Source: a virus. From it: a stretch of DNA of 33,782 nt. Positions 1-33,782 of the stretch are shown one piece after another. Positions within the stretch are counted from its first letter, which is position 1. Each line of letters begins with the position of its first letter. A program made the translations under genes and the position numbers. Location of the stretch: positions 1-33,782 of the IMG/VR virus record IMGVR_UViG_3300004805_000021; one strand, written 5' to 3'. The notes beneath the pieces are model-generated. The model worked only from the letters and a program-made list of their open reading frames with translations. It made no database searches and had not been told where the DNA came from.

Positions 1-2
1 TT

Positions 3-104
3 GTGGACAACCCAACTATGGATGACAGACTCAGTAATGAGGTACTAAAAAGTAGTGGTTGGTTGAAACAAGAAGAAAAAACTAAGATACATAATTTTTC
101 TTAG
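3..104 (+). CDS. C-terminal end of an unknown gene cut by the window edge
   Basis: An open frame enters from the left edge and gives 33 residues ending KTKIHNFS before a TAG at 102-104. No domain can be recognised in so short a piece. The same frame stays open after the TAG and encodes a further coding-like stretch (ending KLNSGLK) to a TAA at 192-194, so the TAG may be a nonsense change, a readthrough stop, or simply the real end. Frame and stop are seen directly; that this is a gene is inferred from the absence of stops and from the next gene starting just downstream. Confidence 0.45.
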   Translation: MDNPTMDDRLSNEVLKSSGWLKQEEKTKIHNFS

Positions 105-208
105 ATTTTTTTGAACGGTGGTGATGATGTGTACCTTGAAGATTATAATCCACAAGAAAGAATAAAAGCTAAATTAAATAGTGGTTTGAAATAAACCAAA
201 ATTTCCAG

Positions 209-217
209 ATATTTATA
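209..217 (+). promoter_or_regulatory. Putative late promoter box ATATTTATA
   Basis: ATATTTATA lies 12 bases before the ATG at 230. The same box, or ACTATTTATA, stands at a similar distance before at least seven other starts in this window, on both strands. Its core TATTTATA is the reverse complement of the T4 late box TATAAATA; the late role here is inferred from the kinds of genes it precedes. Confidence 0.5.
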
Positions 218-229
218 GGAAAATAAATA

Positions 230-991
230 ATGGAATCAATTTTAAGTAGTTTTAGAGTAAGAACCACTCTCAATCCAGAAATATGGATCGATGCGAAGAG
301 CAGGGACACGAATTCCATCAGACTCGATTCTGAAATCAGAACCAGCCTTTTAAATACAGCAAAGGAATTTGTTGATTCGTTTGGTGTAGAAAACGTCGAA
401 ATTGATGATATTTTGTTTGTTGGTAGTCTTGCAAATTATAATTGGTCATCATATTCAGATGTCGATCTTCATGTTGTTATTGATAAAAGCCTCATTGGTG
501 ATGATGTTATTCTTGTTAATGAATTTATCGATGCAAAGAAAAACCTTTTCAATCTTAAACACGATATAAAGATTAAAGGTTATGATGTTGAAATATACGG
601 CCAGGATATAAAAGAAGAACTTCAGTCAAGCGGAATATATAGTGTTCTATATAACAAATGGATTAAAGCACCATCAAAACTCGATCTTGAACTTGACAAA
701 AAAGCAGTTATTAAAAAAGTAAAAGAATTCGTTAAAACATTGGATGAATTGGAAAAAATGGAAGACTCTGACGCAAAGATAAACAAAATCAATAAATTAA
801 AAGATAAAATAAAAAAATATAGAAAAGCTGCATTAAAAACTCACGGAGAATTAAGTGTTGAAAATTTAGTATTCAAATATTTAAGAAGATCAGGTTTTTT
901 AGAAACCATGATCAACCTTAAAACCAAAACCAAAGATGCTATATTATCAGTGGAAAATATGAACTTTGATGAAAATGCAGATATTTATTAA
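230..991 (+). CDS. Nucleotidyltransferase-fold protein
   Basis: A 253-residue protein with the nucleotidyltransferase superfamily signature: GS at residues 65-66 followed by SDVDLHVV with Asp77 and Asp79, the usual metal-binding pair (GSx(n)DxD). This family transfers nucleotides to proteins, RNA or small molecules; the substrate here cannot be told. The C-terminal half (about 140-215) is Lys/Glu-rich and probably helical. Proteins with this motif recur in large phage genomes near virion genes. A late-type box precedes the start. The TAA stop sits exactly at the inferred insertion point of the non-coding unit 989-1172, and the stop is the same with or without the insertion. Confidence 0.75.
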   Translation: MESILSSFRVRTTLNPEIWIDAKSRDTNSIRLDSEIRTSLLNTAKEFVDSFGVENVEIDDILFVGSLANYNWSSYSDVDLHVVIDKSLIGDDVILVNEFIDAKKNLFNLKHDIKIKGYDVEIYGQDIKEELQSSGIYSVLYNKWIKAPSKLDLELDKKAVIKKVKEFVKTLDELEKMEDSDAKINKINKLKDKIKKYRKAALKTHGELSVENLVFKYLRRSGFLETMINLKTKTKDAILSVENMNFDENADIY

Positions 992-1172
992 CATCAGTGT
1001 CTACCTTTTGGATGTACCAACTGATTAAAATAATATCGTTTGGGACAAACGATTACAGACGTGGAGATCAAATAAGACCAGCTAACGCTGGCACAATCCG
1101 TGAAACGTCCAAAGTTCTGAATAAAAGTTCAGAAGCCCGTCTTATCGCCTTTGGCGTGGGTGGGTAGTTCAC
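989..1172 (+). mobile_element. 184-base non-coding IS605-like unit, highly structured
   Basis: The last 41 bases (about 1132-1172) match the right ends of the IS605 elements at 3418 and 14446 with about three differences and end in the same TTCAC. The left boundary is inferred from TTTAT at 984-988, the same target as the other copies. There is no ORF. Perfect inverted repeats are visible: 993-998/1020-1025, 1035-1042/1046-1053 (8 bp, 3-base loop), 1058-1062/1105-1109 enclosing 1078-1082/1087-1091, and 1115-1121/1128-1134. This suggests a stand-alone guide-RNA-like (reRNA/omegaRNA) or PATE-type unit mobilised in trans. The left end does not resemble those of the complete elements, so the mobility claim rests mainly on the right end. 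Confidence 0.6.
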
Positions 1173-1205
1173 TAACAAGAATAAGTAACTAAAAAAAAAT
1201 ATATT

Positions 1206-2473
1206 ATGTTAAACCCAATAGGATCAGAAAAAATACAGAATGTTGATGAAAAATTAGCCAGAATCAAACAAATGGCAGGTATCAACGAAACTACTGAAGC
1301 GACACCTTTAATCGGTAAACTTCAAACTATTATCCATGAAGCTGTTGCGTCTAATGGTGAAGAATATGCTATCATTCAAGAAAATAAATATGTTTATATT
1401 AAGAAAAAAAATGATGATGGTGTATATGATTATATTGGTGGTCTTCAAAACCTTCAAGAACATTCTTATAAAGGATATGGTGAAGCTTACAAACAACTTA
1501 ATTTCTTATTCCAACAGATAAACGAACAAGTCGGACACAAAGAAAGTGTCGATATGTATAAAAAAAAAGTTTAACTGAAAAATACGTTTTAAAAATCCCA
1601 AAACCACAAACAGCTCCAGATACAGGAACAAGCTCAGATCCTCAAACTGCAGACCTGGAAGCCAGTCTTACACAAGGAATGCCAGCTGAAACGCCTCCTG
1701 CAGATGCCGCCATGCCAACCGATCCAAACATGCCACCAGCTGATCCAAACGCACAACCTGGCGGAGATGAAAATTTTAAAGAAGTACAAAAACTTACAGG
1801 TCAACTAGCTCAAAAGTTACGTGAAATTGGTGATATGACACCTAATGATATTAAGTATACAGTAAATTCAATTGTATCTGCTATCGATTTCACCAAATTG
1901 GATGATAATGATAAAAATTCCATCATAAATAAAATAGAAAGTAGTGGACAAGCACCAGCTGCTGCACAACAAGCTCCTCCAGCTGCCCCGCCAATGGCAG
2001 AGGAAGATATTCCAACTGATATTGGCGACTCATCCTTCGATAGTTCACCAGAAGAAGCCGAACCTAGTATGTTCACTGATATGTTTCAGAATCCGATAGT
2101 TAAAGATGCTATAGAAAAAGCTGATCTGACTTATGAGATGAAAGAAGAAGCAGATATGCTTGGTTTTGATTTTTGTGAAGCTGCAACCGTATTCATCCAT
2201 GATTATAATGAAGATAGTTCTTTCATGAATGAATTAAAGTCAATCATTAGCAATTCTGGGTTTCATGCAAGACCATCATTAAATTCACAAAAAGATCTTG
2301 AATACTATGGCGTTATGATATATAATGCTCTGGTAAGAATGGATCAAGAACAAGGCTCACAAGGCGAAATGAAAATGACACCTTTGGGTGATGTTGATGA
2401 AACAGGTTACGGTATGAGTGCTATGAATGAAGAAGCTATCCGTATTTATAAAAACAATAGGAAAAGTTTATAA
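1206..2473 (+). CDS. Probable virion protein read across a -1 frameshift
   Basis: Two frames appear to be one gene. The first starts at ATG 1206 and ends YKKKV-stop at 1574; the second is open from before 1574 and continues as SLTEKYVLKIPKPQ... to the TAA at 2473. They join at a run of nine A (1560-1568) by a -1 shift, giving about 422 residues. The N-terminus (residues 17-28, LARIKQMAGINE) carries the tag-like module seen in other putative structural proteins here. The middle is rich in Pro, Ala, Asp and Met (low complexity); the C-terminal 130 residues look globular. The first in-frame ATG of the second frame is at 1679. Programmed slippage (A AAA AAA), a real mutation and a homopolymer error are all possible. 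Function unknown; virion or scaffold role is inferred. Confidence 0.6.
1560..1568 (+). promoter_or_regulatory. A9 slippery run joining two frames
   Basis: The zero frame reads TAT AAA AAA AAA GTT TAA. A -1 slip on A AAA AAA changes this to AAA AGT TTA ACT GAA and bypasses the stop, entering the 1679-2473 frame in its upstream extension. The site and both frames are seen; efficient slippage is a hypothesis. Confidence 0.4.
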
Positions 2474-2478
2474 AAAAC

Positions 2479-2509
2479 TTGTTTATTCAATGAGATTTTC
2501 TTACTATTG
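2479..2509 (+). promoter_or_regulatory. Early-type promoter for the dNMP kinase unit
   Basis: TTGTTTATTCAA, then 11 bases, then TACTATTG (one mismatch to TAnnTTTG). It has the same spacing as the leftward array but a different extended -33 box, ending 17 bases before ATG 2527. Confidence 0.6.
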
Positions 2510-2526
2510 TAGAAAAATATAATAGT

Positions 2527-3102
2527 ATGATATTAGGAATTTTTGGAAGGGCCCACCATGGGAAGGATGCAATTGGCGACTACTTAATCAATCAACATCA
2601 TTTTTCAAAATACAAATTTGCTGACCCCCTCAAGCAAGGGGCTATGGCTATGTTTGGATTTACATATGAACAAATGTATGACGAAAAATTAAAGGAAGAA
2701 ATAGATCCCTTCTGGGGCGTAACACCAAGATCTGTTTTACAGGTTCTCGGAACCGAACTTCTTCAATTCGGTCTTCAAGAACATTTACCCGACTTTAAAT
2801 TCGGAAGAAAAATATGGGTTAAAAGATTTCAACAATGGTATGAAAGCAATAAATTAGCAATCGCAGAATGGACAAATGATTGTGAATTTGATGTTGTTAT
2901 ATCAGATGTTAGATTTCAACATGAAGTTGATATAATTAAAGAGATGGGTGGTGAAGTATGGAAGGTTGTGAGACCATCTATACAGTCAGATGATGATCAT
3001 GCCTCGGAATCAGAGATGGGCGCTCTGGATGCTTCTAAAGTGTTTATAAACGATGGTACACTTATTGACCTCTACAGTAAAGTGGATGAAGCTTTGAAGT
3101 AA
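2527..3102 (+). CDS. Deoxynucleoside monophosphate kinase-like protein
   Basis: A 191-residue P-loop kinase. The N-terminus has a Walker A of the form GRAHHGKD (residues 7-14), followed by a helix, KFADPLK (typical dNMP-binding region of T4 gene 1-type kinases), VTPRSVLQVLGTE, and VVISDVRFQHEVDII, the conserved DVRFxxE segment of this family. It would phosphorylate dNMPs to dNDPs for phage DNA synthesis in the cytoplasm. Length fits the family (about 190-240). It is first in a two-gene unit: its TAA overlaps the ATG of the next gene (TAATG at 3100-3104), so translation is probably coupled. Confidence 0.85.
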   Translation: MILGIFGRAHHGKDAIGDYLINQHHFSKYKFADPLKQGAMAMFGFTYEQMYDEKLKEEIDPFWGVTPRSVLQVLGTELLQFGLQEHLPDFKFGRKIWVKRFQQWYESNKLAIAEWTNDCEFDVVISDVRFQHEVDIIKEMGGEVWKVVRPSIQSDDDHASESEMGALDASKVFINDGTLIDLYSKVDEALK

Positions 3103-3476
3103 TGAGTTCTTTGAATTTAGAAAAAGAACGTATAATCAGTATTCTTACTCTGTATGATTATAAACTACCATATGTTGTGGCAGAATATTTTTGCTACGCC
3201 TTTATGACAAATATATCATGTAAAAAAGTTATCAAGATTCAAACCATGTTCAGACCATTCCTTCAATATAAAAATGGAACGTATTATGTCTTTGAATTAA
3301 ATGGCGATGTTGCATCAACCAAAAGAGGTATTTATGTTAATTTAACTGGTTTAGAGTTTCTTATTGAAAAGGAAGATTCTGATGAGTTTATGGAAAATAA
3401 TAGCAATATGATTTTATAAAACGGAGCGTAAAACCCATCCATCGTTTTTACGTGGATGGGATGTAAGTGACAAAAG

Positions 3477-3869
3477 CTAACCTTGTGATAAGATATACTG
3501 ACGTATTGTTTCTGGTGATGCTTCACCAATAGAACAAACAAAATATCCATCTGACCACAAGATTTTACGATACCAATAATACTGACGTAATGTAGAATGA
3601 TGTAACAACCATAACTGGCGAGTAGATTCTTGTTTTAACCTACGAACCATTTGGGATATAGATAGGCAAGGTATATACCTAATTAAGAAATGAATGTGAT
3701 TAATATCACTTTCCATAACTTCTATTTCAAAATCTGAATTATCTGCTATGGATTGAAATATAGATTTTAAATCATCATTTAACTGACCAACTAAGATATT
3801 TCTACGATACTTGGTAACTAATATTAAATGACATTTTAGATAATGTTTTGAACGATTTGTTGAAGCGTA
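3477..3869 (-). pseudogene. tnpA: Y1 (REP/IS200-type) transposase, start codon lost
   Basis: About 131 residues align continuously with the intact copy at 28653-29057: YASTNRSKHYLKCHLILV at the start, the HUH motif HIH within MESDINHIHFL, and the catalytic Tyr in ETIRQYILSQG at the end. No in-frame stop interrupts it, but the ATG present in the intact copy is replaced (TTA), and the first in-frame ATG is at 3716, after the N-terminal strand. It may be silent, or start from a non-ATG codon. Function if active: single-strand transposase cutting at the element ends. Confidence 0.7.
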
Positions 3870-3938
3870 CTGCGAAAATAAATTTGTGAAATCACGATAT
3901 TATTTGTATTTTTACAAAAAAACAAAGTATTTATTAGT

Positions 3939-4772
3939 ATGAGTAAGAATACAGACAAATGGATAGGAAAAAGGTTTGGAAAACTAAAGGTAATTAGTTG
4001 TGAATCTACCATACCACCTAAATATTATGTGTACTTTAATTGTAAATGTGATTGTGGGAATGAGATAAAAATAAGTAAAGATGTTGTTTTAAACAAAGAA
4101 AGAAATGGTAAAAATATAAGTTGTGGGTGTTCGCATACAACAGTTGGTAAATCTAATATTGGTAAGAGAAGAGATAGAAAAGCAAAATCTAAAATCGGTG
4201 AAACACACAATAAATTAACAATTATAGATATTAAACCAAAACCTAAAAACAATAGGGGTTATAAGATGATTTGCAAATGTGAATGTGGTAATGTTACAGA
4301 ACAAATTTATGCAGATTTAGTTAATAATAAAGTATATAGTTGCGGTTGTTATGGGAAAGAACAACAAAGTAAAACAGGTTCAAAAGTTGGATTAAATAAT
4401 TCAACTAAAAGATGTTCTATATATAAATGGCATTATATAAAAGAAGGGAAAAGAATAAATATGCGTTCTGGATATGAAGTAATGTATGCAATGATTCTTG
4501 AAAAAGAAAAAGTTGTATGGGAGTATGAACCGAAATGTTTTAAACTACAAAATGGTAAACGATATACACCCGACTTTTATTTGTCTGGACAAAACAAATG
4601 GGTTGATATTAAAGGTAAATTTAAAAAATCATCTAAAGAAAAAATTAAAGAATTTGAAAATATGGGTTATGAAATATCCGTTATATTTATCCAAGAATTA
4701 GAAAAAAGATTAGGGAAATCATATTACCTTTTTAAAAAAGAATGGAAAATTAAGCACAATATTGATGGTTAA
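3939..4772 (+). CDS. Homing-type endonuclease: two zinc motifs plus PD-(D/E)XK domain
   Basis: 277 residues. Two similar N-terminal repeats of the form GKRFGKLxVI...CKCxCG...SCGC (about 10-64 and 87-137) have four Cys each and probably bind zinc and DNA; such modules precede nuclease domains in phage homing endonucleases. The C-terminus has SGYEVMYAMILEK (Glu180), WEYEP, YTPDFYL (Asp212) and WVDIKGKF (Asp223, Lys225), a good PD-(D/E)XK pattern close to the Vsr/EDxHD-type homing nucleases. The gene lies inside an IS605 element where the 5' part of tnpB should be, and its end overlaps the tnpB remnant by 11 bases. The role is inferred to be self-spread by DNA cutting. Confidence 0.75.
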   Translation: MSKNTDKWIGKRFGKLKVISCESTIPPKYYVYFNCKCDCGNEIKISKDVVLNKERNGKNISCGCSHTTVGKSNIGKRRDRKAKSKIGETHNKLTIIDIKPKPKNNRGYKMICKCECGNVTEQIYADLVNNKVYSCGCYGKEQQSKTGSKVGLNNSTKRCSIYKWHYIKEGKRINMRSGYEVMYAMILEKEKVVWEYEPKCFKLQNGKRYTPDFYLSGQNKWVDIKGKFKKSSKEKIKEFENMGYEISVIFIQELEKRLGKSYYLFKKEWKIKHNIDG

Positions 4773-5160
4773 GAACATAATGAAAAATCATTGTTTAGCA
4801 CAAGCAATGAGTGATGTTTCGTTGGGTACATTTTACACTATGCTTGAATACAAATCTAATTGGAATGATAGGCAATTCGTTAAGATTGATAGATTTTTTC
4901 CAAGTAGTAAGACTTGTTCAAGTTGTGGATGGACTAAACAAGACTTAACTCTTTCAATAAGAGATTGGACTTGTGAATCTTGTGGTGAACATCACGATAG
5001 AGATGTAAATGCAGCAAAGAATATATTAAAACAAGGTATAAACATATTGTCGGGTTCAGGGATTGAATCCTACGTTAAGCAAAAACAAGGTGAGGCGTTA
5101 CCATTAGGTGAGTCTGCGACCCTTGAAGCCCATCCCATCGCCTTTGGCGTGGGTGGGTAG
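4762..5160 (+). pseudogene. tnpB: C-terminal third of TnpB
   Basis: From about residue 9 the frame matches TnpB after its second catalytic residue: NHCLAQAMSD, FPSSKTCSSCG...CESCG (intact four-Cys zinc finger) and HDRDVNAAKN with the third RuvC Asp. The first two thirds, including the RuvC Asp and Glu, are missing, so it cannot cut DNA. The frame runs through the right end and stops at its TAG, as in the element at 14446. An ATG overlapping the end of the endonuclease gene could still start translation of this 132-residue piece. Confidence 0.8.
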
Positions 5161-5303
5161 TTCACTGTGTGGTGATGTTAAACTTCTATGGGGTGATGAT
5201 TGGGATGATTGGGACGAAAAAGACCTACACCATAGACTTAATTTTTCTGCGCCAAACTTTGATTATAAAAAATATAATAAACTTAATGTTACATTTTAAA
5301 TGA

Positions 5304-5328
5304 AAAAGGGGACAAATCGTCCCCTTTT
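5304..5328 (+). terminator. Strong intrinsic terminator
   Basis: AAAAGGGGAC, loop of 5, GTCCCCTTTT: a perfect 10-bp stem ending in T4, directly after the split gene. It closes the dNMP kinase unit. Confidence 0.85.
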
Positions 5329-5449
5329 CTTGTGAATTAACTTAATCCGACATAATCATGTTACATAAACAGCAGCTTAGTTAACAGTGTCGATCATGAA
5401 GGTGCTGTATTCATCTTATATTAAAAAAGTCGAACTCCGTTATTCTATA

Positions 5450-5459
5450 TATAAATAGT
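5450..5459 (-). promoter_or_regulatory. Orphan late-type box ACTATTTATA
   Basis: On the minus strand this box points into the gene-poor stretch 5336-5449, where only a six-codon ORF follows. It may be a relic, or may drive a short RNA. Confidence 0.3.
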
Positions 5460-5484
5460 TTGAAATTCAGTTTTGTTGCGCTTT

Positions 5485-6060
5485 TTAACAAATATTTTCA
5501 GGATTTTGTATGATTTTTTTTAACTTTGTGCTTAACACAATGTCATCCAAAACTTCAGGTTGTGTGCCCTTATGTATAACAAAAAAATCATATTTACCTG
5601 ACAAGTAATCATCGGCGTCTGATGTCATTGCAACATTTTTACCGTGATTCTTCATATCATTGAAGAAGCTTGCAAGTGCAAAAGGAATGGCGCTCTTATC
5701 AACATAATCCTTCCAATCATAAACCTTCCCACCATTCGGATCATTATCCATCATAACTTCCATGTATTCGGCAAGATTATCTAAAAGGTCTTCACCTGAC
5801 GCCTGATCATTGAAGGTATCTTCATGACAATATACTATATCATTGGTTTGTCTGTTTAAAATCAAATATTCATCTCTATCATATGCACATCCAATATAAG
5901 GTCCTTTTACATCTTTAGCGGTACTCATCCTTGGTTCTTGTTCGTATGGATTAGGAATATTTGAGTCGGTCATGTCAGGATTTCTCCAATCTTCTCTGAC
6001 TGGTTCAATTTCGTTATATATCTTTTGTAATTGTTGTTCAGTGATTCGATAAGTTGCCAT
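5485..6060 (-). CDS. Unknown protein with N-terminal ITEQQLQKI module
   Basis: 191 residues, acidic. The N-terminus YRITEQQLQKIYNEI is one of five copies in the window of a short motif (I/F)x(V/I/M)(T/S)ExQ. The rest (KGPYIGCAYDRDEYLILNRQ..., DYLSGKYDFFVIHKGTQPEVLDD) has no domain I can name. A late-type box at 6073-6082 lies 12 bases before the ATG. The module and promoter class suggest a virion-associated protein; this is inference. Confidence 0.7.
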   Translation of the reverse strand: MATYRITEQQLQKIYNEIEPVREDWRNPDMTDSNIPNPYEQEPRMSTAKDVKGPYIGCAYDRDEYLILNRQTNDIVYCHEDTFNDQASGEDLLDNLAEYMEVMMDNDPNGGKVYDWKDYVDKSAIPFALASFFNDMKNHGKNVAMTSDADDYLSGKYDFFVIHKGTQPEVLDDIVLSTKLKKIIQNPENIC

Positions 6061-6072
6061 ATCTATTTTCTT

Positions 6073-6082
6073 TATAAATATC
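6073..6082 (-). promoter_or_regulatory. Putative late promoter box GATATTTATA
   Basis: Precedes the 6060 start by 12 bases on the minus strand. Confidence 0.5.
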
Positions 6083-6116
6083 GCGAAAAAATAATAAAAG
6101 CCTCGTATAACATTTA

Positions 6117-6965
6117 TTATATTTTACCTCCGCATTTTGGGCAGAAGCACCACGTGGTCTTTCTTAATCTGTAACCACAATCAGGACAATAATTTTTTAA
6201 TTCATTTAGCTCAATAGGTTTTTTTGATTCTGGTAATATTTTCCACGTAATTATATTGAATGTATATGGATTAAATGCCATATCTACACTTTCTAATTCA
6301 GTATCTGAACGACGACCAGCCTCAACCCTACCAGTTTCCACCATAGGTGATTCCTGATCGTTAAGATCCATACTCATTTGCCACTCTTGGGTGTTTATGT
6401 TATTTGTTGTATTACTGTAATAAGAAATTGTTGAAGAACATTGACCTATACCTATATTTCCAACTATTCCATCTCTAAGACGATCCTTTGGAGTACCTGC
6501 ACATGAATACCAAGGATATTCAGCACCACCAGTACCAGACGAACCCATAGCTGTTGCATAACCCCCTACGGTTATAATATACGGATTTGATTTTGGTACA
6601 GTTGCTTTAGCATAGAATAATATCTCAACCAAACCATTGTCAATAATTGCTTGTTGTGCATCAGAATCATTTCCATTAATTTCATATGTGGAAAATTTAA
6701 ATTTTCTTGCTTCATCAATATAGCGATCCAAGAAAACTCTTTGACCAGGATTAATTACAATCCCGCGATCTGAAATGAATTCACCGTTTAATTTTATTTT
6801 AGCCAAAACAGGGAATGTTTTGGGATTAAAGAGTTCAAGTTCGAACTCGTCATTGTCACGTAAATATACAAAAGTGTCAATTTGTTTGACTCTGTTTTTT
6901 CCTTTTGTTACATACGCTTGTGGATTTTTCATGTTATAATAACATGAATAATTTTCATTTTTCAT
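6117..6965 (-). CDS. Conserved phage protein with C-terminal zinc ribbon
   Basis: 282 residues. The N-terminal half has the pattern FVYLRDNDEFELELFNP..VLAKIKLNG..SDRGIVINPGQRVFLDRYID..RKFKFSTYE, which I recall from a family of unknown proteins in large phages. A Gly/Ser-rich middle is followed by a C-terminal zinc ribbon, CPDCG (about 259) and CPKCG (about 276). No catalytic site is evident; a virion or DNA-contacting role is possible. The usual late box is absent just before the ATG. An ATATTTATT-like sequence lies about 100 bases upstream, leaving a long leader with inverted repeats. Confidence 0.7.
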   Translation of the reverse strand: MKNENYSCYYNMKNPQAYVTKGKNRVKQIDTFVYLRDNDEFELELFNPKTFPVLAKIKLNGEFISDRGIVINPGQRVFLDRYIDEARKFKFSTYEINGNDSDAQQAIIDNGLVEILFYAKATVPKSNPYIITVGGYATAMGSSGTGGAEYPWYSCAGTPKDRLRDGIVGNIGIGQCSSTISYYSNTTNNINTQEWQMSMDLNDQESPMVETGRVEAGRRSDTELESVDMAFNPYTFNIITWKILPESKKPIELNELKNYCPDCGYRLRKTTWCFCPKCGGKI

Positions 6966-6972
6966 ATTTTTA

Positions 6973-7058
6973 CTCGTTTACATTTTATTATACCAACCTT
7001 ATCGTTGCCATAAGCACCTCAAGGGCATTTTAAAACCCAAGGTTGATAGCCATACGAG
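6973..7058 (-). other. Structured 5' leader of the zinc-ribbon gene
   Basis: The leader holds an outer pairing (6973-6977 with 7054-7058), a 7-bp pairing CAACCTT/AAGGTTG (6994-7000 with 7039-7045) and a competing hairpin (6998-7002 with 7010-7014) that shares three bases with the 7-bp stem. Mutually exclusive stems can be regulatory, but no known riboswitch class is recognised. Confidence 0.25.
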
Positions 7059-7100
7059 GCTTTCATTTATAATAATAAATATAACGAATAAAAAATAAAG

Positions 7101-7703
7101 TTAATATGTTAAAGTAATTAAAAATTTACCACCCTCAACTTCAAGTTGTATACCAGTGATATATATTCCACCATAAGTATAATCCGATTTTTCTGTATTA
7201 ATTTCAACTGTTTGTGGTAACTCAACACCAAGTGTATTGCTGGTAATAGTGCCCCTCTCAACTATAATCTCAAAATCTCGATCTTGCATTGTCTCTCCCT
7301 GAAGACTTCCGTATATCTCAATACTAATAGGATCGAGATCAATAGATCTTATACCATAAGCCTTATGTTCCAACTTGATAAAATATCGTATGTTAACTTT
7401 TGAAAAAAGAATATCCATATCCTTCACCACATTAATATAATCATCAATATCGTTACTTTCCAATGTTCTAATGTAAGGATCTGATTCACCAACTGTTTCT
7501 ACCAAACGAGTTCTTTCTGTAACCATCTTTAATTGATTTTCAGTCATCCTAAATATTGGTCTCATCTCAGTAAGCGTTCCCTCACTTGGTTGAACAGCAT
7601 TATATTTGTATAAGTCGAACATGCTTTCCTGTACTTTCTTTGGAAGTTTATCAGTTAATTTTTTTGCTTGTTCTTCACTTATTTTTATCTTCTTCTGTGC
7701 CAT
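7101..7703 (-). CDS. Unknown protein carrying two tag-like modules
   Basis: 200 residues. Two copies of the short module occur near the N-terminus: IKISEEQAKKLTDKL (6-20) and FRMTENQLKMVTERTRL (about 51-67). The rest is beta-rich (IDLDPISIEIYG, FEIIVERGTITSNTLGVELPQTVEINT, YGGIYITGIQLEVEGGKFLITL) and resembles a small virion domain, with no named family. A late-type box at 7720-7729 precedes the ATG. Confidence 0.7.
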   Translation of the reverse strand: MAQKKIKISEEQAKKLTDKLPKKVQESMFDLYKYNAVQPSEGTLTEMRPIFRMTENQLKMVTERTRLVETVGESDPYIRTLESNDIDDYINVVKDMDILFSKVNIRYFIKLEHKAYGIRSIDLDPISIEIYGSLQGETMQDRDFEIIVERGTITSNTLGVELPQTVEINTEKSDYTYGGIYITGIQLEVEGGKFLITLTY

Positions 7704-7719
7704 ATTCTTTTATTTTAAC

Positions 7720-7729
7720 TATAAATAGT
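7720..7729 (-). promoter_or_regulatory. Putative late promoter box ACTATTTATA
   Basis: Lies 16 bases before ATG 7703 and overlaps the stop codon of the upstream gene (7729-7731). Confidence 0.5.
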
Positions 7730-8286
7730 TATAAATGGTCGATAAGTTCCAAAAATAAACCTATGTTGTCTGGAATTGGTGTAAGATGCTCAAATCCAAA
7801 AAATCCTTTCTTAATACCCTTTAAATTATCAAGACAGACAAGTTTTGAAAGACTATAATTATTTACAGTCTTAGCATCAGCAACACCACAAATAAAAAAA
7901 TCTTTTTTTGATAGTTTGCAAACAAATATCGTTGTTCTGTATGTTTTAGGATAAACCAATGGAAAACATCCATATGTGAATGCAATAACGTCAATATTTC
8001 TATTAATTAAAGTATTAATCTCTGATATTCCATATGTGTCTTCGATAGCACTATAGTCAACAAAATTCAGATCTAAATATTGTTCGAGAATAACATCACC
8101 AACAACGGATAAATATATTTTTTCGTATCGCCTAATCTCATATTCATTCAATTTACGTTTTAATTTACGTTCATCTCTTTTTATAAGATTGTTTACTGCA
8201 CTACCTAGTTTAACACTATGTTCATCATCCAGAGTTATCCCAACATACTTTTCATAGTATTTATCAAAATAATCCTCAAATTGCAT
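7729..8286 (-). CDS. Unknown protein, possible nuclease fold
   Basis: About 185 residues from ATG 8286. An alternative ATG at 8298 would lie only four bases from the -7 box, so 8286 is preferred. A charged N-terminal half (LIKRDERKLKRKLNEYE) is followed by IDVIAFTYG...YRTTIFVCKLSKKDFFICGVADAKT and a GFFGFEHL tail. The D...K/E pattern in the second half could be a degenerate PD-(D/E)XK fold, but this is weak. It is divergent from the helicase gene and shares overlapping -33 boxes with it. Confidence 0.6.
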   Translation of the reverse strand: MQFEDYFDKYYEKYVGITLDDEHSVKLGSAVNNLIKRDERKLKRKLNEYEIRRYEKIYLSVVGDVILEQYLDLNFVDYSAIEDTYGISEINTLINRNIDVIAFTYGCFPLVYPKTYRTTIFVCKLSKKDFFICGVADAKTVNNYSLSKLVCLDNLKGIKKGFFGFEHLTPIPDNIGLFLELIDHL

Positions 8287-8302
8287 TGTTTTTAACATGT
8301 TA

Positions 8303-8333
8303 CAAATTTAATAAATTATTTGCTTAGTAACAA
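8303..8333 (-). promoter_or_regulatory. Divergent early-type promoter, leftward
   Basis: Minus-strand TTGTTACTAAGC, 11 bases, TAAATTTG. Its -33 box overlaps that of the rightward promoter inside the 14-bp near-palindrome 8320-8333. Confidence 0.6.
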
Positions 8334-8350
8334 ATTTTTTCTTACATTTG
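8320..8350 (+). promoter_or_regulatory. Divergent early-type promoter, rightward
   Basis: TTGCTTAGTAAC, 11 bases, TACATTTG, ending 24 bases before ATG 8375. It rules out the upstream TTG at 8348 as a start. Confidence 0.65.
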
Positions 8351-8374
8351 TACAAAAATAAAATACCACTTAAA

Positions 8375-9757
8375 ATGAAACCAACAGAAGAACAACTAAA
8401 ATTTATCAACTACGAAGGTACAAACTCATTAATTCTATCATCAACTGCAGGTTCAGGAAAAAGCGCATCATGCGTTGAACGCCTCAACAAAATGCTTCTA
8501 GATGGTCTTGATCCTTCCAGAGTTATCTTTTTTAGTTATACAAACGATGCTGTCAACGAATTAAAATCCAGAATCAAACATGATGTAAAAATATGTACAA
8601 TACATAGTTTTACCAGTAGTGTGCTTGGTAAACTGGGTTTATACAAACCAATTATTACGTTCTTTGATTTTACTAAATGGTATAGAGAAAAGAAGAAACC
8701 ACAATTAAGAGATTCCCTATCCGTTAAAGAGCAATATGCAAAAAATCTTGATGTATTCTATGAAGATAGTGTGTTGATCTCTACATTATTCTCATCATTT
8801 AAACTTCAGATTTATGATGGTATTCGTATGCCAAGACCACAATATTATAACCTTTATGAAGAATTCATAAATGAAACAAAAACTCGTGATTTTGCTGATA
8901 TGTTAATTGATGTTGAGAGACTTTCAAGAGATCCTGGATACAAAGCATTTTTTAATAGAATGTATGATTATGTTTTTGTTGATGAATATCAGGACACATC
9001 AACACTACAGATGAAAATCTTACTTTCGATGAATGCAAAGCAATATCATCTAGTGGGTGATATTTTTCAGAGCATTTTCGGCTTCAGTGGAGCCAATTGT
9101 TTAGAAATTGAAAGATTATTAAAAGAAAAATATACTGTCGAAACATTCACCCTCACCAAAAATTTTAGATCCTATGTTGATATTGTCGATAATGGAAATA
9201 AATATAGTGATCTTAAAGCAATTCCACATCATAAACAAAAAGGAAAAGTCCACCAAAAATTAATTGATGAAGATACTCTTTACAATATGATGGAAGATGG
9301 TGAACCACTTACTGTTTTATGCCGAACAAATTATACAGTGAAAGAACTTGAAAAGTATGGTTTGAAACATAAGATTAAAATGCGTTATTTTAACTTTATA
9401 ACACCCCAGGACATCGAAAAAGTTCAAAGTGGTGAGATTAATCCTTCATTAAAAAAACGTCTTGAAGCTGTGGCTCCGTATCATTTAAACACCATTGGGT
9501 TATTAAAATTTATTGAGGATAATAAAACTTCAAATACTTTTGCAACAACAATACATAAAAGTAAAGGCCGTGAGTTTCCAAGATGTGTCGTAATCAATTC
9601 TGTCGATCCAGAATTATTGGTCGCTGAAGATATGGATTCAAAATATAGTTATATAAATGATAATGGTAATATTGACATTGAAGCTAGGAATGTGCATTAC
9701 GTCGCAGTAACCAGACCAATTAAAGAATTATATTTTTTGGTGATAGACGAAGACTAA
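8375..9757 (+). CDS. SF1 (UvrD/Rep-type) DNA helicase
   Basis: 460 residues with all main motifs: Walker A AGSGKS (25-30), motif Ia FFSYTNDAVNELKSR, IHSFT, motif II VFVDEYQDT, motif III HLVGDIFQSIFGFSGA, motif IV-like LTKNFRS, motif V TIHKSKGREF and motif VI YVAVTRP. It should be an ATP-driven 3'-5' DNA translocase for phage replication, recombination or repair, comparable in role to T4 Dda. It is shorter than bacterial UvrD because the 1B and 2B insertions are small. Start chosen at 8375 because the promoter ends at 8350. Its stop overlaps the convergent small gene at 9754. Confidence 0.9.
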   Translation: MKPTEEQLKFINYEGTNSLILSSTAGSGKSASCVERLNKMLLDGLDPSRVIFFSYTNDAVNELKSRIKHDVKICTIHSFTSSVLGKLGLYKPIITFFDFTKWYREKKKPQLRDSLSVKEQYAKNLDVFYEDSVLISTLFSSFKLQIYDGIRMPRPQYYNLYEEFINETKTRDFADMLIDVERLSRDPGYKAFFNRMYDYVFVDEYQDTSTLQMKILLSMNAKQYHLVGDIFQSIFGFSGANCLEIERLLKEKYTVETFTLTKNFRSYVDIVDNGNKYSDLKAIPHHKQKGKVHQKLIDEDTLYNMMEDGEPLTVLCRTNYTVKELEKYGLKHKIKMRYFNFITPQDIEKVQSGEINPSLKKRLEAVAPYHLNTIGLLKFIEDNKTSNTFATTIHKSKGREFPRCVVINSVDPELLVAEDMDSKYSYINDNGNIDIEARNVHYVAVTRPIKELYFLVIDED

Positions 9758-9900
9758 TTTCCTTGTGAATTATAAGGTTTTTTGTAGTTACTGCTATTCT
9801 TATTAGTACTGGTTTTGTTCTTCGATACAACACCTTTTCTTTTCTTTTTTGATTTTTTCTGAAAAGTTCTCTCTACCGAACCCGTCTTTTTTGTTGCCAT
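9754..9900 (-). CDS. Small, very basic protein (48 aa)
   Basis: ATG 9900 to TAG 9754. The sequence begins MATKKTGSVERTFQKKSKK and stays Lys/Arg/Ser/Asn-rich, with no hydrophobic segment. It may bind DNA or RNA, or be packaged. A late-type box ACTATTTATT at 9912-9921 lies 11 bases upstream, which supports a real gene. Its stop overlaps the end of the convergent helicase gene. Confidence 0.65.
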   Translation of the reverse strand: MATKKTGSVERTFQKKSKKKRKGVVSKNKTSTNKNSSNYKKPYNSQGN

Positions 9901-9911
9901 AATATTTTTTC

Positions 9912-9921
9912 AATAAATAGT
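9912..9921 (-). promoter_or_regulatory. Putative late promoter box ACTATTTATT
   Basis: Precedes the 48-residue basic protein by 11 bases. Confidence 0.45.
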
Positions 9922-9987
9922 TGTTTCATACATAAAAATTTATTATTATTGTAGCCGATAAAATATTGATTTTATCAAAAAATAAAC

Positions 9988-9996
9988 ATATTTATT
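9988..9996 (+). promoter_or_regulatory. Putative late promoter box ATATTTATT
   Basis: Lies 12 bases before ATG 10009, in the gap between the divergent genes at 9900 and 10009. Confidence 0.4.
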
Positions 9997-10008
9997 TTAT
10001 AAAAAGAA

Positions 10009-10242
10009 ATGAGCATTAGAACCATAGAATATTTAAATGATTTCAGAGAAGATCTCAGAAATTTAATTGATGATTATCTTGAAGTACTTTATGAATCAAC
10101 CAACAATGTTGATCTCCATGATGCAATACAAATCAATGTAATCGATAAAGCAACGGAAACGCTTGAAAATGCCGATACTCTTATTGAGGAAATCGAAAAC
10201 GGCAACTATAAAGAAGATAAAGAAGAAATTGAAGAATGGTAA
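10009..10242 (+). CDS. Small acidic helical protein
   Basis: 77 residues, rich in Asp/Glu/Leu/Ile and predicted helical throughout, with an acidic tail (EDKEEIEEW). No family recognised. It is preceded by a late-type box and followed after about 50 bases by the next late gene. Confidence 0.6.
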   Translation: MSIRTIEYLNDFREDLRNLIDDYLEVLYESTNNVDLHDAIQINVIDKATETLENADTLIEEIENGNYKEDKEEIEEW

Positions 10243-10267
10243 TTTAAAATCATTTGCGGTTTTTAAA

Positions 10268-10277
10268 ACTATTTATA
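10268..10277 (+). promoter_or_regulatory. Putative late promoter box ACTATTTATA
   Basis: Lies 15 bases before ATG 10293. The open frame begins further upstream at 10254, but this box places the start at 10293. Confidence 0.5.
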
Positions 10278-10292
10278 ACTATAAACCGCACT

Positions 10293-11114
10293 ATGGATTT
10301 AAATGAAGAGTTGTCTTATATAAAAAGACTTTCAGAAAATTTACAGAAAATCTACGAAGAAGATGCTGACGCGTCAGTGAGTGATTCTAATCCAACTGGT
10401 GCACCACCACCTCCACGAAAATCAGCACCAGTACGAGGAAAAGCCAACCCCATCGCAAGTCACGGTGTTTATGACTTTGGTATGCAAGACGGTCCAGCAA
10501 GAGGAATAATCTGGGAAGACGAAAAGTCACCAGATGAAGAAATGGATGAGGAAATGGAACAAGAACTCGATGATATTATCAAGGAAAGTAAAACCGAAAG
10601 TGAAGTTAAAAGAATTAAAGAAATAATGCATATCAAAGAGAATCCAGATACTTTAAGAATTGATAATAAAAAAATATGGTATAACGATCCAAATGAAAAT
10701 GCATTTGGTTTTGGTTATTATAAAAACAAAATGGTTTTCACTGATCTTGGTAAAAATCATACAGAATTTTCCGATGAAGATTTAATATCATCCAGAGATG
10801 ATTTAAAAACACCAGGAAGAATTTTCCCAAACCAAAAAGTCATTTCATTTTGGAATTTAAAAGGTAAAACATTACCAGCTGTTATTCATGATATTAATAA
10901 CACTTTAAAAGAAGAAAATAAAGGATATATTATTGATAATAGTTGGCGCATTAGTGTATGTAGTTTAGCACAAGTAAAATCTAAAGAGCCTTTAGATTCC
11001 GAAAGAGCTTTACCTCTCGATGATGTTATTAAGGCTGTTGGTTCTAAAGACTCTACAGATACTTATTTAATATCCTGGGATACAGTATATGATATTATTT
11101 ATTATGGAACATGA
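10293..11114 (+). CDS. Probable virion protein with tag-like modules
   Basis: 273 residues from ATG 10293 (MDLNEELSYIKRLSENLQKIYEED). A Pro-rich linker (PTGAPPPPRK) and an acidic stretch lead to SEVKRIKEIMHIKENPD, the RIKxMxIxE module seen also in the genes at 1206 and 11886. The C-terminal domain begins IDNKKIWYNDPNENAFGFGYYKNKMVFTDLG..H and ends near YDIIYYGT; no family known. Its TGA overlaps the next start (ATGATG at 11111), implying coupling. Confidence 0.65.
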   Translation: MDLNEELSYIKRLSENLQKIYEEDADASVSDSNPTGAPPPPRKSAPVRGKANPIASHGVYDFGMQDGPARGIIWEDEKSPDEEMDEEMEQELDDIIKESKTESEVKRIKEIMHIKENPDTLRIDNKKIWYNDPNENAFGFGYYKNKMVFTDLGKNHTEFSDEDLISSRDDLKTPGRIFPNQKVISFWNLKGKTLPAVIHDINNTLKEENKGYIIDNSWRISVCSLAQVKSKEPLDSERALPLDDVIKAVGSKDSTDTYLISWDTVYDIIYYGT

Positions 11115-11452
11115 TGAAATATTTTGCCGACATATTAGCAAAATTCACAAGAGGTCAAAGAATATTTGTATTATTTTTATTATTAATCTTTACCTCTGGC
11201 ACCTACCTTACCGCAGGTTATTTTAAAACTGATGATTGTTCATCTTTGAGAAAAGAATATATGAGCCTACAAGCTGATTATATTACACTCGGAAAAATTA
11301 TCGATAATGAAATAAGAAAAGAAACAACAAACTCACCAAATAAATCAGTACAAGATACTGTCCAATTAAATAAAATAGAATCAAACAATAAAACAATGTT
11401 GAAAAAAATATCTTTAATTATTAAAAAACATTCTAATATGAAAAACGATTAA
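11111..11452 (+). CDS. Single-pass membrane protein with coiled-coil tail
   Basis: 113 residues. A short basic N-terminus (KFTRGQR) precedes one strong membrane segment, IFVLFLLLIFTSGTYLTAGYF (about 18-38); the rest is polar and helical and likely periplasmic (N-in by the positive-inside rule). Topology and size fit an i-spanin or a lysis/adsorption accessory protein, but no partner o-spanin is visible. Translationally coupled to the gene before; it overlaps the convergent gene end by four bases. Confidence 0.6.
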   Translation: MMKYFADILAKFTRGQRIFVLFLLLIFTSGTYLTAGYFKTDDCSSLRKEYMSLQADYITLGKIIDNEIRKETTNSPNKSVQDTVQLNKIESNNKTMLKKISLIIKKHSNMKND

Positions 11453-11730
11453 GCGTCTATCATATTCACAGTACCACGATAAATAGTGCCCATACCATTA
11501 GCCACCTCAACGAAAGCTGTACCATCCTCTTCAACATCAAAAACCCGCAAATGAAAAGTTGTTTCATCTTCGTCTTCTTCATATTCCTTTAGATCACCCA
11601 TTCTGGCGCCATTATTATCAGCTGGTCCTGAATTATCAAATATTTCCTCCTGGTGAGGAACTTCAAAATCTTCATTCAGATTAAGCAATCTGCGTATCGA
11701 ATTTATATTTTCATTTAATTTATTCGTCAT
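11449..11730 (-). CDS. Small acidic protein with tag-like N-terminus
   Basis: 93 residues. NINSIRRLLNLNEDFE (8-23) matches the (I/L)xE-ending module of other putative virion proteins. The C-terminal FHLRVFDVEEDGTAFVEVANGMGTIYRGTVNMI looks like a small beta domain. Its ATG lies within the stop region of the upstream 51-residue gene, so it is the last gene of the leftward unit from 13163. Confidence 0.65.
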   Translation of the reverse strand: MTNKLNENINSIRRLLNLNEDFEVPHQEEIFDNSGPADNNGARMGDLKEYEEDEDETTFHLRVFDVEEDGTAFVEVANGMGTIYRGTVNMIDA

Positions 11731-11875
11731 CTGTCTCTTTATCTAATCTTTCTATTTCTTTAATTATAATATCTTTACACTTACCACCTAAACTTCTATC
11801 ATTTAAATAAGCATAACTTAATGCTTTTGAAATACAACGCATCTTTGATTTCTCTTCTTCGCTGTATTTATCCAC
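11720..11875 (-). CDS. Small protein (51 aa), GTG start
   Basis: GTG 11875 to TAA 11720: DKYSEEEKSKMRCISKALSYA... ending LDKETDDE. Mixed charged and helical, with a KSKM..ISKALSYAYLNDRSLGGKCKDIIIKEI core. It lies 10 bases after the large gene's stop and overlaps the next ATG by 11 bases, typical of a coupled operon. An alternative ATG 33 bases inside would give 40 residues. Confidence 0.6.
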   Translation of the reverse strand: MDKYSEEEKSKMRCISKALSYAYLNDRSLGGKCKDIIIKEIERLDKETDDE

Positions 11876-11885
11876 CGCATATAAT

Positions 11886-13139
11886 TTATTTAAGTTTTGA
11901 TTTTACTAACTCAACTAACCTATGTTTTACAATTATACTCATCTGTTGCTCAGTTACAAGAATTTTCTTCTTTCCAGATAACCCCAAATGTCTCTTTATC
12001 TTTTCCATCTGAGCTTCTGTAACAAGAATCTTCTTTGTTTTCTTCACCTCATCAACGCCAATTGGTCTAAGGACTTTATCTGGATTTGTTCCATTAGGAT
12101 CATCCCGATCTTCCCAAGGTTCTCGTTCTAAATTACCAAACTCATTTAATTTCTTTGTAATCTCATAAAAGATTTTTTCTTCTTCGTCTGGCGCATACCC
12201 ATAAAGATGATACCCTCTTTGTTCATATTCACCTGAATGTTGATCCATCTCTGGATTATCACTATACCAAATACCACTATGGAAAGCAGAACTACTTGGT
12301 TCTGAGGCGCCTTTATCTGCGAGAAATTGTACAGTTTTTTCAATAACAGTTATTCCTTCATCTGAATCATAATCATCTGGTTCCATTGATACGCCTTGCT
12401 CGTCTACCCAACCAGAATCTGAAAAATCACCGTTTTCAGCTGAATCTTCATTCCATGTTTGATATGTAATCTTAACAATATGCCCAAGACTTTCTTCGGT
12501 TGGTTCAGGAAAATTATTATCACTGGCTTCCATTCCCATGACTTCCCTTATTCTTTTAAGATCTTCATAAACATTACCCTTGGCTCCAGCTCTGGTTTCC
12601 ATCCAACTACCTTCACCCATAGCACCTTGATCGAAACCGCTACCAACTTCCATTCCATACATCTCATCAACAGCTGGTTCTGTCACCATTTTATCGGTTT
12701 CATACTCAGCATCAAGCCTTTGTTGTTCCATAGCTTTGATCATTCCATGACTTAAAGAATTATATATTTCTTCACCGTATTTTTCTTTGATTTCATTTTC
12801 ATCCCTGAAATCGAATACCCTATCCTTCAACTTGAAAGCCATAACCCTTTCCATTTTAATATTTCTCCAACTTTTACTTGCAGCCAAAGCTTTATCCATT
12901 CCACCTTTAATGAATTGTATGAATGTGTTGGTATCAACAACAGTCAATAGATTGTTATTGTTTGCCATGTTTATTTGGGCGTCTGATTTATCAGCACTAC
13001 TTCCAATATAGGAATTTAATTTTTTTCTGAAAGCCATGTGCCTTACAGCACCATCCGCTTTAACAAAAGCAACGCCAATAGTGACATTATTATTGAAAGC
13101 CGACATAACTTCTTGTGGGATATTTTCTCGTGTTAACAT
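11886..13139 (-). CDS. Probable virion protein with three tag-like modules
   Basis: 417 residues from ATG 13139. The frame is open to 13178, but the late box at 13154-13163 argues against the earlier start. N-terminal domain MLTRENIPQEVMSAFNNN...SYIGSSADKSDA; a middle module YEDLKRIREVMGMEASDN of the RIKxMxGIxE type; then a domain with WNEDSAENGDFSDSGWVDE; and two C-terminal modules ILVTEAQMEKIKRHL and ILVTEQQMSIIVKHRL. A protein with copies of both tag types is a good candidate for a scaffold or internal virion protein. No known family is recognised. Confidence 0.7.
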   Translation of the reverse strand: MLTRENIPQEVMSAFNNNVTIGVAFVKADGAVRHMAFRKKLNSYIGSSADKSDAQINMANNNNLLTVVDTNTFIQFIKGGMDKALAASKSWRNIKMERVMAFKLKDRVFDFRDENEIKEKYGEEIYNSLSHGMIKAMEQQRLDAEYETDKMVTEPAVDEMYGMEVGSGFDQGAMGEGSWMETRAGAKGNVYEDLKRIREVMGMEASDNNFPEPTEESLGHIVKITYQTWNEDSAENGDFSDSGWVDEQGVSMEPDDYDSDEGITVIEKTVQFLADKGASEPSSSAFHSGIWYSDNPEMDQHSGEYEQRGYHLYGYAPDEEEKIFYEITKKLNEFGNLEREPWEDRDDPNGTNPDKVLRPIGVDEVKKTKKILVTEAQMEKIKRHLGLSGKKKILVTEQQMSIIVKHRLVELVKSKLK

Positions 13140-13153
13140 TTGTATTTTTTTCT

Positions 13154-13163
13154 TATAAATAGT
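13154..13163 (-). promoter_or_regulatory. Putative late promoter box ACTATTTATA
   Basis: Lies 14 bases before ATG 13139 and probably drives the three-gene unit 13139-11449. Confidence 0.5.
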
Positions 13164-13222
13164 TTTAAATACACCCAAATTTTTATCATTATGGTTAATA
13201 CTTATATTAAACCAATTAAGCT

Positions 13223-14035
13223 ATGGTACGATCATTTAAAGATTCATTATCCGTATTGAAATTCAAACTATTATCAAGAATTAGATATTTCTTAAATATT
13301 AAATCAAAAACTATATACCCACCTAACGATTACAAACTTGTATTCGAAGATAATTTTAACAACCTAAATAAAACAAATTGGGGAATCGGATCTCCTTGGG
13401 GCTGTGGTGTGTATAATAATTTCTCCTATTGGGGTGATACCGAAGATTTCATAAGAATAACATATAATACATTAATTCTTGAATCACATAATAAACCCAA
13501 AGAATTTGATGGCGTTATACATAATATAGGTATGGGTGCAATATTCACCCACCAAAACTGGCATTACGGTTGGTTTGAAATTGAAGCAACGTTACCAAAA
13601 GAAAAAAATATTTGGCCAGCCATTTGGCTCACAGGTGTAAATACCTGGCCACCTGAAATTGATCTTGTTGAAGGATATTCAGATGCTGGTGAATGTATGT
13701 TAAGTGATAACCATAAACATGAAGACTGGAGATTACAACCAAATATACATTTTGGCGTTGTTGCTGATGGTACAAAAGATTTTTATCGCGCAGAAAATCA
13801 TCCAATAAAAAATGCAACCAACCAATATGTTAAATATATTTGCCATTGGACTAAAGATTTTATAGACATCTTTTATGATGGTCATAAAATTTTAAGAACA
13901 ACAAACCCAAAAATCCTTAAATGGTTTAATGGTGAAAAAGATTCTATGCTTATAATCCTAAATAATGCTGTATGTAACGAAAATGCAACCGATAGTACTT
14001 TTAGAATTAAATCTGTAAAAGTCTTTCAAAAATAA
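13223..14035 (+). CDS. Glycoside hydrolase family 16 enzyme
   Basis: 270 residues. After a basic N-terminal 30 residues, the GH16 jelly roll begins (YKLVFEDNFNN.NKTNW), continues with GMGAIFTHQNWHYGWFEIEATLP and IWPAIWLTG, and has the catalytic motif EIDLVE (Glu145, Asp147, Glu150; the ExDxxE form of laminarinase-like members). It should hydrolyse a beta-1,3/1,4-linked polysaccharide; the substrate cannot be told. In a phage it is most likely a depolymerase against host capsule or matrix, or helps release. No clear signal peptide and no tail-attachment domain are seen. Confidence 0.85.
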   Translation: MVRSFKDSLSVLKFKLLSRIRYFLNIKSKTIYPPNDYKLVFEDNFNNLNKTNWGIGSPWGCGVYNNFSYWGDTEDFIRITYNTLILESHNKPKEFDGVIHNIGMGAIFTHQNWHYGWFEIEATLPKEKNIWPAIWLTGVNTWPPEIDLVEGYSDAGECMLSDNHKHEDWRLQPNIHFGVVADGTKDFYRAENHPIKNATNQYVKYICHWTKDFIDIFYDGHKILRTTNPKILKWFNGEKDSMLIILNNAVCNENATDSTFRIKSVKVFQK

Positions 14036-14036
14036 T

Positions 14037-14067
14037 TTGCACAGTAAATTTATTTTACTTAACTTTG
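14037..14067 (+). promoter_or_regulatory. Array-type early promoter, rightward
   Basis: TTGCACAGTAAA, 11 bases, TAACTTTG. The -33 box is the exact consensus of the leftward array. ATG 14081 follows 13 bases after. Confidence 0.8.
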
Positions 14068-14080
14068 TAAAAAAATTAAT

Positions 14081-14374
14081 ATGGACGAATTTAACTGTAA
14101 CACCAATCGTACATCAAATGCATTCAACAGCTTGATAGCAATCGGTGCAAACAAAACAGCAATCCTTATCAACAGTGAACCAAATCTTATTACTGAAAAT
14201 ATTTTTGATGGTGATTATCTTGATGATAACCTAACAGACATAAGAAACATTCCAACTGAACCAGGACTATATAAATGTAAAATATTTGTTTATGGCTATA
14301 AATGCGTTAATGATTGTGGTACCGAATATTATATGGATGTCTGGATGGACTCAATCGAAAAAATTGACCAGTGA
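14081..14374 (+). CDS. Unknown small protein under an early promoter
   Basis: 97 residues, acidic, with five Cys and a beta-rich centre (GLYKCKIFVYGYKCVNDCGTEYYMDVWMDSI). No domain recognised. It is the only rightward gene with the exact early box, which suggests it belongs functionally with the leftward array. Confidence 0.7.
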   Translation: MDEFNCNTNRTSNAFNSLIAIGANKTAILINSEPNLITENIFDGDYLDDNLTDIRNIPTEPGLYKCKIFVYGYKCVNDCGTEYYMDVWMDSIEKIDQ

Positions 14375-14445
14375 AAATACTTATGTTTCGTATTCGTATT
14401 ATAAGGATTAAACTGACTAAGATAATATGAAACATAATTTGTATA

Positions 14446-15773
14446 GTGAACTACCCACCCACGCCAAAGGCGATGGGATGGGCTTCAAGGGTTAACGCTC
14501 CAACTAATGTTGGCAACTTACCTTGATTTTTCCTATCCGTTCCAGATAAGATATTTTTTAATGCAAATGATTTAATATTTATGGCAGCATTAACATCCCT
14601 CGAAACAACTTCACCACACTTTGGACAAGTCCATTCCCTATCTTTTAGAGTTAGGTCTTTGTTTATATGTCCGCAATTTGCGTGTAGTTTCGATGATGGT
14701 TCAAATCTGCCTATTTTTAGAATGTTCTTGCCATACCATTCTGCTTTGTATTCCAACATAGTTACAAAAGTTGACCACCCTGCATCACTTATTGATTGTG
14801 CAAGTTTGTGGTTCTTAACCATATTGGAAACTGCTAAATCTTCAATAGCTATGCTTTCGTGGTTCTTGATAAGTTCGCTTGAAGTTTTGTGTAAGAAGTC
14901 TTTACGTTGATTAGCTACTTTTTCGTGTAGAATAACCAACTTATGCCTCGTTCTCTTCCCTTTGTGCTTTGAATATTTGCGTTGTACATATTTTAATTTG
15001 CTTTGTGCCTTGCGAAGGAATTTAGGATTATCAAATTCTTTACCATCAGATGCAACAAGGTATGTTTTAATTCCTAAGTCTATTCCAACGGTTGTATTTT
15101 CTTTGATTTTTGCCTTTAGTTTAATTGCTTCACCAGTTTCACAAAGGATAGACACAAAGTATTTGCCTGTTGGAGTTCTGCTAATTGTAGCTTGTCTTAT
15201 ATCTCCTTTAGTTGGTCTGTGCAAAATAATATCAATCCCCTTTTTGAATTTTGGAATGATTAGTTTGCTGTTTTCTAACGTTACGCTTTGTGGGATATTA
15301 AAACTACCTCCGTTTGATTTCTTTTTGAAATTTGGGAAACTATTTTGTCCTTTAAAAAAAGCTGTGTATGCCTTATCTAAGTTGGTTATTGATTGTTGTA
15401 ATGATTGGCTGTTGATTTCTTTAAGCCATTCACATTCAGTTTTAAGGTCTTTTAATTGGCTATGTAGTGCAAAGCAACTTAAATTAACTTTATTGCCAGC
15501 CCAAGCCATCTGTTTGCATTCTAAGGCTAAATTAAATACAAAACGACTTGCTCCAATATGCTTATTCAGCAAAATGGATTGTTCCTTTGTAGGGTTAATT
15601 TTGTATTTAAAAGCCTTTAACATCAATTATAAATATGTACAAATATACAAATATTTAAAGAAACAACAAAATTTATTTAAAATAATTATTAACTTTGTAG
15701 TGCAATTAACGGAGCAGGTCGCTTACATCCCACCCACGCTAAAAAGCGATGAGTGGGCTTTCGCTCCCATTAA
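14446..15773 (-). mobile_element. IS605-type element with tnpB only
   Basis: Right end at 14446-14480 and left-end hairpin at about 15715-15773 flank one tnpB; no tnpA is present. The target on the element strand is TTTAC, and excision restores the host gene exactly. It must depend on a TnpA in trans, plausibly the one at 28653. Confidence 0.85.
14451..15623 (-). CDS. tnpB: TnpB RNA-guided nuclease (IS605 family)
   Basis: 390 residues from ATG 15623. N-terminal HTH region (LKAFKYKINPTKEQ), then RuvC-like residues Asp182 (VGIDLGIKT), Glu261 (IAIEDLAV) and Asp343 (SRDVNAA), all present. The zinc finger is changed: HANC (314-317) where other copies have CSNC, then CPKC (333-336); a His ligand could still bind zinc. 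The frame continues through the right end and stops at its TAG. TnpB cuts DNA next to a target motif using an RNA made from the right end. By position the guide would start TATACAAATTATG and the motif would be TTTAC. Confidence 0.85.
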   Translation of the reverse strand: MLKAFKYKINPTKEQSILLNKHIGASRFVFNLALECKQMAWAGNKVNLSCFALHSQLKDLKTECEWLKEINSQSLQQSITNLDKAYTAFFKGQNSFPNFKKKSNGGSFNIPQSVTLENSKLIIPKFKKGIDIILHRPTKGDIRQATISRTPTGKYFVSILCETGEAIKLKAKIKENTTVGIDLGIKTYLVASDGKEFDNPKFLRKAQSKLKYVQRKYSKHKGKRTRHKLVILHEKVANQRKDFLHKTSSELIKNHESIAIEDLAVSNMVKNHKLAQSISDAGWSTFVTMLEYKAEWYGKNILKIGRFEPSSKLHANCGHINKDLTLKDREWTCPKCGEVVSRDVNAAINIKSFALKNILSGTDRKNQGKLPTLVGALTLEAHPIAFGVGG

Positions 15774-16236
15774 GTAAATTTTTTGATGATCATGAGAAAA
15801 AATTAAAAGCTGGAAGTAATCCAATAAAAACTATCAGTGATGTTGTTCTCGATCCAAGTGACGGGGATTTCTCACTTAAAATAAATGGACATGATCATCT
15901 CTGGATTGATAACAATTCAGTGATTGAGATTGCCGATTATATTGAACAAAATATTATGCAAACTGGTTATATCGCAATTACTTGGGACGTGCTGAACGTG
16001 TACGACAAAAACGAGAATGGAACAGAATTTAAAAAAGTGTCAGAACTCGAAATAGGAAAAGAATACTCCTCACCAAAAAAACTTTGGTTCTTTGTGACTG
16101 ACGAACATCATGGTGGTGCCCTTCATGAATTTGAAGTGACCTTCAAAGCCAAGGATGTTGACCAAAAATTTTCAAATGGCTATGAAGTTAAAAAGATAAA
16201 AATTGTTAAAGAAATTGAAAGAAAAAACCTTTTAAA

Positions 16237-16329
16237 ATGAAAAAGTTAATATTAAATAAGGATCAGGATAGACCTGTAAGATTTCAAGGGGCTAACTATA
16301 TGGTTGGGATTGTGAAACCGTGCTCGTGA
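16237..16329 (+). CDS. Very small frame coupled to the split gene
   Basis: 30 residues, MKKLILNKDQDRPVRFQGAN... ending VKPCS, starting in an ATGA overlap with the preceding stop. Short, but the overlap is typical of coupled phage genes. No function suggested. Confidence 0.35.
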   Translation: MKKLILNKDQDRPVRFQGANYMVGIVKPCS

Positions 16330-16381
16330 TGAATGCAGCATGTGTCATTCCTCTGAGCAAAGGAATCTATTTCGGGAAATA

Positions 16382-16528
16382 TCATATCTCTACTTTTTTC
16401 TGTCTAATCAAATCCTTTGACTCTTCTTCCGTTCCCATAACTCCCATCTCTTCCCTGCTCTTTATGTATGCCTGCTCTGCTATTCTATTTGCCTCTTCCA
16501 TACACTTCTTCTTCTCATCACTTCTCAT
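16382..16528 (-). CDS. Small charged protein (48 aa)
   Basis: ATG 16528 to TGA 16382. Starts MRSDEKKKCMEEANRIAEQ and ends LIRQKKVEI; probably helical. The late-type box at 16543-16551 lies 14 bases before the ATG, the main support. REEMGVMGTEE faintly recalls the tag-like module. Confidence 0.5.
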   Translation of the reverse strand: MRSDEKKKCMEEANRIAEQAYIKSREEMGVMGTEEESKDLIRQKKVEI

Positions 16529-16542
16529 AAAATTATATTTCT

Positions 16543-16551
16543 TATAAATAT
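16543..16551 (-). promoter_or_regulatory. Putative late promoter box ATATTTATA
   Basis: Precedes the 48-residue frame at 16528 by 14 bases. Confidence 0.45.
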
Positions 16552-17083
16552 CTGATAATATCTGGTAATTTTTTCCTGAAAAATATTTTTAGATTTTGAA
16601 CTTCTTCAGAAACAAGATCCGTTTTTTGCCCTCCTCTCACGTTTTGTATCCCCTGTTTCATAATAAAGATTCTGATTTTTTTAAAAAATTCTTTATCGGA
16701 AAAATTTTAAAAAATTGATAACTACCTTAAATTAGGGTTGTTTTAAGCCTGGAAAAATTTTTGACTAAAAGTTCACTTGGTATATTGAGGCCCCTTTTTA
16801 AGGGGGGGGGGATATACTGGCCCTGGTGGGGGGATACCCATACCCTATACCCATACCCCACATATGTCCATGTCCCTTATATGTTTGCTGTTGTATATAA
16901 TATATCTTATAATATAGCAGGATATATTTACTGTGCAAGTATATTATTAAATTTATTTTTTAATCATTTTAAAGCTCACTGTTAAACGCAAAGGTTAAAT
17001 CGATAGATAACACTACTTTTATATTATCGTTTGTTGTGGTTGTTGATAGGTACTTAAAATGATATGTATATCCTATAATGAGA
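16552..17083. other. Gene-free junction with G-tract and ATACCC repeats
   Basis: No convincing gene on either strand. It holds a CCCCTT/AAGGGG hairpin leading into ten consecutive G (16802-16811), a second G-rich stretch, then four ATACCC-like units (about 16837-16860). The rest is very AT-rich. The patch marks the change from mixed-strand to leftward genes and could be a replication or packaging feature; no origin motif is identified. Confidence 0.5.
16908..16938 (-). promoter_or_regulatory. Early promoter with degenerate -7 box
   Basis: Minus-strand TTGCACAGTAAA is exact, but the -7 position reads ATATTATA. No gene follows. It is probably a decayed copy at the end of the array. Confidence 0.4.
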
Positions 17084-17107
17084 AAAGCCCGACTATTACA
17101 TCAGGCT
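17084..17107 (-). terminator. Intrinsic terminator after the 17130 gene
   Basis: Minus strand: AGCCTGA, 8-base loop region, TCGGGCT (one G-T pair), then TTTT. Confidence 0.6.
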
Positions 17108-17129
17108 CTTTGTGATATGTTGGATATTG

Positions 17130-17690
17130 TTATTCGGCAAATTTAACCTCTTCGCCTACCTTTATTTGTTTTATCCCTTCTAATTTTACTGTTCTAACAA
17201 TTACATCATTTTCGAGTCCTTGATTGAAAGCCTTTGCAGTTGTAGGTTTGAACTGTTTGATAATTTTTATTTGCTCTTCGGTTGCTTCGATACCATTAAC
17301 AAAATAGCCTAGATTTTTAGTTACACCTACATTGCAAATAAATTTAAGGTATTGGCAATTAGTATCAGATTTTTTTGCAATTAGTGAACCATTAAAAGAA
17401 TCTACAATTGTTGTAAACCAATTTTCCTTTGCTACAAATTTTTCAGCAGTTTCGCCGTTTGCAGTTGCCTCTTTAATTCTTGCGTTGTTTACTACATTAG
17501 TGTAATTGCTATTAAGTAACATATTATAACTTACTAACTTTGTGATACCTTCATTTTTTAATGGATTACCCGTTTTAAGTTGTTTTTCTTCAACAATTGC
17601 TAACATTTGACCAAAGGTAGCAGAACCGCCGTTATTAATGATTAAACTAATAATTTCAGCTTTTTTTGATAATTTAATTTCGTTTGTCAT
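17130..17690 (-). CDS. Unknown phage protein, HTH-like N-terminus
   Basis: 186 residues from ATG 17690; an upstream ATG in the same frame at 17729 would overlap the promoter. The start, EIKLSKKAEIISLIINNGGSATFGQML, looks like a winged-helix or HTH segment. The middle has NYTNVVNNARIKEA, and the end is beta-rich (VIVRTVKLEGIKQIKVGEEVKF). Related proteins with an N..Y..VVNNAR segment occur in other Bacteroidota phages as far as I recall, without known function. Own promoter and terminator. Confidence 0.7.
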   Translation of the reverse strand: MTNEIKLSKKAEIISLIINNGGSATFGQMLAIVEEKQLKTGNPLKNEGITKLVSYNMLLNSNYTNVVNNARIKEATANGETAEKFVAKENWFTTIVDSFNGSLIAKKSDTNCQYLKFICNVGVTKNLGYFVNGIEATEEQIKIIKQFKPTTAKAFNQGLENDVIVRTVKLEGIKQIKVGEEVKFAE

Positions 17691-17726
17691 ACATTCAATT
17701 TTTAAAATGTGATTAAAATTATGATA

Positions 17727-17757
17727 CAAAGGTAATTTAAAATTATTTACTGTGCAA
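17727..17757 (-). promoter_or_regulatory. Early promoter of the 17690 gene (type entry for the array)
   Basis: Consensus of the array, read on the coding strand: TTGCACAGTAAA, exactly 11 bases, TAnnTTTG. Here the -7 box is TACCTTTG. TAnnTTTG and a -33 TTG are the known Bacteroidota primary sigma factor elements. The extra conserved CACAGTAAA is specific to this phage region and may be bound by another factor. Confidence 0.85.
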
Positions 17758-17765
17758 GTGAATTA

Positions 17766-17893
17766 TTAATTATTTTTAATTTCTTTTTTAGCTGTTTGTC
17801 GTATACGACTACGGACTAATTTCTTAAAAGTTTTATCTTTTTTCGTCCCCGAAGTTCTTTGTTGGTTATCTTTTTTTCTGTTTTGTTGTCCAT
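17766..17893 (-). CDS. Small basic protein read through a dnaX-type slippery site
   Basis: ATG 17893 follows the promoter at 17927, but its zero frame ends after 25 codons. A -1 slip at 17876-17870 (A AAA AAG, in the correct phase, like E. coli dnaX) leads into the frame ending 17766 and gives 42 residues: MDNKTEKKDNQQRTSG... with a basic end KKLVRSRIRQTAKKEIKNN. The long frame has no start of its own after the promoter. Alternatives are a one-base deletion or an assembly error. Confidence 0.55.
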
Positions 17894-17926
17894 TGTTTTG
17901 CGTTTTATCTTGATTTGATATTGGTT

Positions 17927-17957
17927 CAAATATACGGAAAAGAAATTTACTGTGCAA
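17927..17957 (-). promoter_or_regulatory. Early promoter of the 17893 gene
   Basis: -7 box TATATTTG. The leader that follows is almost the same as that at 21430-21475. Confidence 0.85.
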
Positions 17958-17975
17958 ATATATTAAATAAAAAAT

Positions 17976-17998
17976 ACGTGGCTTATTTCAGACCACGT
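17976..17998 (-). terminator. Intrinsic terminator after the 18300 gene
   Basis: ACGTGG, 11-base loop, CCACGT, then T-rich on the minus strand. Confidence 0.65.
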
Positions 17999-18025
17999 TC
18001 AGACGTAATGCTATAAGATATGTTA

Positions 18026-18045
18026 ATTATCTTCGTCCGAAGATA
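18026..18045. repeat. 8-bp inverted repeat between stop and terminator
   Basis: TATCTTCG, TC, CGAAGATA. An 11-codon frame (MGDEVDIFGRR) overlaps it on the minus strand; it may be a leaderless peptide, an operator, or chance. Confidence 0.3.
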
Positions 18046-18063
18046 TCTACCTCATCTCCCATA

Positions 18064-18300
18064 TTATTTTATTTTTTGTTTTTTAGTGTCCCAGTTTCCA
18101 TAAGATTTAGCAATAGGATTGCCCCGTGAATAGCTATCAAATATTTTGATAACATCACCATTGTTCATTTCGTGAACTTCCTTAGTTCCAGCACCGCCAA
18201 ACATAGAAAATGATTCACCATAAACAGATTTGCCTTGAGCAATACGTTCATTGATTTCTTTTTTTGACTTGCCTTTGATATAATAGGTTTGAATTGCCAT
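18064..18300 (-). CDS. Unknown small early protein
   Basis: 78 residues from ATG 18300. Starts MAIQTYYIKGKSKKEINERI and holds GNPIAKSYGNW near the end. No domain recognised. Own promoter at 18322, 21 bases upstream. Confidence 0.7.
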   Translation of the reverse strand: MAIQTYYIKGKSKKEINERIAQGKSVYGESFSMFGGAGTKEVHEMNNGDVIKIFDSYSRGNPIAKSYGNWDTKKQKIK

Positions 18301-18321
18301 TGTTTTGTTATTTTGTTGAAG

Positions 18322-18352
18322 CAAAGGTATGAATAATTTATTTACTGTGCAA
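18322..18352 (-). promoter_or_regulatory. Early promoter of the 18300 gene
   Basis: Consensus -33; -7 TACCTTTG. Confidence 0.85.
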
Positions 18353-18364
18353 GTGAATTATTAA

Positions 18365-18697
18365 TTATTTTTTACAAATATCATTCATTGATAATATGCA
18401 ATAGTATTTTTTATTACTGAAACCATAATCGAAATAGCAATTTTTAATTTCGGTAGCATTAAGAAATTTATTTGCAATTTTTTTGTTTGTAAACTCAAAC
18501 TTAATATAGGTACAAATATTATTAACAAATATAATTGTCACGTATCTATCAATTTCATTTATTTCAAATGCCATTGTATCTGATTTAAAACTAAAGTATG
18601 AAGGGTTGATTTTAAATCTGTCATAATTCATACCAATTTGTGCATTAGAATTAATAGAGATGAAAGTGATTACGAGTAATAATAATAATTTTTTCAT
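18365..18697 (-). CDS. Small secreted protein with SNAQ signal peptide
   Basis: 110 residues from ATG 18697. Basic start MKK, hydrophobic LLLLLVITFISI, and cleavage after NSNA before Q, the common Bacteroidota signal peptidase I form. The mature part is about 90 residues with four Cys (CTYIKFEF, CYFDY, CILSMNDIC) and could form disulfides in the periplasm. It may alter the host envelope or block superinfection; this is inference from export and early expression. Confidence 0.7.
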   Translation of the reverse strand: MKKLLLLLVITFISINSNAQIGMNYDRFKINPSYFSFKSDTMAFEINEIDRYVTIIFVNNICTYIKFEFTNKKIANKFLNATEIKNCYFDYGFSNKKYYCILSMNDICKK

Positions 18698-18730
18698 AAT
18701 GTTTGTTGTTTTAGTTGTTATTTGATAGTT

Positions 18731-18761
18731 CAAATTTACGATAAAATTATTTACTGTGCAA
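18731..18761 (-). promoter_or_regulatory. Early promoter of the 18697 gene
   Basis: -7 TAAATTTG. The upstream gene's stop (18764) lies three bases from the -33 box. Confidence 0.85.
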
Positions 18762-18763
18762 AT

Positions 18764-19075
18764 TTAATATGTTTGTATAACTCTTTTAATAAATACTATA
18801 CTATCAGATTTACTAATTCTACCAAATATATTATCATTAACTGAAAAATTATAATTTGTGAATAGTTCAGCGATTTTATAATTTGCTACAATTTGTTTTT
18901 GGTTATTCTCCGACCAGGTTTTTTGTCCCTTAAAAGTGTATGCATATTTATAACTTCCATGTGGTTTTTCAACAGTTATAATTATTGCTGAATTATCATT
19001 TTTTGGATAATATGTTTCTTGAGTACATGAAGATAATAGATATAATAATACGGATAATAATAATACTTTTTTCAT
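18764..19075 (-). CDS. Small lipoprotein
   Basis: 103 residues from ATG 19075. MKKVLLLSVLLYLLSSC has a lipobox LSSC with Cys17 as the lipidated residue. The mature chain is beta-rich (AIIITVEKPHGSYKYAYTFKGQKTW) and ends with SKSDSIVFIKRVIQTY. No family known. Probably in the host outer or inner membrane facing the periplasm. Confidence 0.7.
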   Translation of the reverse strand: MKKVLLLSVLLYLLSSCTQETYYPKNDNSAIIITVEKPHGSYKYAYTFKGQKTWSENNQKQIVANYKIAELFTNYNFSVNDNIFGRISKSDSIVFIKRVIQTY

Positions 19076-19099
19076 AGGTTTAATTGTTATTTGATGATT

Positions 19100-19130
19100 C
19101 AAAGATAATATAAAATTATTTACTGTGGAA
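19100..19130 (-). promoter_or_regulatory. Early promoter of the 19075 lipoprotein gene
   Basis: Variant -33 TTCCACAGTAAA; -7 TATCTTTG. Confidence 0.75.
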
Positions 19131-19143
19131 GTGATTACAAAAA

Positions 19144-19169
19144 AAAGTTGCTCATTTCTGAACAACTTT
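19144..19169 (-). terminator. Intrinsic terminator after the mini-lipoprotein gene
   Basis: AAAGTTG / CAACTTT stem with a 12-base loop, then a T-run on the minus strand. Confidence 0.65.
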
Positions 19170-19194
19170 CCTAACAACAATTTAAAAAAAGAAA

Positions 19195-19281
19195 TTATTT
19201 AATAATACCAGAACAAGCACCAAGAACAATTGCTAAAATAAGGATAACATAAAATGCGATAAAGATTCGTGAGGTTTTCAT
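19195..19281 (-). CDS. 28-residue lipoprotein-like peptide
   Basis: ATG 19281 to TAA 19195: a short basic start, a hydrophobic stretch FIAFYVILILAIVLGAC and the tail SGIIK. VLGAC is a good lipobox, so the mature product would be a lipidated hexapeptide; otherwise it is a one-helix membrane peptide. Its own promoter (19318) and terminator (19144) bracket it, which is strong support for a real gene despite the size. It resembles entericidin or lysis-lipoprotein peptides in form only. Confidence 0.65.
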   Translation of the reverse strand: MKTSRIFIAFYVILILAIVLGACSGIIK

Positions 19282-19317
19282 AGATTTAAGTATTTAATTG
19301 TTTAAATATTTGTACTT

Positions 19318-19348
19318 CAAAGATAATATAAAATTATTTACTGTGCAA
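19318..19348 (-). promoter_or_regulatory. Early promoter of the 28-residue peptide gene
   Basis: Consensus -33; -7 TATCTTTG. Confidence 0.85.
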
Positions 19349-19363
19349 ATAAATCAAACAAAA

Positions 19364-19388
19364 AAGCCTAACTTTTTACATTAGGCTT
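19364..19388 (-). terminator. Intrinsic terminator after the 19779 gene
   Basis: AAGCCTAA / TTAGGCTT stem, 9-base loop, T-run on the minus strand. Confidence 0.7.
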
Positions 19389-19422
19389 AATTGCGTGATA
19401 CAAAGGCAGACAGAAAAGTATT

Positions 19423-19779
19423 TTATATATTTTTATCAATCCAGATTTGACAATCATCAACAGTCACCCAGATGATCATTTTTTCAAGTTCTTGTTTTGT
19501 TGTTTTACATGAAACAGATTCGCCATTGTTTGTATTAGTTCCAATAACAAGTCCGTTTCCAACGATAGGATATGACCAATTTTTCATCATGAACCCGCCA
19601 ATATTATCATGAAACAAACCTTCCTCATCACAATAGATAACATCAGCCTGATCAAGTTCAACAGGACAATCAAACATATTACAGTCGTTTCCTAAAGCTT
19701 CGTATATGGGTTTTAAACCCTTTTCCAATTCGATTTCGATAATCGTTTTGGTTACTACATCAATTTTAAGTACTTTCAT
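19423..19779 (-). CDS. DUF3846-like protein
   Basis: 118 residues. MKVLKIDVVTKTIIEIELEKGLKPIYEALG followed by ADVIYCDEEGLFHDNIGGF and YPIVGNGLVIGT fits the layout of DUF3846 (a start VxVDP-like, an EEG in the middle, I-GxxVI near the end), found in phages and plasmids with no known function. The match is from memory of the pattern. Confidence 0.6.
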   Translation of the reverse strand: MKVLKIDVVTKTIIEIELEKGLKPIYEALGNDCNMFDCPVELDQADVIYCDEEGLFHDNIGGFMMKNWSYPIVGNGLVIGTNTNNGESVSCKTTKQELEKMIIWVTVDDCQIWIDKNI

Positions 19780-19804
19780 TTGTTTTGTTGTTTAATTGTT
19801 GATT

Positions 19805-19835
19805 CAAAGGTATGAATAATAAATTTACTGTGCAA
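19805..19835 (-). promoter_or_regulatory. Early promoter of the 19779 gene
   Basis: Consensus -33; -7 TACCTTTG. Confidence 0.85.
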
Positions 19836-19841
19836 ATTAAT

Positions 19842-20141
19842 TTAATTATTTTTCGCAATATCCTCCAATTCAAAACGTAATAATCTACCAGCTTTAAATG
19901 TATCATGACCATATCCGCCACCAGAATATATCTGATTCTGATTAACATTTATCCAAAACATTTCACCCAGAAAATCAATAAGAACTTTACAAACATTCTG
20001 ATCTCTATTTTGTGTGCCGAATATAGGAATTTTTACACTAAACGAATATTCGCCACCAGCTGAAATATAATATCCAATTGAATACCAAGCTATAGATTTG
20101 CCTTCTTTTATTTTTTTATTTAATAATTCTATTGTTTCCAT
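19842..20141 (-). CDS. Unknown early protein (99 aa)
   Basis: METIELLNKKIKEGKSIAWYS, then a Gly/Tyr-rich beta region (GYYISAGGEYSFSVKIPIFG) and a helical end. No family recognised. Single gene between two array promoters. Confidence 0.7.
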   Translation of the reverse strand: METIELLNKKIKEGKSIAWYSIGYYISAGGEYSFSVKIPIFGTQNRDQNVCKVLIDFLGEMFWINVNQNQIYSGGGYGHDTFKAGRLLRFELEDIAKNN

Positions 20142-20165
20142 AGTTTAATTGTTGATTTGATAGGT

Positions 20166-20196
20166 CAAAGATAAGGTTTATTTATTTACTGTGCAA
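20166..20196 (-). promoter_or_regulatory. Early promoter of the 20141 gene
   Basis: Consensus -33; -7 TATCTTTG. Confidence 0.85.
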
Positions 20197-20201
20197 ATAA
20201 A

Positions 20202-20612
20202 TTATGAATGTTTATCCAAATAATAATTGAATTGTGGGAAGAAATTATTTATTCCTTTTTGAATTTCGATCAATTGAACTACATCTAATTCAATTTCTTT
20301 TTTATTCCATTTCGTTTTCAGTTCCCCCCAAAATTTTGCAATTCGTTCAGCCTGATCTTTATTCATTGATATAAATTCAATAAAATGTTTGACTTTGGTT
20401 GATATGATTGATGATTCCCAGATGTTACGAGGATAACCATCAGAGAATACTTTTTTGCTGAATAATATCCAATATGAAGGAATTGCTTTGTTATCAATTA
20501 TTGATACCTGATAGTCCTTTATTTTGCCTGTTCTGCCGTCTTCTAATACTACCGTTTGTCCAACTCTGTATTTATAAGTAACTGACTTTGGCATTTGTTT
20601 TCTAACACTCAT
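20202..20612 (-). CDS. Unknown early protein with SH3/KOW-like start
   Basis: 136 residues. YRVGQTVVLEDGRTGKIKDYQVS (15-37) looks like a small SH3-like or KOW barrel, often in RNA- or ribosome/RNAP-binding proteins. The C-terminal half is helical (ISMNKDQAERIAKFWGELKTKW). Host transcription or translation as the target is only a guess from the fold. Confidence 0.65.
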   Translation of the reverse strand: MSVRKQMPKSVTYKYRVGQTVVLEDGRTGKIKDYQVSIIDNKAIPSYWILFSKKVFSDGYPRNIWESSIISTKVKHFIEFISMNKDQAERIAKFWGELKTKWNKKEIELDVVQLIEIQKGINNFFPQFNYYLDKHS

Positions 20613-20635
20613 TGCTTTGTTGTTTAATGTTAAGG

Positions 20636-20666
20636 CAAAGATATGATAAATTTATTTACTGTGCAA
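20636..20666 (-). promoter_or_regulatory. Early promoter of the 20612 gene
   Basis: Consensus -33; -7 TATCTTTG. Confidence 0.85.
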
Positions 20667-20680
20667 ATAAATTTAATATA

Positions 20681-20710
20681 AAAAACCTGACTTTTTACAT
20701 CAGGTTTTTT
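20681..20710 (-). terminator. Intrinsic terminator after the 21096 gene
   Basis: AAAAACCTGA / TCAGGTTTTT stem with a 9-base loop; it could work in both directions. Confidence 0.75.
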
Positions 20711-20739
20711 AAAGTTGACCATAGAAGGAATAAACAGAA

Positions 20740-21096
20740 CTAACTTATTTTATATTTCTTTTCAACTTTCTTTTTATATTGATCTGATTTGCCATTATCA
20801 GTTTCAACGTATCGGTCAATGATATTATTCATTTCATCAAAATAAACATCTTCAACAGTATGTTTAATTTCATTTCTCTTATAGAAATCCAGACGGTATA
20901 CATCAACTCCATCAATATATGTAATTCTTACAATACCTTTGAATTTGAAGCCTTGCACCTTAAATGATAGATAGGTGTTTTTCTTTTCGTCTTCACCATA
21001 ACTCCAATTATGTGCTCCCCAGCTCATAACTTGCATTGTACCCATACCATATAATTGTTGTTTAATGGTTTGGGGTATTTCTTTTCTTGCTGTCAT
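20740..21096 (-). CDS. Conserved unknown protein (MTARKEIP family)
   Basis: 118 residues. MTARKEIPQTIKQQLYGMGTMQVMSWGAHNWSYGEDE..FKVQGFKFKGIVRITYIDGVDVYRLDF matches, from memory, a small protein widespread in Bacteroidota mobile elements and phages. Function unknown. Own promoter and terminator. Confidence 0.7.
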   Translation of the reverse strand: MTARKEIPQTIKQQLYGMGTMQVMSWGAHNWSYGEDEKKNTYLSFKVQGFKFKGIVRITYIDGVDVYRLDFYKRNEIKHTVEDVYFDEMNNIIDRYVETDNGKSDQYKKKVEKKYKIS

Positions 21097-21120
21097 TGTT
21101 TTGTTGTTTAATTGTTAAGT

Positions 21121-21151
21121 CAAAGGTACAACAAATATTTTTACTGTGCAA
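21121..21151 (-). promoter_or_regulatory. Early promoter of the 21096 gene
   Basis: Consensus -33, two bases from the upstream gene's stop; -7 TACCTTTG. Confidence 0.85.
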
Positions 21152-21152
21152 G

Positions 21153-21434
21153 TTAAACTTCAAATAATTTTGTAATCAAATAAAACACTCCATTATCAGC
21201 AGTGAATGTGATTTCATATTCGTATTCATATCTGTTATTGCAGTCATTGGACAGATCAGCTATGATATAACTGCCTTCGTTCCAATATTCAATATCCTTT
21301 AATTGTTTAGTGATACCTTCGCCAGATACTTTTGATTCACCCAACAGATATGATACATATTTTTCAATAGGTTGTGAAGCATCTTGAACACCCACAAACT
21401 TTTCATTCTCATCAAATATTACTCTTACTTTCAT
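21153..21434 (-). CDS. Unknown early protein (93 aa)
   Basis: MKVRVIFDENEKFVGVQDA... with a beta C-terminus (YEYEYEITFTADNGVFYLITKLFEV). No family recognised. Acidic. Confidence 0.7.
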   Translation of the reverse strand: MKVRVIFDENEKFVGVQDASQPIEKYVSYLLGESKVSGEGITKQLKDIEYWNEGSYIIADLSNDCNNRYEYEYEITFTADNGVFYLITKLFEV

Positions 21435-21468
21435 TGTTTTGCGTTTTTATCTTGATTTGATATTGGTT

Positions 21469-21499
21469 CAAATATACGGATAATTTATTTACTGTGCAA
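21469..21499 (-). promoter_or_regulatory. Early promoter of the 21434 gene
   Basis: Consensus -33; -7 TATATTTG. The leader after it nearly repeats that at 17883-17926. Confidence 0.85.
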
Positions 21500-21513
21500 A
21501 TATATTAAAAGAA

Positions 21514-21537
21514 AAACCCCCAGAATGTAGGGGGTTT
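21514..21537 (-). terminator. Intrinsic terminator in the leader/tail gap
   Basis: AAACCCCC / GGGGGTTT stem with an 8-base loop and T-run on the minus strand; probably ends the 21894 transcript. Confidence 0.75.
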
Positions 21538-21630
21538 CTTTTCGTGATTAAATTTTTCTATAACTTATTAGATATCGTATTATTAAAGTCAATTAAGACG
21601 GGCTTCGTATTGATTTCATCGGATTATATA

Positions 21631-21894
21631 TTAAAATTGTGACATTTTACCGATTGAATAGGTTTGTGTTATTTGAAGAGGAAAAAACCCACCGCCTTCA
21701 ATATGCACTTCATATAAAAAACTATCAGTATTAATTATATAATAAACTGATGTTAGTGATGATTTCGCTATAGGTATGACTTTAGCTGATTGCGGGTATT
21801 CATTTCTGACTTTCAATTCCCTTGCAGCATCCACGTTGCAACTTGCAAAAAGAATGACTGAAAATAAAGCGAGTAATAATGTTGTTTTTTTCAT
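21631..21894 (-). CDS. Small lipoprotein
   Basis: 87 residues. MKKTTLLLALFSVILFASC with lipobox FASC (Cys19). The mature part is VYYIINTDSFLYEVHIEGGGFFPLQITQTYSIG, about 68 residues, beta-rich. Third of the exported early products. Confidence 0.7.
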   Translation of the reverse strand: MKKTTLLLALFSVILFASCNVDAARELKVRNEYPQSAKVIPIAKSSLTSVYYIINTDSFLYEVHIEGGGFFPLQITQTYSIGKMSQF

Positions 21895-21920
21895 ATTGTT
21901 TTGTTATTTAATTGTTGATT

Positions 21921-21951
21921 CAAAGATAAGGAAAATAAATTTACTGTGCAA
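21921..21951 (-). promoter_or_regulatory. Early promoter of the 21894 lipoprotein gene
   Basis: Consensus -33; -7 TATCTTTG. Confidence 0.85.
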
Positions 21952-21969
21952 ATAATTTTAATATAAAAA

Positions 21970-21999
21970 AACGACTACCCTCAGTTGAAGGCAGTCGTT
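21970..21999 (-). terminator. Intrinsic terminator after the 22339 gene
   Basis: AACGACT / AGTCGTT with an inner CC/GG pairing, T-run on the minus strand. Confidence 0.7.
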
Positions 22000-22021
22000 C
22001 AATAACAAAACAAACAATATT

Positions 22022-22339
22022 TTAATCCCAGAATGAATTTTCTTTCAGTTCCACAACGCTTTCAATCCATTTAAGTATTTGATCAGCATAGTATGAAGTT
22101 GTGAGGTCATTCAGAAAATCATCAAGTTTTCTGTGTGCATTTGAGTCAGTGGCTTCAATTGTTCCACGTGTGAATTCCTTTGCATTTGATTGATCAGATG
22201 AACGCCTTGAGCCTGTGGAAAAATCCCAATCTTTTCCGATAACAGCAATTACTTTGCCCGTGATTTCAACTGTGATAATTCCGCCTTTGCAAACCTCCCC
22301 CAATTTATAGGTTTTGGTGATAGTTTTTAATTTAGCCAT
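22022..22339 (-). CDS. Unknown early protein with a truncated paralogue upstream
   Basis: 105 residues: MAKLKTITKTYKLGEVCKGGIITVEITGKVIAVIG..., a beta-rich N-terminal part and a helical end (KLDDFLNDLTTSYYADQILKWIESVV). The fragment at 23110-23163 starts MAKKTKTWKIGEC, so the gene appears to have been duplicated before an HNH gene invaded the other copy. Confidence 0.7.
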   Translation of the reverse strand: MAKLKTITKTYKLGEVCKGGIITVEITGKVIAVIGKDWDFSTGSRRSSDQSNAKEFTRGTIEATDSNAHRKLDDFLNDLTTSYYADQILKWIESVVELKENSFWD

Positions 22340-22361
22340 ATTCTTGTTTTTAATTGTTAAA

Positions 22362-22392
22362 CAAATATATGCATAATAATTTTACTGTACAA
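22362..22392 (-). promoter_or_regulatory. Early promoter of the 22339 gene
   Basis: -33 variant TTGTACAGTAAA; -7 TATATTTG. Confidence 0.8.
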
Positions 22393-22412
22393 GTTTTTTG
22401 TTAACTTTCTAT

Positions 22413-22421
22413 ATATTTATA
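22413..22421 (+). promoter_or_regulatory. Late-type box before the HNH gene
   Basis: ATATTTATA, 15 bases before ATG 22437; opposite in strand and class to the surrounding early genes. Confidence 0.45.
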
Positions 22422-22436
22422 ATAAAATAGGTGAAT

Positions 22437-23120
22437 ATGCAAAAGATATGTATTAAATGTGGAGCTGAAAAAGATATAAATGAATTTAGTAAGCAATCAT
22501 CAAATAAAGATGGATACAAAAATAAATGTAAACAATGTGTTAATGATTATGGTAAAGAATATAGAAACAATAATATTGAATACGAATTACAACGATCAAA
22601 ACTATATTATGAAAATAACAAAGATAAAAGATTAGAATATTTTCATGGTAAGAAAGATGATTTAATTGAATACGGTAAGGATTACAGGGTTAAAAATAAA
22701 GAATCTATTAGTAAAAAGAGAAAAGATAACTATATTATCAATAAAGAAAAAATAGTTAAACAGTCTTATGAAAGTTATAAAAGAAGATTAATCAACGATC
22801 CTATTTTCAGACTTAAAGTAAAAATTAAAAGTACTATTAGATCATCAATAAGAAGTAGAGGATATCTTAAAAAAGATAGAACCATAGATATACTTGGATG
22901 TAGTGTAAATGATTTTAAAATATATCTCGAATCAAAATTTGAACCCTGGATGACTTGGGTTAATTATGGAAAATATAATGGTGAAATGAATTATGGGTGG
23001 GATATTGATCATATTATTAAATCATCTTGTGCAACAACGGAAGAAGAACTTATTAAACTTAATCATTATTTAAACCTTCAACCACTATGTAGTAAAATAA
23101 ATAGAGATGTTAAGAGATGA
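22437..23120 (+). CDS. HNH homing endonuclease
   Basis: 227 residues (GTG 22431 is an alternative start). The N-terminal zinc motif is CIKCG...CKQC; a long charged helical middle follows, then LGCSVNDFKIYLESKFEPWMTWVNYG and the HNH core WDIDHIIKSS...LNHYLNLQPLCSKINR, with the DH pair and the two Asn of the motif. It is the only full-length HNH gene here and runs opposite to its neighbours. It lies within a truncated paralogue of the 22022 gene, as expected for a free-standing homing gene. Confidence 0.85.
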   Translation: MQKICIKCGAEKDINEFSKQSSNKDGYKNKCKQCVNDYGKEYRNNNIEYELQRSKLYYENNKDKRLEYFHGKKDDLIEYGKDYRVKNKESISKKRKDNYIINKEKIVKQSYESYKRRLINDPIFRLKVKIKSTIRSSIRSRGYLKKDRTIDILGCSVNDFKIYLESKFEPWMTWVNYGKYNGEMNYGWDIDHIIKSSCATTEEELIKLNHYLNLQPLCSKINRDVKR

Positions 23121-23163
23121 ACCAACATTCACCGATTTTCCATGTTTTTGTTTTCTTTGCCAT
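23110..23163 (-). pseudogene. N-terminal stub of a 22022-type gene cut by the HNH insertion
   Basis: 17 residues, MAKKTKTWKIGECWFIS, after an intact early promoter (23188). The first 13 resemble the start of the 22022 product; the frame then runs into the HNH gene and stops. Confidence 0.55.
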
Positions 23164-23187
23164 TTGTTTAGTTGTTTAATGTTGAAC

Positions 23188-23218
23188 CAAAGATACAAAG
23201 AATTTATTTACTGTGCAA
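23188..23218 (-). promoter_or_regulatory. Early promoter left driving a gene stub
   Basis: Consensus -33; -7 TATCTTTG. Its -33 box also encodes the last residues and stop (AQ-TAA) of the 23492 gene. Confidence 0.85.
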
Positions 23219-23492
23219 GTTGTTTTAATATAATATCTAATTTGTCAATATCATAATTCAATAAATGTTTCATTTTTGGATAAGGAAATAGTTGTGTTAT
23301 TTTTGCACCGTAAATAACACCTTTTCTTCGTTTATCAAAAGGTACTTCATAATAAACATAAACACCTTTATAATCAGCCACCCAATTTATGGAAATTTCA
23401 TCCATTGAATGTTTACCTTTTTCTTTAACCTTGATTAGAATTTGGTCTATTAATAAATCTTTTTCTTTATCATTATTTTTAATGTGTTTCAT
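23208..23492 (-). CDS. Unknown early protein ending inside a promoter box
   Basis: 94 residues from ATG 23492; the frame is open to 23519 but that would cover the -7 box. Charged start MKHIKNNDKEKDLLIDQILIKV, then a beta segment (WVADYKGVYVYYEVPFDKRRKGVIYG). The C-terminus QLAQ-stop is written by the -33 box of the next promoter. Confidence 0.7.
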   Translation of the reverse strand: MKHIKNNDKEKDLLIDQILIKVKEKGKHSMDEISINWVADYKGVYVYYEVPFDKRRKGVIYGAKITQLFPYPKMKHLLNYDIDKLDIILKQLAQ

Positions 23493-23508
23493 TGATTGAT
23501 ATTTGATT

Positions 23509-23539
23509 CGAATATACAAAGAATTTATTTACTGTGCAA
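23509..23539 (-). promoter_or_regulatory. Early promoter of the 23492 gene
   Basis: Consensus -33; -7 TATATTCG, the only copy with a C in place of the third T of TTTG. Confidence 0.75.
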
Positions 23540-23542
23540 GTT

Positions 23543-23806
23543 TTATTTGATATTATTTAAAATATCAATTAAATCTTCAATTGTAGCTTCTGAGAATAAA
23601 CTATAATGATAACCATGTGAATCCAAAAAAATTAACCGCCCATCAATCATAACCAATTCACTATAATCAAATACATTAACCTTTAAAGCATTTCCTTGTA
23701 TATGATCGGATTCAAGCTTACTCATTGCAATTTCTTTTTGAAGGGCATCGAGTACCTTTTCTTGCAATTCATTGTAATCATTTGATAAATGAAGATATTT
23801 GCTCAT
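23543..23806 (-). CDS. Unknown early protein (87 aa)
   Basis: A helical first half (YNELQEKVLDALQKEIAMSKLESD) and a short beta segment (VMIDGRLIFLDSHGYHYSLF). No family recognised. Confidence 0.7.
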   Translation of the reverse strand: MSKYLHLSNDYNELQEKVLDALQKEIAMSKLESDHIQGNALKVNVFDYSELVMIDGRLIFLDSHGYHYSLFSEATIEDLIDILNNIK

Positions 23807-23828
23807 AGCTTTGATATATTATTTGATT

Positions 23829-23859
23829 CAAATATACGGAAAAGAAATTTACTGTGCAA
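23829..23859 (-). promoter_or_regulatory. Early promoter of the 23806 gene
   Basis: Consensus -33, one base from the upstream stop; -7 TATATTTG. Confidence 0.85.
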
Positions 23860-23860
23860 G

Positions 23861-24097
23861 TTAATTTGGAAAAATCGTATTAAAATTAAATGACTCAAGG
23901 ATAGGTGCATTATTTGGCATCTTCATTGTCCTTTTATTTAATCTTTGAGCATACACAACATCATTTTCAAATCCAAATATTTTATATAATTGTGTACCTT
24001 CTCTGCCGAAGAATTTACATGGTACTTCAAAAAATGTTCCTTTCTTAACACCTTTGTATTCATCGGTGAATTTAATATCAATTAATTTTCTGTCCAT
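23861..24097 (-). CDS. Unknown early protein, second gene of a pair
   Basis: 78 residues: MDRKLIDIKFTDEYKGVKKGTFFEVPCKFFGREG..., basic and beta-rich. It has no promoter of its own and starts seven bases after the stop of the 24335 gene, so the two form an operon. Confidence 0.7.
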   Translation of the reverse strand: MDRKLIDIKFTDEYKGVKKGTFFEVPCKFFGREGTQLYKIFGFENDVVYAQRLNKRTMKMPNNAPILESFNFNTIFPN

Positions 24098-24104
24098 GAT
24101 TTTA

Positions 24105-24335
24105 TTATTCAGTGGTTAATGAAAAATAAGGTAAATCTCTTTCAGTAATTTTACCATATTGATACAGTCCGTGTTTCACGGGTATGCTGATTTCTGTTGG
24201 TCGGGTTTTCCATGTCTTTGGTTTTCCATTCACCCTCCATCGTTGAGGTGTACCATCGGCATTATTTGCACTCATTGAATGTAGGATTGTACCATTCTTT
24301 AATTCCTTTGCATCTTCAAATGTCATTCCATTCAT
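24105..24335 (-). CDS. Unknown early protein, first gene of a pair
   Basis: 76 residues from ATG 24335 (or 24326): FEDAKELKNGTILHSMSANNADGTPQRWRVNGKPKTWK. The NADGTPQRWRVNGK stretch recurs in small phage proteins as far as I recall; no function known. Confidence 0.7.
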   Translation of the reverse strand: MNGMTFEDAKELKNGTILHSMSANNADGTPQRWRVNGKPKTWKTRPTEISIPVKHGLYQYGKITERDLPYFSLTTE

Positions 24336-24358
24336 TGCTTTGTTGTTTTAATGTTAAG

Positions 24359-24389
24359 CAAATATACAAAGAATAAATTTACTGTGCAA
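24359..24389 (-). promoter_or_regulatory. Early promoter of the 24335-24097 pair
   Basis: Consensus -33; -7 TATATTTG. Confidence 0.85.
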
Positions 24390-24391
24390 AT

Positions 24392-24595
24392 TTATTCGAA
24401 TTTAATTTTACCAACAATTTGTTCCAAGTGTTCGACAATTCCATCATCACTGAATACTGATTCTCTCAGATATTTTCTTCCATCTTTCAGCGCTCTGATA
24501 TTAGATTGAAACATACCACATATCCAACAGAATCGTGAAGTTCCATTGATAAGCTTGATCTGATCATCATTTAAATAAAGTCTTTGATTTGCCAT
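24392..24595 (-). CDS. Unknown early protein (67 aa)
   Basis: From ATG 24595: MANQRLYLNDDQIKLINGTS, CWICG motif, then a charged helix. A single CxxC could be a half zinc site. The upstream open frame to 24658 covers the promoter and is not used. Confidence 0.7.
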   Translation of the reverse strand: MANQRLYLNDDQIKLINGTSRFCWICGMFQSNIRALKDGRKYLRESVFSDDGIVEHLEQIVGKIKFE

Positions 24596-24627
24596 AGTTT
24601 TGTTGTTTAAATTGTTATTTGATAGGT

Positions 24628-24658
24628 CAAAGATACATAAAATAAATTTACTGCGCAA
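24628..24658 (-). promoter_or_regulatory. Early promoter of the 24595 gene
   Basis: -33 variant TTGCGCAGTAAA; -7 TATCTTTG. Confidence 0.8.
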
Positions 24659-24667
24659 ATAATTTTA

Positions 24668-24877
24668 TCATGAATCTTGATCTTGTAATCTCATCCTTGC
24701 TGCATCTTGTTTGTTACGTTCTTGTTGCGCTTCTTGTTTGTGTTCGGTACAATATCCTATATATACTGTATCAATGGCATCAGAGAATGCAGGTGTATAG
24801 TTGAATGAACCTTGCAGGTTTTCAGTCTTGCACACATGGCAAGTAACTACATATCCTCTATTATTTTTTATGATCAT
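24668..24877 (-). CDS. Small Cys-containing protein without visible promoter
   Basis: 69 residues: RGYVVTCHVCKTENLQGSF...YIGYCTEHKQEAQQERNKQ. CHVC and CTEH could bind one zinc. Unlike its neighbours it has no array promoter; the HNH remnant starts 17 bases upstream and probably replaced it. Confidence 0.65.
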   Translation of the reverse strand: MIIKNNRGYVVTCHVCKTENLQGSFNYTPAFSDAIDTVYIGYCTEHKQEAQQERNKQDAARMRLQDQDS

Positions 24878-24893
24878 AGCTTTTTGTATTTAA

Positions 24894-25031
24894 CGGTGGG
24901 ATATTGATCACATAATTCCTATTAGTTCTGCAAAAACAGAAGAAGATGTAATAAGATTAAATCATTATACAAATCTTCAACCTTTATGTTCGTATGTGAA
25001 TAGATATATAAAAAAGGAAAATTTAGTTTAA
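24894..25031 (+). pseudogene. C-terminal fragment of an HNH endonuclease
   Basis: The frame RWDIDHIIPISSAKTEE...LNHYTNLQPLCSYVNR...KENLV-stop is the last 45 residues of an HNH protein, closer to the 26913 copy than to the 22437 one. No start and no N-terminal part. Confidence 0.8.
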
Positions 25032-25169
25032 ATTTTTTAACAATTCTTTAAACACTTCTACTGTTATTGATCCAGATTTTACTAAAATATATATCATTGT
25101 GCTTTTTTCATCCAGGGATTGAATGTTGTTAATCTTTTGTGTGAGTTCATCTTCTGTGTATAATCTCAT
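25023..25169 (-). CDS. Small protein (48 aa) beside the HNH fragment
   Basis: ATG 25169 to TAA 25023: MRLYTEDELTQKINNIQSLD...LLKNLN; helical and charged. It has no array promoter. Its stop overlaps the end of the HNH fragment. It may have lost its promoter, or be read from upstream. Confidence 0.45.
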   Translation of the reverse strand: MRLYTEDELTQKINNIQSLDEKSTMIYILVKSGSITVEVFKELLKNLN

Positions 25170-25232
25170 AATAAAGAGTGTTTAACAATAATTTATTATA
25201 GATACATCTTCGAGCATCCATAATAAATACAC

Positions 25233-25469
25233 TCATATTATAATTTGTTTACCATAAATCAGATTAACAATAAGTTTTTTCTTTGCAAGTTTATTGATCT
25301 CCTTTTCTGATTTAATAATGAACTCAACATTTACCTTAAAATGTAATTTCTTATTCACCAAAATTAAGATACAATTTTCATCAAATATATCCTCAATTTC
25401 GCAAGAACAATCAATACCATCATTTGTGGTATATGAAACTGATTTATGAAATAGTTTTTCTTTGCACAT
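25233..25469 (-). CDS. Unknown early protein (78 aa)
   Basis: From ATG 25469: MCKEKLFHKSVSYTTNDGIDCSCEIEDIFDENCILILVNKKLHFK, Cys-containing and beta-rich, ending VNLIYGKQIII. No family known. Confidence 0.65.
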   Translation of the reverse strand: MCKEKLFHKSVSYTTNDGIDCSCEIEDIFDENCILILVNKKLHFKVNVEFIIKSEKEINKLAKKKLIVNLIYGKQIII

Positions 25470-25490
25470 AATCTTGATTTGATATTGATG

Positions 25491-25521
25491 CAAATATACG
25501 GAAAATAAATTTACTGTGCAA
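25491..25521 (-). promoter_or_regulatory. Early promoter of the 25469 gene
   Basis: Consensus -33; -7 TATATTTG. Confidence 0.85.
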
Positions 25522-25534
25522 GTATATAAACCAA

Positions 25535-25560
25535 AAAAGCCTGATGAAAGTCAGGCTTTT
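25535..25560 (-). terminator. Intrinsic terminator after the 25913 gene
   Basis: AAAAGCCTGA / TCAGGCTTTT stem, 6-base loop; symmetric, so usable from both sides. Confidence 0.75.
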
Positions 25561-25595
25561 CCAGAACAATTAAAACAACTTAATAAACAAATTCA

Positions 25596-25913
25596 TCAAT
25601 ATCTTGTGGTAATTTTGTTCTGATAGTCATTATATATATCAATTAGTATTGATTTAGAAGGAATACCATACATAGTTCCGAGTAATACACCATTTGATGT
25701 ATAAACCTCAATTTTTTTATCCTTTCCCTTTTTTATAGTTTCCAAACTAAAGTATTGACTTATTTCGCAATATTGTTTCATGAGAGTAGGAAACCGAATT
25801 GTATCTGAAGGTTCTGTTGTATAATAATAAACCAATTTTAAAGGTTTGTAATTATTAGCATTAACCAATGTTATAGTCAGAATACAAAATATCAAAAATA
25901 ATAGTTTCTTCAT
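25596..25913 (-). CDS. Small secreted protein
   Basis: 105 residues. Signal peptide MKKLLFLIFCILTITLVNA with likely cleavage after NA. Mature part NNYKPLKLVYYYTTEPSDTIRFPTLMKQYCEIS..., about 86 residues; no family known. Fifth exported product of the array. Confidence 0.7.
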   Translation of the reverse strand: MKKLLFLIFCILTITLVNANNYKPLKLVYYYTTEPSDTIRFPTLMKQYCEISQYFSLETIKKGKDKKIEVYTSNGVLLGTMYGIPSKSILIDIYNDYQNKITTRY

Positions 25914-25929
25914 AGATTTAATTTATGTA

Positions 25930-25960
25930 CAAAGATAAGCAAAATTTATTTACTGTGCAA
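25930..25960 (-). promoter_or_regulatory. Early promoter of the 25913 gene
   Basis: Consensus -33; -7 TATCTTTG; ATG follows 16 bases on. Confidence 0.85.
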
Positions 25961-25964
25961 ATTT

Positions 25965-26159
25965 TCACCAATAATTTTCTTCAAGCCAATTTGCTACCTC
26001 AACATCAAAACAAATATTCAGTTCTTCATCATCAATTTCAGGAATAGTATATCCCGCCATGAATCCAACTTTTTCATTGTTGATGTATATTTCTACACCA
26101 TGTTCAACTTGTCTGACAATAAACTCATTGCCATAACTCCATACACCTTTTTCATTCAT
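25965..26159 (-). CDS. Unknown early protein, second gene of a pair
   Basis: 64 residues, acidic: MNEKGVWSYGNEFIVRQVEHGVEIYINNEKVGF, ending WLEENYW. It starts 15 bases after the upstream stop with no promoter of its own. Confidence 0.65.
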   Translation of the reverse strand: MNEKGVWSYGNEFIVRQVEHGVEIYINNEKVGFMAGYTIPEIDDEELNICFDVEVANWLEENYW

Positions 26160-26174
26160 ATACTATATATTTAA

Positions 26175-26552
26175 TTATGATTTAAAATATAATTCGCCTG
26201 ATTTCCAATTCTTTTCACCCTCTGTCATTTCTTTAACAAAGGCAACAGCCTTTGCATCGTTTGGATTATAAACAAATGCACCGTCAGTTGAACACACCGA
26301 AAAATCACCATGAGTTAAACCATGAATGTAATACTTAGCACCTTCATTATCTCCAAGTGTTTCAAGTGCCTTAATACAAGGTTGCTTTAATTCAGAAATC
26401 ACTTTTACATTACCCGTAAAGGATGATGTAATACCAAGTTTTACCTTTACTTCGGTAAATAACTTAAATTCATTTGTCATTCCGAGATTTTCAAACCCTT
26501 TGAGAATCAAAGGTAAATATCCACTTTGTGGTCTTGAATAAGGATTGCTCAT
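26175..26552 (-). CDS. Unknown early protein, first gene of a pair
   Basis: 125 residues: MSNPYSRPQSGYLPLILKGFENLGMTNEFKLFTEV..., then ALETLGDNEGAKYYIHGLTHGDFSVCSTDGAFVYNP. No domain recognised. Confidence 0.7.
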   Translation of the reverse strand: MSNPYSRPQSGYLPLILKGFENLGMTNEFKLFTEVKVKLGITSSFTGNVKVISELKQPCIKALETLGDNEGAKYYIHGLTHGDFSVCSTDGAFVYNPNDAKAVAFVKEMTEGEKNWKSGELYFKS

Positions 26553-26576
26553 TTGTTTAGTTGTTTAATTTTGATC

Positions 26577-26607
26577 CAAAGATATGATAAATTTATTTAC
26601 TGTGCAA
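26577..26607 (-). promoter_or_regulatory. Early promoter of the 26552-26159 pair
   Basis: Consensus -33; -7 TATCTTTG. Confidence 0.85.
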
Positions 26608-26611
26608 GTTT

Positions 26612-26812
26612 TTACCAGAAGAAATCATCAATTTTAATATCAAATCCTTGTAACCCTTTAATGAGTTCAACAAAATTATCGTATTCATGTGTACCAATTT
26701 GTCCATCGGTAACAATTTTGCCATCCTTCATTTCAATGTAACCCATCACTTTTCCGTTGCTTCTGATTGACATAAGAAATTGATCTCTCGATAATCCAGT
26801 TGTTCCACACAT
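26612..26812 (-). CDS. Unknown early protein (66 aa)
   Basis: MCGTTGLSRDQFLMSIRSNGKVMGYIEMKDGKIVTDGQIG...FDIKIDDFFW. Small alpha/beta protein, no family known. Confidence 0.65.
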   Translation of the reverse strand: MCGTTGLSRDQFLMSIRSNGKVMGYIEMKDGKIVTDGQIGTHEYDNFVELIKGLQGFDIKIDDFFW

Positions 26813-26835
26813 ATAATTTGATTTTAATTGTTAAG

Positions 26836-26866
26836 CAAAGATATGTTAAAATTATTTACTGTACAA
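26836..26866 (-). promoter_or_regulatory. Early promoter of the 26812 gene
   Basis: -33 variant TTGTACAGTAAA; -7 TATCTTTG. The HNH remnant begins about 45 bases upstream. Confidence 0.8.
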
Positions 26867-26912
26867 ATAATTTTATTGTTTTTTTTATCATTTTTTCATT
26901 ATTATTGTAATT

Positions 26913-27330
26913 ATGGACAGAAAAGAATACGGTGAAATTTATCGTGAAGTAAATAAAGAAAAAATAAAAGAACACAAAAAAATATATTATCAAAATAATA
27001 AAGATAAGAAAAAACAATGAATTGTATAAATTAACTATATACATAAGAGTATCTATACAAAAAAATTTTAAAGAAAATGGATACAAAAAGAACTCAAAAA
27101 CCGAATTAATTTTAGGTTGTTCCTTTAATGAATTTAAATCTTATCTTGAATCGCAATTTGAAGATTGGATGAATTGGGATAATTATGGAAGATATGAAAA
27201 GGGAAAATATAATATTGGGTGGGATATCGACCACATAATTCCAGTTAGTTCCGCAAAGACTGAAGAAGATGTAATAAAATTAAATCACTACACAAATCTT
27301 CAACCATTGATATGTTCTTGGATGTTAGGA
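26913..27330 (+). pseudogene. Frameshifted HNH endonuclease cut by IS605
   Basis: MDRKEYGEIYREVNKEKIKE...NNKDKKKQ-stop is followed in another frame by LYKLTIYIRV...ELILGCSFNEFKSYLESQFEDW and the HNH core IGWDIDHIIPVSSAKTEE...LNHYTNLQPL. One A too many near 27010 accounts for the shift. The end is altered (LICSWML) and joins the IS right end at 27331. The N-terminal zinc motif of the 22437 protein is missing. Confidence 0.75.
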
Positions 27331-27387
27331 GTGAACTACCCACCCACAGCATAGCTGATGGGATGGGCTTCCTGCACAACGCATAGC

Positions 27388-28506
27388 CTAATGACTTACG
27401 TTAGCGTACAAAGGGTTGTCCCTAACCCCGAAATTCTTTATATTATAAGCGGCGTTTAAATCTCTATCCATTGAATTACTACACTTATCACAATCATAAG
27501 TTCTATCTGAAAGTTTTAAATCTTTCTTGTGGTTTCCACAATTAGAACATACTTTACTGCTTGGTTCAAATCTGCCAATTACAACAATATTTTTACCTTG
27601 CCATTCAGTTTTATATTCAAGCATTGTTCTTAATTGTCGCCAACCCATTTCAGATATGGCTTTAGCTAAATTATGGTTCTTAACCATATTACTAACTGCT
27701 AAATCTTCTAATACAATTGTATCATACGTGTTTACTAATTCAGTAGATATTTTATGCAAGTAATCAGTCCTTTGGTTACGGATTTTTTCTTGCAATAATG
27801 CTACTTTTAATTTTTGTTTTTCTCTATTTATTGAACCTTTCTGTTTTCTTGCAAAGCTTCTCTGTTCAACTCTTAATCTTTTTTGTTGTGATTTGAAAAA
27901 GTTTTTATTTTCATATACCACACCATCAGAAGTAATAGCTAAGTCTTTAATACCAAAATCAATTCCAACAGATGTTTCCGTTTTAATTAACTTTTGTTTT
28001 GGCTTTTCTATTTGTGTATCAACCAATATTGATACAAAGTATTTACCAGTAACAGTTTTGCTTAATGTAACTCTTTTTGGTAATCCTTTGAACAATCTAT
28101 GATAATCAATAGCAACCTCTTTTAATTTAGGTAATTTTAAAATGTTGTTATCAAAATCAACCTCAAAACCTTGTGGAAATGTAACTGACTGTTTAGAATA
28201 CTTATTTTTAAATTTAGGAAATTGCCCCTTACCTTTAAAAAAGTTTTGATATGCTGTGTCTAAATTGATAATACTATGTTGTAGTATTTGACTTGGACAT
28301 TCTTTAATGTAATCAAATTCATTTCTTAATTCTGGAAGTTGTTTAATTAAATCGTATTTAGATATTGATGTTTTATTTGAAGCATACGCAACAGTCTTGG
28401 TTTCTAAACCAAGATTATATACTAATCTATTTACACCAAAATACCTTTGTAATTGGGTTTTTTGGTCATCCGTTGGGAATATTCTGTATTTGTATCCTTT
28501 AAGCAT
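27388..28506 (-). CDS. tnpB: TnpB RNA-guided nuclease (IS605 family)
   Basis: 372 residues. RuvC residues Asp183 (GIDFGIKD), Glu267 (IVLEDLAV) and Asp349 (MDRDLNAA) are present; zinc finger CSNC (320-323) and CDKC (339-342) is intact. It ends before the right end, unlike the copy at 14451, and differs enough from it in sequence to be a separate lineage. Expected to cut DNA at TTTAT-flanked sites under a guide beginning TCCTAACATCC, read from the flank beyond the right end. Confidence 0.9.
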   Translation of the reverse strand: MLKGYKYRIFPTDDQKTQLQRYFGVNRLVYNLGLETKTVAYASNKTSISKYDLIKQLPELRNEFDYIKECPSQILQHSIINLDTAYQNFFKGKGQFPKFKNKYSKQSVTFPQGFEVDFDNNILKLPKLKEVAIDYHRLFKGLPKRVTLSKTVTGKYFVSILVDTQIEKPKQKLIKTETSVGIDFGIKDLAITSDGVVYENKNFFKSQQKRLRVEQRSFARKQKGSINREKQKLKVALLQEKIRNQRTDYLHKISTELVNTYDTIVLEDLAVSNMVKNHNLAKAISEMGWRQLRTMLEYKTEWQGKNIVVIGRFEPSSKVCSNCGNHKKDLKLSDRTYDCDKCSNSMDRDLNAAYNIKNFGVRDNPLYANVSH

Positions 28507-28652
28507 ATATTATTAAATAGTCTAAACTTTTGTAAAAGTACAACATTTTTATCTAAATTACAAGTTTTGGTTAAATTTATTTTATTTGATACCGTATTTT
28601 GTTTAAATCATTCCGTCTTTGGTTGTAAATAATTTAAACAAAATACTACATT

Positions 28653-29057
28653 ATGCAATCAAATTACATTTCTACAAATCGTTCAAAACATTATCTAAAA
28701 TGTCATCTAATCTTAGTTACTAAGTATCGTAGAAATATTTTAGTAGGTCAGTTAAATGATGATTTAAAAGATATTTTTCAATCTATAGCTGATAGTTCAG
28801 ATTTTGAAATAGAGGTAATGGAAAGCGACATCAATCATATCCATTTCTTAGTTAGGTATATTCCTCGTTTATCAGTTTCGCAAATGGTTCGCAGGTTAAA
28901 ACAAGAATCTACACGTCAGCTATGGTTATTGCATCACACTACATTACGTCAAGAATATTGGTATCAGCGGTTACTTTGGTCTGATGGTTTCTTTGTTTGT
29001 TCAATTGGTGAAGCATCACCAGAAACCATTCGTCAATATATATTATCACAAGGTTAA
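28653..29057 (+). CDS. tnpA: Y1 transposase TnpA (IS200/IS605)
   Basis: 134 residues, full length for the family. HUH motif His62-Ile-His64 and catalytic Tyr129 in ETIRQYILSQG. It cuts and joins single-stranded element ends recognised through the subterminal hairpins. Divergent from tnpB with about 145 bases between. Confidence 0.9.
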   Translation: MQSNYISTNRSKHYLKCHLILVTKYRRNILVGQLNDDLKDIFQSIADSSDFEIEVMESDINHIHFLVRYIPRLSVSQMVRRLKQESTRQLWLLHHTTLRQEYWYQRLLWSDGFFVCSIGEASPETIRQYILSQG

Positions 29058-29116
29058 TGGTCGCTTACATCCCACCCACGTTCCGATGGGTGGGTTTTAC
29101 GCTCCGTCTTATAAAA

Positions 29117-29380
29117 TTAAAAATTAAAAGGTCCATCAAGTTCAATAGTATAATCTTTATATAAATCATATAAGAAATCGAACCAATATAATTTACCATT
29201 CATTGATGTTTTATTCCAAGCTTCGTGCATCTTATCCAATTCAATAATCAACTCTTGATCATCTCCAATATCTTCAAGGGAAATACCGAAGATATCATAC
29301 AATCCTTCAAAGGGTAGACTATCAAACCATCTGTCAAGGAAGGCATTCAATTTTTTGGTCAAGTTTATTTTCTCACTCAT
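29117..29380 (-). CDS. Unknown early protein (87 aa)
   Basis: Acidic and helical: KKLNAFLDRWFDSLPFEGLYDIFGISLEDIGDDQELIIELDKMHEAW. No family recognised. The IS605 target lies directly after its stop. Confidence 0.7.
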   Translation of the reverse strand: MSEKINLTKKLNAFLDRWFDSLPFEGLYDIFGISLEDIGDDQELIIELDKMHEAWNKTSMNGKLYWFDFLYDLYKDYTIELDGPFNF

Positions 29381-29404
29381 GGTATTTGGTTTTTATATTT
29401 GATT

Positions 29405-29435
29405 CAAAGATATGGAAAATAAATTTATTGTGCAA
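29405..29435 (-). promoter_or_regulatory. Early promoter of the 29380 gene
   Basis: -33 variant TTGCACAATAAA; -7 TATCTTTG. The box supplies the VAQ-TAA end of the 29649 gene. Confidence 0.8.
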
Positions 29436-29649
29436 CTTTTTTCTTGGAAACTTCCTTTTTAATTTTTTCTTCTGTATAATATAACAAACCATAATGTGTC
29501 ATATGTTTCAACATTCCAAGTGTCGCGTTTAGGATTCCATTCACATCAACAACCTCATGTTGTTCTCCAACCTTCTGATAGAATGTAATTTTGTTCTTCT
29601 TGTCCTCAAGCAGAACACATAATCCGAATACACTTCTTACTGGTTTCAT
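29425..29649 (-). CDS. Unknown early protein ending inside a promoter box
   Basis: 74 residues: MKPVRSVFGLCVLLEDKKNKITFYQKVG...GMLKHMTHYGLLYYTEEKIKKEVSKKKVAQ. The last residues and stop come from the next -33 box. Confidence 0.7.
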   Translation of the reverse strand: MKPVRSVFGLCVLLEDKKNKITFYQKVGEQHEVVDVNGILNATLGMLKHMTHYGLLYYTEEKIKKEVSKKKVAQ

Positions 29650-29668
29650 TTTGATGTTATATTTGATA

Positions 29669-29699
29669 CAAATCTAAGGAATTTTTATTTACTGTGCAA
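29669..29699 (-). promoter_or_regulatory. Early promoter of the 29649 gene
   Basis: Consensus -33; -7 TAGATTTG. In the shifted frame of the upstream gene the box encodes LHSK. Confidence 0.85.
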
Positions 29700-30084
29700 C
29701 ATTTTCTTTAAGATATTTTCAGAAAAGTTTTTCATTTCCCGCAAGAAATCTTTATACCAATCAGAATAAGAATTCTTATAGGCATCAGCCAACAAATCCT
29801 TATAAGCAATGTTGTTTTGCCATCACGTTCCCCGCAAATTCACCATCAGCAACCTTCCAACACTCATTAGGTTCTTTATTGCTAAATCCTTCCACTTCTC
29901 GCAAATCTGAATAGTGGCAAGTCTTTATATTAAATTGCTTTCCTTTTTGGTTGCTATACCAATAATCATTGGGGCAATCCTCACGCACAACAACACAGCT
30001 TATAACAGCGTGTTTATTCAATTGCTCACTTTTGTACTTGTCAACAATCTTTTGTGCTTCTAAATATTCTTTTTCTGTTATCAT
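29685..30084 (-). pseudogene. Unknown early gene with a probable frameshift
   Basis: The first frame (from ATG 30084, 94 residues: MITEKEYLEAQKIVDKYKSEQ...) ends GNVMAKQHCL-stop at 29800. From about 29817 another frame continues in coding style, WQNNIAYKDLLADAYKNSYSDWYKDFLREMKN, to a TAA at 29685. One base lost or gained near GTGATGG would join them into about 133 residues. The short form may also be the real product. Confidence 0.55.
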
Positions 30085-30143
30085 AATTTTGTAGTATTAA
30101 ATCGCAACTAAATAAACACGCAAACCGTTATTAAATGTTGATA

Positions 30144-30174
30144 CAAATCTAAGGAAATTTTATTTACTGTGCAA
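30144..30174 (-). promoter_or_regulatory. Early promoter of the 30084 gene
   Basis: Consensus -33; -7 TAGATTTG; a longer leader than usual (about 60 bases). Confidence 0.8.
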
Positions 30175-30176
30175 AT

Positions 30177-30581
30177 TTATTCATCAAAAACTACAATATA
30201 ATTTCCATCAATAATTGCTGTTTCACGTTCCTCAGATGTTTCAAACCATTCGACCTCAGTAATATCACCTTCACCTTCGAAGTCGATATAATTCAAACCA
30301 TAGATAAATCCATTGTTATTATCATCAATAGGATATTTACAGTCAGCTTTGACAGAATCCCATGAAATCCTTTGAACATATTCTTTTTCATGTTTAAGTT
30401 CTTGTATAACATCAGATTCATTAACATACTTACCAAGCCAATGTTTAATCATATTAACTCGTTCAATCAGAGCACCCTTACACTCTATAATCTCTTCATC
30501 GGTAAGTGTAGTCAATGATGTGTGAAGTTCTTCTGCTTCATTCCAAGAGGCAATTAGATCGTTTTTTAATTCTTGTTCCAT
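30177..30581 (-). CDS. Unknown acidic early protein (134 aa)
   Basis: Helical first half (DLIASWNEAEELHTSLTTLTDEEIIECKGALIERVNMIKHWL) and an acidic beta end (FEGEGDITEVEWFETSEERETAIIDGNYIVVFDE). No family recognised; acidity would suit a DNA-mimic or binding protein, which is a guess. Confidence 0.7.
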   Translation of the reverse strand: MEQELKNDLIASWNEAEELHTSLTTLTDEEIIECKGALIERVNMIKHWLGKYVNESDVIQELKHEKEYVQRISWDSVKADCKYPIDDNNNGFIYGLNYIDFEGEGDITEVEWFETSEERETAIIDGNYIVVFDE

Positions 30582-30603
30582 AGTTGTTGATTTATATTTG
30601 ATT

Positions 30604-30634
30604 CAAAGATACAAATAATAAATTTACTGTGCAA
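30604..30634 (-). promoter_or_regulatory. Early promoter of the 30581 gene
   Basis: Consensus -33; -7 TATCTTTG. Confidence 0.85.
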
Positions 30635-30644
30635 ATAATTTTAA

Positions 30645-30741
30645 CATAAAAAAAGCGAACCCTTTGGAGATCCGCTTTAAATATTATAAGATATATTTTT
30701 ATGAAAGAGTTTCCTTCCAAATACCTTCTAATAATCCTTTA
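30645..30741 (-). ncRNA. Candidate small RNA between promoter and terminator
   Basis: The early promoter at 30748 is followed by about 65 bases without an ATG-started frame and then by the terminator at 30652-30678. A promoter-terminator pair with no gene could give an RNA of about 95 bases. It could also be the rest of a deleted gene: one frame without a start reads VKGLLEGIWKETLS. Confidence 0.35.
30652..30678 (-). terminator. Intrinsic terminator
   Basis: AAAGCG / CGCTTT stem, T-run on the minus strand. Confidence 0.65.
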
Positions 30742-30747
30742 ACACTA

Positions 30748-30778
30748 CAAACTTATGACAAATTTATTTACTGTACAA
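30748..30778 (-). promoter_or_regulatory. Early promoter without a following gene
   Basis: -33 variant TTGTACAGTAAA; -7 TAAGTTTG. Confidence 0.75.
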
Positions 30779-30785
30779 ATAAAAA

Positions 30786-30950
30786 TTAACTTTTTTTATA
30801 ATGCCAATAAAAATTTTTATATGCTTTATAATATTTTTTACCTAAACAACACTCACGAATATGACTACTACCAATTCCCAAAATCCTTCCTGCTTCTGAA
30901 CTCGAATCCCATTCTTTAATAAAATTATTATTTTTAGTTTGATTGTTCAT
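30786..30950 (-). pseudogene. NUMOD1-like remnant of a homing endonuclease
   Basis: 54 residues, MNNQTKNNNFIKEWDSSSEAG... with RILGIGSSHIRECCLGKK and a FYWHYKK end. This is the layout of NUMOD1 DNA-binding motifs (xWxSxxEAxxxLGIxxxxIxxxCxGK...WxY) at the C-terminus of HNH and GIY-YIG homing enzymes. The nuclease part is missing. Its start overlaps the end of the 31167 gene by 17 bases, so it could still be made as a small DNA-binding protein. Confidence 0.65.
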
Positions 30951-31167
30951 CAATATAATCTTCCCAATCCTTCACTTCTTGTGCAAGGGTTTCATCGAAT
31001 TCTCTTTGATTCATATATACTAAACCCCAACCATCCTCTTTGTAATCCTCTTTTCCAGCTTCACCAGTTTTCAGAATATCCTTATCAAAGATAAAGCATT
31101 CTATTGAACCATCGGTGACAAGTCTTTGAATTGCCCCATCTTCGATAACTATTATTAATCGTGTCAT
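30934..31167 (-). CDS. Unknown early protein (77 aa)
   Basis: MTRLIIVIEDGAIQRLVTDGSIECFIFDKDILKTGE...EVKDWEDYIDEQSN. The start (IIVIEDGAIQRLVTDG) resembles small proteins seen in other mobile elements; function unknown. Confidence 0.7.
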   Translation of the reverse strand: MTRLIIVIEDGAIQRLVTDGSIECFIFDKDILKTGEAGKEDYKEDGWGLVYMNQREFDETLAQEVKDWEDYIDEQSN

Positions 31168-31190
31168 TGTTTTATGTTTTAAATGTTAAG

Positions 31191-31221
31191 CAAATATACA
31201 AAGAATAAATTTACTGTGCAA
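31191..31221 (-). promoter_or_regulatory. Early promoter of the 31167 gene
   Basis: Consensus -33, one base from the upstream stop; -7 TATATTTG. Confidence 0.85.
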
Positions 31222-31222
31222 A

Positions 31223-31552
31223 TTAAATTTCCTTTATGATTTCAACAATTTCTTCGTCAACATCATAATTTTCTCCCTCAATTTCTTTAAGGATTGCAAT
31301 TAACAACTGGAAATCCAAGTCTTCCATTGTGACATCAGAATAATCATCACCCATATCTAAGGTAATAGATTCGTTAAGAGCATCCACCCTATAAACAGTT
31401 TCACTAAATTGATCGTCAATAGTTCTATATACAGGGCTATTGTTTAAGAATACCGATACTATTTTCTTTTGGGTTAAAGTATCACATATTGCAGAGATCA
31501 CATCAAGATGCAAACTAATGTAATCATTTTCAAATTCGATTGCTTTTTTCAT
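31223..31552 (-). CDS. Unknown acidic early protein (109 aa)
   Basis: MKKAIEFENDYISLHLDVISAICDTLTQKKIVSVFLNN..., ending LKEIEGENYDVDEEIVEIIKEI. Alpha/beta, strongly acidic end. No family. Confidence 0.7.
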   Translation of the reverse strand: MKKAIEFENDYISLHLDVISAICDTLTQKKIVSVFLNNSPVYRTIDDQFSETVYRVDALNESITLDMGDDYSDVTMEDLDFQLLIAILKEIEGENYDVDEEIVEIIKEI

Positions 31553-31570
31553 AGTTGTTTAATTTTGATA

Positions 31571-31601
31571 CAAATTTACAAAGAATAAATTTACTGTGCA
31601 A
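31571..31601 (-). promoter_or_regulatory. Early promoter of the 31552 gene
   Basis: Consensus -33; -7 TAAATTTG. Confidence 0.85.
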
Positions 31602-31602
31602 A

Positions 31603-31842
31603 TTAATTTACTTCAAATGTTTCATTGTCAATCATCATTCCGTTTTCTTCATACTTTCTGATCTCTTCCCTGTCCAGAGCATCCTGAATAATATCCCAAT
31701 TGGTTTCATCTTCTTCAAGGTATTCTTTTAAAGACCACTCTTCGGGAAATTCCATTTCTTTGGGGACTTCGATTTCAACTACTGTTTCAATCGAATAGTA
31801 TCTTGTTGCTAATACTTTAATCTTTTTTGTTTCGTTACTCAT
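31603..31842 (-). CDS. Unknown acidic early protein (79 aa)
   Basis: From ATG 31842: MSNETKKIKVLATRYYSIETVVEIEVPKEMEFPEEWSLKEYLEEDE... A beta start and acidic helices. Its ATG overlaps the stop of the small membrane frame upstream (ATGAGTAA), so it depends on the 32279 promoter. Confidence 0.65.
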   Translation of the reverse strand: MSNETKKIKVLATRYYSIETVVEIEVPKEMEFPEEWSLKEYLEEDETNWDIIQDALDREEIRKYEENGMMIDNETFEVN

Positions 31843-31980
31843 CTTCGTCAAATATTAATGAAATATAACCAAATAATAATAAAGTCCAACCTGCAAGTGA
31901 AAAAGCAAAAATGTTGGTCACAATGCACATACAAATAATACAAGTGCAAATATGAAAATTGTAAATCTAAATTCGTGCAT
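31835..31980 (-). pseudogene. Small two-helix membrane protein, probably frameshifted
   Basis: Frame one, MHEFRFTIFIFALVLFVCAL-stop (31980-31918), and frame two, MCIVTNIFAFSLAGW... ending LIFDEDE (31930-31835), would join by one added base into a 48-residue protein with two membrane helices. Either both short peptides are real, or the gene is broken. It lies between coupled genes in an operon. Confidence 0.45.
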
Positions 31981-31985
31981 GATAT

Positions 31986-32279
31986 TTAGTCAATTAAAAT
32001 ATTATAAACATTATCGTCTTCCCTTCCAACTTCGGTCACAATGTAACCCCAACGATTAACAAAATGATAGCCTTCGGCAATATAAAATTCGGTTTCATCG
32101 GTTTCACCCTCACCCTCAAGGATTGTCCAGATTTTTTGATGTGGCTGTGCCGTAACAAATTCCAACTCTTCACCATAGGTTTCAAACATGATTCCGTCAA
32201 AGGAAGTGTCTTCTTGTAAATGGTTTTTGATTGGTTTGAATTTATCCAAGAATTCTTCGTAAGTCATTTTAGTTTCCAT
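31986..32279 (-). CDS. Unknown acidic early protein (97 aa)
   Basis: From ATG 32279: METKMTYEEFLDKFKPIKNHLQEDTSFDGIMFETYGEELEFV, then a WTILEGEGETDETEFYIAEGYHFVNRWGYIV beta segment. Small proteins with the GYHFVNRxGYxV pattern are known from phages and Bacteroidota elements without function. Confidence 0.7.
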   Translation of the reverse strand: METKMTYEEFLDKFKPIKNHLQEDTSFDGIMFETYGEELEFVTAQPHQKIWTILEGEGETDETEFYIAEGYHFVNRWGYIVTEVGREDDNVYNILID

Positions 32280-32302
32280 AGTTTTTGATTTAATTGTTAA
32301 GG

Positions 32303-32333
32303 CAAAGCTACAACAAATAAATTTACTGTGCAA
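32303..32333 (-). promoter_or_regulatory. Early promoter of the 32279 unit
   Basis: Consensus -33; -7 TAGCTTTG. It serves up to three or four frames. Confidence 0.85.
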
Positions 32334-32349
32334 ATTTTTACCAATAATT

Positions 32350-33024
32350 TTATTCGAGCCACAATTTAACAGCATCATCGAAATTCTTTGTTGCATCTTC
32401 ATCATCAGGATCAGGCAAACTTAAATTGTACACCTGACCGACAACCACCTTTTCACGTTTGATTTCAATTCCTTCTCCATGTGGTTCAACACCAGCATCA
32501 AAGAAATTGTGACAGATAAAAGGTTCACCGTAACTGTGTACCGTTCTTGAATCCTTTCCTGACCTGTTCATCCCAAGAAATTCCTCAATGGCATCAGACA
32601 CATCGCCATCATTCATGTGTGCATCAGATAAGGATTCAGCCTGATCAATCGCCTGTTGTAGTGTGGTAAATTCACCAAGCGAAGTTGGAATGTCGTCAAT
32701 CTCCCTGTATTCTTCTTCTTCATTTGCCCACAGAGTATGTTCCTCAATGGAAGTCCAGACCTTGTGGGTTCTTTTAACCATACCAAGCAATTCACAATCC
32801 TGCATATACTCTTCCTCACTTGTGTAGATATAGGATTCAACTACTGTTCCGTCAGCAAGAAAACAATCAATGGCATAAGTTTCTTCCTCTGAATTTATAC
32901 AACCCATTGGTGAAAAATAACAAAATTCTTTGTTTCCCTCTTCAAGATCAGACCTTAAATCAAGGTTGTTGATGTGATCGTGGTTCTTGATCTTTTCTTT
33001 GATAACTATTTTAATATCTTCCAT
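32350..33024 (-). CDS. Large acidic early protein (224 aa)
   Basis: MEDIKIVIKEKIKNHDHINNLDLRSDLEEGNKEF..., with acidic stretches (WANEEEEYREIDDIP) and a basic patch near IEIKREKVVVGQVYNL. The largest gene of the array. It starts two bases after the 33278 gene's stop, so the two are co-transcribed. No domain recognised. Confidence 0.7.
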   Translation of the reverse strand: MEDIKIVIKEKIKNHDHINNLDLRSDLEEGNKEFCYFSPMGCINSEEETYAIDCFLADGTVVESYIYTSEEEYMQDCELLGMVKRTHKVWTSIEEHTLWANEEEEYREIDDIPTSLGEFTTLQQAIDQAESLSDAHMNDGDVSDAIEEFLGMNRSGKDSRTVHSYGEPFICHNFFDAGVEPHGEGIEIKREKVVVGQVYNLSLPDPDDEDATKNFDDAVKLWLE

Positions 33025-33026
33025 GA

Positions 33027-33278
33027 TTATAAATTTATAGGTGTAACAAAAACTCTTTCAGCAAAATAATCCCATTCATGAAGTTTTTCACAAATAACAT
33101 CAAATTCATTTTCATCTTCCAATAAATCAGAATCAAATACTGAAACTGCAATATCTTCAACATCGTTATCCATTTCACTTTCTGTTTTTTTTACATTTGG
33201 TTTAGGTCGAACGGCTATTAAACCTCGACTTTCACCATCAATATCAAGTATTTTATAAATCTTTTCTGTATCGTACAT
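33027..33278 (-). CDS. Unknown acidic early protein (83 aa)
   Basis: MYDTEKIYKILDIDGESRGLIAVRPKPNVKKTESEMDND..., ending YFAERVFVTPINL. First gene of a pair with the 33024 gene. Confidence 0.65.
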   Translation of the reverse strand: MYDTEKIYKILDIDGESRGLIAVRPKPNVKKTESEMDNDVEDIAVSVFDSDLLEDENEFDVICEKLHEWDYFAERVFVTPINL

Positions 33279-33302
33279 TGTATTAGTGTTTTAATGTTAG
33301 AA

Positions 33303-33333
33303 CAAAGATATGATAAAATTATTTACTGTGCAA
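33303..33333 (-). promoter_or_regulatory. Early promoter of the 33278-33024 pair
   Basis: Consensus -33; -7 TATCTTTG. The box encodes the AQ-TAA end of the gene upstream. Confidence 0.85.
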
Positions 33334-33782
33334 ATTCAGGAACATTTATTTTTACAGGTTCAACAACAAACCCCGAATCATCTTTGTATTTAGCCAGATG
33401 ATTGTCCTTTATATATCTTTCAGCATCTTTTCGTTTCAGGAATTTCTTAACATAATAACCCATGCTGTATGAGTAACTGAATCCATATTTTTTCTTTCTG
33501 ACAAAATATCCATACTGTTCAGAATGCAGAATATAATGATCAGTTGTAGAGTAGTCCGTTTTAGGCTTTGCGGTGCGTTGTGCTGCACGATCTCTTCTTC
33601 GGGTACTCCTTACATTGTCCAGACCATAAGTGCTGTTAAAATTGATATAAAAGCCCCCTGCCTTTCCATAGTATTCCTCCCACTCTTTTATTGTTTCTCT
33701 TGCATGATTTGTTGAAGTAAATGTAACTGAAGGTTTAACCAACAAACCTTTTTCCAGTATAGGTTTTTCACAATAATAAGGT
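33323..33782 (-). CDS. Basic early protein, open to the window edge
   Basis: The frame is open to the end of the window (PYYCEKPILEKG before the first visible ATG at 33745), so the start is probably outside. Visible: VKPSVTFTSTNHARETIKEWEEYYGKAGGFYI, a basic middle (STRRRDRAAQRTAKPK) and Tyr-rich repeats (YGFSYSYSMGYYVKKFLKRKDAERYIKDNH). It ends EFAQ at a promoter box. No family recognised. Confidence 0.65.
   Translation of the reverse strand, partial: PYYCEKPILEKGLLVKPSVTFTSTNHARETIKEWEEYYGKAGGFYINFNSTYGLDNVRSTRRRDRAAQRTAKPKTDYSTTDHYILHSEQYGYFVRKKKYGFSYSYSMGYYVKKFLKRKDAERYIKDNHLAKYKDDSGFVVEPVKINVPEFAQ

Follow-up and report, generated by a model that had tools for sequence, protein, structure and literature searches.

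A laminarinase-like GH16 gene on a phage contig and its sequence-based placement in a branch found mainly in phages

Genes for GH16 enzymes occur among virus-encoded CAZymes in the available portions of three reports (PMC6460857, PMC9636769, PMC12053484). Viral GH16 laminarinases have already been published; the accessible text of one study (PMC11126160) describes 17 such genes from seawater, kelp and sediment viruses, which are said there to form their own viral cluster and are read as feeding genes, with Flavobacteriaceae suggested as hosts. Like the gene described here, these are PF00722 genes in virus genomes with laminarinase-like predicted structures. The difference is that they are read as feeding genes, and their comparison with the branch reported below is by description only. 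The main text of that paper nowhere uses the term 'signal peptide'.

In the consulted part of PMC6827312, the PBCV-1 protein AAC96462.1 was the only characterised viral GH16 in 2019 and was nearest to GH16_3, for which the pattern WPA...WXX...WPX is given. Curtobacterium phages (H4-H10) also carry a phage GH16 with the WPPEID motif (L006). However, there it is part of a minor tail protein of nearly 900 residues, and the one row tested (L006) groups with cellular rows in the 115-row tree presented below. AAC96462.1 is presumably the PBCV-1 glucanase A094L. According to the accessible parts of PMC5408694 and PMC7019647, the PBCV-1 glucanase is produced at a very early stage and has disappeared by 60-90 min, and a role in the breakdown of storage glucan has been proposed. 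It resembles the present gene in being a virus-encoded enzyme of the glucanase type, but it is an early protein of a chlorovirus, a virus of green algae, whereas the present gene has no early-type promoter site upstream. Among bacterial enzymes, the ExoK/EglC-type glycanases cut exopolysaccharides. GH16 enzymes have also been described as bacterial mucin O-glycanases in the available text of PMC9853417. A limited, mostly open-access literature search returned no title describing a GH16 phage branch, its N-terminal helix or an overlap with a clamp-loader gene.

The DNA analyzed here (the window) comprises the full length, 33,782 bases, of the IMG/VR virus record IMGVR_UViG_3300004805_000021. 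The record is labelled linear and is therefore probably a fragment of a large virus. An ORF on the plus strand at 13223-14035 encodes 270 residues from an ATG start with no internal stops. The Pfam profile Glyco_hydro_16 (PF00722) matched this protein at E=2e-8 with 34.3 bits, above the curated cut-off of 22. The ExDxxE motif reads EIDLVE at residues 145-150 and lies in the catalytic stretch WPPEIDLVE (W142-P-P-E145-I-D147-L-V-E150), which, computed from the ORF start, falls at 13646..13672 on the plus strand. Other GH16s have additional residues separating WP from the catalytic glutamate, for example WPMCGEID in L004, and these are lacking in the stretch WPPEID. The GH16_3 pattern is present as W131-P-A133, W135-L136 and W142-P-P144. 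Its third X is proline, where A, K, R, M or L is usual in the accessible text of PMC6827312. The ExoK/EglC-type glycanases were the best NCBIfam matches, but were sub-threshold with scores far under the family cut-offs (45.7 against 700 and 22 against 350). The gene was also found on a second IMG/VR contig of 12.1 kb, which matches the window at 100% identity across the 8,914 bases compared.

An AlphaFold2 model built from a 57-row alignment had a mean pLDDT of 91 and a pTM of 0.90, with a helix at residues 5-24 followed by a jelly roll. The protein can thus be predicted with confidence to have the beta-jelly-roll GH16 fold. The model comprises a single GH16 domain and one helix; no second domain was seen in it, and no tail or particle-binding domain is fused to the enzyme. 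When solved structures were searched with phmmer, 11 sequences matched at E<=0.001, the best being 6t2n (1.1e-11), a GH16 entry from a mucin O-glycanase study, followed by SCLam, 8va4 and ZgLamA. Foldseek placed ZgLamA first (4.7e-17) and SCLam second. The Foldseek match to ZgLamA and the occurrence of the same gene on the second contig indicate that the GH16 identity is not due to chance. The GH16_3 laminarinases ZgLamA (4bow, 4bq1) and SCLam (6xof) are the best structural matches and share the jelly roll, the ExDxxE motif and the WPA...WXX...WPX pattern, but are only 20-28% identical to the window protein.

The VIA-align comparison of the model with ZgLamA (4bpz_B) gave a Z of 25.0 and an rmsd of 2.5 over 220 residues, while agarase, carrageenase and lichenase chains gave Z values of 22.4-23.9. 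With values so high for enzymes of other specificities, the fold alone does not fix the substrate. An earlier note, made from the sequence alone, had described the gene as a GH16 glycosidase of the laminarinase/agarase type with an intact active site, and as devoid of a signal peptide and of a tail-binding domain. The profile match, the residues E145, D147 and E150 and the one-helix, one-domain model agree with that description, as does the N-terminal hydropathy given below. Laminarinases are indeed the nearest enzymes in structure, but the agarase half of the description did not hold up as well, the agarase chains ranking lower (Z 22.8) in a comparison that cannot settle specificity. An agarase or carrageenase identity was set aside as having no support, since both rank under ZgLamA, even if a structural comparison cannot exclude either. 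The protein is confirmed as an enzyme of a known family in a phage; the gene is real but not unprecedented.

The first ~36 residues (13223..13330, plus strand) form a basic N-terminal extension containing the modelled helix 5-24, a block with a pLDDT of 90-95. Judged by Kyte-Doolittle hydropathy rather than by a signal-peptide predictor, this N-terminus has no hydrophobic stretch and no export signal, the best 11-residue mean being 1.09. The possibility was considered that the helix is amphipathic and anchors the protein in the membrane. In none of 19 sequences was the hydrophobic moment significantly (p<0.05) higher than in shuffled controls, and membrane anchoring is therefore without support.

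The N-terminus of the cellular kin is different. Among 295 relatives of G002, the one Bacteroidia genome with a phage-type match, 16 had a match at E<=1e-20, and at least 11 of these 16 carried proteins of the lipoprotein type, complete or cut, as judged by eye. In 395 genomes drawn evenly from Bacteroidota, a match at E<=1e-20 was found only in the starting genome G002. The main cellular type (10 loci, ~300 residues, with WPPEID) has a signal ending in Cys in 9 of the 10 by eye, the tenth being cut. This type scored 112-122 bits against the phage profile; phage-type rows that were not used for building the profile scored 243 (L003), 311 (L005), 260 (L141) and 161 (L143). The best N-terminal hydropathy was 2.60-3.61 in the 10 cellular relatives checked, and a value of 2.0 or more was reached in only 2 of the 57 phage-set rows (L041, L063), the other 55 having no signal-like N-terminus. 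By their sequences, the cellular kin in Bacteroidia appear to be mostly surface lipoproteins. Because the hydropathy is high in these kin and low in 55 of the 57 phage rows, the phage branch mostly lacks the export signal of its kin.

Searching 50,697 phage records with tblastn yielded 10 matches; 7 were Curtobacterium tail proteins, two came from phages of 642 and 634 kb, and one from a gut contig. A profile search based on the window protein and two large-phage proteins found 171 virus-contig relatives on contigs of up to 385 kb. The best 80 of these 171 were examined, and statements on branch membership cover those 80. After cut, short and near-copy rows were dropped, 56 representatives, 4 of them from genome contigs (L087, L088, L090, L091), together with the window gave 57 aligned rows of 224-306 residues. 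E145, D147 and E150 are invariant in all 57 rows. Thirteen columns are invariant in total, among them W142, P143, P144, E145, I146, D147 and E150; the search patterns contained a [ST]WPPEID or YG..E stretch, so that the conservation of WPPEID is biased and that of E150 is not. The proteins of subtype A (window, L003, L008-L031, L058) begin with a basic extension of ~25-40 residues similar to that of the window protein. Subtype B is mostly ~225-250 residues long, with the GH16 core almost from the start and without the helix.

The phage rows were split from the other rows with an SH-aLRT of 94 in a 115-row tree whose 'cell' group includes two phage-record rows (L004, L006). That tree was built without 11 gut Clostridia loci, the cut rows L089, L142, L149 and L156, the duplicate L140, L143, L113 and rows of ~30 bits or less. 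A 70-row tree gave 98/95 for phage against other GH16 rows, 100/95 for subtype B and 94/79 for subtype A; it was chosen by hand, long or weak rows being dropped (L026, L058, L090, L091, L004, L006, L131, L153 and L154, among others) and further rows removed for size. The nearest rows to the window in this tree are L016, L008 and L009. By these alignments and trees, the window GH16 is placed in a branch found mainly in phages and is not a lone capture. Phage-type matches were also seen in cellular assemblies (L141, L143, and the cut L142 and L156); L143, which was left out of the trees, has the motif EIDCVE. Two candidates were discarded. WPPEID is not a phage hallmark, as many cellular GH16s, found partly with a pattern containing it, carry it. 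The human-gut contig MT838766 is not a branch member, as its GH16 groups with cellular rows in the 115-row tree; the ORFs beside that gene look by eye like ordinary glycosidases.

The earlier note had also placed the gene in a phage genome. This stands on the IMG/VR classing of the record as a virus and on the phage-type genes around the GH16, which include a dNMP kinase, a helicase and an endonuclease VII-like protein. The protein encoded at 230-991 has a weak nucleotidyltransferase match under the Pfam cut-off, and tblastn found its relatives in 45 phage records, among them 15 of Prevotella (Lak), 14 of Synechococcus, 8 of Maribacter, 2 of Caulobacter, 1 marine virus and uncultured phages of 634, 636, 642 and 735 kb. 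No capsid, terminase or tail gene was recognized among the 30 of 85 listed window ORFs compared one by one with PHROGs or among the 20 scanned with Pfam. The tRNA scan of the window was empty, and megablast of positions 5000-24000 gave no match to phages. Virus contigs scanned with the 230-991 protein as a single query gave no relative, and the helicase found only the identical contig; thus no longer contig of this phage was found.

The divergent neighbour of the GH16 gene (11886..13139, minus strand) encodes 417 residues from its ATG and belongs to PHROG 2267; tblastn of this protein (11889-13139) against phages gave no match, and two KKILVTE repeats lie at its C-terminus. Downstream, a 97-residue ORF at 14081..14374 on the plus strand matched no family in Pfam or PHROGs. 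It is followed at 14451..15626 on the minus strand by a TnpB (IS605 OrfB) gene, which belongs to a separate mobile element near the GH16 gene and is not part of it. IS200/IS605-type elements lie at 27330-29057, 14445-15626, 3478-5166 and 1132-1173, with a Y1 transposase at 28653-29057 (plus strand), a second TnpB at 27388-28506 (minus strand) and inverted partial copies of the Y1 gene region (86-89%) at 3478-3869. A 42-43-nt repeat resembling an IS605 end is present in four copies, two of them without a full TnpB ORF. The endonuclease VII-like gene is present as an intact ORF (22431-23120) and two partial copies, related stretches being found at 22908-23086, 24895-24985 and 27127-27308.

Promoter-like motifs bear on both the host and the timing of expression. 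The window contains 32 sites of the form TTG[CT]AC[AC][AG]TAAA, of which 28 have TAnnTTTG at one fixed distance; as a control, TAnnTTTG anywhere in the same range occurred at 4.6% of random places. We take TAnnTTTG to be the Bacteroidota -7 element. The sites (TTGCACAGTAAA) lie at 14037 on the plus strand and at 16938-33333 on the minus strand, nearly all before an array of small minus-strand genes. The set makes a strong case for a Bacteroidota-type early regulon, and because the promoters are of this type (28 of 32 sites) a Bacteroidota host is suggested. The marine or algae-associated host envisaged in the earlier note found no support here. A Prochlorococcus host, hinted at by L087, was rejected; 11 kb of that contig are syntenic with the virus contig L034, so that the contig probably represents phage DNA within the single-cell assembly. 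L087 (1-11087), filed under Prochlorococcus AG-409-L21, ends by eye in a sorting domain like that of the Bacteroidota T9SS.

None of the 32 sites lies upstream of the GH16 gene. The site at 14037..14067 (plus strand, TTGCACAGTAAAT-N-TAACTTTG) is directly behind the GH16 stop and would serve the next gene rather than GH16. A second promoter class is likely to be represented by TATTTATA, which was found exactly before 6 of 61 window ORF starts, 12-16 nt from the ATG, against 1 in all over 19 shifted controls. The six positions are 210, 10270 and 22414 on the plus strand and 13161, 7727 and 6080 on the minus strand, the copy before the divergent neighbour being 14 nt from its ATG. Sixteen nt before the GH16 ATG is TACTTATA (13199..13206, plus strand), which differs from TATTTATA by one mismatch. 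With one mismatch allowed the enrichment is modest (9 of 61 starts; the shifted controls gave 0-6, with a mean of 2.6), and the site before GH16 is therefore weak. Read on the opposite strand, TATTTATA gives TATAAATA, the late motif of T4; that it marks late expression is a guess.

Gene order was compared among the relatives, the neighbours examined being 83 of 157 in subtype A and 94 of 141 in subtype B. The upstream neighbour is on the same strand in 76 of the 81 loci that have one, and the same small gene lies directly downstream in 13 loci. The neighbours differ, which indicates that GH16 sits in different modules in different phages.

Several other features were noted near these genes. 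A small gene family present at 10 loci, which resembles acyl-CoA thioesterases by eye, adjoins GH16 in both subtypes (L008 8884-9315; upstream of GH16 in L078, L079, L083 and L085). A protein of 51-77 residues with a WSVEDF-like motif adjoins GH16 or is close to it in 7 loci of subtype A, which include near-copies (L009 1977-2210; also L011, L012, L014, L016, L017 and L021). In the 642-kb phage LR756502 (L003), adjacent ORFs at 10543-14119 resemble by eye a TonB-dependent receptor, PnuC and NadR, perhaps an NAD-precursor uptake set. An MKxLKxFNE-like N-terminal tag was found on unrelated small proteins (13 of 1865 ORFs, against 0-1 in 5 shuffles) at 7 loci that include the near-copies L023 and L024, and a MKKIIKLTESDL-like tag on 3 ORFs at 2 loci; the tag-bearing proteins are spread across L003, L005, L023, L024, L029-L031, L015 and L027. 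By analogy with the capsid targeting sequence of T4, the shared tags may possibly be packaging signals.

The reading that we tentatively prefer, at somewhat less than even likelihood, is that of a signal-less beta-1,3(4)-glucanase-like enzyme that stays in the cytoplasm until lysis releases it to cut host or neighbouring matrix glycan. The protein would be a catalytically competent retaining endo-glycosidase, most likely a GH16_3-like beta-1,3(4)-glucanase. It would be made in the host cytoplasm without an export signal, would probably accumulate in the later phase of infection and would be released at lysis. We infer that the released enzyme could then cut a beta-glucan-type matrix, either host exopolysaccharide or the glycan of nearby particles, which would free progeny virions and open the way to the next cells. 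The invariant catalytic residues (57 of 57 rows), the laminarinase-like model, the GH16_3 pattern, the exported kin and the lack of an early-type site upstream are consistent with this reading, as is the TATTTATA-like motif before the gene, exact in L023 and L026. Several observations speak against it. The other 56 of the 58 relatives have no exact TATTTATA within 40 nt of the GH16 start, no lysis gene was recognized adjoining GH16 in the window, and the best phmmer match is the entry from the mucin O-glycanase study.

Alternatively, the protein may be carried in the virion, perhaps by way of its basic N-terminal helix, and clear surface glycan at adsorption; this we consider unlikely, at roughly one chance in five. 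The extension is found throughout subtype A and its model is of high confidence, and a GH16-containing tail protein is known from the Curtobacterium phages. Tail-fibre-type genes are also near GH16 in two subtype A loci: Mtd_N and collagen-repeat proteins are downstream in L018, and a protein with an endosialidase-chaperone domain is three genes upstream in L023. Several tail-fibre PHROGs were present among the families of the 83 subtype A neighbours, but the commonest neighbour families are thymidylate synthase and the clamp loader. In addition, subtype B has no helix, the length of the 57 rows leaves little room for a tail domain, and no tail or baseplate gene was recognized among the window ORFs scanned.

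The clamp-loader association raises another possibility, namely that the enzyme cuts a glucan pool inside the infected cell and so supplies energy or building blocks, in the way suggested for the PBCV-1 glucanase; we regard it as no more probable than carriage in the virion. The absence of an export signal by hydropathy fits such a role. A gene of one ATPase cluster lies immediately upstream of GH16 in 12 closely related loci and overlaps it by 4 nt in 10 of the 12. PHROGs identified this cluster as a DNA polymerase clamp loader (phrog_168; 6 of the 94 subtype B neighbour proteins), and a GroEL gene is close to GH16 in several loci of the lineage. The overlap, although in another lineage than that of the window, suggests expression with replication genes, which also counts against the reading that we prefer. 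Thymidylate synthase is frequent among subtype A neighbours (7 of 83). However, L052, L054 and L056 of the clamp-loader lineage have another upstream gene, the cellular kin are mostly exported and the window gene has no early-type promoter site before it. Furthermore, to our knowledge no store of beta-1,3-glucan has been established for the cytoplasm of such hosts.

It is rather improbable that the gene helps an infected flavobacterium to digest algal laminarin, which is how the accessible text of PMC11126160 interprets the GH16 genes of kelp-associated phages. The laminarinase-like fold agrees with this, but, going by the hydropathy, an enzyme without an export signal should not reach laminarin before lysis, and nothing found for the window ties it to algae or to a particular habitat.

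More speculatively still, the phage enzyme family might act inside the infected cell during genome replication on an unrecognized cytoplasmic glycan, such as a sugar polymer attached to nucleic acid, an EPS precursor linked to lipid, or nascent exopolysaccharide. Such a role, to which we assign little probability, would explain both why there is no export signal and why, in the one lineage, the gene overlaps that of the clamp loader by 4 nt.

A last possibility is a functionless passenger, or a gene in decay, that arrived with the nearby IS605-type element. The TnpB gene of this element and its 43-nt end-like repeat begin ~410 nt past the GH16 stop, a single small ORF lying in between. We consider this origin very improbable, as the frame is intact and the catalytic residues are invariant across 57 rows. 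GH16 was also rejected as cargo of the element because the end-like repeat was seen on one side of it only.

Whether or not the enzyme is released at lysis as we prefer, the findings suggest that scattered recent captures do not account for all GH16s of large phages, some of which form a broad, separate branch with an intact active site. The size of this phage branch and the near absence of export signals within it give the gene its added interest. A branch that is mostly without an export signal calls into question the usual reading of such genes as serving to feed on algal polysaccharide.

Follow-up and report, generated by a model that had tools for sequence, protein, structure and literature searches.

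In phage T4, numerous small accessory genes are placed under numerous host-type early promoters. Some early phage products are exported to the envelope and block superinfection. T5 Llp is a small early lipoprotein that jams the FhuA receptor from the periplasm and blocks superinfection (PMC9586334), and T4 Spackle (gp61.3), a small early protein whose signal peptide is cleaved off, acts in the periplasm as an inhibitor of the tail lysozyme (PMC7677548). We analysed a 33,782-bp virus record (the window), DNA of a virus infecting Bacteroidota, in which five small genes of an early-type array encode products with predicted export signals. As in T4-like phages, many small accessory genes are read here from many host-type early promoters. 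However, the promoters of the window are of Bacteroidota type and carry an extra box after the –33 element, and this box barely changes among the promoters of a given phage but differs from phage to phage.

Judged by gene content, the window represents part of the genome of a large T4-like Bacteroidota phage, and the 298,833-bp virus record G013 (298.8 kb) is a relative, 'T4-like' denoting here shared genes and not a position in a tree. The UvrD-type helicase of the window is 63–64% identical to the helicase of G013. We use the label because G013 encodes a ribonucleotide reductase, an SbcC-like subunit and members of the terminase, portal and major head protein families of tailed phages, and because the window encodes a phage-type dNMP kinase. 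Small array genes (17690, 19779, 22339, 26552, 31552 and 32279) are homologous across the window, G013 and the 36.6-kb record G007, some of them being found in just one of these two records. Apart from an 80-bp remnant at 24909–24988, with 89% identity to the HNH endonuclease gene of Flavobacterium phages elemoA and elemoB, no near DNA match to named phages was found for window positions 17–29 kb. Several transposase genes, one of them a fragment, are also present (27388–28506, minus strand; 28653–29057, plus; 14451–15626, minus; 4762–5160, plus) and are probably TnpB and TnpA of IS200/IS605 type. An HNH/endonuclease VII-like gene (22431–23120, plus strand) lies antisense to 23110–23163 (minus strand), the gene of promoter 23188–23218, shortened to 17 aa; the sequence suggests a homing-type endonuclease inserted into this array gene.

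The array extends over 17690–33333 on the minus strand. The promoter class TTGCACAGTAAAT-N11-TAnnTTTG has 32 copies in the window (at most 3 mismatches) versus 0.02 expected in shuffles, and 31 of the 32, near-identical to each other, are on the minus strand between 17.7 and 33.3 kb. Their –33 TTG and –7 TAnnTTTG elements, ∼20 nt apart, fit the primary-sigma consensus of Bacteroidota, TTTG / TAnnTTTG (PMC6847099; PMC2483708). Hence, the host polymerase could read the array at once, and we infer from the host-type promoter that the array genes belong to the early class. The sigma consensus leaves unexplained the box CACAGTAAAT, which directly follows the –33 element, between –33 and –7, and hardly varies in more than 30 promoters. 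Its versions in related phages are CAAGTTAAAT or CACATTAAAT in G013 and CACAATAACT or GTCAGTAACT in G007. The box may be the binding site of a regulator reading all early promoters. One promoter (30748–30778, minus strand) is not followed, in the next 130 nt, by the start of any ORF of at least 20 aa; it may belong to a decayed gene or to an RNA.

The original prediction placed five exported proteins or lipoproteins in this array, each with its own promoter. We confirmed five ORFs on the minus strand with ATG starts at 18697, 19075, 19281, 21894 and 25913, each 16–36 nt downstream of the –7 element of an array-class promoter. Export signals, which are predictions throughout, were judged by a simple hydropathy and motif rule (signal-peptide/lipobox filter), and under this rule a classical N-terminal signal is present in all five products. 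The peak hydrophobicity of any 10-residue segment close to the N-terminus (h) is 2.9–3.5 in the five; no other promoter-linked gene of the window exceeds 2.04 or has a comparable export signal. The full rule was passed by 5 of 27 promoter genes, all with h ≥ 2.9, whereas amino-acid shuffles averaged 0.7 passes and never gave more than 3. The signal prediction proposed as a check thus came out in favour of the claim, and the particular signals it named (SNA-Q at 18697, three lipoboxes, the signal peptide at 25913) were all found. Early export of the five to the envelope is well supported by sequence.

Two of the products are type I (signal peptidase I) substrates. In Bacteroidetes, Gln usually follows the signal peptidase I cleavage site, a Q-rule that covers about 71% of substrates (PMC5837995). 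The 110-aa product of the 18697 gene (18365–18697; promoter TTGCACAGTAAATAATTTTATCGTAAATTTG at 18731–18761) fits the Q-rule (..SINSNA/QIG). The 105-aa product of the 25913 gene (25596–25913; promoter at 25930–25960) has a type I signal but N after the site (..TLVNA/NNY), and a terminator-like hairpin lies downstream of the gene (25531–25564). The other three carry a lipobox, with Cys after a hydrophobic N-terminal segment, and are predicted to be lipidated. The 19075 gene (18764–19075) encodes 103 aa with lipobox LLSS/C and mature sequence CTQETYYPKND..; in its promoter (19100–19130) TTC replaces TTG at –33, which may make it weaker. The 21894 gene (21631–21894; promoter at 21921–21951) encodes 87 aa with lipobox LFAS/C and mature sequence CNVDAAREL.., and a terminator-like hairpin lies downstream of it (21512–21539). 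The shortest is the 19281 gene (19195–19281; promoter at 19318–19348), a putative 28-aa mini-lipoprotein, MKTSRIFIAFYVILILAIVLGAC followed by SGIIK, with lipobox VLGA/C and a predicted mature part of 6 residues, CSGIIK. It is the sole ORF of its transcription unit, which is closed by a terminator-like hairpin with a T run (19141–19172; –14.7 kcal/mol by folding, though absent from the terminator predictions that gave the other two hairpins), and it is predicted to be translated. All these genes, promoters and hairpins are on the minus strand. Longer, TTG-started versions of the 18697 and 19075 genes were rejected in favour of the ATG starts, since they would open within the promoter or ahead of it.

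None of the five has a significant match in Pfam, PHROGs, NCBIfam or PDB sequences, and the names NigD, LptM, VirB7 and P2X were rejected for them because the scores fall well short of the cut-offs. For the 19075 product, the match to NigD vanishes without the signal peptide; a weak match of the 18697 product to a related-phage protein is likewise gone once the signal peptide is removed, and it was rejected as homology. No relatives of the 18697, 19075 and 21894 products were found in viral contigs; together with 19281, these are orphans, without relative outside the window. The structure model of the 18697 product is mostly beta, of modest confidence, and a fold search with it gave no match. 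The 25913 product belongs to a family common to related phages, with relatives in G013 and its near copies, L094 and L101, all with signal peptides. Its mature part alone retrieves the family, and a profile search returns the same members. The family is predicted to be exported in at least three related phages.

We compared the array with those of related phages. In G013, 44 of 45 promoter matches fall within one 32-kb region (186–218 kb) of about 60 genes, and none is near the head genes; G007 contains another one-promoter-per-gene array. The array end is marked by a conserved 186-aa gene, the anchor (17130–17690, minus strand), with 62–66% identity in G013 and G007. Neither the anchor gene nor the 25913 product has a match in named phage genomes, and the anchor gene gave no match in bacterial genomes and no family matches. 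With the anchor gene as query, 19 loci were retrieved. In nine distinct arrays the exported genes lie closer to the anchor than other promoter-linked genes do (normalised rank sum 10.2 versus 15.0 expected; permutation test, P-value = 0.001, an approximate value as the arrays are related, the window is among the nine and a few export calls may be membrane proteins). Exported genes are kept mainly at the anchor end of the array in related phages. A crude automatic count of export signals throughout the G013 genome gave 4 of 71 in the array versus 8 of 307 elsewhere (P-value = 0.25, not significant, computed without re-scoring the hits elsewhere, several of which resemble plain membrane proteins). 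Hence, our claim concerns position within the array, not overall enrichment. In some relatives the anchor gene is duplicated, with copies at 6671 and 13923 in L101 and at 186313 and 196684 in G013.

Other exported families occupy the same place in relatives. One of them, a secreted basic peptide of 62–63 aa (..CDAYKTHYAPIKPERH..CDAYN), is encoded at 7286–7474 in L096, 17188–17379 in L051 and 13474–13662 in L101, and is missing from the window. Its mature part, identical at most positions, is more conserved than its signal peptide, which indicates selection on the predicted exported product. A 21-aa hydrophobic micro-protein, MSILFVLTLFCGALLIMAVLM, nearly identical in L096 and L095, has its own promoter about 0.8–1.0 kb before the anchor in both.

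Many lipoproteins of Bacteroidota are surface-exposed, and those that are carry a lipoprotein export signal, an acidic run at about +3 to +6 after the Cys (PMC5080379). We did not find this signal in the 19075, 19281 and 21894 products, each of which has no more than one acidic residue at +2 to +6, and the acidic run is also absent from five lipoproteins of related arrays. Because no Bacteroidota surface-export signal is present in any of the three, they probably face the periplasm. This predicted location would favour blocking from inside over masking of receptors at the surface.

We propose that, after DNA entry, the host RNA polymerase would start from dozens of host-type promoters of almost the same sequence, with one or two small genes behind each, and that the host Sec system would export five of the array products. 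Two, after cleavage by signal peptidase I, would be soluble in the periplasm, and the other three would be small membrane-anchored lipoproteins facing it. The five would be part of an exported set kept mainly at one array end in these phages, and its most likely purpose would be an early change of the host envelope, made from within the periplasm. Our leading guess is superinfection exclusion, in which the lipoproteins might act like T5 Llp and jam a receptor of the outer membrane from its inner side; alternatively, the soluble proteins might act like T4 Spackle and stop the tail of an incoming phage at some step of its passage. Exclusion or another envelope takeover is the best explanation we can offer, with a chance that we put at about even, because the predicted periplasmic side, the early class and the fast divergence of these genes coincide with the known ability of early exported phage proteins to block superinfection.

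The described proteins are analogues in type rather than in sequence. Searches of Pfam, PHROGs and NCBIfam connected none of the five with a known exclusion family, and no match indicating Llp/Cor likeness was found among the models of these collections; such proteins diverge fast. No sequence relation to T5 Llp/Cor lipoproteins or to Spackle was found. Moreover, Llp is encoded by a single gene beside that of the receptor-binding protein, whereas the large Bacteroidota phage studied here has several exported genes, all within its early array. Spackle shares with the five the small size, the early class and a signal peptide, and T4 is resembled by G013 in head genes. However, Spackle is an alpha-helical bundle, while the model of the 25913 product is alpha/beta and that of the 18697 product mainly beta, with modest confidence.

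Instead of exclusion, the exported proteins might act early, in the periplasm or a membrane, to regulate host physiology or the timing of lysis (through lysis inhibition or control of envelope stress, proteases or chaperones), which we consider unlikely but the most serious of the alternatives. T4 RI is an early periplasmic lysis regulator, and tiny membrane proteins such as the 21-aa one recur in the same block. In addition, the model of the 25913 product (alpha/beta, pLDDT 69) resembles the thioredoxin fold, which is common in the periplasm. This likeness is weak, though: it spans 76–79 residues with Z about 7.4, below the level that excludes chance, and TM about 0.5, the model is of low confidence, and the sequence has no thioredoxin match in sequence search. 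CxxC is missing from the 25913 product and its three aligned relatives, and a thioredoxin function was rejected on that account. The window genes that were searched included no recognisable holin or endolysin, which also speaks against lysis control.

Counter-defence or anti-competitor factors at the envelope, for instance inhibitors of membrane- or periplasm-located defence systems, would fit the rapid turnover (four of the five are orphans) and the position in an accessory early array, both expected of an arms race. No similarity to known anti-defence proteins was found in Pfam, PHROGs, NCBIfam or PDB sequences, and we regard this possibility as rather more doubtful. The original prediction also considered receptor masking, that is, outer-face proteins that block or alter surface receptors. 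Bacteroidota do display many lipoproteins on their surface (PMC5080379), but the acidic run that would direct the three lipoproteins there is lacking in them and in the five from related arrays. Early envelope export is supported by the export signals, by promoters of host type and by a location that related phages conserve; masking by the three lipoproteins became improbable. Finally, it is very improbable that the signals arose by chance in AT-rich small ORFs and that some genes (the 28-aa one in particular) are untranslated or represent plain membrane peptides or RNAs: the 28-aa product is very short and has no relative, and 2.8% of random-DNA ORFs of the same dinucleotide composition pass the rule, but all five have h ≥ 2.9 (0.5% of such ORFs) and an array promoter, the 28-aa ORF stands alone in the interval from its promoter to a strong hairpin, and an Rfam search found no RNA.

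Returning to exclusion and envelope takeover, a broader version can be put forward tentatively, as a possibility well short of even: large T4-like phages of Bacteroidota may use a dedicated, positionally conserved early exported block to remodel the diderm envelope, by a route unrelated to any described exclusion protein. Such a block would take in periplasmic proteins, periplasm-facing lipoproteins and micro-membrane proteins. Envelope change by Bacteroidota phages after entry is little known, and we found no described relative of these proteins. The conserved early exported group would narrow down the candidate genes for superinfection exclusion or envelope control in Bacteroidota, whose lipoprotein sorting and signal-peptide rules are unusual, and the conserved families, that of the 25913 product and the CDAYKTHYAPIKPERH peptide of relatives, mark the genes of first choice.
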